Of a DNA stretch of 64,000 nt, positions 1 to 64,000 are shown one piece after another. This stretch comes from Buxus sempervirens (Eukaryota; Streptophyta; Magnoliopsida; Buxales; Buxaceae), in assembly GCA_947561395.2 (NCBI GenBank), contig OX387191.1, positions 40,675,439 to 40,739,438 on the forward strand, read 5' to 3'. Below the pieces are notes generated by a model. That model was not told the origin of the DNA, did no database searches, and worked only from the letters and a program-made list of their open reading frames with translations. Positions within the stretch are counted from its first letter, which is position 1. Each line of letters opens with the position of its first letter. A program made the position numbers and the translations under genes.

Positions 1-428
1 CCCTAAATGGGACTTGGGCTTTCACTAAAGCCCAAATTGGTATCTTGTGGGCCTTTCAACAAGGTCCACATCAGACCAACATCACCTAGATAAAAAGATA
101 AAATCAAATAAAAATAAAAGGGGACACACACCACCTTGGTGGCCCCCACTTGGACCAATAAAATGTGCATGCTGGCATAGAAGTAGGGTGAATTTAGAAT
201 TCAGTTGACTTGCAAACCAGGAAACCCAAGGGACCCATCAAACCGACGAGGCGGACCGGGGTGTCTACGGACTTCCCCGGGCCGTAATCGAGCCCTTTCT
301 CAGAATCTCAAGCCGCAGATCAAAATAGACATCCTTAAGGGATCCAGGTGTCTGCCTGCACCCCATCAGGCAGTGGCGAGTCCTAATCCCCCTCTCCCCT
401 CGCTTTCGTGTGCCCCCATGTGCACACA
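1..428 (+). mobile_element. 3' part (U5) of the 5' LTR of element 1 (Tat/Ogre-like)
   Basis: The window opens inside a long terminal repeat. It ends ...GTGCACACA at 428, followed by a 3-base spacer and a primer-binding site. The segment aligns closely by eye with the reverse complement of 58978-59430, and more loosely with the U5 ends of the LTRs ending at 8013, 14640, 20772, 34885 and 44450. All share a block around GGACCGGGGTGTCTACGGAC and a CACCCCATCAGGCAGTGGCGA block. Two U5 hairpins are visible: TTGGGCTTT...AAGCCCAA near 14-33, and GTGGGCC/GGTCCAC at 47-69. The LTR start lies upstream of the window. Family assignment is from the downstream gag and the long LTRs. Confidence 0.85.
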
Positions 429-431
429 GCT

Positions 432-450
432 TGGCGACTCCACTGGGGAC
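432..450 (+). other. Primer-binding site of element 1
   Basis: TGGCGACTCCACTGGGGAC begins with TGG, complementary to a tRNA CCA tail, three bases after the LTR end. A decayed copy sits at the same place in the minus-strand relative (14618-14636). Tat/Ogre-type elements commonly use an arginine tRNA. I infer that assignment and have not matched it to a tRNA sequence. Confidence 0.8.
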
Positions 451-494
451 AGGCTCAACCCAATTGGAGATTATACTGAGTCAACTCATTAGGA

Positions 495-700
495 TGCACA
501 TGTGCAAACACACACATTCACATGCACCTACACTCTTACATGTGCACACACGCACATACACCTACATATGTGCACAAACGCACATATTGGTACACATGTG
601 CGTGCATGCACATATACATGTGCGCATACGCACACACTTTCGCACATATGCACACATGCACATACACTCCCATGTACACATGCACTTGTATATACACATG
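495..700 (+). repeat. (AC/TG)-rich low-complexity tract in the leader
   Basis: About 200 bases of imperfect CACA/TGCA/ACAT alternation, immediately downstream of the PBS. It generates spurious His/Thr/Cys-rich open frames that are not genes. Alternating purine-pyrimidine runs such as GTGCACACACGCACATAC can adopt Z-DNA. The corresponding part of the related leader at 13967-14617 lacks the tract, so it looks like an expansion private to this copy. Confidence 0.8.
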
Positions 701-1889
701 CAAAATGTCTTGTTTTTCAGTTATCTATCTATTCATTCTATTGCTTCTCATTATATATGCATGGGGTGACACACGCAAGGGAGCCCGCATGGGTGATCCG
801 ATTGAATGGCACATGTGATCCATCTTCTCAACCAAACCCTAGACCTCTCTCGCAACCACCCTTCTTTACCGTTTAAACAACTTTTGGGATGATATTAGCC
901 TAACGCGCCTCTGGCTTGCTGGGGAAAGCGAAGGTAAAACATCCCCCCAGGTTTCTAGATCCCTATAGCACCGTTGGTTTCCTGCCATGGTACGCGAGGG
1001 ATCTTGGACCTGGCTCAGACCCTTGTAGGCATTTGTCTCGAGCTGGGTACCCTTTTTCCACCTAACGTTCTAATACACCTTTTGTGATGAATGTGATCGT
1101 GAATGATAATACAAGAGGAGTAAAATCAATCTAAAACTCAAGAGCCCATTAGGGGCAGCAACCCCTGACTCCTTTTGCATCAAATTGAGTGGACCTTAGA
1201 CTCAGGGCTATCTCAGCCCTAAATTAGGAGGCCTACCTACTTTTGATCAGGGGAACCACTCCAGATCCATGCATTGAGTCCAGAAAGCCGTGGGCCTTGA
1301 CCAATTGAGTCCGTTGGAAGCACACCGAAGTCCGGGTCAGTCTTCAAGCAGACGAAAGCCGGCCAGATTAGAAAAAGCAGATGAAAGCAAGCCAAATCAG
1401 AAAAGGGATAGTGAAATCCTAGATCTAGGACTTTTCAGCCTACCCTCTTGAAATCAAATGTATCCTGTCCTAGGGTTCCCGACAACCCTGGGATCGAACA
1501 CTTTTCCAGCTTTTTAAGCTTCAAGTAATTTCGCCCTTGCTGACAAGTTGTAAGCATTCCTTCAATCAGACAACAGAGAATCTTCAGAACAGATGAAAGA
1601 CAAAGACTGATCAGGACTTAGATGTACTTCCTCACACAAGTACGTCTAGGAGTCGTGCCTTCACTGGCACCAACCCTTATAGGACTGCACACACATTTCA
1701 ATTTTGTGTGTTTTTTCTTGACACTATGTCAGAGGATGGTAGGCCCCGCAACACTTGCTCTTACCTTCCTACACATGCATAAACCATTTGCACATCAAAA
1801 TGCACTCACTTCAAAATCAAAAGCCACACCAACACTTTTGGTCAAAATTGCTTTGAAAAAATGCACCATAAAGAATTTTAAAAATCCAA
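701..1889 (+). other. Noncoding leader of element 1, upstream half
   Basis: No coding potential recognised. The part around 880-1070 matches the reverse complement of 13967-14140, in the leader of the minus-strand relative. Shared blocks include GGGATGRTATTAGCC, GGGGAAAG, CCCCAGGTTT and TACGCGAGGG/TATGCGAGGG. This shows that it is an ancestral part of the family's leader. A splice-donor-like AAG|GTAAAA lies at 931-939. The rest (1080-1889) shows nothing I can name. Confidence 0.6.
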
Positions 1890-3893
1890 TCGCCTCCAGC
1901 CTCAGGGCATACATCAAAGTGCCTTCGGGCCTCAGGGCGTACATCAAAGTGCCTCAAGGCATACATCAAATCACCTCCGGGTGAACATCAAGCCGCCTTC
2001 CGAGGTGCACATTGCTTTTCCAAAGCATAGATTAAAATGGCCTCTGGGCCTACATCAAAATCGTCTTTCATGATATACATTTGCAGAAATCTCCCATAAC
2101 TTACGGTAAACCATTTCCCATGGTTATATCGAGTTGTCATCCAAGAGAAACATCAAATTGCCTTTTTGTGGCATACATTCTGTTTAACTGAAGCAATGCC
2201 ATCCACGGCATTATTTTTTGGAGCTAAAACCAATGGTTTCCCAAATTTGCTATTTCATAGCATTAGTTGCAAAACTTGCCAGTCACAGCATGATTTCGGA
2301 TTTCACTATCCATGGCAAAACCTCTAAAAAAGATTTTAAAAAAATGTTTTAAACTAATCTTTCAGAATCCTTGTGCCATCCATGGCACAATCTTTTGCCT
2401 TCCAAAAACCACTGTGCCATCCAAGGTACACCTACAGAATTTCAGAAGAATCATTGTGCCATGCACGACACAATCCTAAAGTTTTCAAGTTCACTGTGCC
2501 ATGCACGGCACAAACCATAAAGTTTCAAACTCCTGCGCCATCCACAGCGCAAAACAAAAGAAAATTCCAAAATTCACAGTGCCATTCACGGCACAGTAAA
2601 GCTTTCAAGCACATAGTACCATCTACGGTACTTCACCAGATTCTCGAAAAGTTCTTGTGCCATTCACGGCACAGAACAAAGATTTCAAAATTCACTGTGC
2701 CATCCATAGCACCAAAACAAAGATTTCAAAATTCACTATGCCATCCACGGTACGAAAACAAAGGTTTCAAAAGTCACCGTGTCATTCACGACACCATCAA
2801 AAGCCTCAAAATGCATCTTGCCATCCACGGCACCTGCACCATACACGGTGCATCCTCCTTTGCTATTCACAGCACTCGCACCATTCACGGTGCCTTTTCC
2901 CAAGGGCTCGCCATGCACGGCATCCACATGTCATCCATGACATAAGCCTCAAGATTTGCTATATACATTTGATGCACTGTCCACAGTGCTTATCCTTGAG
3001 ACTAGACAACCACGGCGTCCTACACACAGGATATCACAGTCTTTCAAGAAGGCCATTCATGGCATCCACCCTCTGAGCTACCCTTCCCATACACGGGATA
3101 GCACAGTTCACAATAAGCTATGCACAGCATTCCCTTTTTGAGCTACCCTTCCTATTCACGGGATAGCATAGCTCACCCTCCGAGCTACCCTTCCGATACA
3201 CGGGATAGCACAGCTCACCCTCCGAGCTACCCTTTCCATACACGGGATAGCACAGCTCACAATAAGCTATACACAGCATTCCCTTTCCAAGCTACCCTTC
3301 CCATACACGGGATAGCACAGCTCACCTTCGAGCTACCCTTCCTATACACAAGATAGCACAGCTTACAAAACCACCCTTGGGCTACCCTTCTCGTGTTTGA
3401 GATAGCACAACTTCGGCTACCCTTCTCATGCACGAGATAGCACAGCTTTCAAGACGACCACCCTTGGGCTACCCTTCTCGTGTTTGAAATAGCACAGTTT
3501 TCAAGAAGGCCCTATTCACGGCATTCACCCTTGGGCTACCCCTGCCAATCCCCGGCATAGCACAACTTTCAAGAAGGCCCTAATCACGGCATTCACCCTT
3601 GGGCTACCCTTGCCAATCCTCGGCATAGCACAGCTTTCAAGATGTTTCTTTTTCATGCATAGCCATTCACGGCGGTTGCCTTCCACGGCTATAGCACTAT
3701 ACACAGTGTGAAGATTCTTTTTCACCACTCACAACACCAGCATAGGGCAAAGTTTACCTTCTTATTAAAAGCAGCACTTTTTTGCCACACACGACACTCT
3801 AAACCACGGCTGCCCTCACACAGGGGCAGACCACTTTCAAAAGAAACTAACATGTCTTTTGTTTTCTTTTTCCTTTTTTATTTTCCATTTCAG
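934..3893 (+). other. Candidate leader intron of element 1
   Basis: The 3' end is a textbook plant acceptor: CTAAC branch-point-like sequence at 3847-3851, then a nearly uninterrupted pyrimidine tract at 3853-3890, then CAG at 3891-3893. The gag-like ATG follows 62 bases downstream at 3955. The best upstream donor I found is AAG|GTAAAA at 931-939, inside a block conserved with element 2. Removing 934-3893 would bring the gag start near the RNA 5' end and excise the hairpin array. Introns are known in Ogre elements, though elsewhere in the element. No transcript evidence; other donors are possible. Confidence 0.4.
1950..3708 (+). repeat. Array of about 35 short hairpins with ATNCAC loops and covarying stems
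   Basis: Imperfect repeats, about 20-50 bases apart, each contain a 4-7 bp inverted repeat, mostly around a hexamer ATCCAC, ATTCAC, ATACAC or ATGCAC. Examples: TTGTGCC/GGCACAA (2371-2390), AGTACC/GGTACT (2615-2632), GTGTC/GACAC (2779-2794), TGCACC/GGTGCA (2835-2852), ATGTC/GACAT (2928-2943), GCACTG/CAGTGC (2974-2989), CACT/AGTG (3695-3708). From 3077 to 3629 a composite form appears: outer GCTA/TAGC, a CCCT bulge, and inner TCCC/GGGA, TCTC/GAGA or TGCC/GGCA. Early units (1950-2262) use other loops, such as TCACC/GGTGA (1971-1984) and TGCTTT/AAAGCA (2013-2027). Linkers share ACATCAAA or a TTTCAAAATTCACT-like motif. Open frames across the array are by-products. Confidence 0.9.
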
Positions 3894-3954
3894 GGTTGAA
3901 AGTGTTGCTGCCATAGCTCACCGAAGTCCATATCTGTTAAGATCCCACACGAAG

Positions 3955-5474
3955 ATGAACCCAGAAGAGCCACCTGTGCCTCAGCCACCAGCACCACAGC
4001 CTCTCGCACCACAACAGCCTCTGCCACCTCGTAAAATTGAGGAAGAGCAGGCAATCATGCACTTAAATCAACAAGTGGGGCATATCACCGAGCTACTCCA
4101 AAACCTCATCAGACAAATGCCACAGCCGGTGATCCCACAGCCATGAGAAGAACCACAAGCATTGCCGCAAGGATTGCAAAGACCGCCACAAGCTCCACCA
4201 CCAGCTCATCTAATGCCTCCACCAATCCTCCCTCCTCAAGTACCGCCTCCTGTTGTTCCACAAATCCAGCAATTGCAGCAGATACCTCTTGATGATGCGC
4301 TGCATCTCCCACATATTCCGGAGGTAAACCATGAAGAGGAAGAGGACTGGTACAGACAGAGAAATGAAGCAAGGGGCATCTCGCCCGAAGTCAATGCCAT
4401 GATCAATGACCTCAGAGCAGAATGGCAAGAACTGAGGAGAGGGGCAGTGCCAGGAAGGATGACAGTCGACAATTTTTGTTTCTTCCCCGACATACAACTC
4501 CCAGCAAAGTTTAGGTGTCCCGACTTCAAGAAATTTGACGGAACCAGTTGCCCAACTGCACATCTCCGATCATACTGTGGAGCCATGGTGGGATACAACA
4601 GGGATGAGCAGTTAATGATACAACTATTCCAGAGATCCTTAACAGGGCAAACACATCGTTGGTTTTCCACTCTGAGCCCTACGCAGATCCGCACTTTGCT
4701 AGATTTGGCACACCTCTTCACTGAACAATTTAGGTTTAACTCTGAGGTGGTACCCACCAGGATGGAGCTGATGAGGATGAGCAAGAAGGCTGGAGAGATA
4801 GTCAGAGACTACGCCCGCAGGTGGCGTGAACATGCAATGATGGTATGCCCACCATTGATGGAGGAAGAGATAGCCAGCCTATTCATCTCAACCCTCGGAC
4901 AACCATACTACTCCCACATGATTGGCCAGCAGGCAACAAGTTTCAGCGCCCTGGTCCAGATCGCCGATAGGGTTCAGGGTGGCATCAAGTCAGGATTGAT
5001 AGAGGCAGGAAGCCTGAGGGCCAAAAGGAAGTGGTAAGTGTTGACTTTGCACAGGGGCAACAACCACTTCACTTACAAAGAGGGACTCATCCAGGTGGTA
5101 CAAGGCCCACAGGGTTGGCGCCAATGCCAGGAGTACAAAGGGAAGATAGAAGAAGCAGGGTATTCACACCACTTCCCTACACGCCTGCTGAGCTCCTCCC
5201 AACGTTGCTAAAGGGAGGCTATTTAAGGTTGATTTCGCCTAACCCAAATGCAGCATTAGGAAGGAACTATGACCCCAAAGCAATCTGCGAATATCACATG
5301 GCACCAGGGCACACCACCAACCAGTGTTGGGCCCTTCGACATGCGATCCTGGACTTAATTGACTCCAAAAGACTTACTGTGGATCCTCCTACCCCTACCA
5401 CTACATCCAACACACCGGCCACAGGTGTTATGCAAAACCCTCTTCCAGATCACAAGGGGGGCATCTTCCAATAG
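3955..5474 (+). pseudogene. Broken gag of a Tat/Ogre-like gypsy element
   Basis: Gag forms the virus-like particle and binds element RNA. From ATG 3955 there is a Pro/Gln-rich N-terminal region, then a retrotransposon gag domain (about 4480-5000: FKKFDGTSCPTAHLRSYCG, ARRWREHAM). The tail holds a zinc-knuckle-like CEYHMAPGHTTNQCWALRH near 5287-5343. That tail, ending in NPLPDH-like residues, is typical of Tat/Ogre gag as I know it. Two lesions are visible: an in-frame TGA at 4144-4146, and a frame change near 5015-5035, where the first frame ends at TAA 5035. A GGTAAGT donor-like motif sits on that break. No protease, RT or integrase follows, so the element resembles a non-autonomous gag-only (TR-GAG-like) type. 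It also has the noncoding leader such elements carry. Confidence 0.85.
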
Positions 5475-8012
5475 GACAAGTTGAAGGGAATTAGGCAAGG
5501 TTGCAAGGTGCAACCAACTCCCACAAATCCAAAATCTTCCTTGGACACAGTTCTATGCCGAGTCCACCCTTTCCAGGCTAAGTTGAAGTTTACCTTTTGT
5601 GTCGACCATCCTGGACAGGACCGGTCGTTTTGTAAGCATTATGCATGCTTTTACTTTTTTCGCAAACTTTATGTTAAAAAAAACTTTTGAAAAAATAGCA
5701 ATTGCTGGGTCGATGATGACATCATTTTGAGACCGCACCTTTTGTGGTACAACCATGATCATGTGAAAAATGCCGAGTTGCTCAGAGGTGTCTTCAGCCG
5801 GGTCCAACATACTACTCCCATGAGAACCTTGACTAAGCCAAAGGCAATATTTCTTGATCCATGCCTTGATTTTCCTTCCAACCCTATCTTTACACTGGGG
5901 CAGAGCAATCCTTGAGAGAAAAGAAAGGAAAAGAAAAAGAGAGAGAAAGTGTCTAAACCAATTGAGGGCCAAGGCCAGCTTTAACATCATGTCTTTAAGA
6001 AATGATGAAAGGCCATCCTTCATGCATCATGAATTTTAAGAACGGCTAGTCAAAACACTTTGGACTTGATCGTATCATTCAAATACCCGTGTTTTATCTA
6101 GCCACCCCACACTGGGGCAAAAGCTGAAAAAGAAAATAAAAAGGATGGAAAGATTCCTGAATAAATTTGCATGAACATTTCAACAAGTTGTCACAACTTC
6201 TGCAAAAGGAGGAGAGGCCATCATTGCTTTATTTTCCCAGTCTTCAAAGTCATACCTCTAGTCAAACCATTTGAGCCTAACTTTCCTTCTTCTAACCCAC
6301 TGAGTCATGAGCCCTAAATAAGGTGATTGGTAAGGGAGAAAAGACATGAATGAGCAAAGACAAAGAAAAAGAAAAGAAAGCAGAAAATACACTGGGGCAT
6401 GCTAATCAAAGCAAAAAGCAAGATGAACCCAGGGCAAAGGAAAGGAAAAGCAAAGATGCTAGTGGAAAAATTGAAGGTCACAAAAGGCCTCAAAAAGAAA
6501 AGGAAAGAAAGTGAAAAGGCATTGGCAAAGTTCAAGCAGTCAAGAAAAGAGGAGAACATGACTCGACCCATTTATAAAAAGACTTTGAGCCGTTTTCCCT
6601 TTCTTTCATAAACCAAAAACCTCAGACTTCGTTTCATCCCGTTAGAAAGTCCTTTCTGATTGCAAAAAATGAGGCAATTAAATTCATGCAGATCTATGAT
6701 GAATGAATCTAAAAAGAAGAACGAGCTCTGGTAAGACACAAAGTAAAACCTAAAAATGAAGAGATAAGAACTTGAGCCTTATATCCCATCATTTCTCAGA
6801 CTTAAAACTAAGCCGATGTTTCGTCCTAATGTGAAGACCTCTATGATCTACGGGACATGATGCACAAAAGTCAACCAAAGACCCTCAAGCTAGGGCAAGC
6901 ACTAACCCCCAAGGGAAAAGAAAAAAGGGAAAACCATCAATTGCAAAATCCTGAAACCACCCTAAATGGTTGGGTGAAGGTGAGAGAAACCAAAACTGGG
7001 AAAGGTAGAACACTTCTTGAGATGCCCCTTATCCTCTAAACCTTTGCAAAACCTTTGAGAACCAAGGACAATACAAGTCAAGAATCTCATGAGAATACGT
7101 GTCGAGCATACCATCCCAAAACACTTCAAGCCAACAAGGCAATTCACCACGATCGTTGGTCCTGCCTTTTCTTTTTAGATCACTTGTACAAAATTTCTGA
7201 AAAAGCTTTTGAAGAAATATATTTCATTTCAGTCATGTGCACTCGCACACACAATAAAACCAAGTAAGCGATAAAGCGCTTACAGCTTGAATTTCAGGTA
7301 CCTCACTACTCTATGAGAATTTTGTAGGCCTGGGCGAGGTAGAAAAATCAGAAGATATCAAGAGGCATCCTCAAGCCAGAAGAAAAGAAAAGAAAAAAGA
7401 GCAAAAAAGCAAAGCGGAGGAAAGCCATCCAAAGCACGCCAAGAAAGAATTGCAAAGAGCTCACCTGTCCCTTGCGGGTTCTTTCCCAAATAAAGAATCC
7501 ATGCATCCCCAGTGGAGAACCATCCAGAACAAAGCTCGAAGAAGCTCAAGAACAAAAAGAGAAAGCATGTTTTGAAGACAAAAAGGGCAGAGAAGTCCCT
7601 CATGTAATTTTTGATTTCCCACTTTTGTAAGTAGAATAGGAAAGGTGTGTGAGTTCCCTTGAGAATCGGACAGCACCAGGAGCACCTCCTCACCAAGAGC
7701 ACCTCCTCCTTCCTCTCTCCTTCCTTTCCTTGACCCACCTCCAGTCGCCATTCCTTAAGAAAAAAAAAGAAAAGAGAAAAAACCTAAAAAATGTTTGCAC
7801 CCTCACTGAAATTTGAAAATTTCATCCTCACTAAAATCTAAGAAGCTAAATCATCCAAAAAATCCAAAACCAGTGCACTGACATTAAGGCAATGCAAGGG
7901 CACCCCAAAACCTAAAAGATGTGCAAAGCGTCACTTCTTTCTCAGAAACCGGAAAGGTGCTAATCACCACCTATTTCAAGAACCAGAATCTAGAAAAGGT
8001 GCTAATCACCAC
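5475..8012 (+). other. Noncoding 3' region of element 1, first part
   Basis: No pol-like translation was found in any frame. The stretch is rich in A/G tracts (5910-5950, 6120-6150, 6355-6390, 7370-7400). The decamer CACTGGGGCA occurs at 5893-5902 and 6110-6119, with ACTGGGGCA at 6391-6399. The right edge (7945-8012) holds two copies of a GGAAAGGTGCTAATCACCAC-like unit, interrupted by the solo LTR. It resumes at 11872 with the same CTATTTC...AAGAACCAGAA motif. This shows that the two flanks were once contiguous. Confidence 0.65.
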
Positions 8013-10954
8013 TGTGCGCATGGAAAATCGCACGGTGGGGCGCACGGATTCTCGTGCGTGTCTCCGAGAGGGTAAAACGGTAATTTGGAGTCGCCACCGC
8101 CTAATGGGGTGCAGGCGGACACCTAGGTGCCTAAGCTTGTCTATTGGGCTGGTCTGCAGTTTGAGATTCTAGGTAAGGTTTCGGTTGTGATCTAAGTCCG
8201 TAGACACCCCAGACCACCCCGTCGGATGACGGGTCCCATGGGTTCCTCTTGGTTTGAGTCAACTCGCTGATTTCTCACCCGATTCCTATTCCAGTATGCA
8301 GTTTGGTTAAGTTTGTGGGACCACCTGAGTGGTTTGGGTCCCTTTAATTGCTTTTATCTTGCTTAATTTAAGTGATCTAAGTCTGAGTGGGCGGGCCCCG
8401 TTGGAAGGCCCACGGATTCCTTGGTGGGCTTGGTTAAGCCCACATGTCCCGTGGTGGGCCTCAGTCTAAGCCTGGGAGGTCCTTTGGGCTTTGGTTAAGT
8501 GTATTGATTTTACTTTGGGGTTCAGATTTGAAGATTAAGTGATTTCCATGCAAAAGGTGGGCCTGCATTGGTTTGCGAGCCTCTGGGTGGGCCACACAAG
8601 TGTTGCCAAGAGTTTTCAAGTTATCTTGTTAGATTTTCCAAAATGGGCTGGTCACGGGCTTGGGGCCCATAGTCCAGACTTGGGCTGGGAAGCCCAAGGT
8701 TTTCTTTCAAGCGGGGGTTTGAACCCTTACTTGCTTGGTTAGTGGGCCGCATTGGATTTGGCCCACTCAGCTTAGTTGATTAGCTTGTTTAATTCATTCA
8801 CATGCACAAGGGTTTATTGGGCTTGGTGGGCCCCGTTAGAAGGCCCACTATGTATTCAGTTGGACCGGTGGTCCAAGTCCCATCTTGGGTTTCTGGGTGA
8901 TCCGGAAACCCTATTGGCTTGATAAGTTTAGTTAACAATGGCCTTAAAGTGGTGAACAATCAAGAAGGGCACAAAACAGCACCTGCAACAATGTAGCCTA
9001 CCTGAGTTGCCGGCTACACATGAACTCACTTGTAGCCGACCACTTAGGCCAGCTACACACATAAATCCATGTATCCGGTCAAAATGGTCGGCTACAAATA
9101 GGCCCATGCTGATTCGACCTGAGTTGTCGGATCAGCTAACAGAGAGTGGGTTTTTGGATTTTTTAAATGGATCATGCTTGTGGGCTTCCTAGGGATGCTA
9201 TAAGGCTTCGTGGGCCCCTGGGAAGGCCCACATGGGTTCTGGAGATAGGGAATCCCCTCATCTTTGGCCTCTTTCTGTGGTTTCTACAGCAAGGAAAGGA
9301 GGGGGGGAGACATGGGAGGTTGCCTCCTCCGCCTTGAGCCACCTACAGCAACCAAACAGGGACCATGTCACCCCTGTTTTGGTCTCTTAATTTATGCACA
9401 ACAGCAAGCATCAAAGATCAATAAAAAACCTATGGTTAAGAACCTATAACATGATCCAACAAAAGACCAAGACATGTATACTCATACTTTATCCAAGGGG
9501 ACAGCAGCTCATGCATGCATTCAAACAAGTAAGACCCAAGTAAGAAACCATTCGGTTTATTCCTAAAGTAGGGAAACTCATGCATGCACTCAAGACAATC
9601 AAGCAACCAAGCATGTCATGTAAACACCAATAGAAAGCAACTAAGAAACCATGCTGTAGGTGCCAATAACAGCAGCCTTTAAAGAAGGTTAAACATGCTA
9701 ATGACGGGCTGGAAATAACATAAAAGCTGTGGGAGAGAGGGGGCCTTCATGCATACTACTTTGGCAATAACATATCTCATGTGTGCATAAGCCAAATGAC
9801 AAAGAAAGGACTGTTGTAGAAGGGGGACAGAAACTATTTGGAAGGGGTTAGCATGCTGCCAAGGGCTAAAATGATAGGACTATGGGGTGGGGGAGCATGG
9901 CAATTAGACCTCTAGCTCATACAACAACCATCGCATGCATTACATATAAATCCAATCTACTTAAAAAGAAATAATGTGCTGCTGCTGCCGCCAACAGCAA
10001 CCCTAAAAGTTCCTCATATGCCTACTAGTTTAACATAAAAAAAAGAGGTCATTCTCATATTCCAAGAAGCATGCTTCATAACCACTAAACCTGCCGACGC
10101 ACACATACAACCCCTTTCTTATACATTTTAATACATGCTTTTTCCACGCATTCCAAGGCAAGTGATGGAGGATCATGCACATCACGGGAGCACGTCAAAG
10201 AGATGAAAATGAGATGCAAAGAGAAGAAACAAGAGAAGGGATAATGGGGGGTTTACAAGGGTACATTAGAAAAAAGTATTGGGGGAACATGCTCCCCTAT
10301 GAAATACCAAGGAGGATGACAATGACATTACGTCCAAAACAGCAACCTCAAGGACTTACATGCAATGACACGACATCTCATCCTCCCATGAAACCATACG
10401 AATGCCATCTCTTACCTTGGAGACCTTCGTATGGTGGAAATGAGAGGATAATACACACCCCATTAGTATGGAAATAGATCTTATGCCATGGAAGAAACCA
10501 AGCATGGTAAAATCTTTAGAAAACCTTCATTTTAATATATGTGCCATAAAATATGGTAAGGAACCTTACCTAGGGATCTTGAGACCTTCTTGAGGTGTGT
10601 AGGCTTCTTCTTGAAGCTTGGACAAGAGTTGGAGCACCACTTTACAGCTCCACTAGCAGCAACCCAAGTTCTTTTTCTTTTCACTTGGATGATCAAGAAT
10701 AAGAAGAAGGGAAAAGGGGGTGGTTGATCCTGGGGTGGTGTGGTGATGTTGTATGAAACAAAGGGAGAAGGGACAAGAGGGCACCAACCGTAGGGGAGAG
10801 AAGGGGAGAAAGGGAGAGATGAGTTGGGAGAGATGGGAGAATGAGCCACCAAATGAGCTAACCCCTTTCATACGTATGGGGCTTGGGGTTTTTATTATGG
10901 GTGGATGATGAATGGGTGCATGGAAGAGAGATGAGACATGGAGGATGCCCATGG

Positions 10955-10998
<44 letters not shown>

Positions 10999-11106
10999 TG
11001 CATGGGATTGCTTAGGGATGAAGAAAAGTGCTTGGAGGTGGGTCCCACATGAGTCATGAGAGAGAGAGAGAGATTCATGATGGTGGTGCATGCAGCATGC
11101 TCATAG

Positions 11107-11159
<53 letters not shown>

Positions 11160-11866
11160 TTGCATGATGAGGTGATGTAGATGAGGGACATGCATTTATG
11201 AAGGAGAGAGAGAGGGAAAGAAGATGTGGTGGGGAATTAAGCATGTGGAGGATGAGTTATGGAGGAGAGAGAGGGAGAGAAAGATGTGGTGGGGAATTAA
11301 GCATGTGGGGTGATTTTCTTGGTAATTGCAGATTAGTCCCTGAGCTATTTTTACATCAACTCGATATTCATAGATTCATCCCCAGGTAATTACAGACATG
11401 CCATCAGATATTTTTGACTGTCTTGATATTTTACGGTTTTGCCCCCAGACACCTTTTTCTGCTGTTTTCTCTACTATTTTTGCCACGTGGGCAATTTTTA
11501 GGGTTTCTTGTTTTGCCCATAACTTATTATCCGGGACTCCGATTCAAGCAAACTCAGTTGCGTTGGAATTGTGTCATGATGACCTGTCCACTGCGACAAG
11601 TTTGGGCAGTTGTTCTGGGGTTTAGCAGAAAGTCAATTTCTGCTCCCCATCAAGTTTGACCAGCCTGTATATCCTTCATCCGGGCCTCAATTCCAGCAAA
11701 CTCAGTTGCGTTGGAACCGTGTCGAGACTCTCTATCCATTGAGATAAGGTTAGGTGGTTAATTATCACTTGATCAAAAAGTCAACTTTTCACCCTTTAGG
11801 GTTTGACTTTCTGTCTAGGGTTTGCATTTCCGGCATTTCCAGGGGCGCAAAAATGAGGTGCTTTCA
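8013..11866 (-). mobile_element. Solo LTR, Tat-type (3854 bp), inserted in element 1
   Basis: On the minus strand the LTR runs from TGAAAGCACC (at 11866) to ...CATGCGCACA (at 8013). It is flanked by the direct repeat ACCAC (8008-8012 and 11867-11871), a normal 5-bp integration duplication. No PBS, PPT or coding sequence lies inside or adjacent, so it is a solo LTR left by LTR-LTR recombination. Its U5 (8013-9300) carries GTGGGCC-type hairpins and a TGATTCGAC/GTCGGATCA palindrome near 9110-9135, shared with the LTR at 16829-20772. Its U3 has two copies of the family's GTTGCGTTGGAA box (about 11560 and 11710). Confidence 0.93.
10957..11156. repeat. Two (GA)n microsatellites in the solo LTR
   Basis: Pure GA runs at 10957-10994 and 11109-11156, with a shorter run near 11060. 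In LTR sense orientation they read (CT)n and lie around the expected transcription start. Nearby is a duplicated GATGTGGTGGGGAATTAAGC unit (11223 and 11284). Serine/leucine-rich open frames here are artefacts. Confidence 0.95.
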
Positions 11867-11871
11867 ACCAC

Positions 11872-12042
11872 CTATTTCTAAGAACCAGAAACGGGAAAAA
11901 TACCACATGCGTAACAAGCTTGCGTTAATGTGCTTTGTTCCACAAACCAAAAATCAACTTCAAGGCTCCCTCAGAAAGATGTGAGGAATGCAAAATTTGG
12001 GTTTCTTTCAACCTTTGTCATCCGTCAACAAGTGACTTCAAC
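11872..12042 (+). other. Noncoding 3' region of element 1, end
   Basis: Continuation of the element-1 internal region after the solo LTR. It restarts with CTATTTCTAAGAACCAGAA, matching the sequence left of the insertion near 7971-7990, and runs into the polypurine tract. No coding content. Confidence 0.75.
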
Positions 12043-12051
12043 AAAGGGGGG
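12043..12051 (+). other. Polypurine tract of element 1
   Basis: AAAGGGGGG, followed by CAGC and then the LTR start TGTAAGCACC at 12056. Its position directly before an LTR start marks it as the plus-strand DNA priming site. It fixes the orientation of element 1 as plus. Confidence 0.85.
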
Positions 12052-12483
12052 CAGCTGTAAGCACCCAAATTTTGATCAAACAAAAAAATGTGCTAAAGAA
12101 CAGCAAAACAGGTAAACCCTAAGGAGCAAAAGGTGACTTTCTCCCTGAGCCCAAATTGATTGCTATACCCTATCCCACTAGGTAGAGCATCCCGACATGG
12201 TTCCAACGCAATTAAGTTTGTAGGAATCGGAGCCCAGATGGAGAAGATATGAGCAAAACAGTCCCATGGGCAAATTAGTCAAAGTTAAAATATCTTAATT
12301 GAACTAATTAAGATAAATGGGAAATAATAAAAATTGGGGAATTCTAATTCATCCGAGTGGGCGGCTAAGTCACCTCAGCCATCAACTCAACCAAAAAAGA
12401 TAGTGAAAAAGTTTGCAGCCACATATGGTGTGCGGTTGATTTTTTCGGCCACCGCTCGCGCGAGCCAATTAGCACAAGCGGTG

Positions 12484-12665
12484 GACGAAAAGCAACCACA
12501 CTTATAGAATGGTTCGCTTTTCGTCAGACTGTACCTACGTGAGTTTGTCCCCTAATCATTGTTGAAAAGACGTGGCTGAACCGCACATAGCATGCGATTC
12601 AGACCAAACCGCACATACTGTGCGGTTCAAACCAAACTGCGTTCTAACCGCACTGTATGTGTGGT
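12484..12665 (+). repeat. U3 palindrome cluster
   Basis: Three hairpins lie just upstream of the TATA box. The first is GACGAAAAGC/GCTTTTCGTC extended by AACCA/TGGTT (12484-12525, about 15 bp of stem). The second is AACCGCACA/TGTGCGGTT with loop TAC (12607-12627). The third is ACCGCAC/GTGTGGT with one G-T pair (12647-12665). The second word recurs in U5 of the same LTR. Confidence 0.9.
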
Positions 12666-12680
12666 CTTGCCTCTGTGTTC

Positions 12681-12688
12681 TATAAATA
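12681..12688 (+). promoter_or_regulatory. TATA box of the element-1 3' LTR
   Basis: TATAAATA lies about 625 bases into the LTR, straight after the palindrome cluster. A CT-rich leader follows, as expected at the U3/R boundary. Counterparts in other LTRs are at 17667-17673 (+), 24200-24207 (-), 32602-32609 (+), 36042-36049 (-), 38070-38077 (+) and 63823-63830 (-). Confidence 0.7.
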
Positions 12689-13905
12689 GGAAATGCGAAC
12701 AGTAGGCAGGGGCTGGTTTTTCCACTGTTCCTTCTCCTTCTCCCTTGCTCACTAAACATCCGAAACCCCTCTCTTCTACCCCTCTTGCCTCCACCACCTC
12801 CCCACATCACCCTAAGTTGTTTCCACCCTTTCCTTTCCTTCTTCCTCTTCATCTTCACCCCACCAAAAGGAGAGGTACCTGCTGCTGCTGTCAAAAGGAT
12901 GAGGTTCTTGCTGCTGTCCAGTCTCAAGGAGGTGTTCCCACCTTGCACAAGAGTTAAAGAACTACTAGGTATTGTCTCTTGCCAACTTTTATCATACATA
13001 TATGAAAATGGGAGTATTTCAAGCATGTTATTGAGTTGGGTTTTCACCCTGCTGTGAGTTTGTTCAAGTGTCTATATTGCATGTACTTGCTCCCCATTTC
13101 ACCACATGAAGATCTCCAAGGTAAGACGAGCATTATGTTAGGCTCCATGGGAGAATGAGAGGTGGTCTATCACCTTTTTTTTTAGTCATTTTAGCTACTG
13201 TTTTGAGTCTTTTTATTGTTATTTGAGGGGAGTATGTTCTCCTATTCTTGTACCTCCATTGTACCCCTAATCCCCCAAATCCCTTCTTTGTAAATGCTTC
13301 TTTTTAGGTTCCTGATATGCAGGTCGGTGCTATTCCTGCTCATTAAGTATGCTGGTATACATGGATTTAAGGCTGTGAGCATGTATTTTGCATGCTCCCT
13401 ACCCCAGTGTTGCTGCCCTCTATGATTTGCTACTGTCTTGCATCACATAGCATGTTTTTTTTTTCGTTTATCTTATCTCCATACATCTGTCATGTTCACA
13501 CACCCACAAGCAGCATCTAGGAATCATGCCTAGGGTTCATTTTGTGGTCCCTTTCTACCATCACAAGCATCAGTAGACAACCTTCCTCATAGCACATTTT
13601 CACCCACTGTTCGCATTGTTTTATGTATACCATGATCACCTTGCAAAGCATGCTAAACCCCCTTAGGGCTCCCTCACTTATCCACTGTTGTCACACGGTT
13701 TAGACCATTGTTTTCGTACATGATTTGTTGCTGATGATCTACTTTACATGTGGAGTTTTATTTGACTTGGAAGGAACCAGAGCAGTGTGGGATCAACATA
13801 GTGACCACACAGCAACTCTTAGACCATCAGGGGAGAAACTACCCCTGACCCCTTCGCGAATCTTTGAATTCTGGGCTTTCTGGGCCAAAACAGCATACAC
13901 ACAAT

Positions 13906-13948
13906 GGTTCGGCCCTAACCGCACACAAAGTGCGGTCAGGGCCGAACC
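13906..13948 (+). repeat. U5 palindrome of the element-1 3' LTR
   Basis: GGTTCGGCCCT (13906-13916) pairs with AGGGCCGAACC (13938-13948). After one mismatch, ACCGCAC pairs with GTGCGGT around a 5-base loop. The inner word repeats the U3 word at 12607-12627. Confidence 0.9.
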
Positions 13949-13966
13949 GCACCGTTTCTGCAGTTA

Positions 13967-14617
13967 GGCCCCATCCGCCTACAACAAGTACTAGACCCTC
14001 GCATACCACAGCAAGAAATCAATGGCGCGAAGGAATCCAAAAACCTGGGGAGATGGGTTTACCCTACTTTCCCCGACAAGCCACTGGAGCTTGGGGCTAA
14101 TACCATCCCACAGTTAGTTCATACGATTCAGAAGAGTGGCTGCTAGAAAGGTCTAGGTTTTCATAAAGGAGAACATCATTCCACAAATCCATTCAAGTAG
14201 AATCGTCCATGCAGTCTCCCTCGTGCGTGTCATCCCACGTAGTTTATTAAAACTAGAAAAGAAATTCATTCACGGTGTAGTGGGTGCCCGTGTGTGTAGT
14301 TGGGCTAAGTGTTGTGTCTAAACATGTGAGTTTTGTCTGGATATTCAATTGGTAAAAGGTTCATTGCTTTCTATTTATTGTGAAACGCAGAATTGGCACG
14401 CAATACGATGTTCTGGGAGAGTCCCCAGGTAAGTGGAAGGGACTCAGGGATCCCACTTAAACTCCACTTACATTATCTCATCCGTTTGAAAGGACTCCCT
14501 AGAACACACAGTTGCGTGTCTTCTGCCCTTAACTAAAGTAAGGCAATAGGGTTTCCCTAAACCAGTCTACATCCCCTAAGTTGACTCTTCCTAACCAGGG
14601 TCTAACTGGGTTGAGAA
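13967..14617 (-). other. Truncated leader of element 2
   Basis: Read on the minus strand, this follows the PBS at 14618-14636. It matches the element-1 leader: a CTCAACCCARTT block right after the PBS, and the GGGATGGTATTAGCC to TATGCGAGGG block. It stops abruptly near 13967 against the truncated LTR of element 1. The hairpin array and gag of this element are absent. The head-to-head junction implies a deletion or rearrangement. Confidence 0.75.
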
Positions 14618-14636
14618 GTTCCCAGTGAAGTCACCA
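14618..14636 (-). other. Decayed primer-binding site of element 2
   Basis: Minus-strand TGGTGACTTCACTGGGAAC, three bases from the LTR end. It differs from the element-1 PBS at three places, all C-to-T or G-to-A, the signature of methylated-cytosine deamination. Confidence 0.8.
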
Positions 14637-17408
14637 GGCTGTGTGTGGTGAGATCGCACGGCAGGGCGCATGTGACGTGATTTTGAGGTGTGTGCCTCCT
14701 AAAGGGTAAAACGGGAAATGGGAGTCGCCATCGCCTGATGGGGTGCAGGCAGACACCTGAGTGCCTAGGTTTGTCTAATTTGCTGGTCTGCGGCTTTTTC
14801 AGATTTCGGCTAAGCTCTCGGTTACGATCCGGGGAAGTCCTAAGACACCCCGGTCCGCCCCGTCGATTGACGGGTCCCTCGGGTCTTCCTAGTTTTCGAG
14901 TCAACACAATTCTAACTCACCCGGTTCCTAAGCTAGCATGCACACTTTATTGGGTCTTGTGGGGGCCACTTGAGTGGTGTGGGTCCCTTTATTTGATTTT
15001 ATCTTGATTTATTTAAATAACCTGGGTCGGATTAAGTGGGCCCCGTTGGAAGGCCCACAGATCCCTTGGTGGGCTAAGCCTAGCTTACATGTCCCTTGGT
15101 GGGCCTCGATCTAAGCCTAAGAGGCCCTTTGGGCTTTGGTTAAGTATGTTGATTTTATTTAAGGTTTAAGTGTAGGATTATATTAAATCTTATGTAAAGT
15201 GGGCCTGGATGGTTGTGGGCCCCTTGGGTGAGCCTCACAATGGTAACCGAACAATTTTGATTTATTTTATTTTAATTTGTTTCCAAAAATGGGCTAGGCA
15301 TTGGGCTTGGGGCCCGTAGCCTAGGTTTGGGCTTGAAAGCCCAAGACTAGGGGTTAGGGTTTTGGAACCCTATCCTTATTTGGTTAGTAGACTTAGTGGG
15401 CCCGACAGGCCCAGGCCCACGGTCTCGGCCAAACCAATCCTAGACTAAGCCTGCATGCTTCAATTTGGGTCTTATGTGTGCCTCAAAGGGTCTGGCCCGC
15501 TTAATTTAATTATTTCATTTAAGTCCAAAGGTTTTCATTAGGCTTGGTGGACCCCATTGGAAGGCCCACAATGAATCAAATTGGGCCAGAGAAGCCCAAG
15601 GCTCATGGTTCAAATGGCATCAAAGTCGGAGTCAAATTGAAGGAGTTCTGATGAACGTTAGATAGGCGTTTGAAGTGCCGTTCAAACGTGCAAAAAAAAA
15701 TTACAGAGAAACCCGAGATTAGTGTTCGACAGCGTGGGATGCAGCGTTCGAACGTTAGTGTATTTTAACCTAACGTAAGACCTGCCGTTCGAACGTTGGT
15801 ATCGATTGAACCCAACGTTCAAACGAGAAGAGGTGAAGTAGCTTTACGAACTGAACGTTAGAGCCGCATTTGATGCAGCCTTCGAACTTTCAATTTGTAA
15901 AAACATTAAGAAAATTCTGATCTTTTCTGATTTGCTTCCCTCTTCTCCTAGATCCTCTTCTACCCCATATAAGGATAGTTAAGGGTCTCTACTAGAGGGG
16001 CCGAAGTGATGTGTGGGCCTCTGTGTAGGCCCACAGTGGCTCAAGTGGAGGTGAACGACCTCCTTTTTTTTGGGGGAATTTGAAGTCCAAGAATGAGGGA
16101 AAAGACTTGGGTTTTGTCTTCTCTTTCCTTGGTCTAAATCCAGCAAGTGTCCCTGTTTTGGTCTTTTTCATCCTAGAAATCAGCAACTAACATGTATAAA
16201 AAGAAAACCAATCGAATGGGCTCACAAGAGCATGCTCCATACCAAAGTGTGTGTGTGTGTTTGCTGTACATATAAGCTGAAGTGAATAATCACATGCATG
16301 CTGGAAAAGGTGAGTGCTCACATATACGAAGATCAAGTGGTAAAAACAAACAATAGTTGACTTAGCATGCTTCTAATGAGTAAGTGTCACGCCCCAGAAC
16401 CAGGTATGCCTCTCCAAGGCATCCCCCTATCCAGGCCGTGATGGGTTGGTCTTTCGACCTGATAAAATGTGGAGGATTTAAAACTTTTACCTACAAGTGC
16501 AAGTGATAAGCCTATTAATACTGTGCATATCAAAAGTGTGTTTATATCAAAGAAATATAATAAGACATGAAAGTTGATTACAAAATGATGGGAGACTAAT
16601 CACTCCTCTCAAAATATAAGGTTTACAATCCACAAAGGGAACTATACATGAACAACAGAAATAAAGCCTAAGGCGTATAGAAACCTTCCTCTCTATACCC
16701 AATGGCTTTCTCATTGCCTCTATCCCCAGCCCTGTCCTTCACACCGGATGCTGACGGATCTGAAAAGGACAATATAAAACAACTTATGAGACGATTGTCT
16801 CAGTAAGCAACACATGCATGATCGGTGATGTAAGTACCTCATTTTTGCGCTCTCGGAAGAGTCGGAAATACAAAACCCAACTAAAAAGTCAAACCCTGAG
16901 GGGTCGAAAATTGACTTTTTGATCAAGTGAAAATTGGCCACCTTGATTTATCTCAATGGATAGAGAATCCCGACACGAGTCCAACGCAACTGAGTTTGCT
17001 GGAATTGGAGTCCGGATAAAGTTTCTGCAGGCCGATCAAACTTAAAGAGGAGCCGAAAGTTGACTTTTTTTGAACCCCGAGCCAGGTGCTTAGCTCTAAA
17101 TTATTGGATAGAGGGCTCTGATACGAGTCCAACGCAACTGAGTTTGCTCAAATCGGAGTCCAGATGAAGGAGATATGAGCTCTCGAAGTTTCCGAGCAGC
17201 AAAACCCAGAAAGCTGCACACATGGCAAAAAGCCGCACACGTGGTGAGTAGTGTAAGAAAATATCTCGAGGGGCAATCCGTAAATATCGAAACATGCAAA
17301 ATATCCCAGGGTTTAAAGCAAAATTTCGCAGGGACCAAATCTGTGAATATCTAAGAGTATCGGATGAATCTGCGAATATCCAAGGGCAAATCCGTAATTT
17401 TTCGATTT

Positions 17409-17653
17409 GTATCCGACCAAATATGTCGGATACACATACCCTTGTGTATATCTAACACTATTCATCAGATACAAGAAGATCAATCAGCGAGATTCGCGCT
17501 GGACGCCCGATAAATTCGCGGCGGCATTTAATTTTCGAATAAATGTGTTTTGTTTCTGACATTTAATGCCGGATACAAAGGGACATATGTGTAGCCGGCC
17601 ATGGAGGCCAGCTATGAACAAAGGATAGTATATCCGGCATATAATGCCGGATA
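17409..17653 (+). repeat. U3 palindromes of the 16829 LTR
   Basis: GTATCCGAC/GTCGGATAC (17409-17433), TAGCCGGCC/GGCCAGCTA with one mismatch (17592-17614), and TATCCGGCAT/ATGCCGGATA (17631-17653), ending 14 bases before the TATA box. Confidence 0.9.
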
Positions 17654-19606
17654 AATTAAAATTGCCTATAAGAACACAGCAGCCACCTCTGGGCGGGGGT
17701 TGGCTTCCTTTGCTGTTTCTCAACTTTCTTCCACCACTTGTTCCCATCTAAATCTTGCCTCTTTCAACTCCATTTGCCCTCCACCACCTCCCCACACCAC
17801 CCAAGTCACTTCCACCCTCCTTCCCCCTTCATTCCTTGGCCTCACACTCCAACAAGAAGGTGAGTAGTTGCTGTTGGTGCAAGGAGAAGCTAGCTCCAGC
17901 TGCTATCCAACTTCAAGAAGCGGTCTCCACCCTACTCCAGAGCTCAAGAACCCTCAGGTGAAGTTCCCGGTTATATTTGGTTTAGCATATATTAAAAGTA
18001 GATTTTTTTAACCATCTTTCCCACTATTTTCTTCTTGCTTGGCGCAAGTATTTCCATGGTGATTCCACCATGCACTTACCACCTTTTTCATGGCATGAAT
18101 GCCACCACAAGTGAGAAATCCACGTAGGCTTCTTAGGGAAGCATGTGAGTCTATTTTTACGCCATGTCTAGTGTCCTTTGGCTGCTGTCCAGGGGCTCAT
18201 TTTCAGGATTTCTAGGAGGAGCCTGTTCCTCCCATTTTCAATCCAATGTACCCCAGTATAAGCCCCATTTCCCTTCTTAATCCTTCTTCTTTCTTCTCAT
18301 TTTGTGGTTGTCATTTTACTGCTGGCCGTACCCCCTTGGGTTGCTATCCTGGGCCATAATCGCAGCATGCATGCCTCTCACACGCCTCTGTTTTTGTGTG
18401 GACTTGTTCGTTAATTTGTGGGTATGTTTAGATATAAGCTGGGTTTCCTATTCATGCTAGTCTTCTTGCTTTTAGATAGGAACAATTTCCTGATAACATG
18501 TGCAGTAACATGATTTCTTTGCCTTGGATAACTTGCTTTTTTTTTCTATCCATGTCAACTTGTTTGTATGTATGCATAACAACCTCAACACTCATGTTCT
18601 TAGGCCCAGGATGCTGTCTGTTTTTTTTTCTTTCTTCTTCCTGCTGTTGGAACACACATGACCATGATCCATTCCCCATGAGCTTGCCATGTGTTGTGAT
18701 GTGTTTATGTGAATATCTTGCTCCCCCAATCCCTTCACCACTTGCCATATTTGTGTATTCAAATGAGCATGACCCCCCTTTCCCCCCCTCTCTCCTTGGT
18801 GGCTGTTGATTCTAGGCATGCAGCAAATGTTTTTATCTTAGGTTGGTAAGCATGCAGAGAATTTTGGAGCTGCTGCTGGCAGCAGCCGTACCCCCCACTA
18901 TTCCTTGTTCTCAATGGGTTCAAGTTGCATGCATGCCTAAATTTATGTACCATGAACATGAGACCTTGCTGCCATGTCCCCTTTACCATTACTAAGGTAA
19001 GTTGCTGCTAGAGACAGCAGCAAACCTCCACTATTTGTTGCTGTCCCAGCAGCCTTAAGCTTGAGACTGAGCTCAGCCCATCCACCCATGTAAGCATGCT
19101 CCTACCGCCTCCCATGGCCCCTTTAATGTTGTTCATATAGGTTGCTGCTGGAAACAACAGCAGGTTTTGGTACCACTGCTGTTCCCAGCAGACGTGTGCA
19201 CCCCCATGCTCCCTTCCCCTGGTGAATTGCTGTTTTTTGTGACTTAGCTTTTTCTCATTGATTGATATTTCATGCTCCATAATACGCATTGCTTTGTGAT
19301 GATCTTGAATGTTTTGAAGTGCTTTGTCATTAACCTTGAATTATACATTGATTGGTGGTGTGAAAGTGCAAACATGGGGGTGCCCAGACCCCCATGCTTC
19401 TACTGCATGTTGTCGGGAAGAGATGAGGGGCAGCAGCCCCAATTCCCTTGCCTTGTTGGGAAGCCCAAGAGAGAAACCAAGAGGAGTTGCCACCTCAAAC
19501 CTGAACCAATATGGGCCTCCCCAGGGGCCCACATGACTTGTATAAGCCCCTAGGAAGCCCACAAAGGCAACCCCAATGGCCAAACTCCGAAAAAGAGCAA
19601 TTTTAG

Positions 19607-19711
19607 GGTGATCCGACAACTCAGGTCGGATCACCCTTGCTCTGTTTATATCCGACCATAATGGTCGGATACATTGAGGTGGGTGTGTAGCCGACCATGA
19701 AGGTCGGCTAC
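19607..19711 (+). repeat. U5 palindromes of the 16829 LTR
   Basis: GGTGATCCGAC/GTCGGATCACC (19607-19635), TATCCGACCAT/ATGGTCGGATA (19649-19671) and GTAGCCGACC/GGTCGGCTAC (19687-19711). They use the same TATCCGAC/TAGCCG words as U3 of this LTR, 2 kb upstream. Confidence 0.92.
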
Positions 19712-22700
19712 AAAGGGAAAAATGCAACTTTTATGCTTTTTTTTGTTCCTTGCCAAATTTCGTGATGGTTTTAACAAAGCCAAGTGAACCAATAGGGTTT
19801 CCGGGTGAACCAATAGGGTTTCCGGGCCACCCAGAAACCCAACTTGGGACTTGGACCACCAGTCCAAATTGGAAACATTTGTGGGCCTTCCAACGGGGCC
19901 CACCAAGCTCGATAAATCCAAAAGCATGCAAATTAGTAAGTTAAGTAAAATGAACCGATTGAATCGGATGGGCCAAACCCAATGTGGCCCGCCCGAACCA
20001 ACATTGTTGAATGTGTTTTAAATTGTGTGGTTTGGCCGAGACCCAGGGTTAGGGCCTGTCGGGCCCGCCAAAGCCCGCTAACCAAACCAAATGTGGGTTT
20101 AAACCCTAACTGCATGGAATTCGGGCTTTCAAGCCCAAAACTGGACCTCGGGCCCCAAGCCCAATGTCCAAAACACCTTGGCAAATTTAAATGAGATAAA
20201 TTCGAAGACACTTTGGTAATCATCATGGGGGCCCGCCTAAGGGCCCGCAAACCGAGGCCAACCCACTTTTGCATGAAAGCCACTTAAATTCTTGAGCTAA
20301 ATCTTAAACTAAAATTAATTCACTGAACCTAAACCCAAAGAGCCTCTCAGGCTTAGACAGGGGCCCACAAGGGTACATGGGCTTAGTCAAGCCCACCAAG
20401 GACACCGTGGGCCTTCCAACATGGTCCACCCAGTCAGACTCAAATCACCTAAATTAAGCAAGATAAAATCAATAAATGGGACCCACACCACTCAGGTGGT
20501 CCTGCCAGACTTAACCAAATGGCATGCCGGATTGGTAATCGGGTGAGACCAAAGCAAGCTGACTCAAACCAGGGAACCCACGGGACCCGTCATCCGACGG
20601 GGTGGTCTGGGGTGTCTACAGACTTCCCCAGACTGCAACTGAGACCTTCTCAGAATCTCAAGCTGCAGACCAAAGCCCAATAGACAAGATTAAGCACCCA
20701 GGTGTCCGCCTGCACCCCATCAGGCGGTGGCAACTCCGAATTTTCCCGTGTCGCGTTTCCGACGCGCGCATAGGTGAAACCACAGTTTATGCAGATAATA
20801 TTCGAGAAACCATGACATGCAGATAGTTTTAATACTACAAATCCATGGCATCTTAGTGTCATACACTTAGTGTATGCATGTGCCTCGGTGTACAAGTAAT
20901 CCATTTAATAACAATCCTCCATTCAAGGCTTATCACTTGTTATCTAGGTTGTTTAGTATATAACACACATGGACCCATCTAGCTTCACCGATTTTATATG
21001 GTGGCTAGGCATCCAACGCCGATTCCCCTTGACGTGGGCATCTATATGGCGATTCCCCGTGACTTATAGGCATCCATTGCCGATTCCCCGTAGCCAATGG
21101 ACATCGGCCATCGATGTTGCTGGTGCCGGGATGATATCACAGTAGAGAACAATAGCAGTAACAATACACTTGGCCATGGCATATATATACAAACAAGCCT
21201 ATTTAAGTTTATGGATCCATAACTTAAGGGTTCATTATGTTGACGTGTTCATTCATCAATTTCACAACAAGTATATCATGTGTATCATGCACCCATGCAT
21301 GTCAAATCTCAAGGGTAGCGCATAGCCTTACCCGAGTCATTCTTGGGCCAAGCCCTCTTTCGTTTCTCATGGATTCTAGGCCACTGCCCTCCATTCAATA
21401 TATCAGTATCAATGGGCCACCACCCTTTCATTCAATGTGTCAATACCCATGGCATGCTAAACTGGTGGTCCAATGCCCTAAATATACATTGTATGCTTAC
21501 AAGATTCTCAAAAATATCAAAATACAGTTTAAACAATATTCTTTGCATCTCATGGCTCACTTGGGCAACCTATGCCTCAAATCTTTTAAAACTCGAGGAC
21601 TTGGTTTTGGTTCTTAATTTCTACTTCCAAGGGTCAGTTAGAAGGTGGTCAAAGTGACGGAATCAAATTATCCTACTCCTATGAGAATCTGAGATAGAAA
21701 ACTCTCTATAAGACCTTCTTTGGTAAAACGTATCCAAAATCCTTGTTATTTGGAATTTTGAAATACTTCTAGTTCGAACACTTCCTAAACACCTAACTCT
21801 CACTTATACATAGGTTGGATTTGAATTAAAACAATTGTAGTTTGATCTGGGCTAAAAATCACCTTTTTGGAAAATTTGGACAGGGCGCTCGACCCTGCTT
21901 CTAGCGGGTATAAAATAGCTCTCGGGTTCTTCAGGTTCAGGCAGGTCGCTTGAGCAGCCATGCCTTAAGTCATTTCCTAAAAAGGCTGCCCGATACCGTG
22001 CTTGAACGATGGTTCAGGCGACTGGGCTTCTCGACAGTTCGTGAAATCCTAACTTTTGGGATTTCTAAGTTTTCTCAAATCTCACTTGTTTTTGGTGTTT
22101 TTGGGCTCTAAATTGCTCCTAACATGTGTGGTTATCTATTTCCTACAAAACCCCTAAAAGAAATCCCTCCTATTTTTACAAATAAACCTTTTCATGCTCA
22201 ACCATAACTTTCACATTTCACATACGAAAATGGCTGAAATTGGAAATATAGGTTGGGTGGTGTTGCTTACCTTGTGCAATCAACCTAGCAAGCCTTCTTG
22301 CTCCTATTGCAACCCACGAGCAGCACTCCTTGTGCCTCTTGGTTGCCTTCTCCACAAATCCCCAATAAAAGCTCCAAACGAAAATGCCCAAATCCTTGGG
22401 TTTTCTTCTTCTCTTCTTGCAAGGGTTTCTTCAAATGGGTTTAAAGTGAATGGGATGTGATGAGGAGAAGAAAATGAAGAGAAAGAGATGGTGAATAGAG
22501 GTGGAAGAGAAGAGGGAAATGGAGAATAGGGTGTGGGGTTGGCTTATACGAATGGGTCTTCCCTTTGTCTTTCCACACTTAAGCAACTCCTCTCAAGACC
22601 CAATGATTTACCACTTTGCCACTCCACCTATTGCACACAACAAACACTTAGCTATTTTTGATTTTCACACTTATAAGCTAAATCTGGAAATCCTAGAGAT

Positions 22701-24579
22701 TACTCACCTTTCTCAGTTTCTAATAAGCCTGGACTTAGCCACTTGGCTGGCTTCAAGTCTGGGCTCCTCCAGCTTCACCTACACAATAAAATCCACTGAT
22801 TATGGTGTGCTAACGGTATAGAAATCCGTGGTTTCACAGTAAGAGTGTAAGCATGTATGGGAAGTGTACAAAGATAGATAAGGGGATTGGTTTCATGAAG
22901 ACAAAACAGTAGCCAAAATGGGATGAAACCATGACAAAGTGTACAAAACAGTGAAGAGAAAAGGGAGGGAAGCATGCTTAGGGGGGATTTATATACATGA
23001 ATACTAAGTATACTAAGGGAGAAGAAGAACATGTAAGAAAGAAAATTTTGAAGAAAGAAAAAGACAGCAAGCAATATCTAAACATGTTCATATAAAATAA
23101 AAATCTTAAAAAAAAAAAAAAAAAGTAGCCAATACTCATACTTACTCATGCTTCAACACAAATAAAAAAAAAAGAGAAGTAGATAAGAGGTCAAAGCATG
23201 CAGAGGACATATCAAGGGTCCTAAAACAGTAGCAAGTGCAAGAGGATTTATTGTTAATAAAAAGTACAAAATAGTGGAAGGAGGGGAGTAAGGCATGGCA
23301 CATGAGAGTAGTATACTTATGCATGCTTAACACTCATAAACATGAGGCCAAAGGCAAAAGATGCACATATTATCTCTACCAATCAGCAAGAAAATCTCCA
23401 TAACAATAGGCATGGGAAGCATGCATATCAAAATTTATATAAAAAATAAAGCCTAAACCTAAACATACATTACCATGCCATATAATATATATTCAAGCAA
23501 GCTTAAAGTTAAGCTGTAAAACAAAGCAAAAGAAGGGATGAGAGGGTAGTTATAGGGGTACAAAGGAGTCAGAAATAAGGGGAACAGGCTCCCCATTCGA
23601 ATGAAAGAGAAATATCATCCAAACAGAATTTTAAAGATCCTTAAACCCAAACTCAAAGGTCTTTCACCCTCTCTTGAAGTTAACCGGAGTTACACAAGGC
23701 TTTCCCCTTACCATGGGAGGTTGCTTGGACATAGAAAAAAGGAGAAAGTGAAAAGGTAGGGAGCAAACATGTCACAGTGAGGAAAAACAGCAGATACATG
23801 TTATAAGGGAAAATAAAACTACTTATATTTCATTCATTTTCAGATATGTTAAATAGAAGAAACAAAGGAACTCACCTTGGGGGTTTAGAAACCCTTTTGA
23901 GTGTGTTGAGCTCAATAGAAGGTACAAACAGCACTTCAAGTCCTCTTCTCCAAGCACCAAGATACACCAAGCTTACTTCTTGAGTTGGAAGTGAAGAGGA
24001 GAGGGAATAAAGTGAGTTTTTGAGTGATTTGGGTGGTTTAATGGCTTTGGGATAGAGTGAAAGAGGGGTGAGGGACTAGTTGGACAGAGTAGAGAGGGTG
24101 GGGAGTCAAGGGAGCAGCCAAAAAAAAAAGAGTCTACCAATTGGAGATTCCTTGAGAGAAGGTGGGAATAGCCAAAAAAAAGAAGGGGGCTGTAGCCCCT
24201 TTTTATAAAAAAATTTGAAAAGTGAACCTAAAATGAAAATATTTTATCAACAAACCAAAAGTGGACTGAAGCTCCTCTTCACGTCCTCATGGTTTCCATG
24301 TGAAAAAATCTCATGTGATCTTGTCCTTGAGATAACATTTGATTTTTTTTTTAAAAACTACTCTATTCCAATTTTGCCCCTCTTTATCCTTAGCTATTAA
24401 GTCATGCATTCTACACATGCGTTTATTAATTTTCTTTTTATTTTTTATTTAATTTAAAAGAGATAATTAGATATTTTCATGATATATTATTATTTGTTTG
24501 TTAGATTTTTTTATTTATTGTCCTTTCTTTATTCTTCGCCATGTGGGCAGTTTTCCCAAGATTTTGACTAGTCTACAAC

Positions 24580-26901
24580 TGTAACGCCCTGGATCCGTGT
24601 TGTTCAATAAAGATATAACATGTTTCATGGAGTGTTAGGTAAGGATCTTAATCATTTGTGATCGCTGGATAATCACCTAAACTAAATCATATCAGAGTGC
24701 ACAATCATACTTTATCTAAGAATTCAATATTCAAACTTAACTAAGATTCAAGTGGTTCAACCTCAATCTACTTTATTACACCTCAAAAATTCAATTAATT
24801 CAAAGTTCAATTCAAAAATAACCTACAGGTCTAAGGAATGTAATAGTAGTCTTCCTCCCTATATGTCTCAATCGGATCTACCCCAGTAGTCGCCTCACCT
24901 CGAGTATCTGAAAAACAAAACAAAAACAAAAAAGTGAGATACGAATATCTCAGTGAGTAGCATATGCATGCAGGAAATAGTTAACACAGTTTAAATCATG
25001 CATCGATAAATAACCAGTACGAATAAGCAACCAATACAATATCCAAGTTTAAAACCAAAACCAATAATTGTGTTAATCACATTTCAATTCAATACTGACA
25101 ACAAATCGATTGGTCAATGTCATGACTATTGTTAAGTTGATAAATTAAACATGCCAAGTAGACACTCCACACCTCCATGTACACAGTTCTGGCCTACTCA
25201 GGGTTTCAGAAATTTTGAAATGACGGCCTACTCAGGGTTTCGTCATCCAATGCCGGCCTACTCCCCGGGTTTCGGCATTGACAACCAGGCCTACTCAAGG
25301 TTTCTGGCTGCTCTACACTGGTCGTGGCAACACACAAGGCCATGCAATTTCAACAACCAACAATAACATTACATTACTAAGCTTAAGCATGGATCCAGGA
25401 CAAGCTAAACCAAAACAGCAAACCATCGTAAAATCACAACTCTGACATCACAATAAAACAATACGTTCCACATCATGTATAACTCAACACAACTCACCAC
25501 ATGTCCCTCTGGGCCAGAACAGTACCTCATGTACTTTCAATATTAAATCAAAGGTCATATCACAAGACCAATTGGTATAATCCATTTACTCACACCAAGA
25601 GAATCATGGTAAATACATTTAAGAACATTTAATCAAGGAAAACCAGGTCAATCAATTCTCAATCAAGTACAAGTGTTTGACAAAAGAAATAATTCATAAA
25701 CTCCTAGTATTAGGTATAGTCAGATCACCTACCGATAGCCCTTAAAATTAACCTTGGAAACTCCTAAGGATTACCAGAAATCCCACTCCATAATCACAGA
25801 GCATTTGAAACAGGTAAAAGAATTTCTAAGATCCTAAACAAGTCAGTAGCTAAGTGCTTAAACCCTCAAAGTATCCACTGTAGCTTGATTTTGTCAATAT
25901 CATATTTCGGCAAAGTATAGGGGCTTGCGCTGACCTCTGGCGCTTGGCGCGAGGTCGTCGATAGGTCATTAGTTAAACTAAACTTCGCGCTTACTTAAAA
26001 TAGACTAGACGCGAACTAGGCACACGATAAGCGCGAGCTTGGCGCTAAGGAAAACATATATCGCGCTTAAGTAAACCGCTCGGCACGAGTTAGGCGCACG
26101 ATAAGCGCAAGCTTGGCGGTAAGAAAATTCGGTCCTGCACCGACTCAAACCAATTGGCGCTAGGTAGGCGCCAACCCGGCGGATGCTACCTTCGATTTTC
26201 AAGTCTCTGTTATTTCGAGATCTCCACGACTAACTGAAATTTCTCTCTCTGTAACAATTTTCTTAGTCTCCTACTATCCCCAGAAGATGTTTAAACCAGT
26301 TTTGAAATTATTCTAAACACCTTTTTATTTATCTCTAACAATCCTAGAAAAACTCACGCTCGGACTGTCTTTTTCCAGAAAACATATGCATCAAGACCAA
26401 CTCACGAATCAAATCCAAAACCCAGTTTCAAAACGATGCTACTTACCTCTTGCACGCTTAAATCCTTGCAACAGCAACTAGTTGAACCAAGGCCGATCAC
26501 CAACAGTCGTTCGTCTGTTCAAAATCGACACCCGGCCGATCCTCTGTTCGCAAGAGTCTGCTTTTCAGTCTGCCTTTCTTCTGATACCCTTGATTACGAA
26601 CACACCAATCGGCAGGAACTCTCACAGTTCTTCTTCTCTTCCAAAGAAAACCTAGATCAATCGCGCAGCCGCAATCGCCTTCAGTACGAGTATACGAGTA
26701 TTCCGAAAACCTCAAACCTAATTTTCCTTAAGTATTTATACCTTCCATAATTACATTGCCGCTCGACGAACTTTTGAAAACCCTTGATTTGGTGTGTGCT
26801 CGCCCACTGAAATTTCTACATATACACACAGCTCCTTAGTTTATTTGCTCACATAAATAATAAATAAAAAAATAATCCTTAGAAAATATTGGGGTTTTAC
26901 A
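24580..26901 (-). mobile_element. Solo LTR, Tekay-like chromovirus type (2322 bp)
   Basis: Left end TGTAACGCCC, right end ...GGGGTTTTACA, direct repeats ACAAC at 24575-24579 and 26902-26906. In minus orientation it starts TGTAAAACCCC, like the plus-orientation LTR at 59864. It contains a GAGATA/TATCTC hairpin (24936-24951), the CGGCCTACTCAGGGTTTCG repeats near 25190-25310, and a minus TATA motif near 26735. Inserted in the U3 box array of the element-2 LTR. Confidence 0.92.
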
Positions 26902-26906
26902 ACAAC

Positions 26907-27684
26907 TGCTTCATCCGGACTTCGATTTTGGCAAACTCAGTGGCGTTGGAATTGGGTCGAAATCCTCTATCCACTGAGCCTGAGTTTAGCAGCAAATTCA
27001 GGTTTTTAGCAGAAGGCCGAAGTCACGTCCGGAATCTTAATCTGCTTATATTTCCTTGATCTGGGCCCCGATTCCTACAAACTTGGTTGCGTCGGGATCA
27101 TGTCGGCATTTTCTTTCCTTTGGGACAGAAATAGCAATTAATCTGGGTTTGAGCAAAAAGTCAATTTCTGCTCCCCGGGACTTGCTCTGCCCATAAATCC
27201 TTCATCTGGACTCCGATTCGAACAAACTCAGTTGCGTTAGAACCGTGTCGGAATTCTTTGTCAACTGGGATAGGATTGAACAATTGATTCAAATTTTAGC
27301 AGAAAAGCAAAACTGCTCCTTGGAAGCCGGTTCTGCTCATAATTCTTTCTGGTACTCCGATTCCGACAAACTCAATTACGTCGGAATCGTGTCGAAATGC
27401 TCTTTCTTCTAGGACAAGATTGGGCAGCTGGTCTAGGATTTAGCAAAAAGTCGATTTTTGCTCCCCTCAGGTTTGACCGGTCCATAAATTCTTTATCCGA
27501 GCCTCGATTCTAGCAAACTCAATTGCATTAGAACCGTGTCGAAATTTCCTATTCAATGGTAAGAAGCATGGTGGTTGATTTGCACCAGATCAAAAAGTCA
27601 ACTTTTACCCCCTTAGGATTTGACTTTTCAGTTAGGGTTTTCGTTTTCGGCACTCTTGGGCGGTGCAAAAATGAGGTGCTTACA
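26907..27684 (-). repeat. U3 tandem box array of the element-2 LTR (about 145-bp period)
   Basis: Five diverged units, each centred on CAAACTCAGTTGCGTTGGAA followed by a CGTGTCG-like core. They lie near 26930, 27075, 27220, 27366 and 27513. The units carry TTCATCTGGACTCCGATTC upstream and a TTTAGCAGAAAGTC tail. Single to triple copies are found at the U3 start of every other Tat-type LTR here. Confidence 0.85.
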
Positions 27685-28493
27685 CCCTTGCTTCAAGTTC
27701 TTTCAATGTTGGACGATTTCTTTTACGACATTGACCTTGGACAGGTTTAGAGTCAATTTCTTCTCTTTTCTTTCAACTTGGAATGTGGGTTGAAGTCATT
27801 GTTGAATAGGTAGTGGTTGCCATAACCTCATTTTTTCAGAATGTATTGCATTCTGATCTTTCTTTTCTCGTGGATCACTTGGAATATAACTTTTATGTCT
27901 AGAAACTTGGATTTCCAAATCATGGACTTGAGTTAGAAGTTCCTCGAAGTTGCGGGGCATGTTTCCTTGCAGGCTGTATACCAATCCCTAACACATTCCT
28001 TGGACACACATGTCAATGGAAGACACTTCGCTTATTCATTCTTTGCAGTTTAAAATAAGGTTTCTCCATCTTTTGATGAACTCAACAACAGGTTCTTCCT
28101 TTCTTTGTCTCGTAGCATCAAGTTCCAGAAGGCTCATCGTCCGCTGAGTACTATAGAAACGTGTGAGGAATTCCCGCTCAAGCTGGTCCCAAGTATCGAT
28201 CAAGCCAGCTTTAAAATCAATGTACCAGTCAAAGGCGTAACCTTTAAGAGACTGGACAAACTGTTTCACCATGAGATCACCATATATGGTAGCATTGTTG
28301 CATGTTTTAATGAAATAAGCAACATTTTGCTTAGGATTTCCCTTCCCATCGAACTATTGGAACTTTGGAGGCTAGTACCCCATCGGCATGCGCATCTCAT
28401 CGAGGTGTTGAGAATATGGTTTAGCATAAACCAATGAAGATTGCATAGAACCTCTATATTGAGCTCGTATGGTGTCTACGATCATGTGCTGGA
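27685..28493 (-). pseudogene. Ty3/gypsy gag, C-terminal part (element H)
   Basis: Minus-strand translation gives a retrotransposon gag domain: VKQFVQSLKGYAFDWYIDF, then LEREFLTRFYSTQRTMSLLE, FIKRWRNLILNC and a CVQGMCWGLVYSLQG-like stretch. The tail RPTLKELEAR near 27690-27720 precedes the zinc-knuckle region in this well-known plant gypsy gag type. Frame breaks and stops occur (for example near 28350). The coding sequence continues from 34891-35499, interrupted by the LTR at 28499-34885. Joining the flanks minus one duplication copy restores a continuous frame. It is cut at 27684 by the element-2 LTR, so pol is not visible. Confidence 0.85.
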
Positions 28494-29051
28494 ATTGCTG
28501 TAAGCACCCAAATTTTGATCAAACCAAAATGTGCTAAAAACAGCAAAACCCTAAAATAGGTCTGAACCTTGAAAACAAGAAATGTCTCTTTGCCTGAGCT
28601 TGAATTGGCCACCATACCCTATGTCAATGGGTAGGAAACCCTGACACAGTTCCAACACAACTGAGTTTGTGTAAATCGGAGTCTAGATGAAAAAGTTATG
28701 GTCAAAACACTCTCAAGGGCAAAAAACTGTAATTAAATGCATGAAGAATTGGCCACGTGGCAAGTGTGCAAACCACACTTGTCAAGTGGCAAACTAAAGC
28801 ACTAAAAGACAAAATGTCAAATCAATCCAAATCAAATCCGCCAAATCAAATCAAGGTCAAATCACATTTGATTTGCAAGATCTGATGCAACTGTATACTA
28901 TATACAGTTAGGATTGATTCCCGAATGATTGCGCATCTGTTAGCGATCTATCAGAATATCTAGTCCAACCGAAGACCATATACAATCCCAAGAACGCAAA
29001 TCTTGTCAGAAATCTGTCAGAAGATCGAATCAAATCAAAAAAGATTTTTGC

Positions 29052-29100
29052 AACCATACTTGAAGTACGGTTACAACACAACCATATTTAAAATATGGTT
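29052..29100 (+). repeat. U3 palindromes of the 28499 LTR
   Basis: AACCATACTT/AAGTACGGTT with one mismatch (29052-29072) and AACCATATTT/AAATATGGTT (29080-29100). A third, AACCGTAT/ATACGATT, lies beyond the nested LTR at 32542-32562, about 40 bases before the TATA box. Confidence 0.88.
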
Positions 29101-29160
29101 TTGAAGATTTGATCTTTTGCGCATGTCAGAACAAGTGGTCGACAACAATCATTTGAAAGT

Positions 29161-32100
29161 TGTAACACCCAGGTTCTGGATCAATTGTCCAACCCCGAAT
29201 TGTTAGTGTATGTGGGCCAAAGCAACTTAAATCCAGAATAATTTAAAACCTTTATTCCTGTCTTTATCAAAGTTATTATGCAGAAACATAAAATAAAATT
29301 CATTCACAATTAATCTTAGCATGTACAATTACTTTTTGAACTCATAACTGGTTCACAACTAATGGCTACCCCTTTTACATAATATCCCAATGCTTGTTGA
29401 TCTCACCAAGAGTACCTGAACAAAAATAGTGAAAACCGGAGTAAGATATAAATCTCAACAAGTAGCAAAATGCATGAAATAAAACAGTCTAATTTCTTTA
29501 CAAAATAAAGTCATGAGGTATAACGATTAATAATAATTCAAAGCATTCCTCAAACCAAACCACGCATGTATGACATCACAGGACTCATGAACTGAACTAC
29601 TTTGACAAGCTACTCTTGTACCCAAGTTCGCCACCTCGCGAGCTTACATGATATGGATCTGAGATGCATAGTTACCATTCTTCCACCTACAATCAATGTG
29701 GATCACCCAACCGAGATACACGGCAGGCTAGCACGTACAATCCAATCAACTGCAACTATCCAATCAGGGGAATACCGATCTAATCAAATATATATGTACA
29801 CTATACACTACACAGCTGATACCAGTACATGTGCAAGCCACGAGTGAACTACAAGCATGGCCAAAATATAACTTTCAATTGCGAGTCACAAGTAAACTAT
29901 AAGCATGACCAATAAAAAGTACATGTAAGCCAATGTCTCATTAAAGCATACGGTGGTAACCCAAATAAATCCAATATATTCCGATGCCAAGATACACGAC
30001 TAATGACAAGGTCAAGATACACAACGGGTCAGGATTGCTGCAGCACGACCAAATACAAGAAGGCCTCGTTGAGATACATGATGGGAGTATAAGTGGGAGT
30101 CAGGTTTAACTTACCAAGATAATTACATTTCACTTCCTAACTATACTATGGATCCACACTAAGCATTGCCCGCTAAACATAACTCACAACCAAAATATTT
30201 AATAATAACTTGTCTCAAAATAGAATGTCTTCAACAATGAAATAAGTCCTCAATCAACCATAAACATCTCATCCCAAGATACATGAGAGAGGAATTTAAC
30301 CATAAACATCTCATCCCAAGATACATGAGAGAGAAAATTAACCACTCCGAGATACACGGAGGAAAACAATGATTTTGCCCTCTTATCAATGAAGCCATAT
30401 GCAAATATTCATAAATATAATGTTGAAAGTAAGAAATTGTTTAAATCAGAAAATAAATAGAAATCACAATCCTAACCTTGAAACCATGTCATCTTTACCA
30501 AAATATGCCCAATTTCTTGATTAATTACCTAAACAGTAATTTATTAATGTAAACACTCTTAATTTACTCATATTTAAGTGTTGGATAACTTATCGAATCC
30601 ATATATTGAGATTTACTAAAATTTATCCCCTAGTTGGTTGTTATTCTTAATATTTACTCAATAATGCCTAAATCTCCTCTTTAAAGAACCTAAGGTGTCA
30701 AAACTTATTAACATTGATATTTAGTGCATCCAGAGGGTATTTTAGGTCTATAGTGAAGTTTAGGAATAGGGTATATTAACTAAAACCAATTTTAAATAGG
30801 TTAAATCCACTTATTACTTCATATTATCTCTTTATAATCCATCTTCACATTTATCATTCCAAATTAATATTCTCAAATTTGATTCCATCACTTCCTACAT
30901 CTCAAATAATCCTATTCACAGGTGTTACAACTTTAGAATTCCAAGAAAAATCATTAAAAATAGATTTAGGCACAAAATCCAAAAATCTGGAAAATTCTGA
31001 CAGATGTCGCTCGACATCACGCTCGAGCGGCTTGTTGGGCATCCATTACTGGGTGAAATTTTGCTTAGATGCTCAAGATCACGCCCAAGCGTCCTCCCAA
31101 GCGTAGAGTTTCAAGGTTTTGTTATTTGTTTTTAAAATACATAGGCGAGGCACCTGCGATTGTGCTCGAGCGCCGACGAGTGCTCGGCCAAATTTCATTA
31201 TATTTTTTGGTCTTTCTGATTTTCGAAATATAAAATTCTTTTTGTAGTTTTAATTATTTCTAATCTTCATTCTAAATTACTTCTAAGACAACCCTAGACT
31301 ATTATTAGTAATTATAAGTTGATCTAAAGTTTCATACTTAATTAATCCTCTTGCAATCGTCACTTTTCTTGATTTCTTTAAAAGTTTATGAAAGCAAAAC
31401 CATCTTTTAAAATTCTCAACTCTTCAAACCAAGTTCTAAATCTAAACAAACCATAATAAAACATCTAGATCATACGAAAACATGCAATTTCTCCAGTTTC
31501 CAAAGTGTTTGCTACTTGCATCAACATGTGAAATCATTCTTCCAAGAAACCCAAATGTCCACCGAATTTCTGAGATTTTTTGCACTACTCTAGGCATCGC
31601 TAAATCAAATCTCCACCATTCAAATTGAATTCATACGAGTCAGAAACATAACCTCCAAATTTGAGGCCAATCCAACGGTTGGATCTCTCTAGATCTTAAT
31701 TCGAATATGGCTAGTCAGAATTCTGCAACTCTCCTTCTTCATAAAACATCTTTTTCTTCTCTCTATCTCTCTTTTGATTTTTCTCTAGCCTTATGCACGA
31801 ATTTTCTTTCCTCTTTTGTCCTCATGATTGACATAATGGAAACTCCAAACCTTCCCTAATGTCGTCTTTTTATAGGCTTACCTATTTAGAAATCCTAATT
31901 GCTTTAGGAAACTTCCCAACTAGGATTCTCAATTCTATTTAGAAACCTTTCCTATTTTAACTCTCTTTCTAATTATTTTCCCTTAAATATAACTCATAAG
32001 GAACTTCTAATTTAATTAATTTTCGTGCTATTTCTCATCCCTATTTTAAATATTAACTAATCACTTGATTTTCTCCCATATCACTAAAATTAAAGCTTCT

Positions 32101-32526
32101 AAATAAGCATAATTACAATTAGGCTCTTTTTCCTTCTTTTAAGCTTTAAATTCATTATTTTAATCTAACTAAACTAGAATTTGGTCTAATTAAGTTTCTT
32201 AACTTAATAATTAATTATTTTATTCTTTTCATGGGTTTGACTAATTAGAAATGACCAAAATGCCCTTTCTTTAATTTCCACACTTAATCATTGAATTTCT
32301 CCACCATTCTTCAAATTCTATTCTTCTTATTATTTCTTATCATAATTTGAAATTTAAATCCTAAATATTAATTCTACAAATTCTCACTTATAATATAACT
32401 TTAAATACCTATACTGAATTCTTATTTTTCCTTTCTAAATTTATTTACACTTCCAAATCTCTCTAGTTTATTTATTATTTATTTATTCATTTATTTGTTT
32501 TATATTAGGAAAATCTAGGGTTCTAA
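29161..32526 (-). mobile_element. Solo LTR, chromovirus type (3366 bp)
   Basis: Left end TGTAACACCC, right end ...GGGTTCTAA (an expected terminal CA appears mutated). Direct repeats AAAGT at 29156-29160 and 32527-32531. It contains CCAAGATACA/GAGATACA repeat units and a local tandem duplication of AACCATAAACATCTCATCCC (30257 and 30298). A minus TATAAAAAGACG motif lies near 31865-31876. Third level of nesting: gag of H, then the Tat-type LTR, then this. Confidence 0.85.
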
Positions 32527-33809
32527 AAAGTGACGGGTGCTAACCGTATTTTATATACGATTACACTATAAGCGTACTTAAAATACGGTCGCAGACTTGT
32601 CTATAAATAACATGTTTGCCCACTGCTTCAAGGACTTTTGTCACTTTGTTCTTTGAGTTCCCTGCAACGTGAGACCTCTGAATTACTGCCTCTACCCTTT
32701 CTAATCTTGAAAAACACTTCAAAACCAAGAAGAAGACTCCAAATCTTCTTTTTCTCCATCTTTGCACCATTGGGAGGTAAGGCAACCAATCGAAGAGCCA
32801 AGGAAGAGGTTCCACCTACTGTCCCAACCTTCTAGGGAGTCCAAAGCATACCAAAGGCCTCTTCTCTCTCAAGGTAAGCCTTCTTGATCACTTTATACAT
32901 TATATACTTCAATTTTACTTGAATATAGCAACATTTGCTTCAATGTAAGTATCTTTCCTTCTTCATTTACTTCCACCTACTCCTACCTCCTTTTATTGGG
33001 TGGTTTAAAGTTGAGGAAGGCAACCAAAGGGCCATGCCTTGAAAGGCTTGGCCATACATATAAAGAGGAGAGGATGAGGGCTTTGTGGTCTTGTTTAACA
33101 TGTTCAAATGACTATCTCACCATGAAAAGAAGGGGCGAGGTGGGGGATGGTTGAGCCATTGTTTATGGCTGTTGAAGGATGAGCTTAATGCTTGATTTTT
33201 TTGTCTTCTTCCCTCCGGATTCAACGTATCCGCTTTAAATCCCGTTAACCATTCTTAGATATTACTTTTCTTATGATGATTGGATGGTATGGATTAATTC
33301 TTATTTGAAAATCATGTGTTCACCTTGTATGTACACACACCTTCACCTAAAGCATGATTTATGTTCACTTTTCATGTCAACACACACCACAGTGCAATCC
33401 TTTATATGTCCTGCTCTTTTAGCATGCATATTTCATTACTTTATTGTTAGTATGTGTAATGGTTTGGCCGTGGACTTAAGCAAATGGCCTCTTGAGCCTT
33501 TGGTTCAACCCCTTCCTCATAAGGGGAAGAACTTTGATATTTAAACCAAAAGAGGAGAGCTTCTTCCCCACTCCAAAGAACCTGGGTTGTCATCTCAGAA
33601 GAGGGAGAAAAGGCCCCTAGCCCTTCTTCCTACACCACTTGCCTCCATCACTTAGAAAAGCATGTTTAATGGCTTAAAATGAATTTGGGAAGCTGAGTGA
33701 CCCACAGTTCTTTATAGACTCGCATGGGAAGAGGAACCCCAGAAATCCCTCAAAAAATTCAAATCTGTGCATTATTTATGCCAACTGTAAACTCAGTCTG
33801 ATTCTGGCA

Positions 33810-34216
33810 CAACCATATGACATATATGGTTGCGCAAAAACCGTATGAACATTACAGTTATGCACAGAAAGCCTGCAGATTTGGGTTTTCTGGGCTAATT
33901 TTAATTAAAATTAATAGTCAAAGATTTGCCAATAAGCCAATAGGGTTCCTAGGCATCCAAAGAACCCACCATGGGACCTGGGCTTGCCAAAAGCCCACTT
34001 TGAGCTCAAGTGGGCCTTCCAACATGGCCCACACTCCTTTTTCATACCAAGAATGCACTCTAAGTGGACTCTAGACCCATCTAGACCCCATTGTGGGCTG
34101 TCTCCAAGCCCGTAGTCCTTTTAAAATCCAAAAGAATCAACTTAAAGCAGGAAAATAAGGAAAAAATAAGTTTCTGGGTGTAACTGTATAGGCAACCATA
34201 TTGCCTATACGGTTAC
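33810..34216 (+). repeat. U5 palindromes of the 28499 LTR
   Basis: CAACCATAT/ATATGGTTG (33810-33832) and GTAACTGTATAGGCAA/TTGCCTATACGGTTAC (34180-34216, 16 bp with one G-T pair, loop CCATA). The first repeats the U3 word ACCATAT. Confidence 0.9.
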
Positions 34217-34890
34217 AGCATAAAACAGTGCAACCGTACTAAGTATATGATTGATACTATTTTATGTTTTCCAGCAGCTTTATTTAACCTTATTTTCATT
34301 TGAATCATCCTCCAAACCATACTACTTTGACCCAAAAGGGTGTTGTCCCAAAAATGGCCCAAAGGGGAGTGTGGCTATTGTCTAGCCACACTTGGTATCC
34401 TGTGGATCCTCAAACAGGGCCCATGCATTAGACCCGGTTCACTTGGACTAAAAAGATAAAATCAAAGTTAAGGGAGCTACACCACACATGTGGTCCCACT
34501 AAGACTCAAACAAATGAACATGCTTGTTTAGTATTAGTGAGAAAAGTGAGTTTACTGGATAAACTTAACCAAGGATGACCTATGGGACCCATCTTTTGAC
34601 GGGGTGGACGGGGGTGTTTACGGACTTCCTCGAATCGTAACTGGGCACCTAACTAGAATCTTGATACGCAGACCACCCTAGTAGACAGCCTTTTAAGCAT
34701 CCAAGTGTTTGCCTACACCCTATCAAGCAGTGGCAACTCCCAACCCCCTTCTATCATTTTTCCGATATCCAGATCTAGGAAGTGTACGATCCTTCAGGCT
34801 TTCGTCAGAAAAGGTGTCGAGTATTTCCCAAAAGGAGGTGACCACATCACCATCCCCATGTGCGCCACGGATTGACGTGCTCACAATTTC

Positions 34891-35499
34891 TGAACAGAAC
34901 ATGACGCAACATATATTTTTGTTGTGTCATGCATGATGTTCTGCAACACCCACTCGTTCACGATGCTCCTGTTGTTGCTACTACTCCAAATGATTAGGAG
35001 TTGGTTGTGGGGTGAATCCTGCAAGATTCGGAGGATCATGACTAAGTTCAGCCGATTGGTTCTGAAACTCAAGCTTGCTTATCAAAGTTGCAATTTGCAT
35101 GTCTTTCTCCACTAGGGATTGTTGTAATTTTTCAATGGCCTCAACCGTTTGTTGAAGGTGATTGTCCGATGTCGAAGCTTTCGCAATCATTACCAGTGCA
35201 ATGATATTAGCAACGGAAACGAGAAGTTCTGGAGTAGGATCCGGTCTTCGATCCATTGCCTGATTCATCATCAAAGGAGGAGTATCCAGATCCCTCCTTC
35301 CCATGGTAGGGTGTGGATGGATGAGGATACACAAGTTTTGGTGGAGCAGTTTTTATTGTTTTTTGCTTGGAATGATGTTCCAAGGGTGACATAGACGAGA
35401 TTTTCCGGACTTCGTCTTGGACCGAGTTGTTGGCACAGCCTTAGCAGCAGCACTGAAAGTCTTGTTGGAGGTAGCAACAATAGCTTGCTTGGATGCCAT
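34891..35499 (-). pseudogene. Ty3/gypsy gag, N-terminal part (element H)
   Basis: Minus strand from ATG at 35499 (MASKQAIVATSNK...). It is followed in shifted frames by MSPLEHHSKQ-like, PPLMMNQAMDRRPD and ELLVSVANIIA stretches, a LQQSLVEKDMQIATLISKLE coiled-coil-like segment and FTPQPTPNH. It ends at a run that joins the C-terminal half at 28493. Multiple frameshifts and a stop mark it as dead. Upstream (35500-36229) is its leader and LTR. Confidence 0.75.
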
Positions 35500-36229
35500 T
35501 TTTGCAGCGATAACTTCTTGTTTTGAACTCGAAAGATGAGAGGAAGAGAGTGTCTCACAAGCATGACAGAAATTTGTACACACAAATTTCATGTATTTTG
35601 CTTTAACACAAGAGATGGTAATTACAAATAATAAGAATAATAAAAATTTGATGAAAAGAGGGATTGTACTCTCTTTGGGTGCTCAATCACATGAGCATCC
35701 TCTGATTGATAAGTGATTTGATGTAGACGAATGCCAGATGACGTTCTTGGATTTCAAAGTGATTGCAAGTGTTTTTCACTCCAGATTTTGTGCTTGCTTC
35801 AGCTTTTCTGTTGGCTTGAAAGAGGATTTTCTCTTTGTAGAGAAGTGCCCCTTTATTCTTTGGGAGAGGGTTTTCTCTTTAAGAGAAATGCTCCTTTCTT
35901 ATTTGGGATGGAGGATTTGCTTCTACCTTTTAGTTGTTTTTGCCTTTGGTGGAGGGTTTTCTCTTCAAGAGAATTTCTCCAGAGTTTCAACCTTTGATCT
36001 CCTTGATTTGATTTGTGTCTTCTCCTTGTAACCAAGCACCCTATTTATAAAGTTAAAATTACAAGGAATTGACAAATTTACCCTTTAAGGGATAAATAAG
36101 AAGATTTTAAGTTAAAATAACCCATACTTATCTTATGAGATATGGGCTCAAAATTGGGCTTAATAAGCTGTTCTTTTTCAAGCCCGTTGAGAAATTTGGC
36201 TTGGGCCTTGCACAATTTTGATGCCTACA
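35500..36229 (-). mobile_element. Leader and 5' LTR of element H
   Basis: On the minus strand a plausible LTR start TGTAGGCATC lies at 36229. TATAAATA follows at 36042-36049 and three hairpin repeats at 35829-35973. About 330 bases then lead to the gag ATG at 35499. I could not place the LTR end or a clear PBS, so the LTR/leader split is open. Confidence 0.6.
35829..35973 (-). repeat. Three tandem hairpin repeats in the element H leader
   Basis: Hairpins TTCTCT/AGAGAA (35829-35844), TTCTCTT/AAGAGAA (35873-35887) and TTCTCTT/AAGAGAA (35959-35973). Each sits in a diverged unit with an adjacent GAGGGTTTT-like or GAGGATTTT-like sequence. They lie downstream of the TATA box, so they would be in the RNA 5' leader. 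Confidence 0.85.
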
Positions 36230-36310
36230 AATTTACATACAACCATCTGCAAATAAAAAATCATTATTATGCCTTCCTATTTTGCTGCTCTTGTCTTGTG
36301 CGTTTATATG

Positions 36311-36311
<1 letters not shown>

Positions 36312-36364
<53 letters not shown>
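36312..36364. repeat. (CT)n microsatellite
   Basis: About 26 uninterrupted CT units. Leucine/serine-rich and Arg/Glu-rich open frames across it are artefacts. Confidence 0.98.
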
Positions 36365-36368
<4 letters not shown>

Positions 36369-36406
36369 TACTTGGTGCTTTTGATTTGTTCTCAAAATTT
36401 TAATTG

Positions 36407-36475
36407 CAATATGGAGCTCATTTTGAAGAAGGTCCTTGGAGGACATTATGTGCACTACCAGCATTTTGGGTGTTT
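36407..36475 (+). pseudogene. Glutamate-cysteine ligase-like exon remnant
   Basis: Plus-strand translation contains [16 protein letters not shown] followed by GLF after one extra codon. From memory, plant glutamate-cysteine ligase (GSH1, first step of glutathione synthesis) has a closely similar [20 protein letters not shown] segment. The frame stays open to about 36595 but the similarity ends near 36475. No other ligase exon is visible in the 500 bases on either side. It is probably a captured or decayed exon, not a working gene. The identification rests on about 16 residues. Confidence 0.4.
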
Positions 36476-36944
36476 GGTCTTTTCAATCCATATGTGCCTA
36501 AATCTTCATTTCTGGAGTATTTAGGTGTGATTGATCTGATGAAAGACATAAATACTCACACCCGACCTGTTTTGTTTTTTTTTTCCTTGGCAGGCAATTG
36601 AAAGATTCATTAAAGTAGAAATACAGACATCTGAAGTATAGATGGCATATAAAAAAGAAGCAAAGAAATTTTAAAAAAAAATACTTAAACCCAACTTAAG
36701 AAACCAAATATTTCGTAGGGGGAGTAGAATTATTTGGAATACACTGCCTCACTTGTTCACTGCCCATCCGTGCTCACATTTACAGATCTTATTTTCCCCG
36801 TAGGACACATGAATCTCCTTGGATTCAATAAACAAAAGTTGTACTTTGCTAAATTGGGTAGCTTATCATGTTGATGGCAATTTTGGATTCAAAGTCTACA
36901 TCAACTCATTTATTCATAGAAGCCCAATTTTGGGTAGCTTATCA

Positions 36945-37812
36945 GCATTTTTGGTCTACATTTCAGGCAGCCATGGACACAAAGCTTAGTTTCAGTACTA
37001 GCTATCATCCTCAGACAGATGGACAGTCTGAGCGTACCATTTTGACGTTGGAAGACATGCTGAGATGTTGTGTTATGGATTGGGGAGACAGTTGGAACCA
37101 GCACCTACCATTAGCGGAGTTTGCCTATAATAATAGCTATCAAGCAAGTATTCAGATGGCATCATTTGAGGCACTATATGGCAGAGCTTGTAGATCCCCA
37201 GTGTGCTGGATGGAAGTTGGAGAAAGGCAGCTTATTGGGCCGTAAATTGTACAAGAAAGTGTAAAGAAGATAAATCAGATTAGGCAGAATATGTTTACAG
37301 CCCAAAGTCGTCAAAAGAGCTACGTTGACACTAGAAGGAGAGATCTACATTTCGAGATTGGTGATTTGGTGTTTCTGAAAGTGTCTCCATCTTGTGGGAT
37401 TAAGAGATTTGGCAAGAAAGGCAAGTTGGCTCCGAGATATATAGGTCCATTTGAGATTTTGGATACAGTGGAACCAATGGCATACAAATTGGCATTGCCT
37501 ACATAGCTGAAGGGAGTTCATAACGTGTTCCATGTTTCTATGTTGAGGAAGTACGTGCTTGACCCTACACACATTATCCAACATGAGGCATTGGTAGTGC
37601 GTGAGGATTTGACATACGAGGAACACCCAGTTAAGATCTTGGACTAGCGAGAGCAAGTTCTACGTACTAAGGTAATCTCACTTGTAAAAGTGCTTTGACA
37701 AAACCACACAGTTGAGGAGGCCACTTGGGAGTTGGAGTCGAAGATGCAAAGGAAGTATCCTCGCCTATTTCCAGAGTTGCAAGGTAAATTTCGAGGACGA
37801 AAATTTTCTTTT
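36945..37812 (+). pseudogene. Integrase C-terminal half and chromodomain-like end, Tekay/Del-like element
   Basis: Starts inside the integrase core (FSTSYHPQTDGQSERTI, which holds the catalytic Glu). It continues through LPLAEFAYNNSYQASI, EALYGRACRSPVCW and GDLVFLKVSP. The GPY/F-type KLAPRYIGPFEILDTVEPMA follows, then VFHVSMLRKY. A chromodomain-like tail comes last (YEEHPVKILD, HTVEEATWELESKMQRKYP). Gag, protease, RT, RNase H and the first two catalytic Asp residues are missing. In-frame stops lie near 37243, 37504, 37646 and 37697. A direct repeat TGGGTAGCTTATCA at 36857 and 36929 lies near the truncation and may mark a deletion. Confidence 0.88.
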
Positions 37813-37824
37813 AGGAGGGGAGGA
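37813..37824 (+). other. Polypurine tract of the Tekay-like element
   Basis: AGGAGGGGAGGA lies directly before the LTR start TGTAAGACCCCG and after the chromodomain-like tail. The minus-strand copy at 49460-49471 occupies the same place. Confidence 0.9.
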
Positions 37825-40274
37825 TGTAAGACCCCGAATTTTCCTAAATATAAAAATCAATTAATAATTAATATTATTGAGGGTTTTAATTGATGGAAAT
37901 AATTTATTAATGTAGGTGATATCGTAATTAGTGGAGATCCAGAGTTGGGTGTAGATCCGACCGTCTGATCATGAGATGTCGTGGTAAGACCGATATTTTA
38001 ATTTGGATGTATTGTGATTGGGTGAGTGTGTGAAGTCTGATGCATGTGAGATGCGTGGGAATGAGGGTATATAAATAAGCTAAAATACCTAATAGCATAC
38101 GAGTTGAATACCTAAAGTTGTATTGTATTCGTATTCAACAGCCGCAAGGAGCAGTCGCACGACCAAGAGCGACCAGCGACCAGAGAAGAAGAGAAGGAGA
38201 AGCAAAAGAGAAATAGAAAGAAGGAGAGGGTTGCCCTGGTTCTATTTCATCCCAAAGGAGTGATTCACGTTAGTGTTTGTTGCTGTTCATAGAGAAGGAG
38301 AGGAAACGATCGAACAGAGATAGGTAGCACAAGTTTTTACGTTCATTTTGTGTTCTTGAGATTAATCGATTCGTGTTGTATGTTTTAGTTTTGTATTTAT
38401 ATGTATTTAGCATGATGGTGATCTTATATGTATGTTAGTATTGATTAGAACATGAAAAATCAGATTTCTATACACTGTTTTGACATTTTTGGTAGACAGC
38501 CGAGCTTACTGTGCTCAGCAATCCTCAGCGTTCCTAGGCGCTCGTTGAAAAAGTTTTGACTGCCATCGGAAGCTAACTGATTTGTCGTCGACGCTGATTT
38601 TTGAACTACCATTAACTCTAGACCGCCTGAGCGATCCTAGGTGATCCTGAGCGCTCAATGCAGAAAAATCCAATTTTTGCAAATTTAATCCCTGATTCAA
38701 TTCTAAATTATTTTTAACCAATTTTAATCATTAATTAAGATGTTTTAAGACCAAAATAAATTACCAATTACCTGTTTTATAGAAAAATAAAAATAGGGAA
38801 GTATTTAGGGTATTAGTTGCCGAGTTTTGTAAATAAGGAGAAAATCTAAGTTTTGTGATAAATAGACTTATAAATTTGGAATGAATAACTAAGAGACATG
38901 TAAATTTATATTGACAACCAAATTATTATATAAAGGATTTCCATATCAGAATTTTAGACCCAGTTATCCCGATATTAAGAGAAATTACAGATTTAACATT
39001 TATATGCCGATAGGCACTCTTACTTACAGAAATCTTAGTCCTTAGGGATTTTTGGTGTCTAGTGGGCATAGCTAGTTATAGATCCATAGTGTTGGCTAAA
39101 TAGCTAAGGGATATGTCATTTGGGTTGAGTTACTCCCTTGTGCGAATACGCTTCCTTTGCAAGTTGGGTTGCTCTGGAGGATTCTATGTCTAGAGGGACA
39201 CTCCGGTGCTCCGCTGGTGATTCCCTGTACATGTGGATAAGCGACCATCTCCATGTATTGATTTTAATGCTGCATGCTGGTGGTTCATGCCAATTTGATT
39301 GAGTCATGTGCAATAAGTCAATGACTACAGCTCCTATTTAAAGTGATGTTCACGAGCTTGAGTATCATTAGTAGGGTCGCCCTTAAGCCGCATAGTGGTA
39401 ATAGCATATGGTTGAGAGCCATCTCAAAGGTGCATCTTTCTTTGTGAATCCTACAATGATACTAAGATTACAAACACTTTTGATATTGTTCACATGCTAG
39501 ATGCATGTATTGGATGTTATGGCTGGATGTGACTGTTTAGTACATCCCGGTTTTATATTGGGTTCTGTTGTTGATTTCTGAATCATGATCTTTGATATAC
39601 ATGATACTGTTCATTGATACTTAAACTGTTTTATAGGCTATTTTGGGTTCCATGATCGTTATGAATGTTTATACAAGCCTGATTACACGAGACTGCTTAT
39701 TCGTGCATGAACATCTATTTTGAATATATATATGAACTGTTTATAGCATGCATATGTTACCTACTGAGATATTCATATCTCACCCAACTTCTCATTTCAT
39801 TTTTCACTTAATACGTGAGAGGGGAATCCTCGTGGGGATTATCAAAGTGAGCTTGCTGATTTTTCGCTGGAGGATTATTATCATCCTGACTTGATCTGAG
39901 GTCGAGGAAAGATGACTTATGACACTTTGACAGTCTGATTTTATTATTTATTTGGTTTTGATGTACTAGAGAGATTGAGAGCTTTGGTGACCCTTTTGAT
40001 TATTACCAGACTTGATTACTTGGATTTGATGGTTTATTTATTGCTTTAATGAGGATGTTAGACTACACTTCCACACATTGATGATTTTGCACTCTGATTA
40101 TAAATAGTAAATGGATTATTTTAATTCTTTAGTTTGGTTTATTTTATTGATTGTTTTGATATGGGCCCAGTAGAATCTTGAATTCGGTTGTTGAGCTGGA
40201 TTCGGGTTGTTACAGTAGAAAACTGGATTTGGGTCAGGTGCTAGTTTGCATTGATCCGAGTTTGGGACGTTATA
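37825..40274 (+). mobile_element. 3' LTR of the Tekay-like element (about 2450 bp)
   Basis: Starts TGTAAGACCCCGAATTTTCC after the PPT. By alignment with 62720-62848 (GGGTTGTTACAGTAG... to the end) it closes near ...GACGTTATA at 40274. TATA box at 38070-38077, GAGATA/TATCTC hairpin with TTCA loop at 39766-39781. No 5' partner remains, so no target duplication can be checked. Confidence 0.82.
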
Positions 40275-40553
40275 CGAGCTTTCTCTATTGGTATTAGACT
40301 GCATTTTTAACATTCTTTTGGGTACACATTATCACTCTAAATATATTCCGCAATGTAAAAAGAGTGAAAGAAAAACTCTAAAACATCTTGCAACTTTATT
40401 TTTCAACGCAACCATGTTATATGCTGCTATTTGAATCAATTATCTATATTATATATAATGAGAAGAGGGCCCTTGGAAATTGTGCCAATCTTAATGTGCC
40501 CTTTTTCTAAAAACCCTAACAAGTCATTGTTAAGATTTTTTAATAAAAGGTAT
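40275..40553. other. AT-rich spacer
   Basis: Short unannotated flank between two LTRs, ending in the target duplication GGTAT. No coding or repeat content recognised. Confidence 0.5.
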
Positions 40554-41001
40554 TGTAAGCACCTCATTTTTGCACCTCCCGAAAGGGCTGAAGGTGAAAA
40601 CCATAAAAATTAGCTCAAAACCCTAAGGGGCAAAAATTGACTTTTTGATCAAATCTAAGTTGATTACCCTACCCTATCCCAGTGGATAGGGAATCCCGAC
40701 ATGGTTCCAACGCAACCAAGTTTGCCGGAACCGGAGTCTAGATAAGGAAGTTGTGAGCAAAACAAGCCTCGGGAAGCAAAAATTGACTTTTTGCTCAAAC
40801 CTAGATTAACTGCCATCCCTATTCTAAAAGAAAGAAAGTCTTGACACGATTCCGACATAATTGAATTTGCCAAAATCGGGGTCCGGATCAGGGAGTTTGA
40901 GCATATTAAGATTCTGGGCGCAGTTCCAGCCTTTTGCTTAAAACTATAATTCACTGCAAAACCCTGTCCCAGTGGATAGAGAATGCCGGCCTAGTTCCAA
41001 T

Positions 41002-41726
41002 TAGGGGTGGCAATTTCTAGCCCGGCCCGCCCAGCCCGACCCTCCCGGCCCGGTTTTAATAGGGCTTGGGCATGATTTTTAGGCCCAGCGGGCTAGCCCG
41101 GCCCGGATTTTAAGAGCCCATAATATTTAGGGCTGGGCTTGGGTGAGTTTATTTTAGCCCGAATCAGCCTGGCCCGGCCCTATTAATATTATGTTTTCTA
41201 AAAAACATAATTTTAGTCTCTCCTTATCACTCTCCAACAAGACATCTCATTTAAAGTTGATTAGTTTAACATATTTTACATGTTTTAATGTATTTGGATT
41301 GTGGGATTTAATTTTCCTAGGCAATATAGAAACTTTCCAATAGTACATATATTTTTTGTATTCAAGTCTCAAAAAAACATTTCTTATCAAATATATGTTG
41401 AATGTGCATAAGAATTTCTATGTTTCGGAATGTTAAATACAACAATTCGTTAATGAACATGTGGCCTCATTGTCTTCTTTTGATTTAACTAAGCCTCAAA
41501 ATGTCTTGTGTTTTTGTTTCTTGATTAAAAAAAATTAATCATTTGTAAAAAAACCGGGCCAAATAGGGCCGGGCTTGGACAACTCTACTTTTATTAGGTT
41601 CGGGCTTGGGCCTGATTTCAAAGCCCAAAATTAGGGCCGGGCTGGGCTTGGGCAAGCCCTAAAGTACTTATATATGCTCTTAAGCCCAGCACGAACCCGG
41701 CCCAGCCCGATAAATTGCCACCCCTA
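41002..41726. mobile_element. Non-autonomous hAT-type transposon (725 bp)
   Basis: Terminal inverted repeats TAGGGGTGGCAATTT / AAATTGCCACCCCTA, with an 8-bp target duplication GTTCCAAT (40994-41001 and 41727-41734). Both are diagnostic of hAT elements. Subterminal regions are packed with GGGCCGGGCTTGGG-like motifs in both orientations. There is no transposase, so mobilisation would need an autonomous partner. Confidence 0.95.
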
Positions 41727-42224
41727 GTTCCAATGCAACTGAGTTTGCCAGAATTGGGGTTTGAATCGGGCAGTTATGAGCAAGTCAAACCCTAAGATAG
41801 AAATGCAGAAAACTGCCCACGTGGCAAAAATGCAAAGAAAGGACGAAAGGACAAAAGGAATAAAATATCTTGAATATAATATCATTTTCCTAAAAATATC
41901 TTGAATTTATCATTTAAAATAAATAAAAAATCAAAAATTCAGATTCTTTCATTAAGAGAGAGAATCCAATCAATCAAATTGGGCAAATCAAATCAAATCA
42001 AATCAGTCAAAATTGAAAAGAGAGAAAATCTTATCCAAAATCTTATTTGAAATCTCAAAAAATCTCAAATCCATACATATATACAATGCGGACAGAGCAA
42101 AAATAGGCTAAAATTGGTCTACCCGCACTTCATATATGGTTTGGAAAGATCTTTTGGAAATATTATCCATTGCGCGTATCCGATCGTGTTGATTGCGGAA
42201 AGGACAGTTTTGTCCGCACATTAA

Positions 42225-42247
42225 ATACGGATCAAGCTTGTCCGTAT
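42225..42247 (+). repeat. U3 palindrome of the 40554 LTR
   Basis: ATACGGA (42225-42231) pairs with TCCGTAT (42241-42247) around a 9-base loop, about 55 bases upstream of the TATA-like motif. The next 45 bases contain GGATCAGGCCAATC and GGATCCGGCC, which echo the U5 palindrome. Confidence 0.8.
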
Positions 42248-43610
42248 ATGGTGTATGGATCAGGCCAATCTGTACACTATGTATGGATCCGGCCTTTTTT
42301 TCTATTAAAGGGGCCCTACACCTCAATGCAGGGGTTGGTTTTTTTTGGGTTTCTGGCTTTGCTCCCCCTTTTCCCTCCTGTCTGAAACCTCCCCTTGGAC
42401 CACCTCTCCCACTTCCAAGCTCTCCTAAATCCCCAAAATACCCCTCTAACCCCTTCTTTCATCTCTTTCTTCCTTTCTCACCAACAAGAAGACAAAGGAG
42501 GAAGTTTGGTGGAGCCAAGGGGAGACTCCAGCTGCTGTCCACACCCACAAGGGTCCCTCACACCTCTCTAAGAAGGAAAGCAACACCAAGGTAAGCCTCC
42601 TTGGCATGTGTAGTTTAACATATATGAAAATGAGGGTATTGTGAGCATGTTTCTTCTAAGCATAGTTTTTCCACTTTGAGCATGTCTGTCTATCATGTTT
42701 CCTTCACTTCTTTACATGGGTGAACTTCCCATGGTAAGGGGAATCACCGAAATCCAAAGAGGGAGAACGAGAGGCCATGGTAATGCCTTTAAAGTCATTC
42801 TTTAAGTCCCTTTTATGGATGGTTTTCATTATATGTTTATTTTAAGGGGAGCATGTTCCTCTCTATCTCTCCATATTTTGTACCCCATTAAAACCCCCAA
42901 TTCCCTTCCCTTTTTTTAGTCTCTTTTTGCATGCTACATCATCTCTTTTTGCATGCTACATCATTACTCCATGCTAGGAAATGCTTGCTTGGGTTTGCAT
43001 GCACGAAAATCATGTTAAATATGTCCTTTATCATGCCTTATCTACTGTTTTGGCTTGTATTTGTAAGCACATGGTGAACACCAACCACCACCATGCACAT
43101 GCATGAAGCACGTAGGAGGTAGGCTTGAATCTCGATCATCTTGGCTTCATTTCACTAGCATGAGTATCAATGCATGTAGCACATACCTCCTACCACTGTT
43201 TTAGCATGCTTATGTTTACTTGGATATTTTGTGTAATTTATTTGGATGTATGCATATATGGTTTGGCCGTGGCTCAAAGCAAGTGATCTTTCGGGTCCTT
43301 GGAATGCTCTCTTTTAGAGGGGAGCATCTCCTTTGCTTAGAACCAAGTGGGGAACCTCCTTCCCACTTAAGATCAGTGAGTTTAAACTCCCAAACAGTGA
43401 GGGAGAGGCCCCAAGCCTTCCCCCTCCTTCCCTCCTTTGGTTTAGAAGTAGAAAATTAGGGTTTTGTGCCAAAAATGGGCATTGGAAGCCGCTGTGGATC
43501 AACACTATGACTCATAGACATGTTCTGACACATTGGAGTGGAGGAGTCCCTAGTCCCCCTTGAAAAATTTGGGTTTTGGGCGTTTCAGGTCCTGCCCATA
43601 TACACAGGGT

Positions 43611-43653
43611 GGATTGGCCTGATTCGTACAGTATATACGGATTAGGCCAATCC
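43611..43653 (+). repeat. U5 palindrome of the 40554 LTR
   Basis: GGATTGGCCT pairs with AGGCCAATCC, then a G-T pair, then ATTCGTA pairs with TACGGAT (one G-T), giving about 18 bp of stem around a 7-base loop. Its ACGGAT and GGCCAATC words recur in U3 of the same LTR. Confidence 0.9.
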
Positions 43654-44455
43654 GCATATTTTATACAGGCAGCACACGATAAATATACAAAATCTGATTT
43701 TTCGGGATTTAACAAGTTTAAACAAATAATTTATCAATCAACCCTAACCTAATGAGGTCTCTGATTGCTCAGAGACCTCTCTTGGGACTTGGGCCCTCCT
43801 TGTGGGCCTTCCAACGGGTCCCACACCCGTCTTACCTAACTAAAGCCCATTCCAATGGTGGGCTTCAAGGGCAACTTGGCTAAGCCCAGTAGTCCCGCTT
43901 TAAAAATCTAAACCCATTAAATCCTTTGCATGTTTTAATCATCTCCAAACCAAATAAACCAAATTCCGAAAAGGGGTTATCCAACATAACCCCCAAATGG
44001 GACTTGGGCTTGACTTAAGCCCAAACTGGCATTCCCGTGGGCCTTCCAACGAGGCCCCACACTGGACCCACATCACCTTAAATAACAAAGATAAAATCAA
44101 AAGAGAGGGACCCACACCATTCAGGTGGTCCCCACAGACTTAGCAAACAGGATTGCATATTTGACATAGGATTGGGTGAGTAGACCAAAAGTTGACTCTA
44201 ACCAAGAAGCCCTATGGGACCCATCACCCGATGGAGCGGACCGGGGTGTCTATGGATTTCCCCGGACCACAATCGAGACCCTACCTTGAATCTCAAGCCA
44301 CAAACCGCCTAAATAAACAAATCTAGGCACCCAGGTGTCTGCCAACACCCCCATCAGGCAGTGGCGACTCCAAAATCCTGATTTACCCCGAAATGAGGCA
44401 TGCACTCCCGTGCGCCTCGCAGTGCAGCCCGCCGTTATGACGCACGCATAGGTAT

Positions 44456-45168
44456 AATAGTCAAAATTGCCTAATTCCCTTAAAACTTGAGTGTTGTACA
44501 ACTGTTCCCTCCTTTATTTTTCTACGTACGTATAGTACTGCACGTGCAATTTGCTAGTTGGGCGCAAACTGGGTGGAACTAGCACAATATTTTAACCATC
44601 TCATGAAAGGGCAGGACACTAATTTTTTGTTTGGGTTTTTTACAGCAACACCCCCTGAGGTTTGGCAAATGGGCATGCGCTATCCCTGTGGTTTAAAAAT
44701 AATCACTTATAACCCTCAAGCTTCTCAAAACCATCACTTACTACCCTTACCGTCAGTTGGAGAGAAACGATGTTAAGTATCTAATTTTTAAAGACAAAAC
44801 TACCCCCTTCTCTTTTAACACTCACCCGCCCCCTTCTCTCATAGAACCCCCATTCCTCCCCCTTTCAACGAACCCTTCTTCCTCTTTGGACGACTCTTCG
44901 GACGAACTGAAGCAAACGAAGCTTGGACTTACTAGCAAGTGGAGACTAAGCTAGCACGACTTGGAATTTCTGGTAAGTCATTCGCCATTAACGTCCTCTT
45001 CAATTTCCTCCTTAAGATTTGAAGGGGCTAGTGTTTCCTCCTGAAGAATTTCTGCTAATCGACATTCGTTACTACATGCTCTTTCTAATTGTTTTTTGTT
45101 TTTCTCTCCTTTTCTCCGCCTCTGAACAATCAAGAATATTATATGAGATCAGTTGTGGATGTGTTGAC
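44456..45168. other. Flanking single-copy-looking DNA, possible 5' gene region
   Basis: Contains ACACCCCCTGAGGTTTGGCA and CCTGTGGTTT phrases (44648-44698) that resemble a dispersed plant repeat. A C/T-rich stretch with a good splice donor (CTGGTAAGT at 44970-44978) follows. It may be the 5' leader and intron of a host gene broken by the retroelement fragment that follows. No coding exon recognised here. Confidence 0.35.
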
Positions 45169-45187
45169 ACCGGGTTCGTGATGTATG
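45169..45187. repeat. 19-bp direct repeat, left copy
   Basis: ACCGGGTTCGTGATGTATG, identical to 49806-49824. The last two bases overlap the LTR terminus, so 17 bp lie strictly outside the element. Confidence 0.9.
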
Positions 45188-48100
45188 TAACGCCCCGGAT
45201 CCGGGTTACGTAATGGAACCGTAACTCGTACCCAATGGTTAGATAAACAAACTGCAGGATCTATATCAGAGTGTAAGAAACATGACATTCAATTTATTAT
45301 TACCAACAAAAATATCAGAGTTCGCTAAAATATCCCGATCACCCAATCACCATGAATTGAAAGAATTGCAATTCAAAAGCTACTCACTATCTCAAATGAA
45401 AATAACAGCTAAAATGTATCTCAAAGGTCACTCGACAAAATAGTCCTCTCCCCTATACTCAGGGTAAACCGCAGCTGGCTCAACCCCACGAATATCGTCC
45501 TCACCAAGATCTGAAAACAAAACAAAACAAACGGAATGAGATACGAATATCTCAGCAAGTATCAAATGCATGCATAAAACATTTAACAACAGTCCTCAAA
45601 CATGCTCCTGGAATAACTGTGCATTAATAACAATCACCAAGCTTACTGGTTAACCCGAATAATCGGAAAACAACATATACTGATAAAGAAATATATTAAC
45701 AATCACCGAATAACCGAAAACCAATACTGTGCACTCATTGGAGGTAAGTCCGTGTTGGACTCATGAAATAAATCCCCTTTAACTAGTGTAAAACCAAGCT
45801 CACTATGCCACCTCCCGGCTTATGTGCGAAGCCGAGCTACACGGTCATCGACTTATTGCGGGAGAACCCATCCAGATACAGAATGAGTTGGCATGTACTA
45901 TCCTAACATAGCCGCAGCCAACCAGATACAGAGAAGGCCTCATCGAGGTACACGATGGAACGCGTACGTGAACACAAGTGTTACGACTAGCAAAGAAACT
46001 ATCTTTTCCACTATCTAGCTCCTAACATGGATCCATATCGGGCTATGCCCACTAGACTCTATAACCAAAACCAATAGTGAAAACCAGTATGCACAACTCA
46101 TCTCAATCTCAATACTATCATCCCAAGCTACACGGGCATCCCCGAGATACACGGAGGCAACAGCCATCAAACCATCAAAAACATTGTTCAAGTACAAAGA
46201 GAAAACAAATAATCACTTTTCACCAAATAATTTGATTCCAAGCTCTTTTTCAAAGTATTGCATAAAATTTCCCTCTTTACGGTCAAAGTTAGGGGAATTG
46301 CTCAATTTCGGCTAAACCGGCAAATTCGAATGTCAAAACTAGAATTAAATAGCATTACTAAAATTCAGACCTGAATTAATTAACTTGTGCCCAAACAGTG
46401 GCTCTTTCTATAATTATTAACCTTAGTTTACTCACTTTAACATAAACCTTTAATGTTTGCTATTAATACTTCTATCTCATCTATGAAAAACCCATAAATT
46501 TCCTCCTCTTGGTTATCCCAAATTCAGTAATTATTCTCTATTATTTGACCCAAAATCTTAGATAGGATCTGAAACTCATAAACCAATCATTTAGTCTCAA
46601 CCTGTAACTCTATTACACCTAATTCACCCTTCACAAATCTGAATATTCATCTTGCTTATTCGACTATAACTCCTGATATTTATGTTCCATTCAGTCCTTA
46701 CTTACTCCCTCCACTCCCCTTTTATCATTTCTAATCAATCCTTCCAACATCTTTCCCAATTGTGTTTCATAAATTAAAGTGTGTATGTGTTCGACTAGTT
46801 TCAATATTCTAAGAATGCTCAAATAATTAACAAATACAGGTTTCTGATTTCATAAATTTATACCTTAGCTATGCTCACATTTTTCAGTGCCTCCTATACC
46901 TCAAAATCTCTTAATAACTTCCAATTAAACTCCCTAAGAGTAATCCATTAGTTGAGATTAATAACAACTAGCCAATCAAAAAAAACTGGCGCCATCCTTT
47001 TGAGGAGGTGGGCGCCAACCAACTGCACTCAGCAGCACCCAACACATACCAAATGTGGAGTGCTATTGGTCCCATTTCCCAAATAAAACTGAACTAATAT
47101 TTTACTTCCCAACCAATTACATGATGAAAATTGCTCATTCAAGTGATAGGTTTCACCTGCCGTGGATTTATTTTAACACTCTAACCATTAACAACTTAAC
47201 AGCCCATGCTAGAACCCAAACCAGTTTTTAGCACCGTCAATCATAGTTTCCAGGATTTTTCCAGCACCTCTTGTGTACTGAAAATGAGTAGATTTTCTCA
47301 TCCTTAACTCTCTTAAGTAACCCCTCACTTTAGCCCCTATATAGCAACTAATTAGATTACTTAACCAACATAGGAGCTAGCGCTGACCTCTGTTGAGGTT
47401 GGCAGCACCCAGCGCCTATTTCATTGTTCCCATGAACACAATCTATTAAACATAAGGTCTTTGCCTTATAATTTCCAGCTCTTAACTTAACCAATTAAAC
47501 CCCTATTATGGACTTGTACACATATAAAATTACTGTTACTAAACATCCATATAAGGGTGCAAGGCTGGAGCTGGCGCTGACCCTTTGATGAGGTTGGCGC
47601 TGGATATAAGTACTCAGTGCCAGGCTACATTTCCCAGGTTTGAGTGTTTCCAATTGAGTCAAACACCATGGCTGAATTACATACTTTGCATTCAATCTTT
47701 TCTTAGTTAATCTAGCCTCTTCCCAATGGCCCTTTTTAACATGAATCATGTTTAGTAAATCCATTGCTAACATTTGCATGAACTCAGCCACTCGTGCCCT
47801 TCTTTTGACTGAGATTTTATGCTACAACCTCAATTCATCTTCCCAATAATTATCATATCAATTATGCTGTGTTCAACCTGGTTATCAAGACATTCTTTCA
47901 TTAATTACTACCACCCCATACATTTAACTATATAAAACCAACTCTTCTCAAAGACAACCCCTGCAAGGCTAAATACAGATTTGACCATCCAACCATATCT
48001 AGGATCGTCTTAATCATTATATGTATACCTTAAGCACTCATTCAAAATTCTGTAGTGACTAATCCATAACACTCTCATTAGTTGGGCATGCCATTTCTCT

Positions 48101-49459
48101 GAACTCAGTTCAGGTACAGCAATAAGCATCCTACTTATAACATGTACTTTCATGATATTTTTAACTAAAAATCATTTCCAACATAACAATATTGCTCCTA
48201 CTAACCTACAGTTTTGGCCTGAGAATTTAATTGAAACAAGTATAAAGTTTAAACAAATTTGGATTCAAAACAGCAAAACAGGATTCGGCTACTCACTTTG
48301 AGTTTATTTAAGCCGTTCAGACCATATTACAAACATCAGCCACTCATAGAAATTCGTTTACAAATTCTGCTACATCAATAATATGCTAATTCCCCAAACA
48401 ACTAATCCATGTGTTCTCCTGTTCATCATTTCCAATATAGTATAATACACTTGCTAACTCAGCAATCCTATCTTTAATTCTTGCTGGAAATCAATTTTTG
48501 AAACCATCCATGTCCAATCGACCATGACTAAACAAGAACAGGGAATCCAATTTCGCATGCTCATTCATAACCACATTTCCAAAATTTCATTCAATCAAAA
48601 ATTAGCTATTAATCAAGTGTAGAATGCCAATTCTGTATATACTCAGAACTATAAATCTCCAGTTTAAGACAAACTCCATTTCTTGATTTTAAACGACTAA
48701 ACAGAAGTTATAATATGATACTTACTTCTAGCTACTGCATTTGATTTGCTGAGCCTTCAATTTGTACAGCAAGCCTTCTGAATTTGCACTTCAAATTCCC
48801 CATGCTCAGCACCGATCTGAAGATTTTCACCAACACTAGATCAGATTCCGTTCGATCTGATCCTTCATTCAATTCAGATTAACATTCTACTGATTGATCT
48901 TAGTGAAGATGACCTAACCTGAATTTTTGCACTCAGATTGGACGAGAACTCCAATTCTGATCTGAACTTTGATTTCAAACAACAAGGCTGCTTCACCTCT
49001 TACTAACCAAGATTACTCATACAACTCGAGCTCTCCACATACTGGAATTTCCTCCAACTCAGCTCCACTGCAAGCTGCTGCTCTTCTCTTTCCTCTGAGA
49101 TCCAAATTAGTTCGTTCAAGAATTCGACCAAATCAGCAACTCTTTCCCCTCGTTTTATACTTCCCGCTCAAACCATTTTAACTCCTGATTTGCTGCAATG
49201 CCCCACTACCACATTTCCTATACCAGCAGATCCTTAACATTAGTATTATTTATTTGCCACATCAACCTAGTAAATAATTTAGTTAATAAAATTCCCGAAA
49301 TTTTCCTCATACCTTTATAATCCTTAAATAGCCCGTCCGGCTCAAGCAACCTTTCCGATTAAAATCAATAATCTCTCTTCCCTGAAAAATTCACTAATTA
49401 TCTTTAAGTTAATCACTAAAATATAAATTTTAATATTTCCGAAATTTAGGGATTTTACA
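45186..49459 (-). mobile_element. 3' LTR of a truncated Tekay-like fragment (4274 bp)
   Basis: Minus-strand start TGTAAAATCCC at 49459, end ...GGGGCGTTACA at 45186, with the PPT (minus AAGTGGGGAGGA) at 49460-49471. Contains the GAGATA/TATCTC hairpin (45538-45553), a minus TATAAAAC near 49154 and CCGAGATACACGG-like units (45830-46160). The element's internal region survives only to 49805. Confidence 0.88.
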
Positions 49460-49471
49460 TCCTCCCCACTT

Positions 49472-49805
49472 AAAAAAAAAATTTTGGCCTCGAAATTTAC
49501 CTCATGACGCTATGAATAAATCCGGGTACTTCTGCTTCATCTCATCCTCTCTTTCCCATGTAGCCTCCTCGGTCGAGTGATTCTGCCATAACACCTTCAC
49601 CAAAGGTATCACCTTGGTTCGCAAAACTTGATCACGTTGATCCAGGATCTAAACCGGTACCTCCTCATAGGATAAATCCTCCCGAATCACCAAAGGCTCA
49701 ATATCAATCACATGACTCGGATCCGATATATATCGTCTAAGCATAGAAATGTGAAATACATCATGAACTCTACCCAACTGCGTAGGCAACGCTAGACGAT
49801 ATGCA
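49472..49805 (-). pseudogene. Integrase C-terminus/chromodomain-like remnant
   Basis: Minus-strand translation AYRLALPTQLGRVHDVFHIS, then RYISDPSHVIDIEPLVIRED, YEEVPV, a stop, then DQRDQVLRTKVIPLVKVLWQ and STEEATWEREDEMKQKYPDL. This parallels 37470-37800 nearly residue for residue. Everything upstream in the element is absent and the sequence ends at the 19-bp repeat. Confidence 0.9.
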
Positions 49806-49824
49806 ACCGGGTTCGTGATGTATG
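49806..49824. repeat. 19-bp direct repeat, right copy
   Basis: Second copy of ACCGGGTTCGTGATGTATG, followed by CGTCATTTTTTTTT. Presumably the original flank continues here. Confidence 0.9.
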
Positions 49825-51608
49825 CGTCATTTTTTTTTCTATCTCGTTAGCCAGGCGAACAAAGTTTCTCTCCATTTCTAATTGATTTTATTTCTCCATG
49901 GAGTCATACCTATTAGTAATTACTTCATCCCCAGATCCCTTTGCATAATTAACATGCTGAATTTGATTTCTCCATGGAGTCAAAATCACGATCCCAACTA
50001 GCTCAAGTTGACAACAATATCTTATGTAGCCATCTAATGTCAAAATCACAAGTAATATAGTATCCCATCAAGACATTTCTTGGCTTTGTGCATCTGCTAT
50101 CTTCTCAAAACTGCTTACATAGTTCATTTACCTAGACCATCTCAACTGATTTCTCCTTTATTGTCTTATATTGAAGCTTTCCATGTACTTTCTCAGATAT
50201 ATCAATTTGAATGCATAATTGTAGTAGCATAAAAAGTTTATCCAGGTAGATCTATAGGTTGACTAAGGGTAATAATGAGTTTTGGTAGAAGCCCTGTACA
50301 TTAGCACACCAATCAACTTCAAAGAAAAGAAAAAAAACAGTGGAGACACCAAAAAGGAGTAAAAAGGATCATCTTGAAACTACCTACCACTCCTGTGATT
50401 GGAAAAAGTCAAATCATATAGTCATTGGCATCTCAACCCTTGTTGCTAGTAGCAAGGCTCTTGTAGAACAAGATATACCCATGGTTCGTGTTACTCGAAT
50501 AAAGTTGTGTTTTTAGAATACGACGATGTCGAGCATGGTTCCAAGAGTTTGAATTATGTTTGACGACATCAAATTGGATACATGCTCTTCCAAATGCTTT
50601 AGTGTTAATCTGGTCATGTTTTGCTATTGTTTGTTTTCATCTAATCATGTTTTGGTATTTTATCACAGTTTAATTGATGAGTTTGTAGGAATTGTTTTGC
50701 AATTTGTTTTGTAGGATTTAGTATATTCAAATTGGCATGGCATCATCTACTGAAAATTGTCTGTTTGACTTGAAGTATGAAAGCAAAAACTTCTTCTGCA
50801 AAAAGAAAGCAATCATAAGAGTGTCAGAGACATCTGAACACCCAAATAAATTGTTTTATACATGTGGAAGAAATGTATCTGTAATTATCATCTTGACTTT
50901 AAGTGCTCCCATCTGATGAGATGGAATGGAGATCACTATTCAGAATATTAAAGGTTCCAGTACTATATTATTTACTCTCTACCAAAACATAGAGATATAA
51001 AAGTACATGTGGAAAGCAATACAACCAAAAAGGAACTTGCTCATGCTTAAACTCGTAGTCATATCTATATATACTCAAGGGTCAAGACTCTACAAAGGAG
51101 GCCATCTAATAGAGCTTAAGCTCACATATAGCTGAGAAAAAACAATGCTTTTAAGCATAAGGTAAATATTGCCATATATAATGAAGGAGGTCTAACTCAC
51201 CAGGCAAAAGATGTATCAGGACACTTGTTATCTTGTCAACAGAACTAAAAACCAAACTGCAGCGCCAAACAATCAAGGCCCAAGCTAGTGGTCCCTGTAG
51301 GTACTTTGGAAGTTAGAATCAGGAAATTATATTGTGACTGATATTGATGCAAAAAAAAATGAAGGAAAAAGAAAAGAGACATGAGGCCTTTACCTCTGCA
51401 AATGAGAAGCAAACCATGAAAAGCTTCTCATTTCTTGGATACAAAAGAAGCATGCCCAGAAAAATAGTATTTGCATCATAGCAGAAATCCTGTGAGCCCA
51501 ATGACAATTAAATCACTGCATTAGATGTAAATCTTGTACTCATATACTTTTGTAGTTAAAAAAAAAAAACAAATTATGCATTCTACCAAAACTCATTATT
51601 ACAAGGTG
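49825..51608. other. Flanking DNA around the GRF-like exon
   Basis: AT-rich sequence with a duplicated ATTTCTCCATGGAGTC motif (49890 and 49964). The GRF-like exon lies at 50737-50951. Nothing else is recognisable up to the LTR of the Reina-like element. Confidence 0.4.
50737..50951 (+). pseudogene. GRF-type zinc-finger-like exon, frameshifted
   Basis: From ATG 50737: MASSTENC..., then FFCKKKAIIRVSETSEHPNK, LFYTC, and after a one-base frame change HLDFKCSHLMRWNGDHYSEY and stop (50949-50951). The layout of Cys, then R-S-T/NP spacing, F/YxC, and a last Cys followed by a W motif resembles the GRF zinc finger of small plant proteins and nucleic-acid enzymes. The usual glycine-rich NPGRRF core is degenerate. 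An acceptor-like TTTTGTAG lies about 20 bases upstream. It could be the second exon of a gene whose first exon is near 44.9 kb. Tentative. Confidence 0.4.
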
Positions 51609-51965
51609 TGTTGAATGATGAGATAAGATGTGATGGATGAACTAATTCAATTTGATTCCATGTGATACGATTCTCTTGTATGCCAGCTATGGATCGATTC
51701 GCTGTGAATAAGGCCAGCAAGCTTACCTTTACTGCTTTCCTTAATTTAGTTAGTTTTCCTTTTTACAATTAGAGATCTATTGAGATCCCTTGATTGTAGG
51801 AGAATAATTAGCATAGACTTCCTTGATTGTAGAAGAAGAATCATGATAAATAGGAGGGTCGTGTACTGAGAACGGTATCGAATTTAATGAATAAAGTTGC
51901 TTGAGTGTGGTTGACGAACCAGTAATTTCGTCTCTTTTATCTCTGTCTCTATTCTAATCCTAACA
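51609..51965 (+). mobile_element. 5' LTR of the Reina-like chromovirus (element K)
   Basis: The end is fixed by ...CTAACA at 51965 and the PBS two bases on. The start is placed at TGTTGAATG by the length expected of short Reina-type LTRs. TATA-like ATAAATAG lies at 51846-51853. The other LTR is not in the window, so the start is provisional by a few bases. Confidence 0.65.
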
Positions 51966-51967
51966 TT

Positions 51968-51980
51968 TGGTATCGGAGCC
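51968..51980 (+). other. Primer-binding site, initiator-Met tRNA type
   Basis: TGGTATCGGAGCC differs by one base from TGGTATCAGAGCC, the usual plant Ty3/gypsy and Ty1/copia PBS complementary to initiator methionine tRNA. Confidence 0.88.
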
Positions 51981-51992
51981 ACAACCGAGAAT

Positions 51993-53240
51993 CGTGAAAC
52001 GCAACGCAACTGTGCAAGAGCTCACCAGAGTTGAGTTTGATTTGCAAATATATAAGGATCAAACGCAGGCTCAAGTTAAGGAGCTCCAAGAATCCCTAAC
52101 CTTAATGGCAGCAAAGCAAGGGGAGTTTCAGAAGCACATGCTTGAGGAAATCCGACAGTTGAATGTGGGACGAAAGCAACCCCTACAACAAGAATGGGAA
52201 ACTATAGGATCTACTCATACAAAATGAACGCAACATCTGCAATAGGAAGGAGAAACTACAGGATCTGCTCACACAGTTCGTGCAAGCTCATCCATGATGG
52301 CACGGCCGTTAAAGCTTAATTTTCCCTTATTTAACGGCAGTAATCCGTTGGATTGGATTTCTAGAGCTGAACGATTCTTTCGTTATCACCTTACGTCAGA
52401 GGATCAAAAGGTGGTGATAGCTTCATTTCATTTGGAAGGCGATGCAGTCCCTTGGATGGACTGGTATGAATCTAAACACTTGACCTCATCTTGGGGTGGT
52501 TTCATTGATGCACTTATGAAGAGATTTGGTACCCATAGCTATGAAGACTTCAACGGTGCTTTATCAAAACTCTGTCAACTCGGATCAGTGGAGGCATATC
52601 AAATTGATTTTGAAAGATTAGCAAGTCGAGCCCATGACTGGACAGACGATCAACTGAAAGGCTGCTTCATCAGCAGCTTACAAGACAAACTTCGTCATTA
52701 GGTTCGTTCCTTCATGCCTAGCACATTATCGTCAGCCATTTCCTTGTCCAGAATCCAGGAGGACAAAATAATGGCCCGCAAAACTACTTCCAAGTGGTCC
52801 ATTGGTAAGTCGGCACTCAATCCAGCCACTAGAGTGATCCCTTCCATGGTGAGCAACACACCTGCGACCTTCAACAAGCAAGCGCCCATGCATAATGCGT
52901 TACCACCGGTTCGTCGACTAAGTCCAGCTGAAGTACAAGAACGACGACTCAAGAATCTATGCTTTACATGTGACGAACCATTCAGACCGAGTCATAGGTG
53001 TAAGAAGCCCCAATTGTTATTCATGGAGGGAGAATGGACGAAGGAAGAAGAGACAGACCACAAGCCGACCATTGCAGAACCATATCCAGAACCAGAGGAC
53101 GAACCAACCATATCCTTACATGCCCTTACCAGTTCTCTTAAACCGGAAACTATGCGCTTACAAGGGACCATCAGGAAGACCAAGGTTGCCGTTAATATAT
53201 TCTGGATCAACTCACAATTTTCTCAGTCCATCTATCGCTA
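51993..53240 (+). pseudogene. Gag of the Reina-like chromovirus, with several stops
   Basis: An N-terminal helical segment (ELTRVEFDLQ, QAQVKELQESL) ends at TGA 52225. The frame then continues past a second stop to the gag domain at 52294-52698 (LKLNFPLFNGSNPLDWISRA, AVPWMDWY, GFIDALMKRFG). A TAG at 52699 interrupts it. The tail holds a zinc knuckle CFTCDEPFRPSHRC (about 52963-53004), preceded by RRLSPAEVQERR, as in Reina-type chromoviruses. A local duplication GGAAACTATAGGATCTACTC / GAGAAACTACAGGATCTGCT (52196 and 52249) may explain the first stop. The original ATG is not preserved. Confidence 0.82.
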
Positions 53241-53542
53241 AGCAAACCGGTTGTCGAGTTGACACAGGTGATGTCTCTAGAATTCTAGTAGCTAACGGGT
53301 CCCTTCTCACAACTAAGGGTAAAGCTTTGGAGGTACAGTTGAATTTTCAAAATTATCATTTGTCCACTGACTTTTTATTATTATCAGTGAGTGGCTGTGA
53401 TGTGGTATTAGGGGCACAGTGGCTAAGATCCTTAGGTGCAATCTTATGGAACTTCAATGACATGACACTGTCATTCACAGTTGATGGTCATGATCACATT
53501 CTTCATGGCAATATTACCATATCAACTCAATTAGCAAAATGA
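53180..53542 (+). pseudogene. Aspartic protease of element K, catalytic Asp replaced
   Basis: YSGSTHNFLSPSIAKQTGC corresponds to the DSGSTHNF active-site motif of plant gypsy proteases, with Tyr where the catalytic Asp belongs (GAT to TAT). VLGAQWLRSLGAILWNF downstream is the conserved flap-distal block. It lies one frame away from the zinc knuckle, so a frameshift occurred between about 53040 and 53180. It ends at TGA 53540-53542, in the same frame as the RT. Confidence 0.85.
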
Positions 53543-53545
53543 CGC

Positions 53546-55122
53546 ATGATGCAGAAAATCCTTACACATGAGAGAAATGGGATGATTGCCCAGCTTGTTC
53601 ACACCCTTGCAATCGAGGACAATCGGCTAGCACCAACAGAAATACAATGGTTACTTGACTTATATCCTGATGTGTTTGGGTCACTAGTGGGTCTTCCCTC
53701 ATACTGGGCACACGATCATCGCATTGTATTGATACTAGGAATGTCACCAACCAATGTGCGGCCGTATCGTTACCCACATTTTCAAAAGACCGAGATTGAA
53801 CACATAGTCCAAGAGATGCTACAATCCGGAGTCATTCGACCCAGTGTGAGTCCCTATTATTCTCTGGTTATACTCGTCAAGAAGAAAGACGGTAGTTGGT
53901 GAATGTGCGTTGATTACCGTGCTTTAAATGCCATTACGGTAAAGGATCGTTTCCCAATTCCAGTGATAGATGAACTCTTGGACGAGTTGTATGGTGCCGC
54001 CATATTCTCTAAACTTGACCTTCAATTAGGCTACCATCAAATTCGAGTCAATGAAGATGACATCTCCAAAACGGCTTTCCGCACTCATGATGGCCATTAT
54101 GAATTTTTGGTCATGCCATTTGGGTTGTGTAATGCTCCATCGACATTTCAATCTCTCATGAATGACATCTTCCGACCACATCTACGACTGTTTGTATTGG
54201 TGTTTTTCGATGACATTCTTATCTATAGTCAAACCTTGGCAGACCATGTTCAACATTTAACTATGGTTTTTGACTTACTTCGGCTACATCAATTACGGGT
54301 CAAACGCTCGAAATGCTCGTGGGGACTTCAATATCTTGAATATTTGGGCCATATTGTATCTGACCAAGGAGTGGCGGTTGATCCGACCAAGGTTGAAGCT
54401 ATTAAAAATTGGCCTAAACCAAAGACGCTCAAGAGCTTGAGAGGGTTCTTGGGTCTCGCGGGTTATTATCGAAAGTTTGTTCACAACTTTGGAATCATAT
54501 TGAAGCCACTTACTGAAATGCTCAAGAAAAATGCATTTCATTGGACTGAAGTGTCAGAAGCAGCCTTTGAACAGTTAAAGTTGGCAATGACAGCCACTCC
54601 TATACTGGCATTACCTAACTTCACTAAAGAATTTACAGTTGAATGTGATGCATCAGGGTTCGGAATAAGGGCGGTTTTATCTCAAGATGGCCATCCCATT
54701 GCATTCCTTAGCAAGGCTTTGTCTGGTCGGAACTTGGTTTTGCCAATCTATGATAAAGAGATGTTAGCGGTTATTTATGCGGTTCAAAAATGGTGTCCAT
54801 ACTTGTTGGGCTGTCCGTTCAAGATACTTACAGACCATCTAACCCTTCAATACTTCTTGGACCAGCGGATTTCAACTCCAGACCAAAACAAATGGCTCCT
54901 AAAGCTTTTGGGCTACAATTATATCATCGAGTATCGAAAGGGGGCCCAAAATACTGTAGCAGATGCACTATCCAGGCGAGACGAGGTTGCGACTCTAACG
55001 GCCATTTCAGGTCCAATTTTTTCAATATTGGACGACCTCAAACATGCTTGTCATAATGATCCAACCCTGTCATCCATCATACACCAGTTGCAAGGTCCTT
55101 CGGCTTCTATAATTTACTATTC
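53546..55122 (+). pseudogene. Reverse transcriptase and RNase H of element K
   Basis: RT palm motifs are present: PYRYPHFQKTEIE, SGVIRPSVSPYYSLVILVKK, a TGA at 53900-53902 (likely from CGA), VDYRALNAITVKDRFPIPVI, FSKLDLQLGYHQIRV, MPFGLCNAPSTFQSLMN and the catalytic VFFDDILIYS. It continues with LEYLGHIVSDQGV and LRGFLGLAGYYRKFV. RNase H follows with ECDASGFGIRAVLSQ and DNA/RNA-binding YRKGAQNTVADALSRR. Apart from that one stop the frame is open for 1.5 kb, so decay is fairly recent. The solo LTR at 55123 cuts it between RNase H and integrase. Confidence 0.93.
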
Positions 55123-55695
55123 TGTAACGCCCCAGATCCGAGTCACATGAAAAACCTGTAACTCGTCTCCAGAGGTTATTATAAAACACAGGATCGCAAT
55201 ATCAGAGTGAAGGAAAAACATGAATACAACAATAACTATATAACAGAGTGCGCTAAAATATTCCCAGAATTAAAATAAAACTCACATGTCCAAGTAACTA
55301 CCCGCAAGTAACGAGCTCTCCAAGAGTATCTGAAAACAAAAACGAAAGCAACGGGATGAGATACGAATATCCCAGTGAGCAGCACATGCATGCACAAATA
55401 CATTTTGTTCAGTTCTAAAACATGCCACGATTACAAACCATATACAACGATGATAACACGTATAACCCAACAAAACTTCAACGATCTAATTTACTTCCGT
55501 GAGGAAAACCATCGCATAAACCAAGCGGTAAAGACGATATCAATCATGCATATAGCCGTAAAGTCACGTATAACCAGGTAGCAACATATCGAAGAAAACA
55601 TAGTTCAACAACTCAAAAGATATAACTCGGGTCCCAACCCGTATCAACAATAAAGTCACATCATAACCGATGCCCACGCCTCCCAATGTATATCC

Positions 55696-56106
55696 GGCCT
55701 ACTCAGGGTTTCGGATATTGAAATGACAGTGTCATCCAATGCCGGCCTACTCCGGGTATCGGCATTGACAACACCATACCACTCAGGGTCATGATGCTGC
55801 TCTACACTGGCAGGAGGTACAATACCCAAAAATCGGTAAACAATATTCCATGAGCCATAGATACCAACAAACCAGCGAATAAAACATATCACGTCAAACA
55901 AAAGTCAAATACCAACATTGGTCAATGTCATGTAGTTGCTTGGATTGGTTAATCAACATGCCAGAGCGACATCCACACCTCCATGTACACAGTTCCGGCC
56001 TACTCAGGGTATCGGACACTCTGAAATGACGGCCTACTCAGGGTATCGTCATCCAATGCCGGCCTACTCCGGGTATCGGCATCGACAACCAGGCCTACTC
56101 AGGGTT
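55696..56106. repeat. Dispersed CGGCCTACTC units in the solo LTR
   Basis: Several copies of a CGGCCTACTCAGGGTWTCG unit with variants, in two clusters (55696-55765 and 55997-56106). The same units occur in the LTR at 24580 (about 25190-25310), showing shared ancestry. Confidence 0.8.
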
Positions 56107-56272
56107 TCTGGCTGCTCTACACCAGTCGTGGCAACACTCCATGGCCATGCCATTACACCAATAAAACAAAATACATCACATTACTAAGCTTAGACTCTGG
56201 ATTCAGGATAAACTAAAATCAAAACCGATAAATCGCCGATAAAACACCGCATTCAGTATGCGCATTACAAGT

Positions 56273-56461
56273 TGTTCCAACCAGAACAGAAACTCACAAG
56301 TGTTCCAACCAGAACATCAACTCACAAGTGTTCCAACCAGAACATCCATTCACAAGTGTTCCAACCAGAACATCAACTCACAAGTGTTCCAACCAGAACA
56401 TCAACTCACACCAGTGTTCCAACCAGAACAGAAATTCTTCCCAAGTGTTCCAACCAGAACA
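56273..56461. repeat. 28-bp minisatellite of seven hairpin units
   Basis: Seven copies of TGTTC-CAACCA-GAACA start at 56273, 56301, 56329, 56357, 56385, 56415 and 56446, joined by TCAACTCACAAG-like linkers. Each unit is a 5-bp stem with a 6-base loop. The stems are identical, so there is no covariation to test here. Confidence 0.95.
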
Positions 56462-58414
56462 GCAACTCATATAATTCGAAGGTTCCCAATCTCACAACAA
56501 CATTTTCATGCAATAACTTCCTTAAGTGCACCGTGCATTCAAAGGTGAACTAGCATAATAGTGTAGATGAAATTTCAGTAAAACAATTATGGTTTCAAAA
56601 CTGACTTTTCAGAAGTAACACATTATACAGATTCTACTACAGCATCCAATCTTCGATTAAACATAAATCAGCAGAACATCTATATTCTCAATTTCGCTTT
56701 CATAATCCAATCAATCAAAACAAATGTTATAAAAACCTCAAAACACATTTTAGATGAGTGGAATAGTCTTAGGATCCCATATAAGGTCACCATACCAAAA
56801 AGCAATCAATTCTGAGATAAAAAGTTTCGGACCTCAAAATATTCTAAGTCTGGTTAAAAACGTTGACTTTTGGTATATAATTTTTCTAGACAAATCCACA
56901 AGGAGTTTCGGGCTCAAATTTTGGTTGTAGTCTATTGATGGGTAAACACATCTCCTAGAATTTTCTGGGCTCTTGAATCACTCATCTGGGTATTAAACCC
57001 AAACCGGGCTTTTTGATTAAAACCGGGATTTAGGCATGAACTGGAAAGTTGACTTTTTATTGGCTGGGAATTAGACCTTGGAAGTATTTTTATTGGTTCC
57101 AAATGGAGAATTAGACCTTATTTACATGTAAAGACTTAAGTAAATGGAGAAATAAATACACATGACATTTACTTAAATGTCTTTCCTGTAATTAAGGGGG
57201 CTATTTAAGTGGTCGAAGACCCTCTAGCATCCAAAACCCCCTTGGTTTCATGAAATTATAGGATTCTGCAAGAAAAACCACTGGGCGCTCACTTCCCTGA
57301 GGTGGGCGCCAGGTAGGCGCTAGGTGGGCGGTAAGTCCATTCGTTAATTGAAGCTGGCGCTCACTCGTGGTCGAGTGGGCGCGAGCTAGGCGCCAGACGA
57401 GCGCGAGAAAAGCGGGAGAAAGGCGCTCAAATTCGAGGTAGGCACGAGCTAGGCGCGGGGTGGGCGCCAGGTAGGCGCCAGGTCTTCTTTTCTTCGCGCT
57501 CACCTCCTAGGTGGGCGCCAGGTAAGCGCCAGTTAGGCAGTAACCCCCTTCGATTCCCAGGTCTCTGTTAATGCCAGAAATCCAACTCTGGCTGGAATTT
57601 CTCAGTCTGTAACCAGTTATATAGCCTCCTAATACTCCCAGGATACATCCAAACCTAATTTGGATTTAATCTACACGATTTCCCAATTATCCCCAATTTC
57701 ACTGTACAAACCCTCCGTAACTGTTGTTGCCCAGAACACCGAGAAAACCTCAATCAATGCAATCAACACAATGAAATCAATCAACAAATACATGAATAAA
57801 TCCGAAACCTCGGTTGTAAAACAATGCCACTCACCTTTCGATGCTCCCAAGTCCTGGAAACGAGAAACCCAGAAAACCCCAAACCCAATCGGCCGTCGGC
57901 TTGCTCTAGTCGAACAGAGGTTCGCTCGCAAGGGAAAGACTCCTCCGACTTCTGATCTGCGAAACTCATTGACCGTAAATCTTCTCCACCTCGACTCTCC
58001 CACAGCACTTCTCCTGCTCCTTCTCTCGAAGAGCCCTAAACGAAACCGCAGCCGCAACCTTTCAACTCAAACTATCCGCAAATGAAAAGAAAACCCTAAT
58101 TAACTCGCTAGGTATTTATACTTACCTTATATACACTTGATTTGGTGCAATGCTTGCCCACCAAGATTCCTACCTATTCAACTCATCTGAGTGTGCGATC
58201 AGGTAACTGCCACTCCACAGATAACCTACACCAACATCTTCCCCAAATAAATAAAATTTTCCCATTTTAAATAATTCATCCTATTTAGATTTTTGAAATT
58301 AACTATAATTAATTTCCTTTTCTCTGTTTCTAAAGTTCTTCATTAATTAAATAAGTTTTAAAAGCATAAAATCCTAAATTTTAATGTTATTAAAATTCTG
58401 GATTTTACATATTC

Positions 58415-58977
58415 ACTTAGAGATGGTTTTCTGTTATACAAGGATCGATACATGGTACTGGTTTCAGGTCCATGGCGAGCAAAACTGTTACATGAGTTTC
58501 ATGCAACATCAACAGCAGGACATTCTGGCGTTCTACGTACATACAAGAGATTGACACACAATTTTTTCTGGCCGGGTTTACGCGAGGGCGTCAAACGTTT
58601 TGTGGCTAATTGTGACACTTGCCAACGTCAAAAATACGAAGCTATTTCTCCACCCGGGTTGCTTCAGCCAATTCTGATCCCTAATAATATATGGCTGGAC
58701 ATATCAATGGATTTTATTGAAGGACTTCCCTCGTCAGCTTCGAAGAACACTATCTTAGTCGTGGTGGATAGACTCACCAAGTATGGACACTTCATTGCTA
58801 TCTCTCACCCATACTTGGCTGCTCAGGTTGCGGAAGTATTTATTCGAGAAGTTTTTAAGTTGCATGGAATGCCTCGGTCGATTATAAGTGATCGCGACCC
58901 CATTTTTATTAGCCAATTTTGGGAAGCCTTCTTAAAAAACCAAGGTACTCAATTGTGTCACAATTCCGCATACAATC
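58415..58977 (+). pseudogene. Integrase N-terminal half of element K, cut by an LTR
   Basis: The HHCC zinc-binding region is present (HEFHATSTAGHSG, FFWPGLREGVKRFV, CDTCQRQK). The catalytic core follows: WLDISMDFIEGLPSS with the first Asp, VVVDRLTKYGHF, and ISDRDPIFISQFWEA with the second Asp. It ends at LCHNSAYN, just before the expected HPQTDGQ and catalytic Glu, where the Tat-type LTR starts at 58978. No stop codon in this segment. Confidence 0.93.
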
Positions 58978-59530
58978 TGTGCGCACGTCGTACCCGTGCG
59001 AGGGCGCGCGCGAAAGCGAGGGGAGAGGGGATTAGGAGTCGCCACTGTCTGATGGGGCAAACACCTCAATGCCCCATCAGACACCTCGATGCCCTAAGGA
59101 TATCTATTTTGGTCTGCAGCTTGAGATTCTGAAAAAGGGCTTGGTTACAGTCCGGGGAAGTCCGTAGACACCCCGGTCCGCCCCGTCAGTTTGACGAGTC
59201 CCTTGGGTTTCCTGGTTTGCGAGTCAACTCAATTCTAAATTCACCCTACTTCTATGCCAGCATGCACATTTCATTGGTCCAGGTGGGGGCCACCAAGGTG
59301 GCGTGGGTCCCCTTTTCTTTTATTTGATTTTATCTTTTTATCCAGGTGATGTTGGTCTGATGTGGACCCCATTGGAAGGCCCATGGGATGCCAAATAGGG
59401 CTTAGGTCAAGCCCAATTCCCATTTGGGGTTATGTTGGATAACCCGTTTATTGGATTTGGTTATGTAGTTTGAGGGCTAATGGAATGTACAAGATTGGTG
59501 GGTTTATTGGGCCCAACGTAGAACAGGTGT

Positions 59531-59573
59531 GGTTTGGCCCAAACCGCACATGCTGTGCGGTCAGAGCCAAACC
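59531..59573 (-). repeat. U5 palindrome of the 58978 LTR
   Basis: GGTTTGGC/GCCAAACC outer stem and ACCGCACA/TGTGCGGT inner stem with loop TGC. The counterpart at 13906-13948 has the same inner word. Confidence 0.9.
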
Positions 59574-59863
59574 GCTCTGTGTATGCGGTTTTGTCACAGA
59601 AAGCCCAAAAGGCAACTTTTCATTCGGCTTTGGGTTCCTGGGTCTCTTGTAGTGTTCCAGTAGTCATGTGGGCCCACAGTGGTTCAAGGAATGGGGGATC
59701 TCCCCACTTTGGTTTCTTTTTGGGAGGTTTCACAGCAAAGAAAGGAGGGGGGATGCTGGGATTCACATATACACATAGTGAGTTTAAAACATTCAAACAA
59801 AGAAAAGCATGGCATGCCTACACAAGCAAGAGATAAAAAAAATCATGCTGTTGGTATAGGGGA

Positions 59864-62848
59864 TGTAAAACCCCGAATTTTCACCTAATAAATAAATAAA
59901 TAATAAATAAAAGAAAATGTGGGTTGAGTCCTGGTTAAAATAAAAAGTGAAGATTTAGAGGATAATTAGTTTGAATAAATCATAAATTGAAAATAAAGAA
60001 AGAATTGTAATGAAAATAGTCTAAAAGAGTAAAAAGGGTATTTTGGTAATTTTCAGAAAAGGATAATTAATAAATAGATCATTAAATAATAACTAAAATT
60101 TGAAAATAGAAGGAAATAATTTATTTTGACAATTTAGAAATTAAAAGAAATTAATAAAAGCCTAAAAGTAGGAAAAAGGGTAATTTGGAGATTTCAAGTC
60201 TTAATTTGGAGAAAATAAGGCTTTAGGTGATAATAATGTTTAATTCAATATTTTGCACGAAAATAGGTTGTCAATAGGAGTTTAGATGATAAGAGATTAA
60301 ATTATTAATGTTTAAATAGAAAAATAAAAGGTGGAGAAAAAGTAGGAATTAAATTAAAATGGTTAGACTTTAACTAGACCATGGTCGGGTTAGCCCAAAT
60401 TAAAGTAGCCAATTAGGGTTGGTTTAGGACTTCTAAAGCCTAATATAAATAGGAGACTAAGGTTAGACAAGAGGGAATTTTCGTGGGTTATTATAGAGGG
60501 AAAAGAGGGAGAGAAAGGAAGAAGGCAGCTCATGAACATGTCTGACCAGCCATCATCAAAACATGATCGGGGAAAATCTGTATGGCGGATCACCTTCAAA
60601 TTTTGGGTTTTGTTCATCACTAATGGAACTACATTGTGTACGGTGGAGATTTGAATTGGGAGACTTTAGCTTGGTACGTTTGGGAGCAAAAATCAGACCC
60701 AGAATTAGAAGTTTCAATGGAAGAAGGATTTAGCGTATAAGGCAAGTAGTAATCCTTGGAAAACGTGAGGAATTGCATGATTTCATTTTCTGTGATTTAA
60801 TATTGCTTGAACGGATTAGTCGGAACAGTATTTACATGGAATCAAATTGGTTATATGTTAGTGATTGGTATTCTTGAAGGATTTGTTGAAATAAAGAAGC
60901 AAACTTGGTTTAATCATGAAATTAATTATAGAATGGTATTTAATTAAGAAGAATTAATCTAAAAGGTTTTAGGAATGTTTTAGAATGTTATTAGATTAAT
61001 TTAGACCAAAGAAACATATAGCAAAAGCATAAAAATCCGAACTTTGCAAATCTGGAAAAATTCTGTTTAATTTTGCACGAGCGCCTAGGATCGCCTAGCC
61101 CTGTAAAGGTCGGTGGTCTATGTAAAATTTGCAGATTTTGGGGATTTTGTAATTTGAATAAATATCCAATAATTTTTATGATTAGTTAAGCACGTTAGCA
61201 TCTTTATAAGAACCTAATTAAGGTATAAAAATTATAAAATTAAATTGGAAAGTTTAACCAATAAATTGAAGATTTCAATGAAAGGTGTGTCTATAAAAGG
61301 GTCAAAGAGTATGGATATTGCTAGAAATAATACTTCTGGTACTTATAGCTTATAAACCTCTTCTAAACTTTATTTTAGGTCTGTAGAACATGCTGAAGAA
61401 ATAAAATACAGAAAATTCAAATAGAAACTAGCTTAGGTGTTAAGGTAGGAAATTAGATTCTAATAAAATGGATTAATAAGGAAAACTCTGAGTAAGATTG
61501 GATTTACTTTATTTTGAGCTTTTAATAGGAATATTGGCTGCTGTAATTGCATAAACTCTGAGTTTTATCGAACTTATGAAACATGAGTTTTATTTTGAAG
61601 AATTGCATATGTTATCCTGAAAAAGCCTATAATTGGAATTGTAATGATTGAATCATGATTTTCACATGAAATTGAATACTTGGGTATGGCTTGGTATGAG
61701 GTATGATGTTGTTTACTTTACTTTTACGGTTGGATGATACGGCTTCTGTGGTTGAGTTGATACTAACTTTTATGGCAGAGATGGGTAATCCTCTGTGTAG
61801 AGATGTGTAATCCTTCACGGGTAAAAGTGTGTATACCTCCTACATTAGCGTGTCCTCCCTTATGTGGTTTTATCGTGGTTTGTGTCAGTGGGCTTAGCTG
61901 TATATGGATCCATAGTTTTGGCTGGTTAGCTAAGTGGTATTTAGTTTGGATTGAGTTACTCCTATATGCGAGCGCGCTTCCCTTGTAAGTTGATTTGCTC
62001 TAGGAAGGTCCTATGTCTGGAGGGACACCCTGGTGCGCTGCTGGTGATTCCCTGTACATGTGGATAAGCGACCATCTCCATGTATTGATTTTGGTGTTGC
62101 ATGCTGGTGGTACATGCCAACTTTGTTGAGTTCGTGCACAATAAGTCGGTGACTACGGCTCTTGTTTATAGCTACGCTGCATGGGGCTTGAGTATCATTA
62201 AGTAGCACTGCCCCTAAGCCGCACGGTGGTATAGCAGTTAATTGAGTGTCATCTCAAATACTTGTCATCTTTGTGAGTCCTGCAATGGCACGTGTTTTAT
62301 CGCTTTTGTCTGTTTTACCCCGTTAACATCAAGTTGCTTGTATTTATACATAATCATCTGTTTTATCGCTTTATTTGGAATTACCATGGATAACTTGGAT
62401 TTCTCGTCTTATCGTTGATTAATCGAATACCTCATGACTATTTGCTTACATTGGACTGTTTCTTATTGCATGCACCTGCTACTTGCTGAGATGTAAATCT
62501 CACTCCGTTTTCCCCCTATTTTTCAGGTTGCTTGGAGAGATCGCGAAGATGGAGTTTTAATTTGATGGGTAGAATTATAATTGATATTAATGTCACATGT
62601 TGATTAGATAAATTGTATTGTAAACTGAATTGAATATATTGATTAAAGAATTGTTTTTATTGGCCACCATAACTCTGATGTAATTAATTAGTAAAGTTTA
62701 AAATTATTGTGAATCTTGGTGTGTATCTGACCCCAGCTTCGTGGTAACACCTTGAATTTGGTTGTTGAACCGAACTTGGGTTGTTACAGTAGTAAACCGG
62801 GTTCGGGTTGGGTGCCAGTTTGCACTGACCCAGGTTCGAGGTGTTACA
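59864..62848 (+). mobile_element. Solo LTR, Tekay-like type (2985 bp)
   Basis: Starts TGTAAAACCCCGAATTTTC, ends ...TTCGAGGTGTTACA, direct repeats GGGGA at 59859-59863 and 62849-62853. Closely similar to the element 3' LTR at 37825-40274, including the TTCCCTGTACATGTGGATAA block (62048 versus 39220). TATA motif TATAAATAGG near 60443. The only solo LTR of this type in plus orientation here. Confidence 0.94.
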
Positions 62849-63844
62849 GGGGACATCTACAAATAAGGGGGTTTTAGGCATGAGGAAAGGTGCTAAGTGG
62901 TGAGGGAGAGGAAGAGATCTGCTGCTGGAGAGAGCAGCAGCTCTTGGAGATCACAACCATGGAGGTTATGGGGTGAGGGGTGCATGTTTATTAACTTAAA
63001 CTAGCAGCACATTACAGATATTGCAATAGCCAAGTAATGGATAGATGGAAGCAACAAAAGACATGGCTTTACATGCCCATATGCACACACTTTCATATGT
63101 TTAAAGGCACATGAAGGGAGGAGAGCACAACAGCCCAAAAAGCATCCAAAAAGATGTTGAAAATAGCAATCTGCCCATATCCAACAGGGTGCTTAAAAAA
63201 TGAGATAAAGAGAGACATCATAGAAATTTAATGGGGGATTACACAAAGGCACAAGGGATCATCAAACATGAGGGATCATGTTCCCTTCTCTAAATAACCA
63301 TAAATCACAAGACAATGACTTTAGTGGCCCAAAGTGAAGTGACAAAACTTCTCATCCCATGGGGTTGCACGTACATCTCCCCTTACCCTTGGGAGGCTTT
63401 CATGTCATGGAAAGGGAAGGAAAAACAGATGGAAAAAAGCTGGAGGATAGGTTCATACTAAGGAGAAACCACATCCCTTAAGCACCTTAAAAAATCTCCA
63501 TTTTCATATATATACAATAAAACATGGCAAGGAACCTTACCTTTAGGCTTTGAGCCCTTCTTTTAAAGTATAAGCACTCCCTTGAGGACAAAGAGTGTCT
63601 GGAGCACCTCCTTTTAGCACTAATGGCAAGTTCTTGGAGGGGTTTTCAAATGAGGATGAGAGGAGTAAGTAAGGAGGAGGGATCAAAGAGTCTTAAAAGT
63701 GGGTTTTTTTGGGATGTAGGAAGCAAAGAGGGGTTCCAAGAGGAATTTGGAGGTTCAGTGAGCAAGGGAGAATGAGAAGGAACCATGGAAAAACCAACCC
63801 CTTGTCCCATGTTCGGATTTTGCTTTTATAGAAAACTGGGACAA

Positions 63845-63904
63845 AACCGCATACTCAGTGCGGTTTGACCGAAAATGAACAATAACCGCACATACTGTGC
63901 GGTT
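63845..63904 (-). repeat. U3 palindromes of the 58978 LTR
   Basis: AACCGCA/TGCGGTT (63845-63865) and AACCGCACA/TGTGCGGTT with loop TAC (63884-63904). The second is identical to 12607-12627. Confidence 0.92.
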
Positions 63905-64000
63905 TGGTCTAAACCGCATGGTATGTGTGGTTTTGGCCCTGTCTTTTCAGCAATGATTAGGGGACAAATTCGCGCAGGTACAGTCTGATGAAAAGCGAAC

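Follow-up and report, generated by a model that had tools for sequence, protein, structure and literature searches.

A clustered array of short hairpins, very probably a selected sense-RNA structure, in the leader of a Ty3/gypsy-type retrotransposon family of Buxus sempervirens

The leaders of retroviruses, with their Psi and DIS signals, and those of the plant BARE retrotransposons contain a few individual stem-loops, and the leader of pararetroviruses forms a single large hairpin. Conserved dimerisation and packaging signals are mentioned for BARE2, an element that makes no Gag, in the accessible part of PMC3735527; a further arrangement is provided by dispersed packaging signals, i.e. stem-loops sharing a motif, which in the available text of PMC6281560 offer an analogy for the multivalent platform proposed below. 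The array considered here came to notice in a sequence-only reading, which knew of no earlier description of anything similar. None was found either in the accessible passages of the open-licence papers searched, as far as hairpin arrays in the leaders of plant LTR retrotransposons are concerned.

The window, i.e. the whole stretch of 64,000 nt that was analysed (Buxus sempervirens assembly GCA_947561395.2, contig OX387191.1, positions 40,675,439 to 40,739,438, forward strand), contains a member of a plant Ty3/gypsy-type LTR retrotransposon family, and the array is located in its long untranslated leader (Table 1). The assignment to Ty3/gypsy is supported by the gag domain, recognised in the open part of gag with an E value of 5.1e-07. 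A Tat-like affinity is presumed from gag and from the type of the PBS-like sequence, which we take to be tRNA-Arg. A CHHC knuckle-like motif is found in the translation downstream of the gag domain, in a different frame; between 3900 and 12000, 31 stop-to-stop frames are listed, and the nine of them that were tested gave no Pfam pol domain. When gag was compared with a protein collection, not one of 865 candidates reached E 0.001. The LTR-like window start (1-417) has 85% identity with 59002-59429 on the opposite strand, besides a likeness to further segments; this is also its best match within the window, where no close copy that could be its own 3' LTR is present. The segments 8082-8695, 14688-15436, 20028-20749, 43991-44388 and 59002-59429 are mutually related and partly resemble the window start, and judging from this resemblance they are probably further LTRs or LTR pieces. 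Matches to protease-like, reverse transcriptase, RNase H and integrase sequences at 52970-59132 belong to one or more other retroelements; this region includes a tandem array of about seven 28-bp units (56267-56469).

Table 1. Features of the element in the window
Feature	Position	Strand	Remarks
5' LTR, 3' part	1..429	+	probable; LTR start outside the window, precise end putative
PBS-like sequence	431..450	+	20-mer, read from the sequence
Array segment A/B	2195..3031	+	simple hairpins of 4-7 bp, loops mostly ATNCAC/T
Array segment C	3077..3628	+	composite units with few simple hairpins interspersed
Last array hairpin, CACT/AGTG	3695..3708	+	aligned helix backed by 26/40 copies
U-rich tract	3862..3893	+	between array and gag; T-rich in 34/36 aligned rows shown
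gag, stop-broken	3955..5471	+	4162-5037 open, Pfam Retrotrans_gag PF03732

The sequence-only reading had described about 35 short inverted repeats in a row between 1950 and 3708, with a nearly constant ATNCAC loop and stems of varying sequence. The observation is confirmed, since the leader upstream of gag does contain an array of roughly 15-30 short hairpins. In the stretch 1950-3850, hairpins that close a 6-nt loop with 4 or more Watson-Crick (WC) base pairs number 25, against a mean of 6.7 and a maximum of 15 in 200 dinucleotide shuffles; with at least 5 WC pairs the hairpins are 12 (shuffles: mean 1.7, maximum 6). In the same stretch 15 of the 44 ATNCAY hexamers are closed by at least 4 WC pairs, while permutation of their 3' arms (2000 times) closes on average 2.8 and at most 9; in the rest of the window, the closed hexamers are 1 of 229 on the plus strand and 2 of 171 on the minus strand. 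Up to 2784 many hairpins of segment A/B are about 41 nt apart, and from 2811 to 2990 they are denser; in particular, the loops between 2378 and 2784 form a near-regular lattice of about 41 nt, with steps of 41, 42, 40, 39, 44, 37, 41, 81 and 41. The composite units of segment C consist of an outer GCTA/TAGC stem, a CCCT bulge on the 5' side, a variable inner stem of 4 bp and a loop of 6-7 nt. The array is unlikely material for a coding sequence, since its three frames, each about 505 codons long, are interrupted by 10, 13 and 16 stops.

Several details of the original description need adjustment. The simple stems reported at 2615, 2779, 2835, 2878, 2861 and 2928 lie exactly there or a few bases off. 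For the composite units, the reported positions are those of the outer GCTA, and the inner stems begin 8 bases further on (3085, 3389 and 3424). The loop is not always a hexamer and is only partly constant: TGCGC/GCGCA at 2534 encloses 8 nt and the TGCC/GGCA stems near 3535 and 3603 enclose 7 nt, and the composites also carry GTGTTT, GTGTTC, CTACAC and others. The figure of about 35 units includes degenerate ones, 31 helix positions being aligned in the window copy, where hairpins with an NNNCAN-type loop and at least 4 WC pairs number 17, and the first good hairpin is at 2195, little being found between 1950 and 2190.

Other copies were sought in the Buxus sempervirens assembly (676.5 Mb, 247 contigs). 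The array used as query gave 537 first-look candidates, and 40 sites, window copy included, were scored; the scored array pieces are mostly 73-90% identical to the query, with weak ones down to 69%, and the aligned pairwise identity among the 40 copies is 76-98% (median 84%). As the other 39 copies were retrieved by array similarity, the presence of the array in them is given by construction, but its place is not: a PBS-like word (at most 4 mismatches) occurs upstream of the array in 31 of the 40 copies, and a gag match downstream of it, inside the retrieved stretch, also in 31 of 40. A gag search of the same genome gave 134 scored matches among 9059 candidates, at identities from about 90 down to 75%. 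Three of these 134 matches, from other clades (84, 79 and 77% identity), were picked by gag alone; the leader of each contains a hairpin array at the corresponding position, with composite units more prominent. The expectation that the array would recur in other copies is thus borne out by these three leaders.

Of the 34 helix positions backed by at least 6 of the 40 copies, 31 are those aligned in the window copy. Arrays differ among copies in length and in the count of perfect hairpins, which ranges from 5 to 26 (median 17); 295 composite units have a 6-nt loop and outer arms without deviation, and they are distributed over 39 of 43 loci. Nine of the 40 retrieved stretches have no gag match and were considered as a gag-less family on which packaging could be examined, but four of them (L070, L072, L084 and L089) have gag at or just past their edge, so that no such family emerged. 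In locus L099 (3280-4193) the array is directly followed by sequence like window 7058-8012, without gag, as perhaps expected for a deletion derivative. In L067, L070 and L089 the arrays are interrupted by sequence matching, in inverted orientation, upstream parts of related loci, an arrangement that suggests nested insertions.

That both arms change together, as originally proposed, is evident across the family. In 1370 ATNCAY loops from the 40 copies, WC pairs are found at stem positions 1-4 in 66, 78, 75 and 64% of cases, the values expected with independent arms being 43, 47, 37 and 39%; 459 of these loops have no closing WC pair. The 40 copies are not independent samples, and covariation was evaluated with a tree-aware null, in which the substitutions of each column are re-placed randomly on the tree; the procedure is R-scape-like and is not R-scape itself. 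It was applied to 152 column pairs, kept where at least half of the copies pair. On the first tree, replacement of a WC pair by another WC pair is observed on 40 branches (null mean 6.4, maximum 14 of 200 randomisations), and 18 pairs show at least two WC types (null mean 6.1, maximum 11). With three aligners and trees based on non-stem columns, such replacements occur on 39, 40 and 32 branches (null means 6.5, 6.3 and 5.4, maximum 14 of 300), and on 0-6 branches in the three alignments if each column is matched instead to one lying 1-3 columns away from its true partner. Covariation therefore exceeds the phylogenetic null in all three. Considered singly, 19 of the 152 pairs reach p<=0.05 and 6 reach p<=0.005; most pairs lack significant covariation, many of them, in our reading, because they hardly vary.

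If every kind of double change is counted, true partners have 58, 54 and 38 of them in the three alignments, and slid partners 8-37; joint change is seen in 58/11856 cases for partner columns and in 78/42432 for non-partner columns of the same hairpins, i.e. a 2.7-fold difference. Only 7 of 40 replacements of one WC pair by another are isolated, in the sense that the unit and its flanks show no more than one further change; this, together with the 8-37 double changes at slid partners, indicates that whole-unit exchange or misalignment contributes, and part of the double changes is probably due to whole-unit exchange. Double changes fall on terminal branches in 23 of 42 cases. Among the 91 distinct composite units, no excess of fully paired ones over permutation was found, either with WC pairs (27; mean 22, maximum 35) or with WC and G-U pairs (53; mean 49, maximum 57).

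Signs of selection were examined by comparing internal branches, which represent element lineages, with terminal ones, which represent the decay of inserted copies plus, given only 40 copies, some element evolution. In non-CpG columns internal/terminal changes are 115/279 for stems and 664/953 for spacers (p 1.4e-5); without CpG and CHG columns they are 70/156 and 570/756 (p 7.5e-4), and with all columns the three alignments give p 4.6e-4, 1.4e-6 and 1.7e-3. When the changes are split by class, those of non-deamination type show a significant contrast (p 0.005), and those of deamination type, taken alone, do not (p 0.55 at CpG/CHG, 0.15 elsewhere). Relative to terminal branches, internal branches thus carry fewer changes in stems than in spacers; together with the covarying arms, this indicates that the structure, as the sequence-only reading supposed, is probably under selection. 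For loops the same comparison with spacers gives no significant difference (p 0.38 and 0.48), although position 3 of the loop is about 2.4 times as prone to change as positions 1, 2, 4 and 5. The suggested loop ligand is weakened, because no extra constraint on the loop is detected; furthermore, the usual loop has little unpaired G, the base often favoured by retroviral NC.

Local folding is more stable than that of dinucleotide shuffles in 40 of 40 copies, in line with the original expectation (20 shuffles per copy; mean z -8.2, no copy above -4.0), and with a shorter cut in 43 of 43 loci (z -3.9 or below); the gag control has a z of +0.6, and gag and four downstream controls all stay above zero. 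The upstream leader also folds below shuffles (-7.3 in the window, -2.2 to -4.5 in four others), so structure is not limited to the array. Right after the PBS, a CA/TG-rich alternating tract extends over 485-720, with sub-threshold Rfam matches mostly to microRNA families; the search of 1-6000 gave 16 listed matches, none at gathering score, of which 14 are at 501-719, one at 2487-2593 (E 0.26) and one at 5310-5372 (E 0.97). A plasmid collection gave no match, and viral contigs gave 52 stretches with one exact match each and no arrays, about what we estimate by chance for 15 fixed bases given the size of that collection.

The choice between RNA and cruciform DNA had been left open. The minus strand also folds below its own shuffles (-3.5 to -9.2 in 10 copies and the window), but the plus strand is the more stable relative to its own shuffles in 36 of 43 loci (14 shuffles each). 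At composite pair 2, the 295 units contain C-G 149, U-A 69, U.G 67 and C.A 7, and the 91 distinct units 32, 26, 24 and 6, respectively (p 7e-4). Conversely, pair 1, which is a CpG site, shows the opposite (U.G 11, C.A 21), its covariation being significant over all units and not over distinct ones (p 0.12); pair 3 has 7 of each, and stem position 1 over the ATNCAY loops has 48 G.T against 146 A.C pairings. Changes that create U.G or A.C are in the ratio 45:42 on internal and 82:163 on terminal branches (p 0.003), or 33:23 and 63:92 outside CpG (p 0.02); after removal of CpG and CHG columns the shift is not significant (28:7 and 47:27, p 0.12). On the strength of the plus-strand excess and of U.G at composite pair 2, sense RNA is moderately favoured over cruciform DNA as the acting molecule. 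Altogether, the array is very probably a selected sense-RNA structure.

As for its function, control of splicing had been among the original suggestions. An intron spanning the array was evaluated on one candidate pair, GT 934 and AG 3892, and is not favoured by it: the GT is present in 77% of 35 copies (median of GTs 87%) and the AG in 3% of 33. A reading of the U-rich tract as part of a splice acceptor is likewise not supported, the AG of the window at 3892 being common to only 3%.

The role that we put first, at somewhat less than even confidence, is packaging or assembly on the full-length RNA. Hairpins on a lattice of about 41 nt between PBS and gag would constitute a multivalent binding platform on the full-length transcript, the partner most likely being Gag or a recruited host RNA-binding protein; in this way the RNA of the element itself would be selected and particle assembly would be nucleated. 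Many weak and interchangeable sites would account for stem variation, for gain and loss of units and for the frequent broken single hairpins. The array also occupies the place of retroviral packaging signals.

The main rival, unlikely in our estimation, assigns the hairpins to translation: in an AUG-filled leader of 3.5 kb they would lie between the cap and gag as a barrier, a shunt or an internal-entry element, and would balance translation against replication. The stretch from PBS to gag measures 3502 nt and contains 57 ATGs (45 expected from composition), which makes plain scanning to gag implausible; however, ATGs are not depleted in the array (19, with 17 expected), and the shunt of pararetroviruses relies on a short upstream ORF followed by one large stem, in contrast to the dozens of small hairpins present here. 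Structured leaders of plant pararetroviruses do govern translation and replication, according to the accessible part of PMC5902531. RNA dimerisation through the palindromic arms, or a use of the hairpins as small-RNA source or silencing decoy, seems improbable: the arms are complementary between molecules too and the hairpins are numerous, but kissing between loops is not expected, as AUNCAC lacks self-complementarity, and Dicer needs longer stems than these 4-7 bp.

Pairing might also be maintained without any function, if template switching during reverse transcription mended imperfect palindromes and whole-unit exchange mimicked joint change. The scarcity of isolated double changes, the share of them on terminal branches and the variation of the arrays in length and number of perfect hairpins are what this explanation would predict. 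Nevertheless it is quite unlikely, since partner columns show far more WC-keeping changes than slid ones and more double changes than non-partners, stems have a lower internal relative to terminal change than spacers, and the large prevalence of U.G over C.A at composite pair 2 would be unexpected if one arm were copied from the other. A function at the DNA level, in which cruciforms or palindromic binding sites for proteins would affect chromatin or transcription, accords with the many units that are near-perfect DNA dyads; it is very improbable, as RNA is the better fit for the bulged composites, for the U.G pairs at composite pair 2 and for the stronger folding of the sense strand.

The family, with 40 scored sites and 537 first-look candidates in a single genome, is a concrete candidate in which natural variation involves number, stems and loops among sites. 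It suggests that leader sequence resembling tandem repeats can be a selected RNA structure, and not junk. Tentatively, the packaging or assembly reading may be extended to a new class of retroelement RNA signals, i.e. clustered, evolvable arrays in which tens of hairpins, interchangeable with one another, are spaced at about 41 nt, in which pairing is selected while the stems drift and which would serve as multivalent Gag or host-protein assembly platforms in plant LTR retrotransposon leaders.

Compared with described systems, the leader is long, structured and rich in AUGs like the pararetroviral leaders associated with ribosome shunting, and differs from these in being made of small hairpins. 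Tat/Retand elements (PMC11963269, PMC6317226) are likewise plant Ty3/gypsy elements of large size that contain tandem repeats and long non-coding regions; in the accessible portion of the Retand paper of these two the arrays are placed between pol and the 3' LTR, whereas the present one precedes gag and keeps its pairing, and neither "hairpin" nor "stem-loop" occurs in the main text of either paper as available. The dispersed signals of the MS2 model are likewise many stem-loops with common loop features and varying stems, but, as presented in the available text (PMC6281560), they are spread over the viral genome, while the array is clustered in the leader, without a detected loop constraint. 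Finally, the retroviral Psi/DIS stem-loops and the plant BARE signals share with the array a location in the structured, untranslated part of the full-length sense RNA that separates PBS from gag; unlike their few single stem-loops, the Buxus leader contains tens of similar hairpins with changing stems, for which packaging is predicted.
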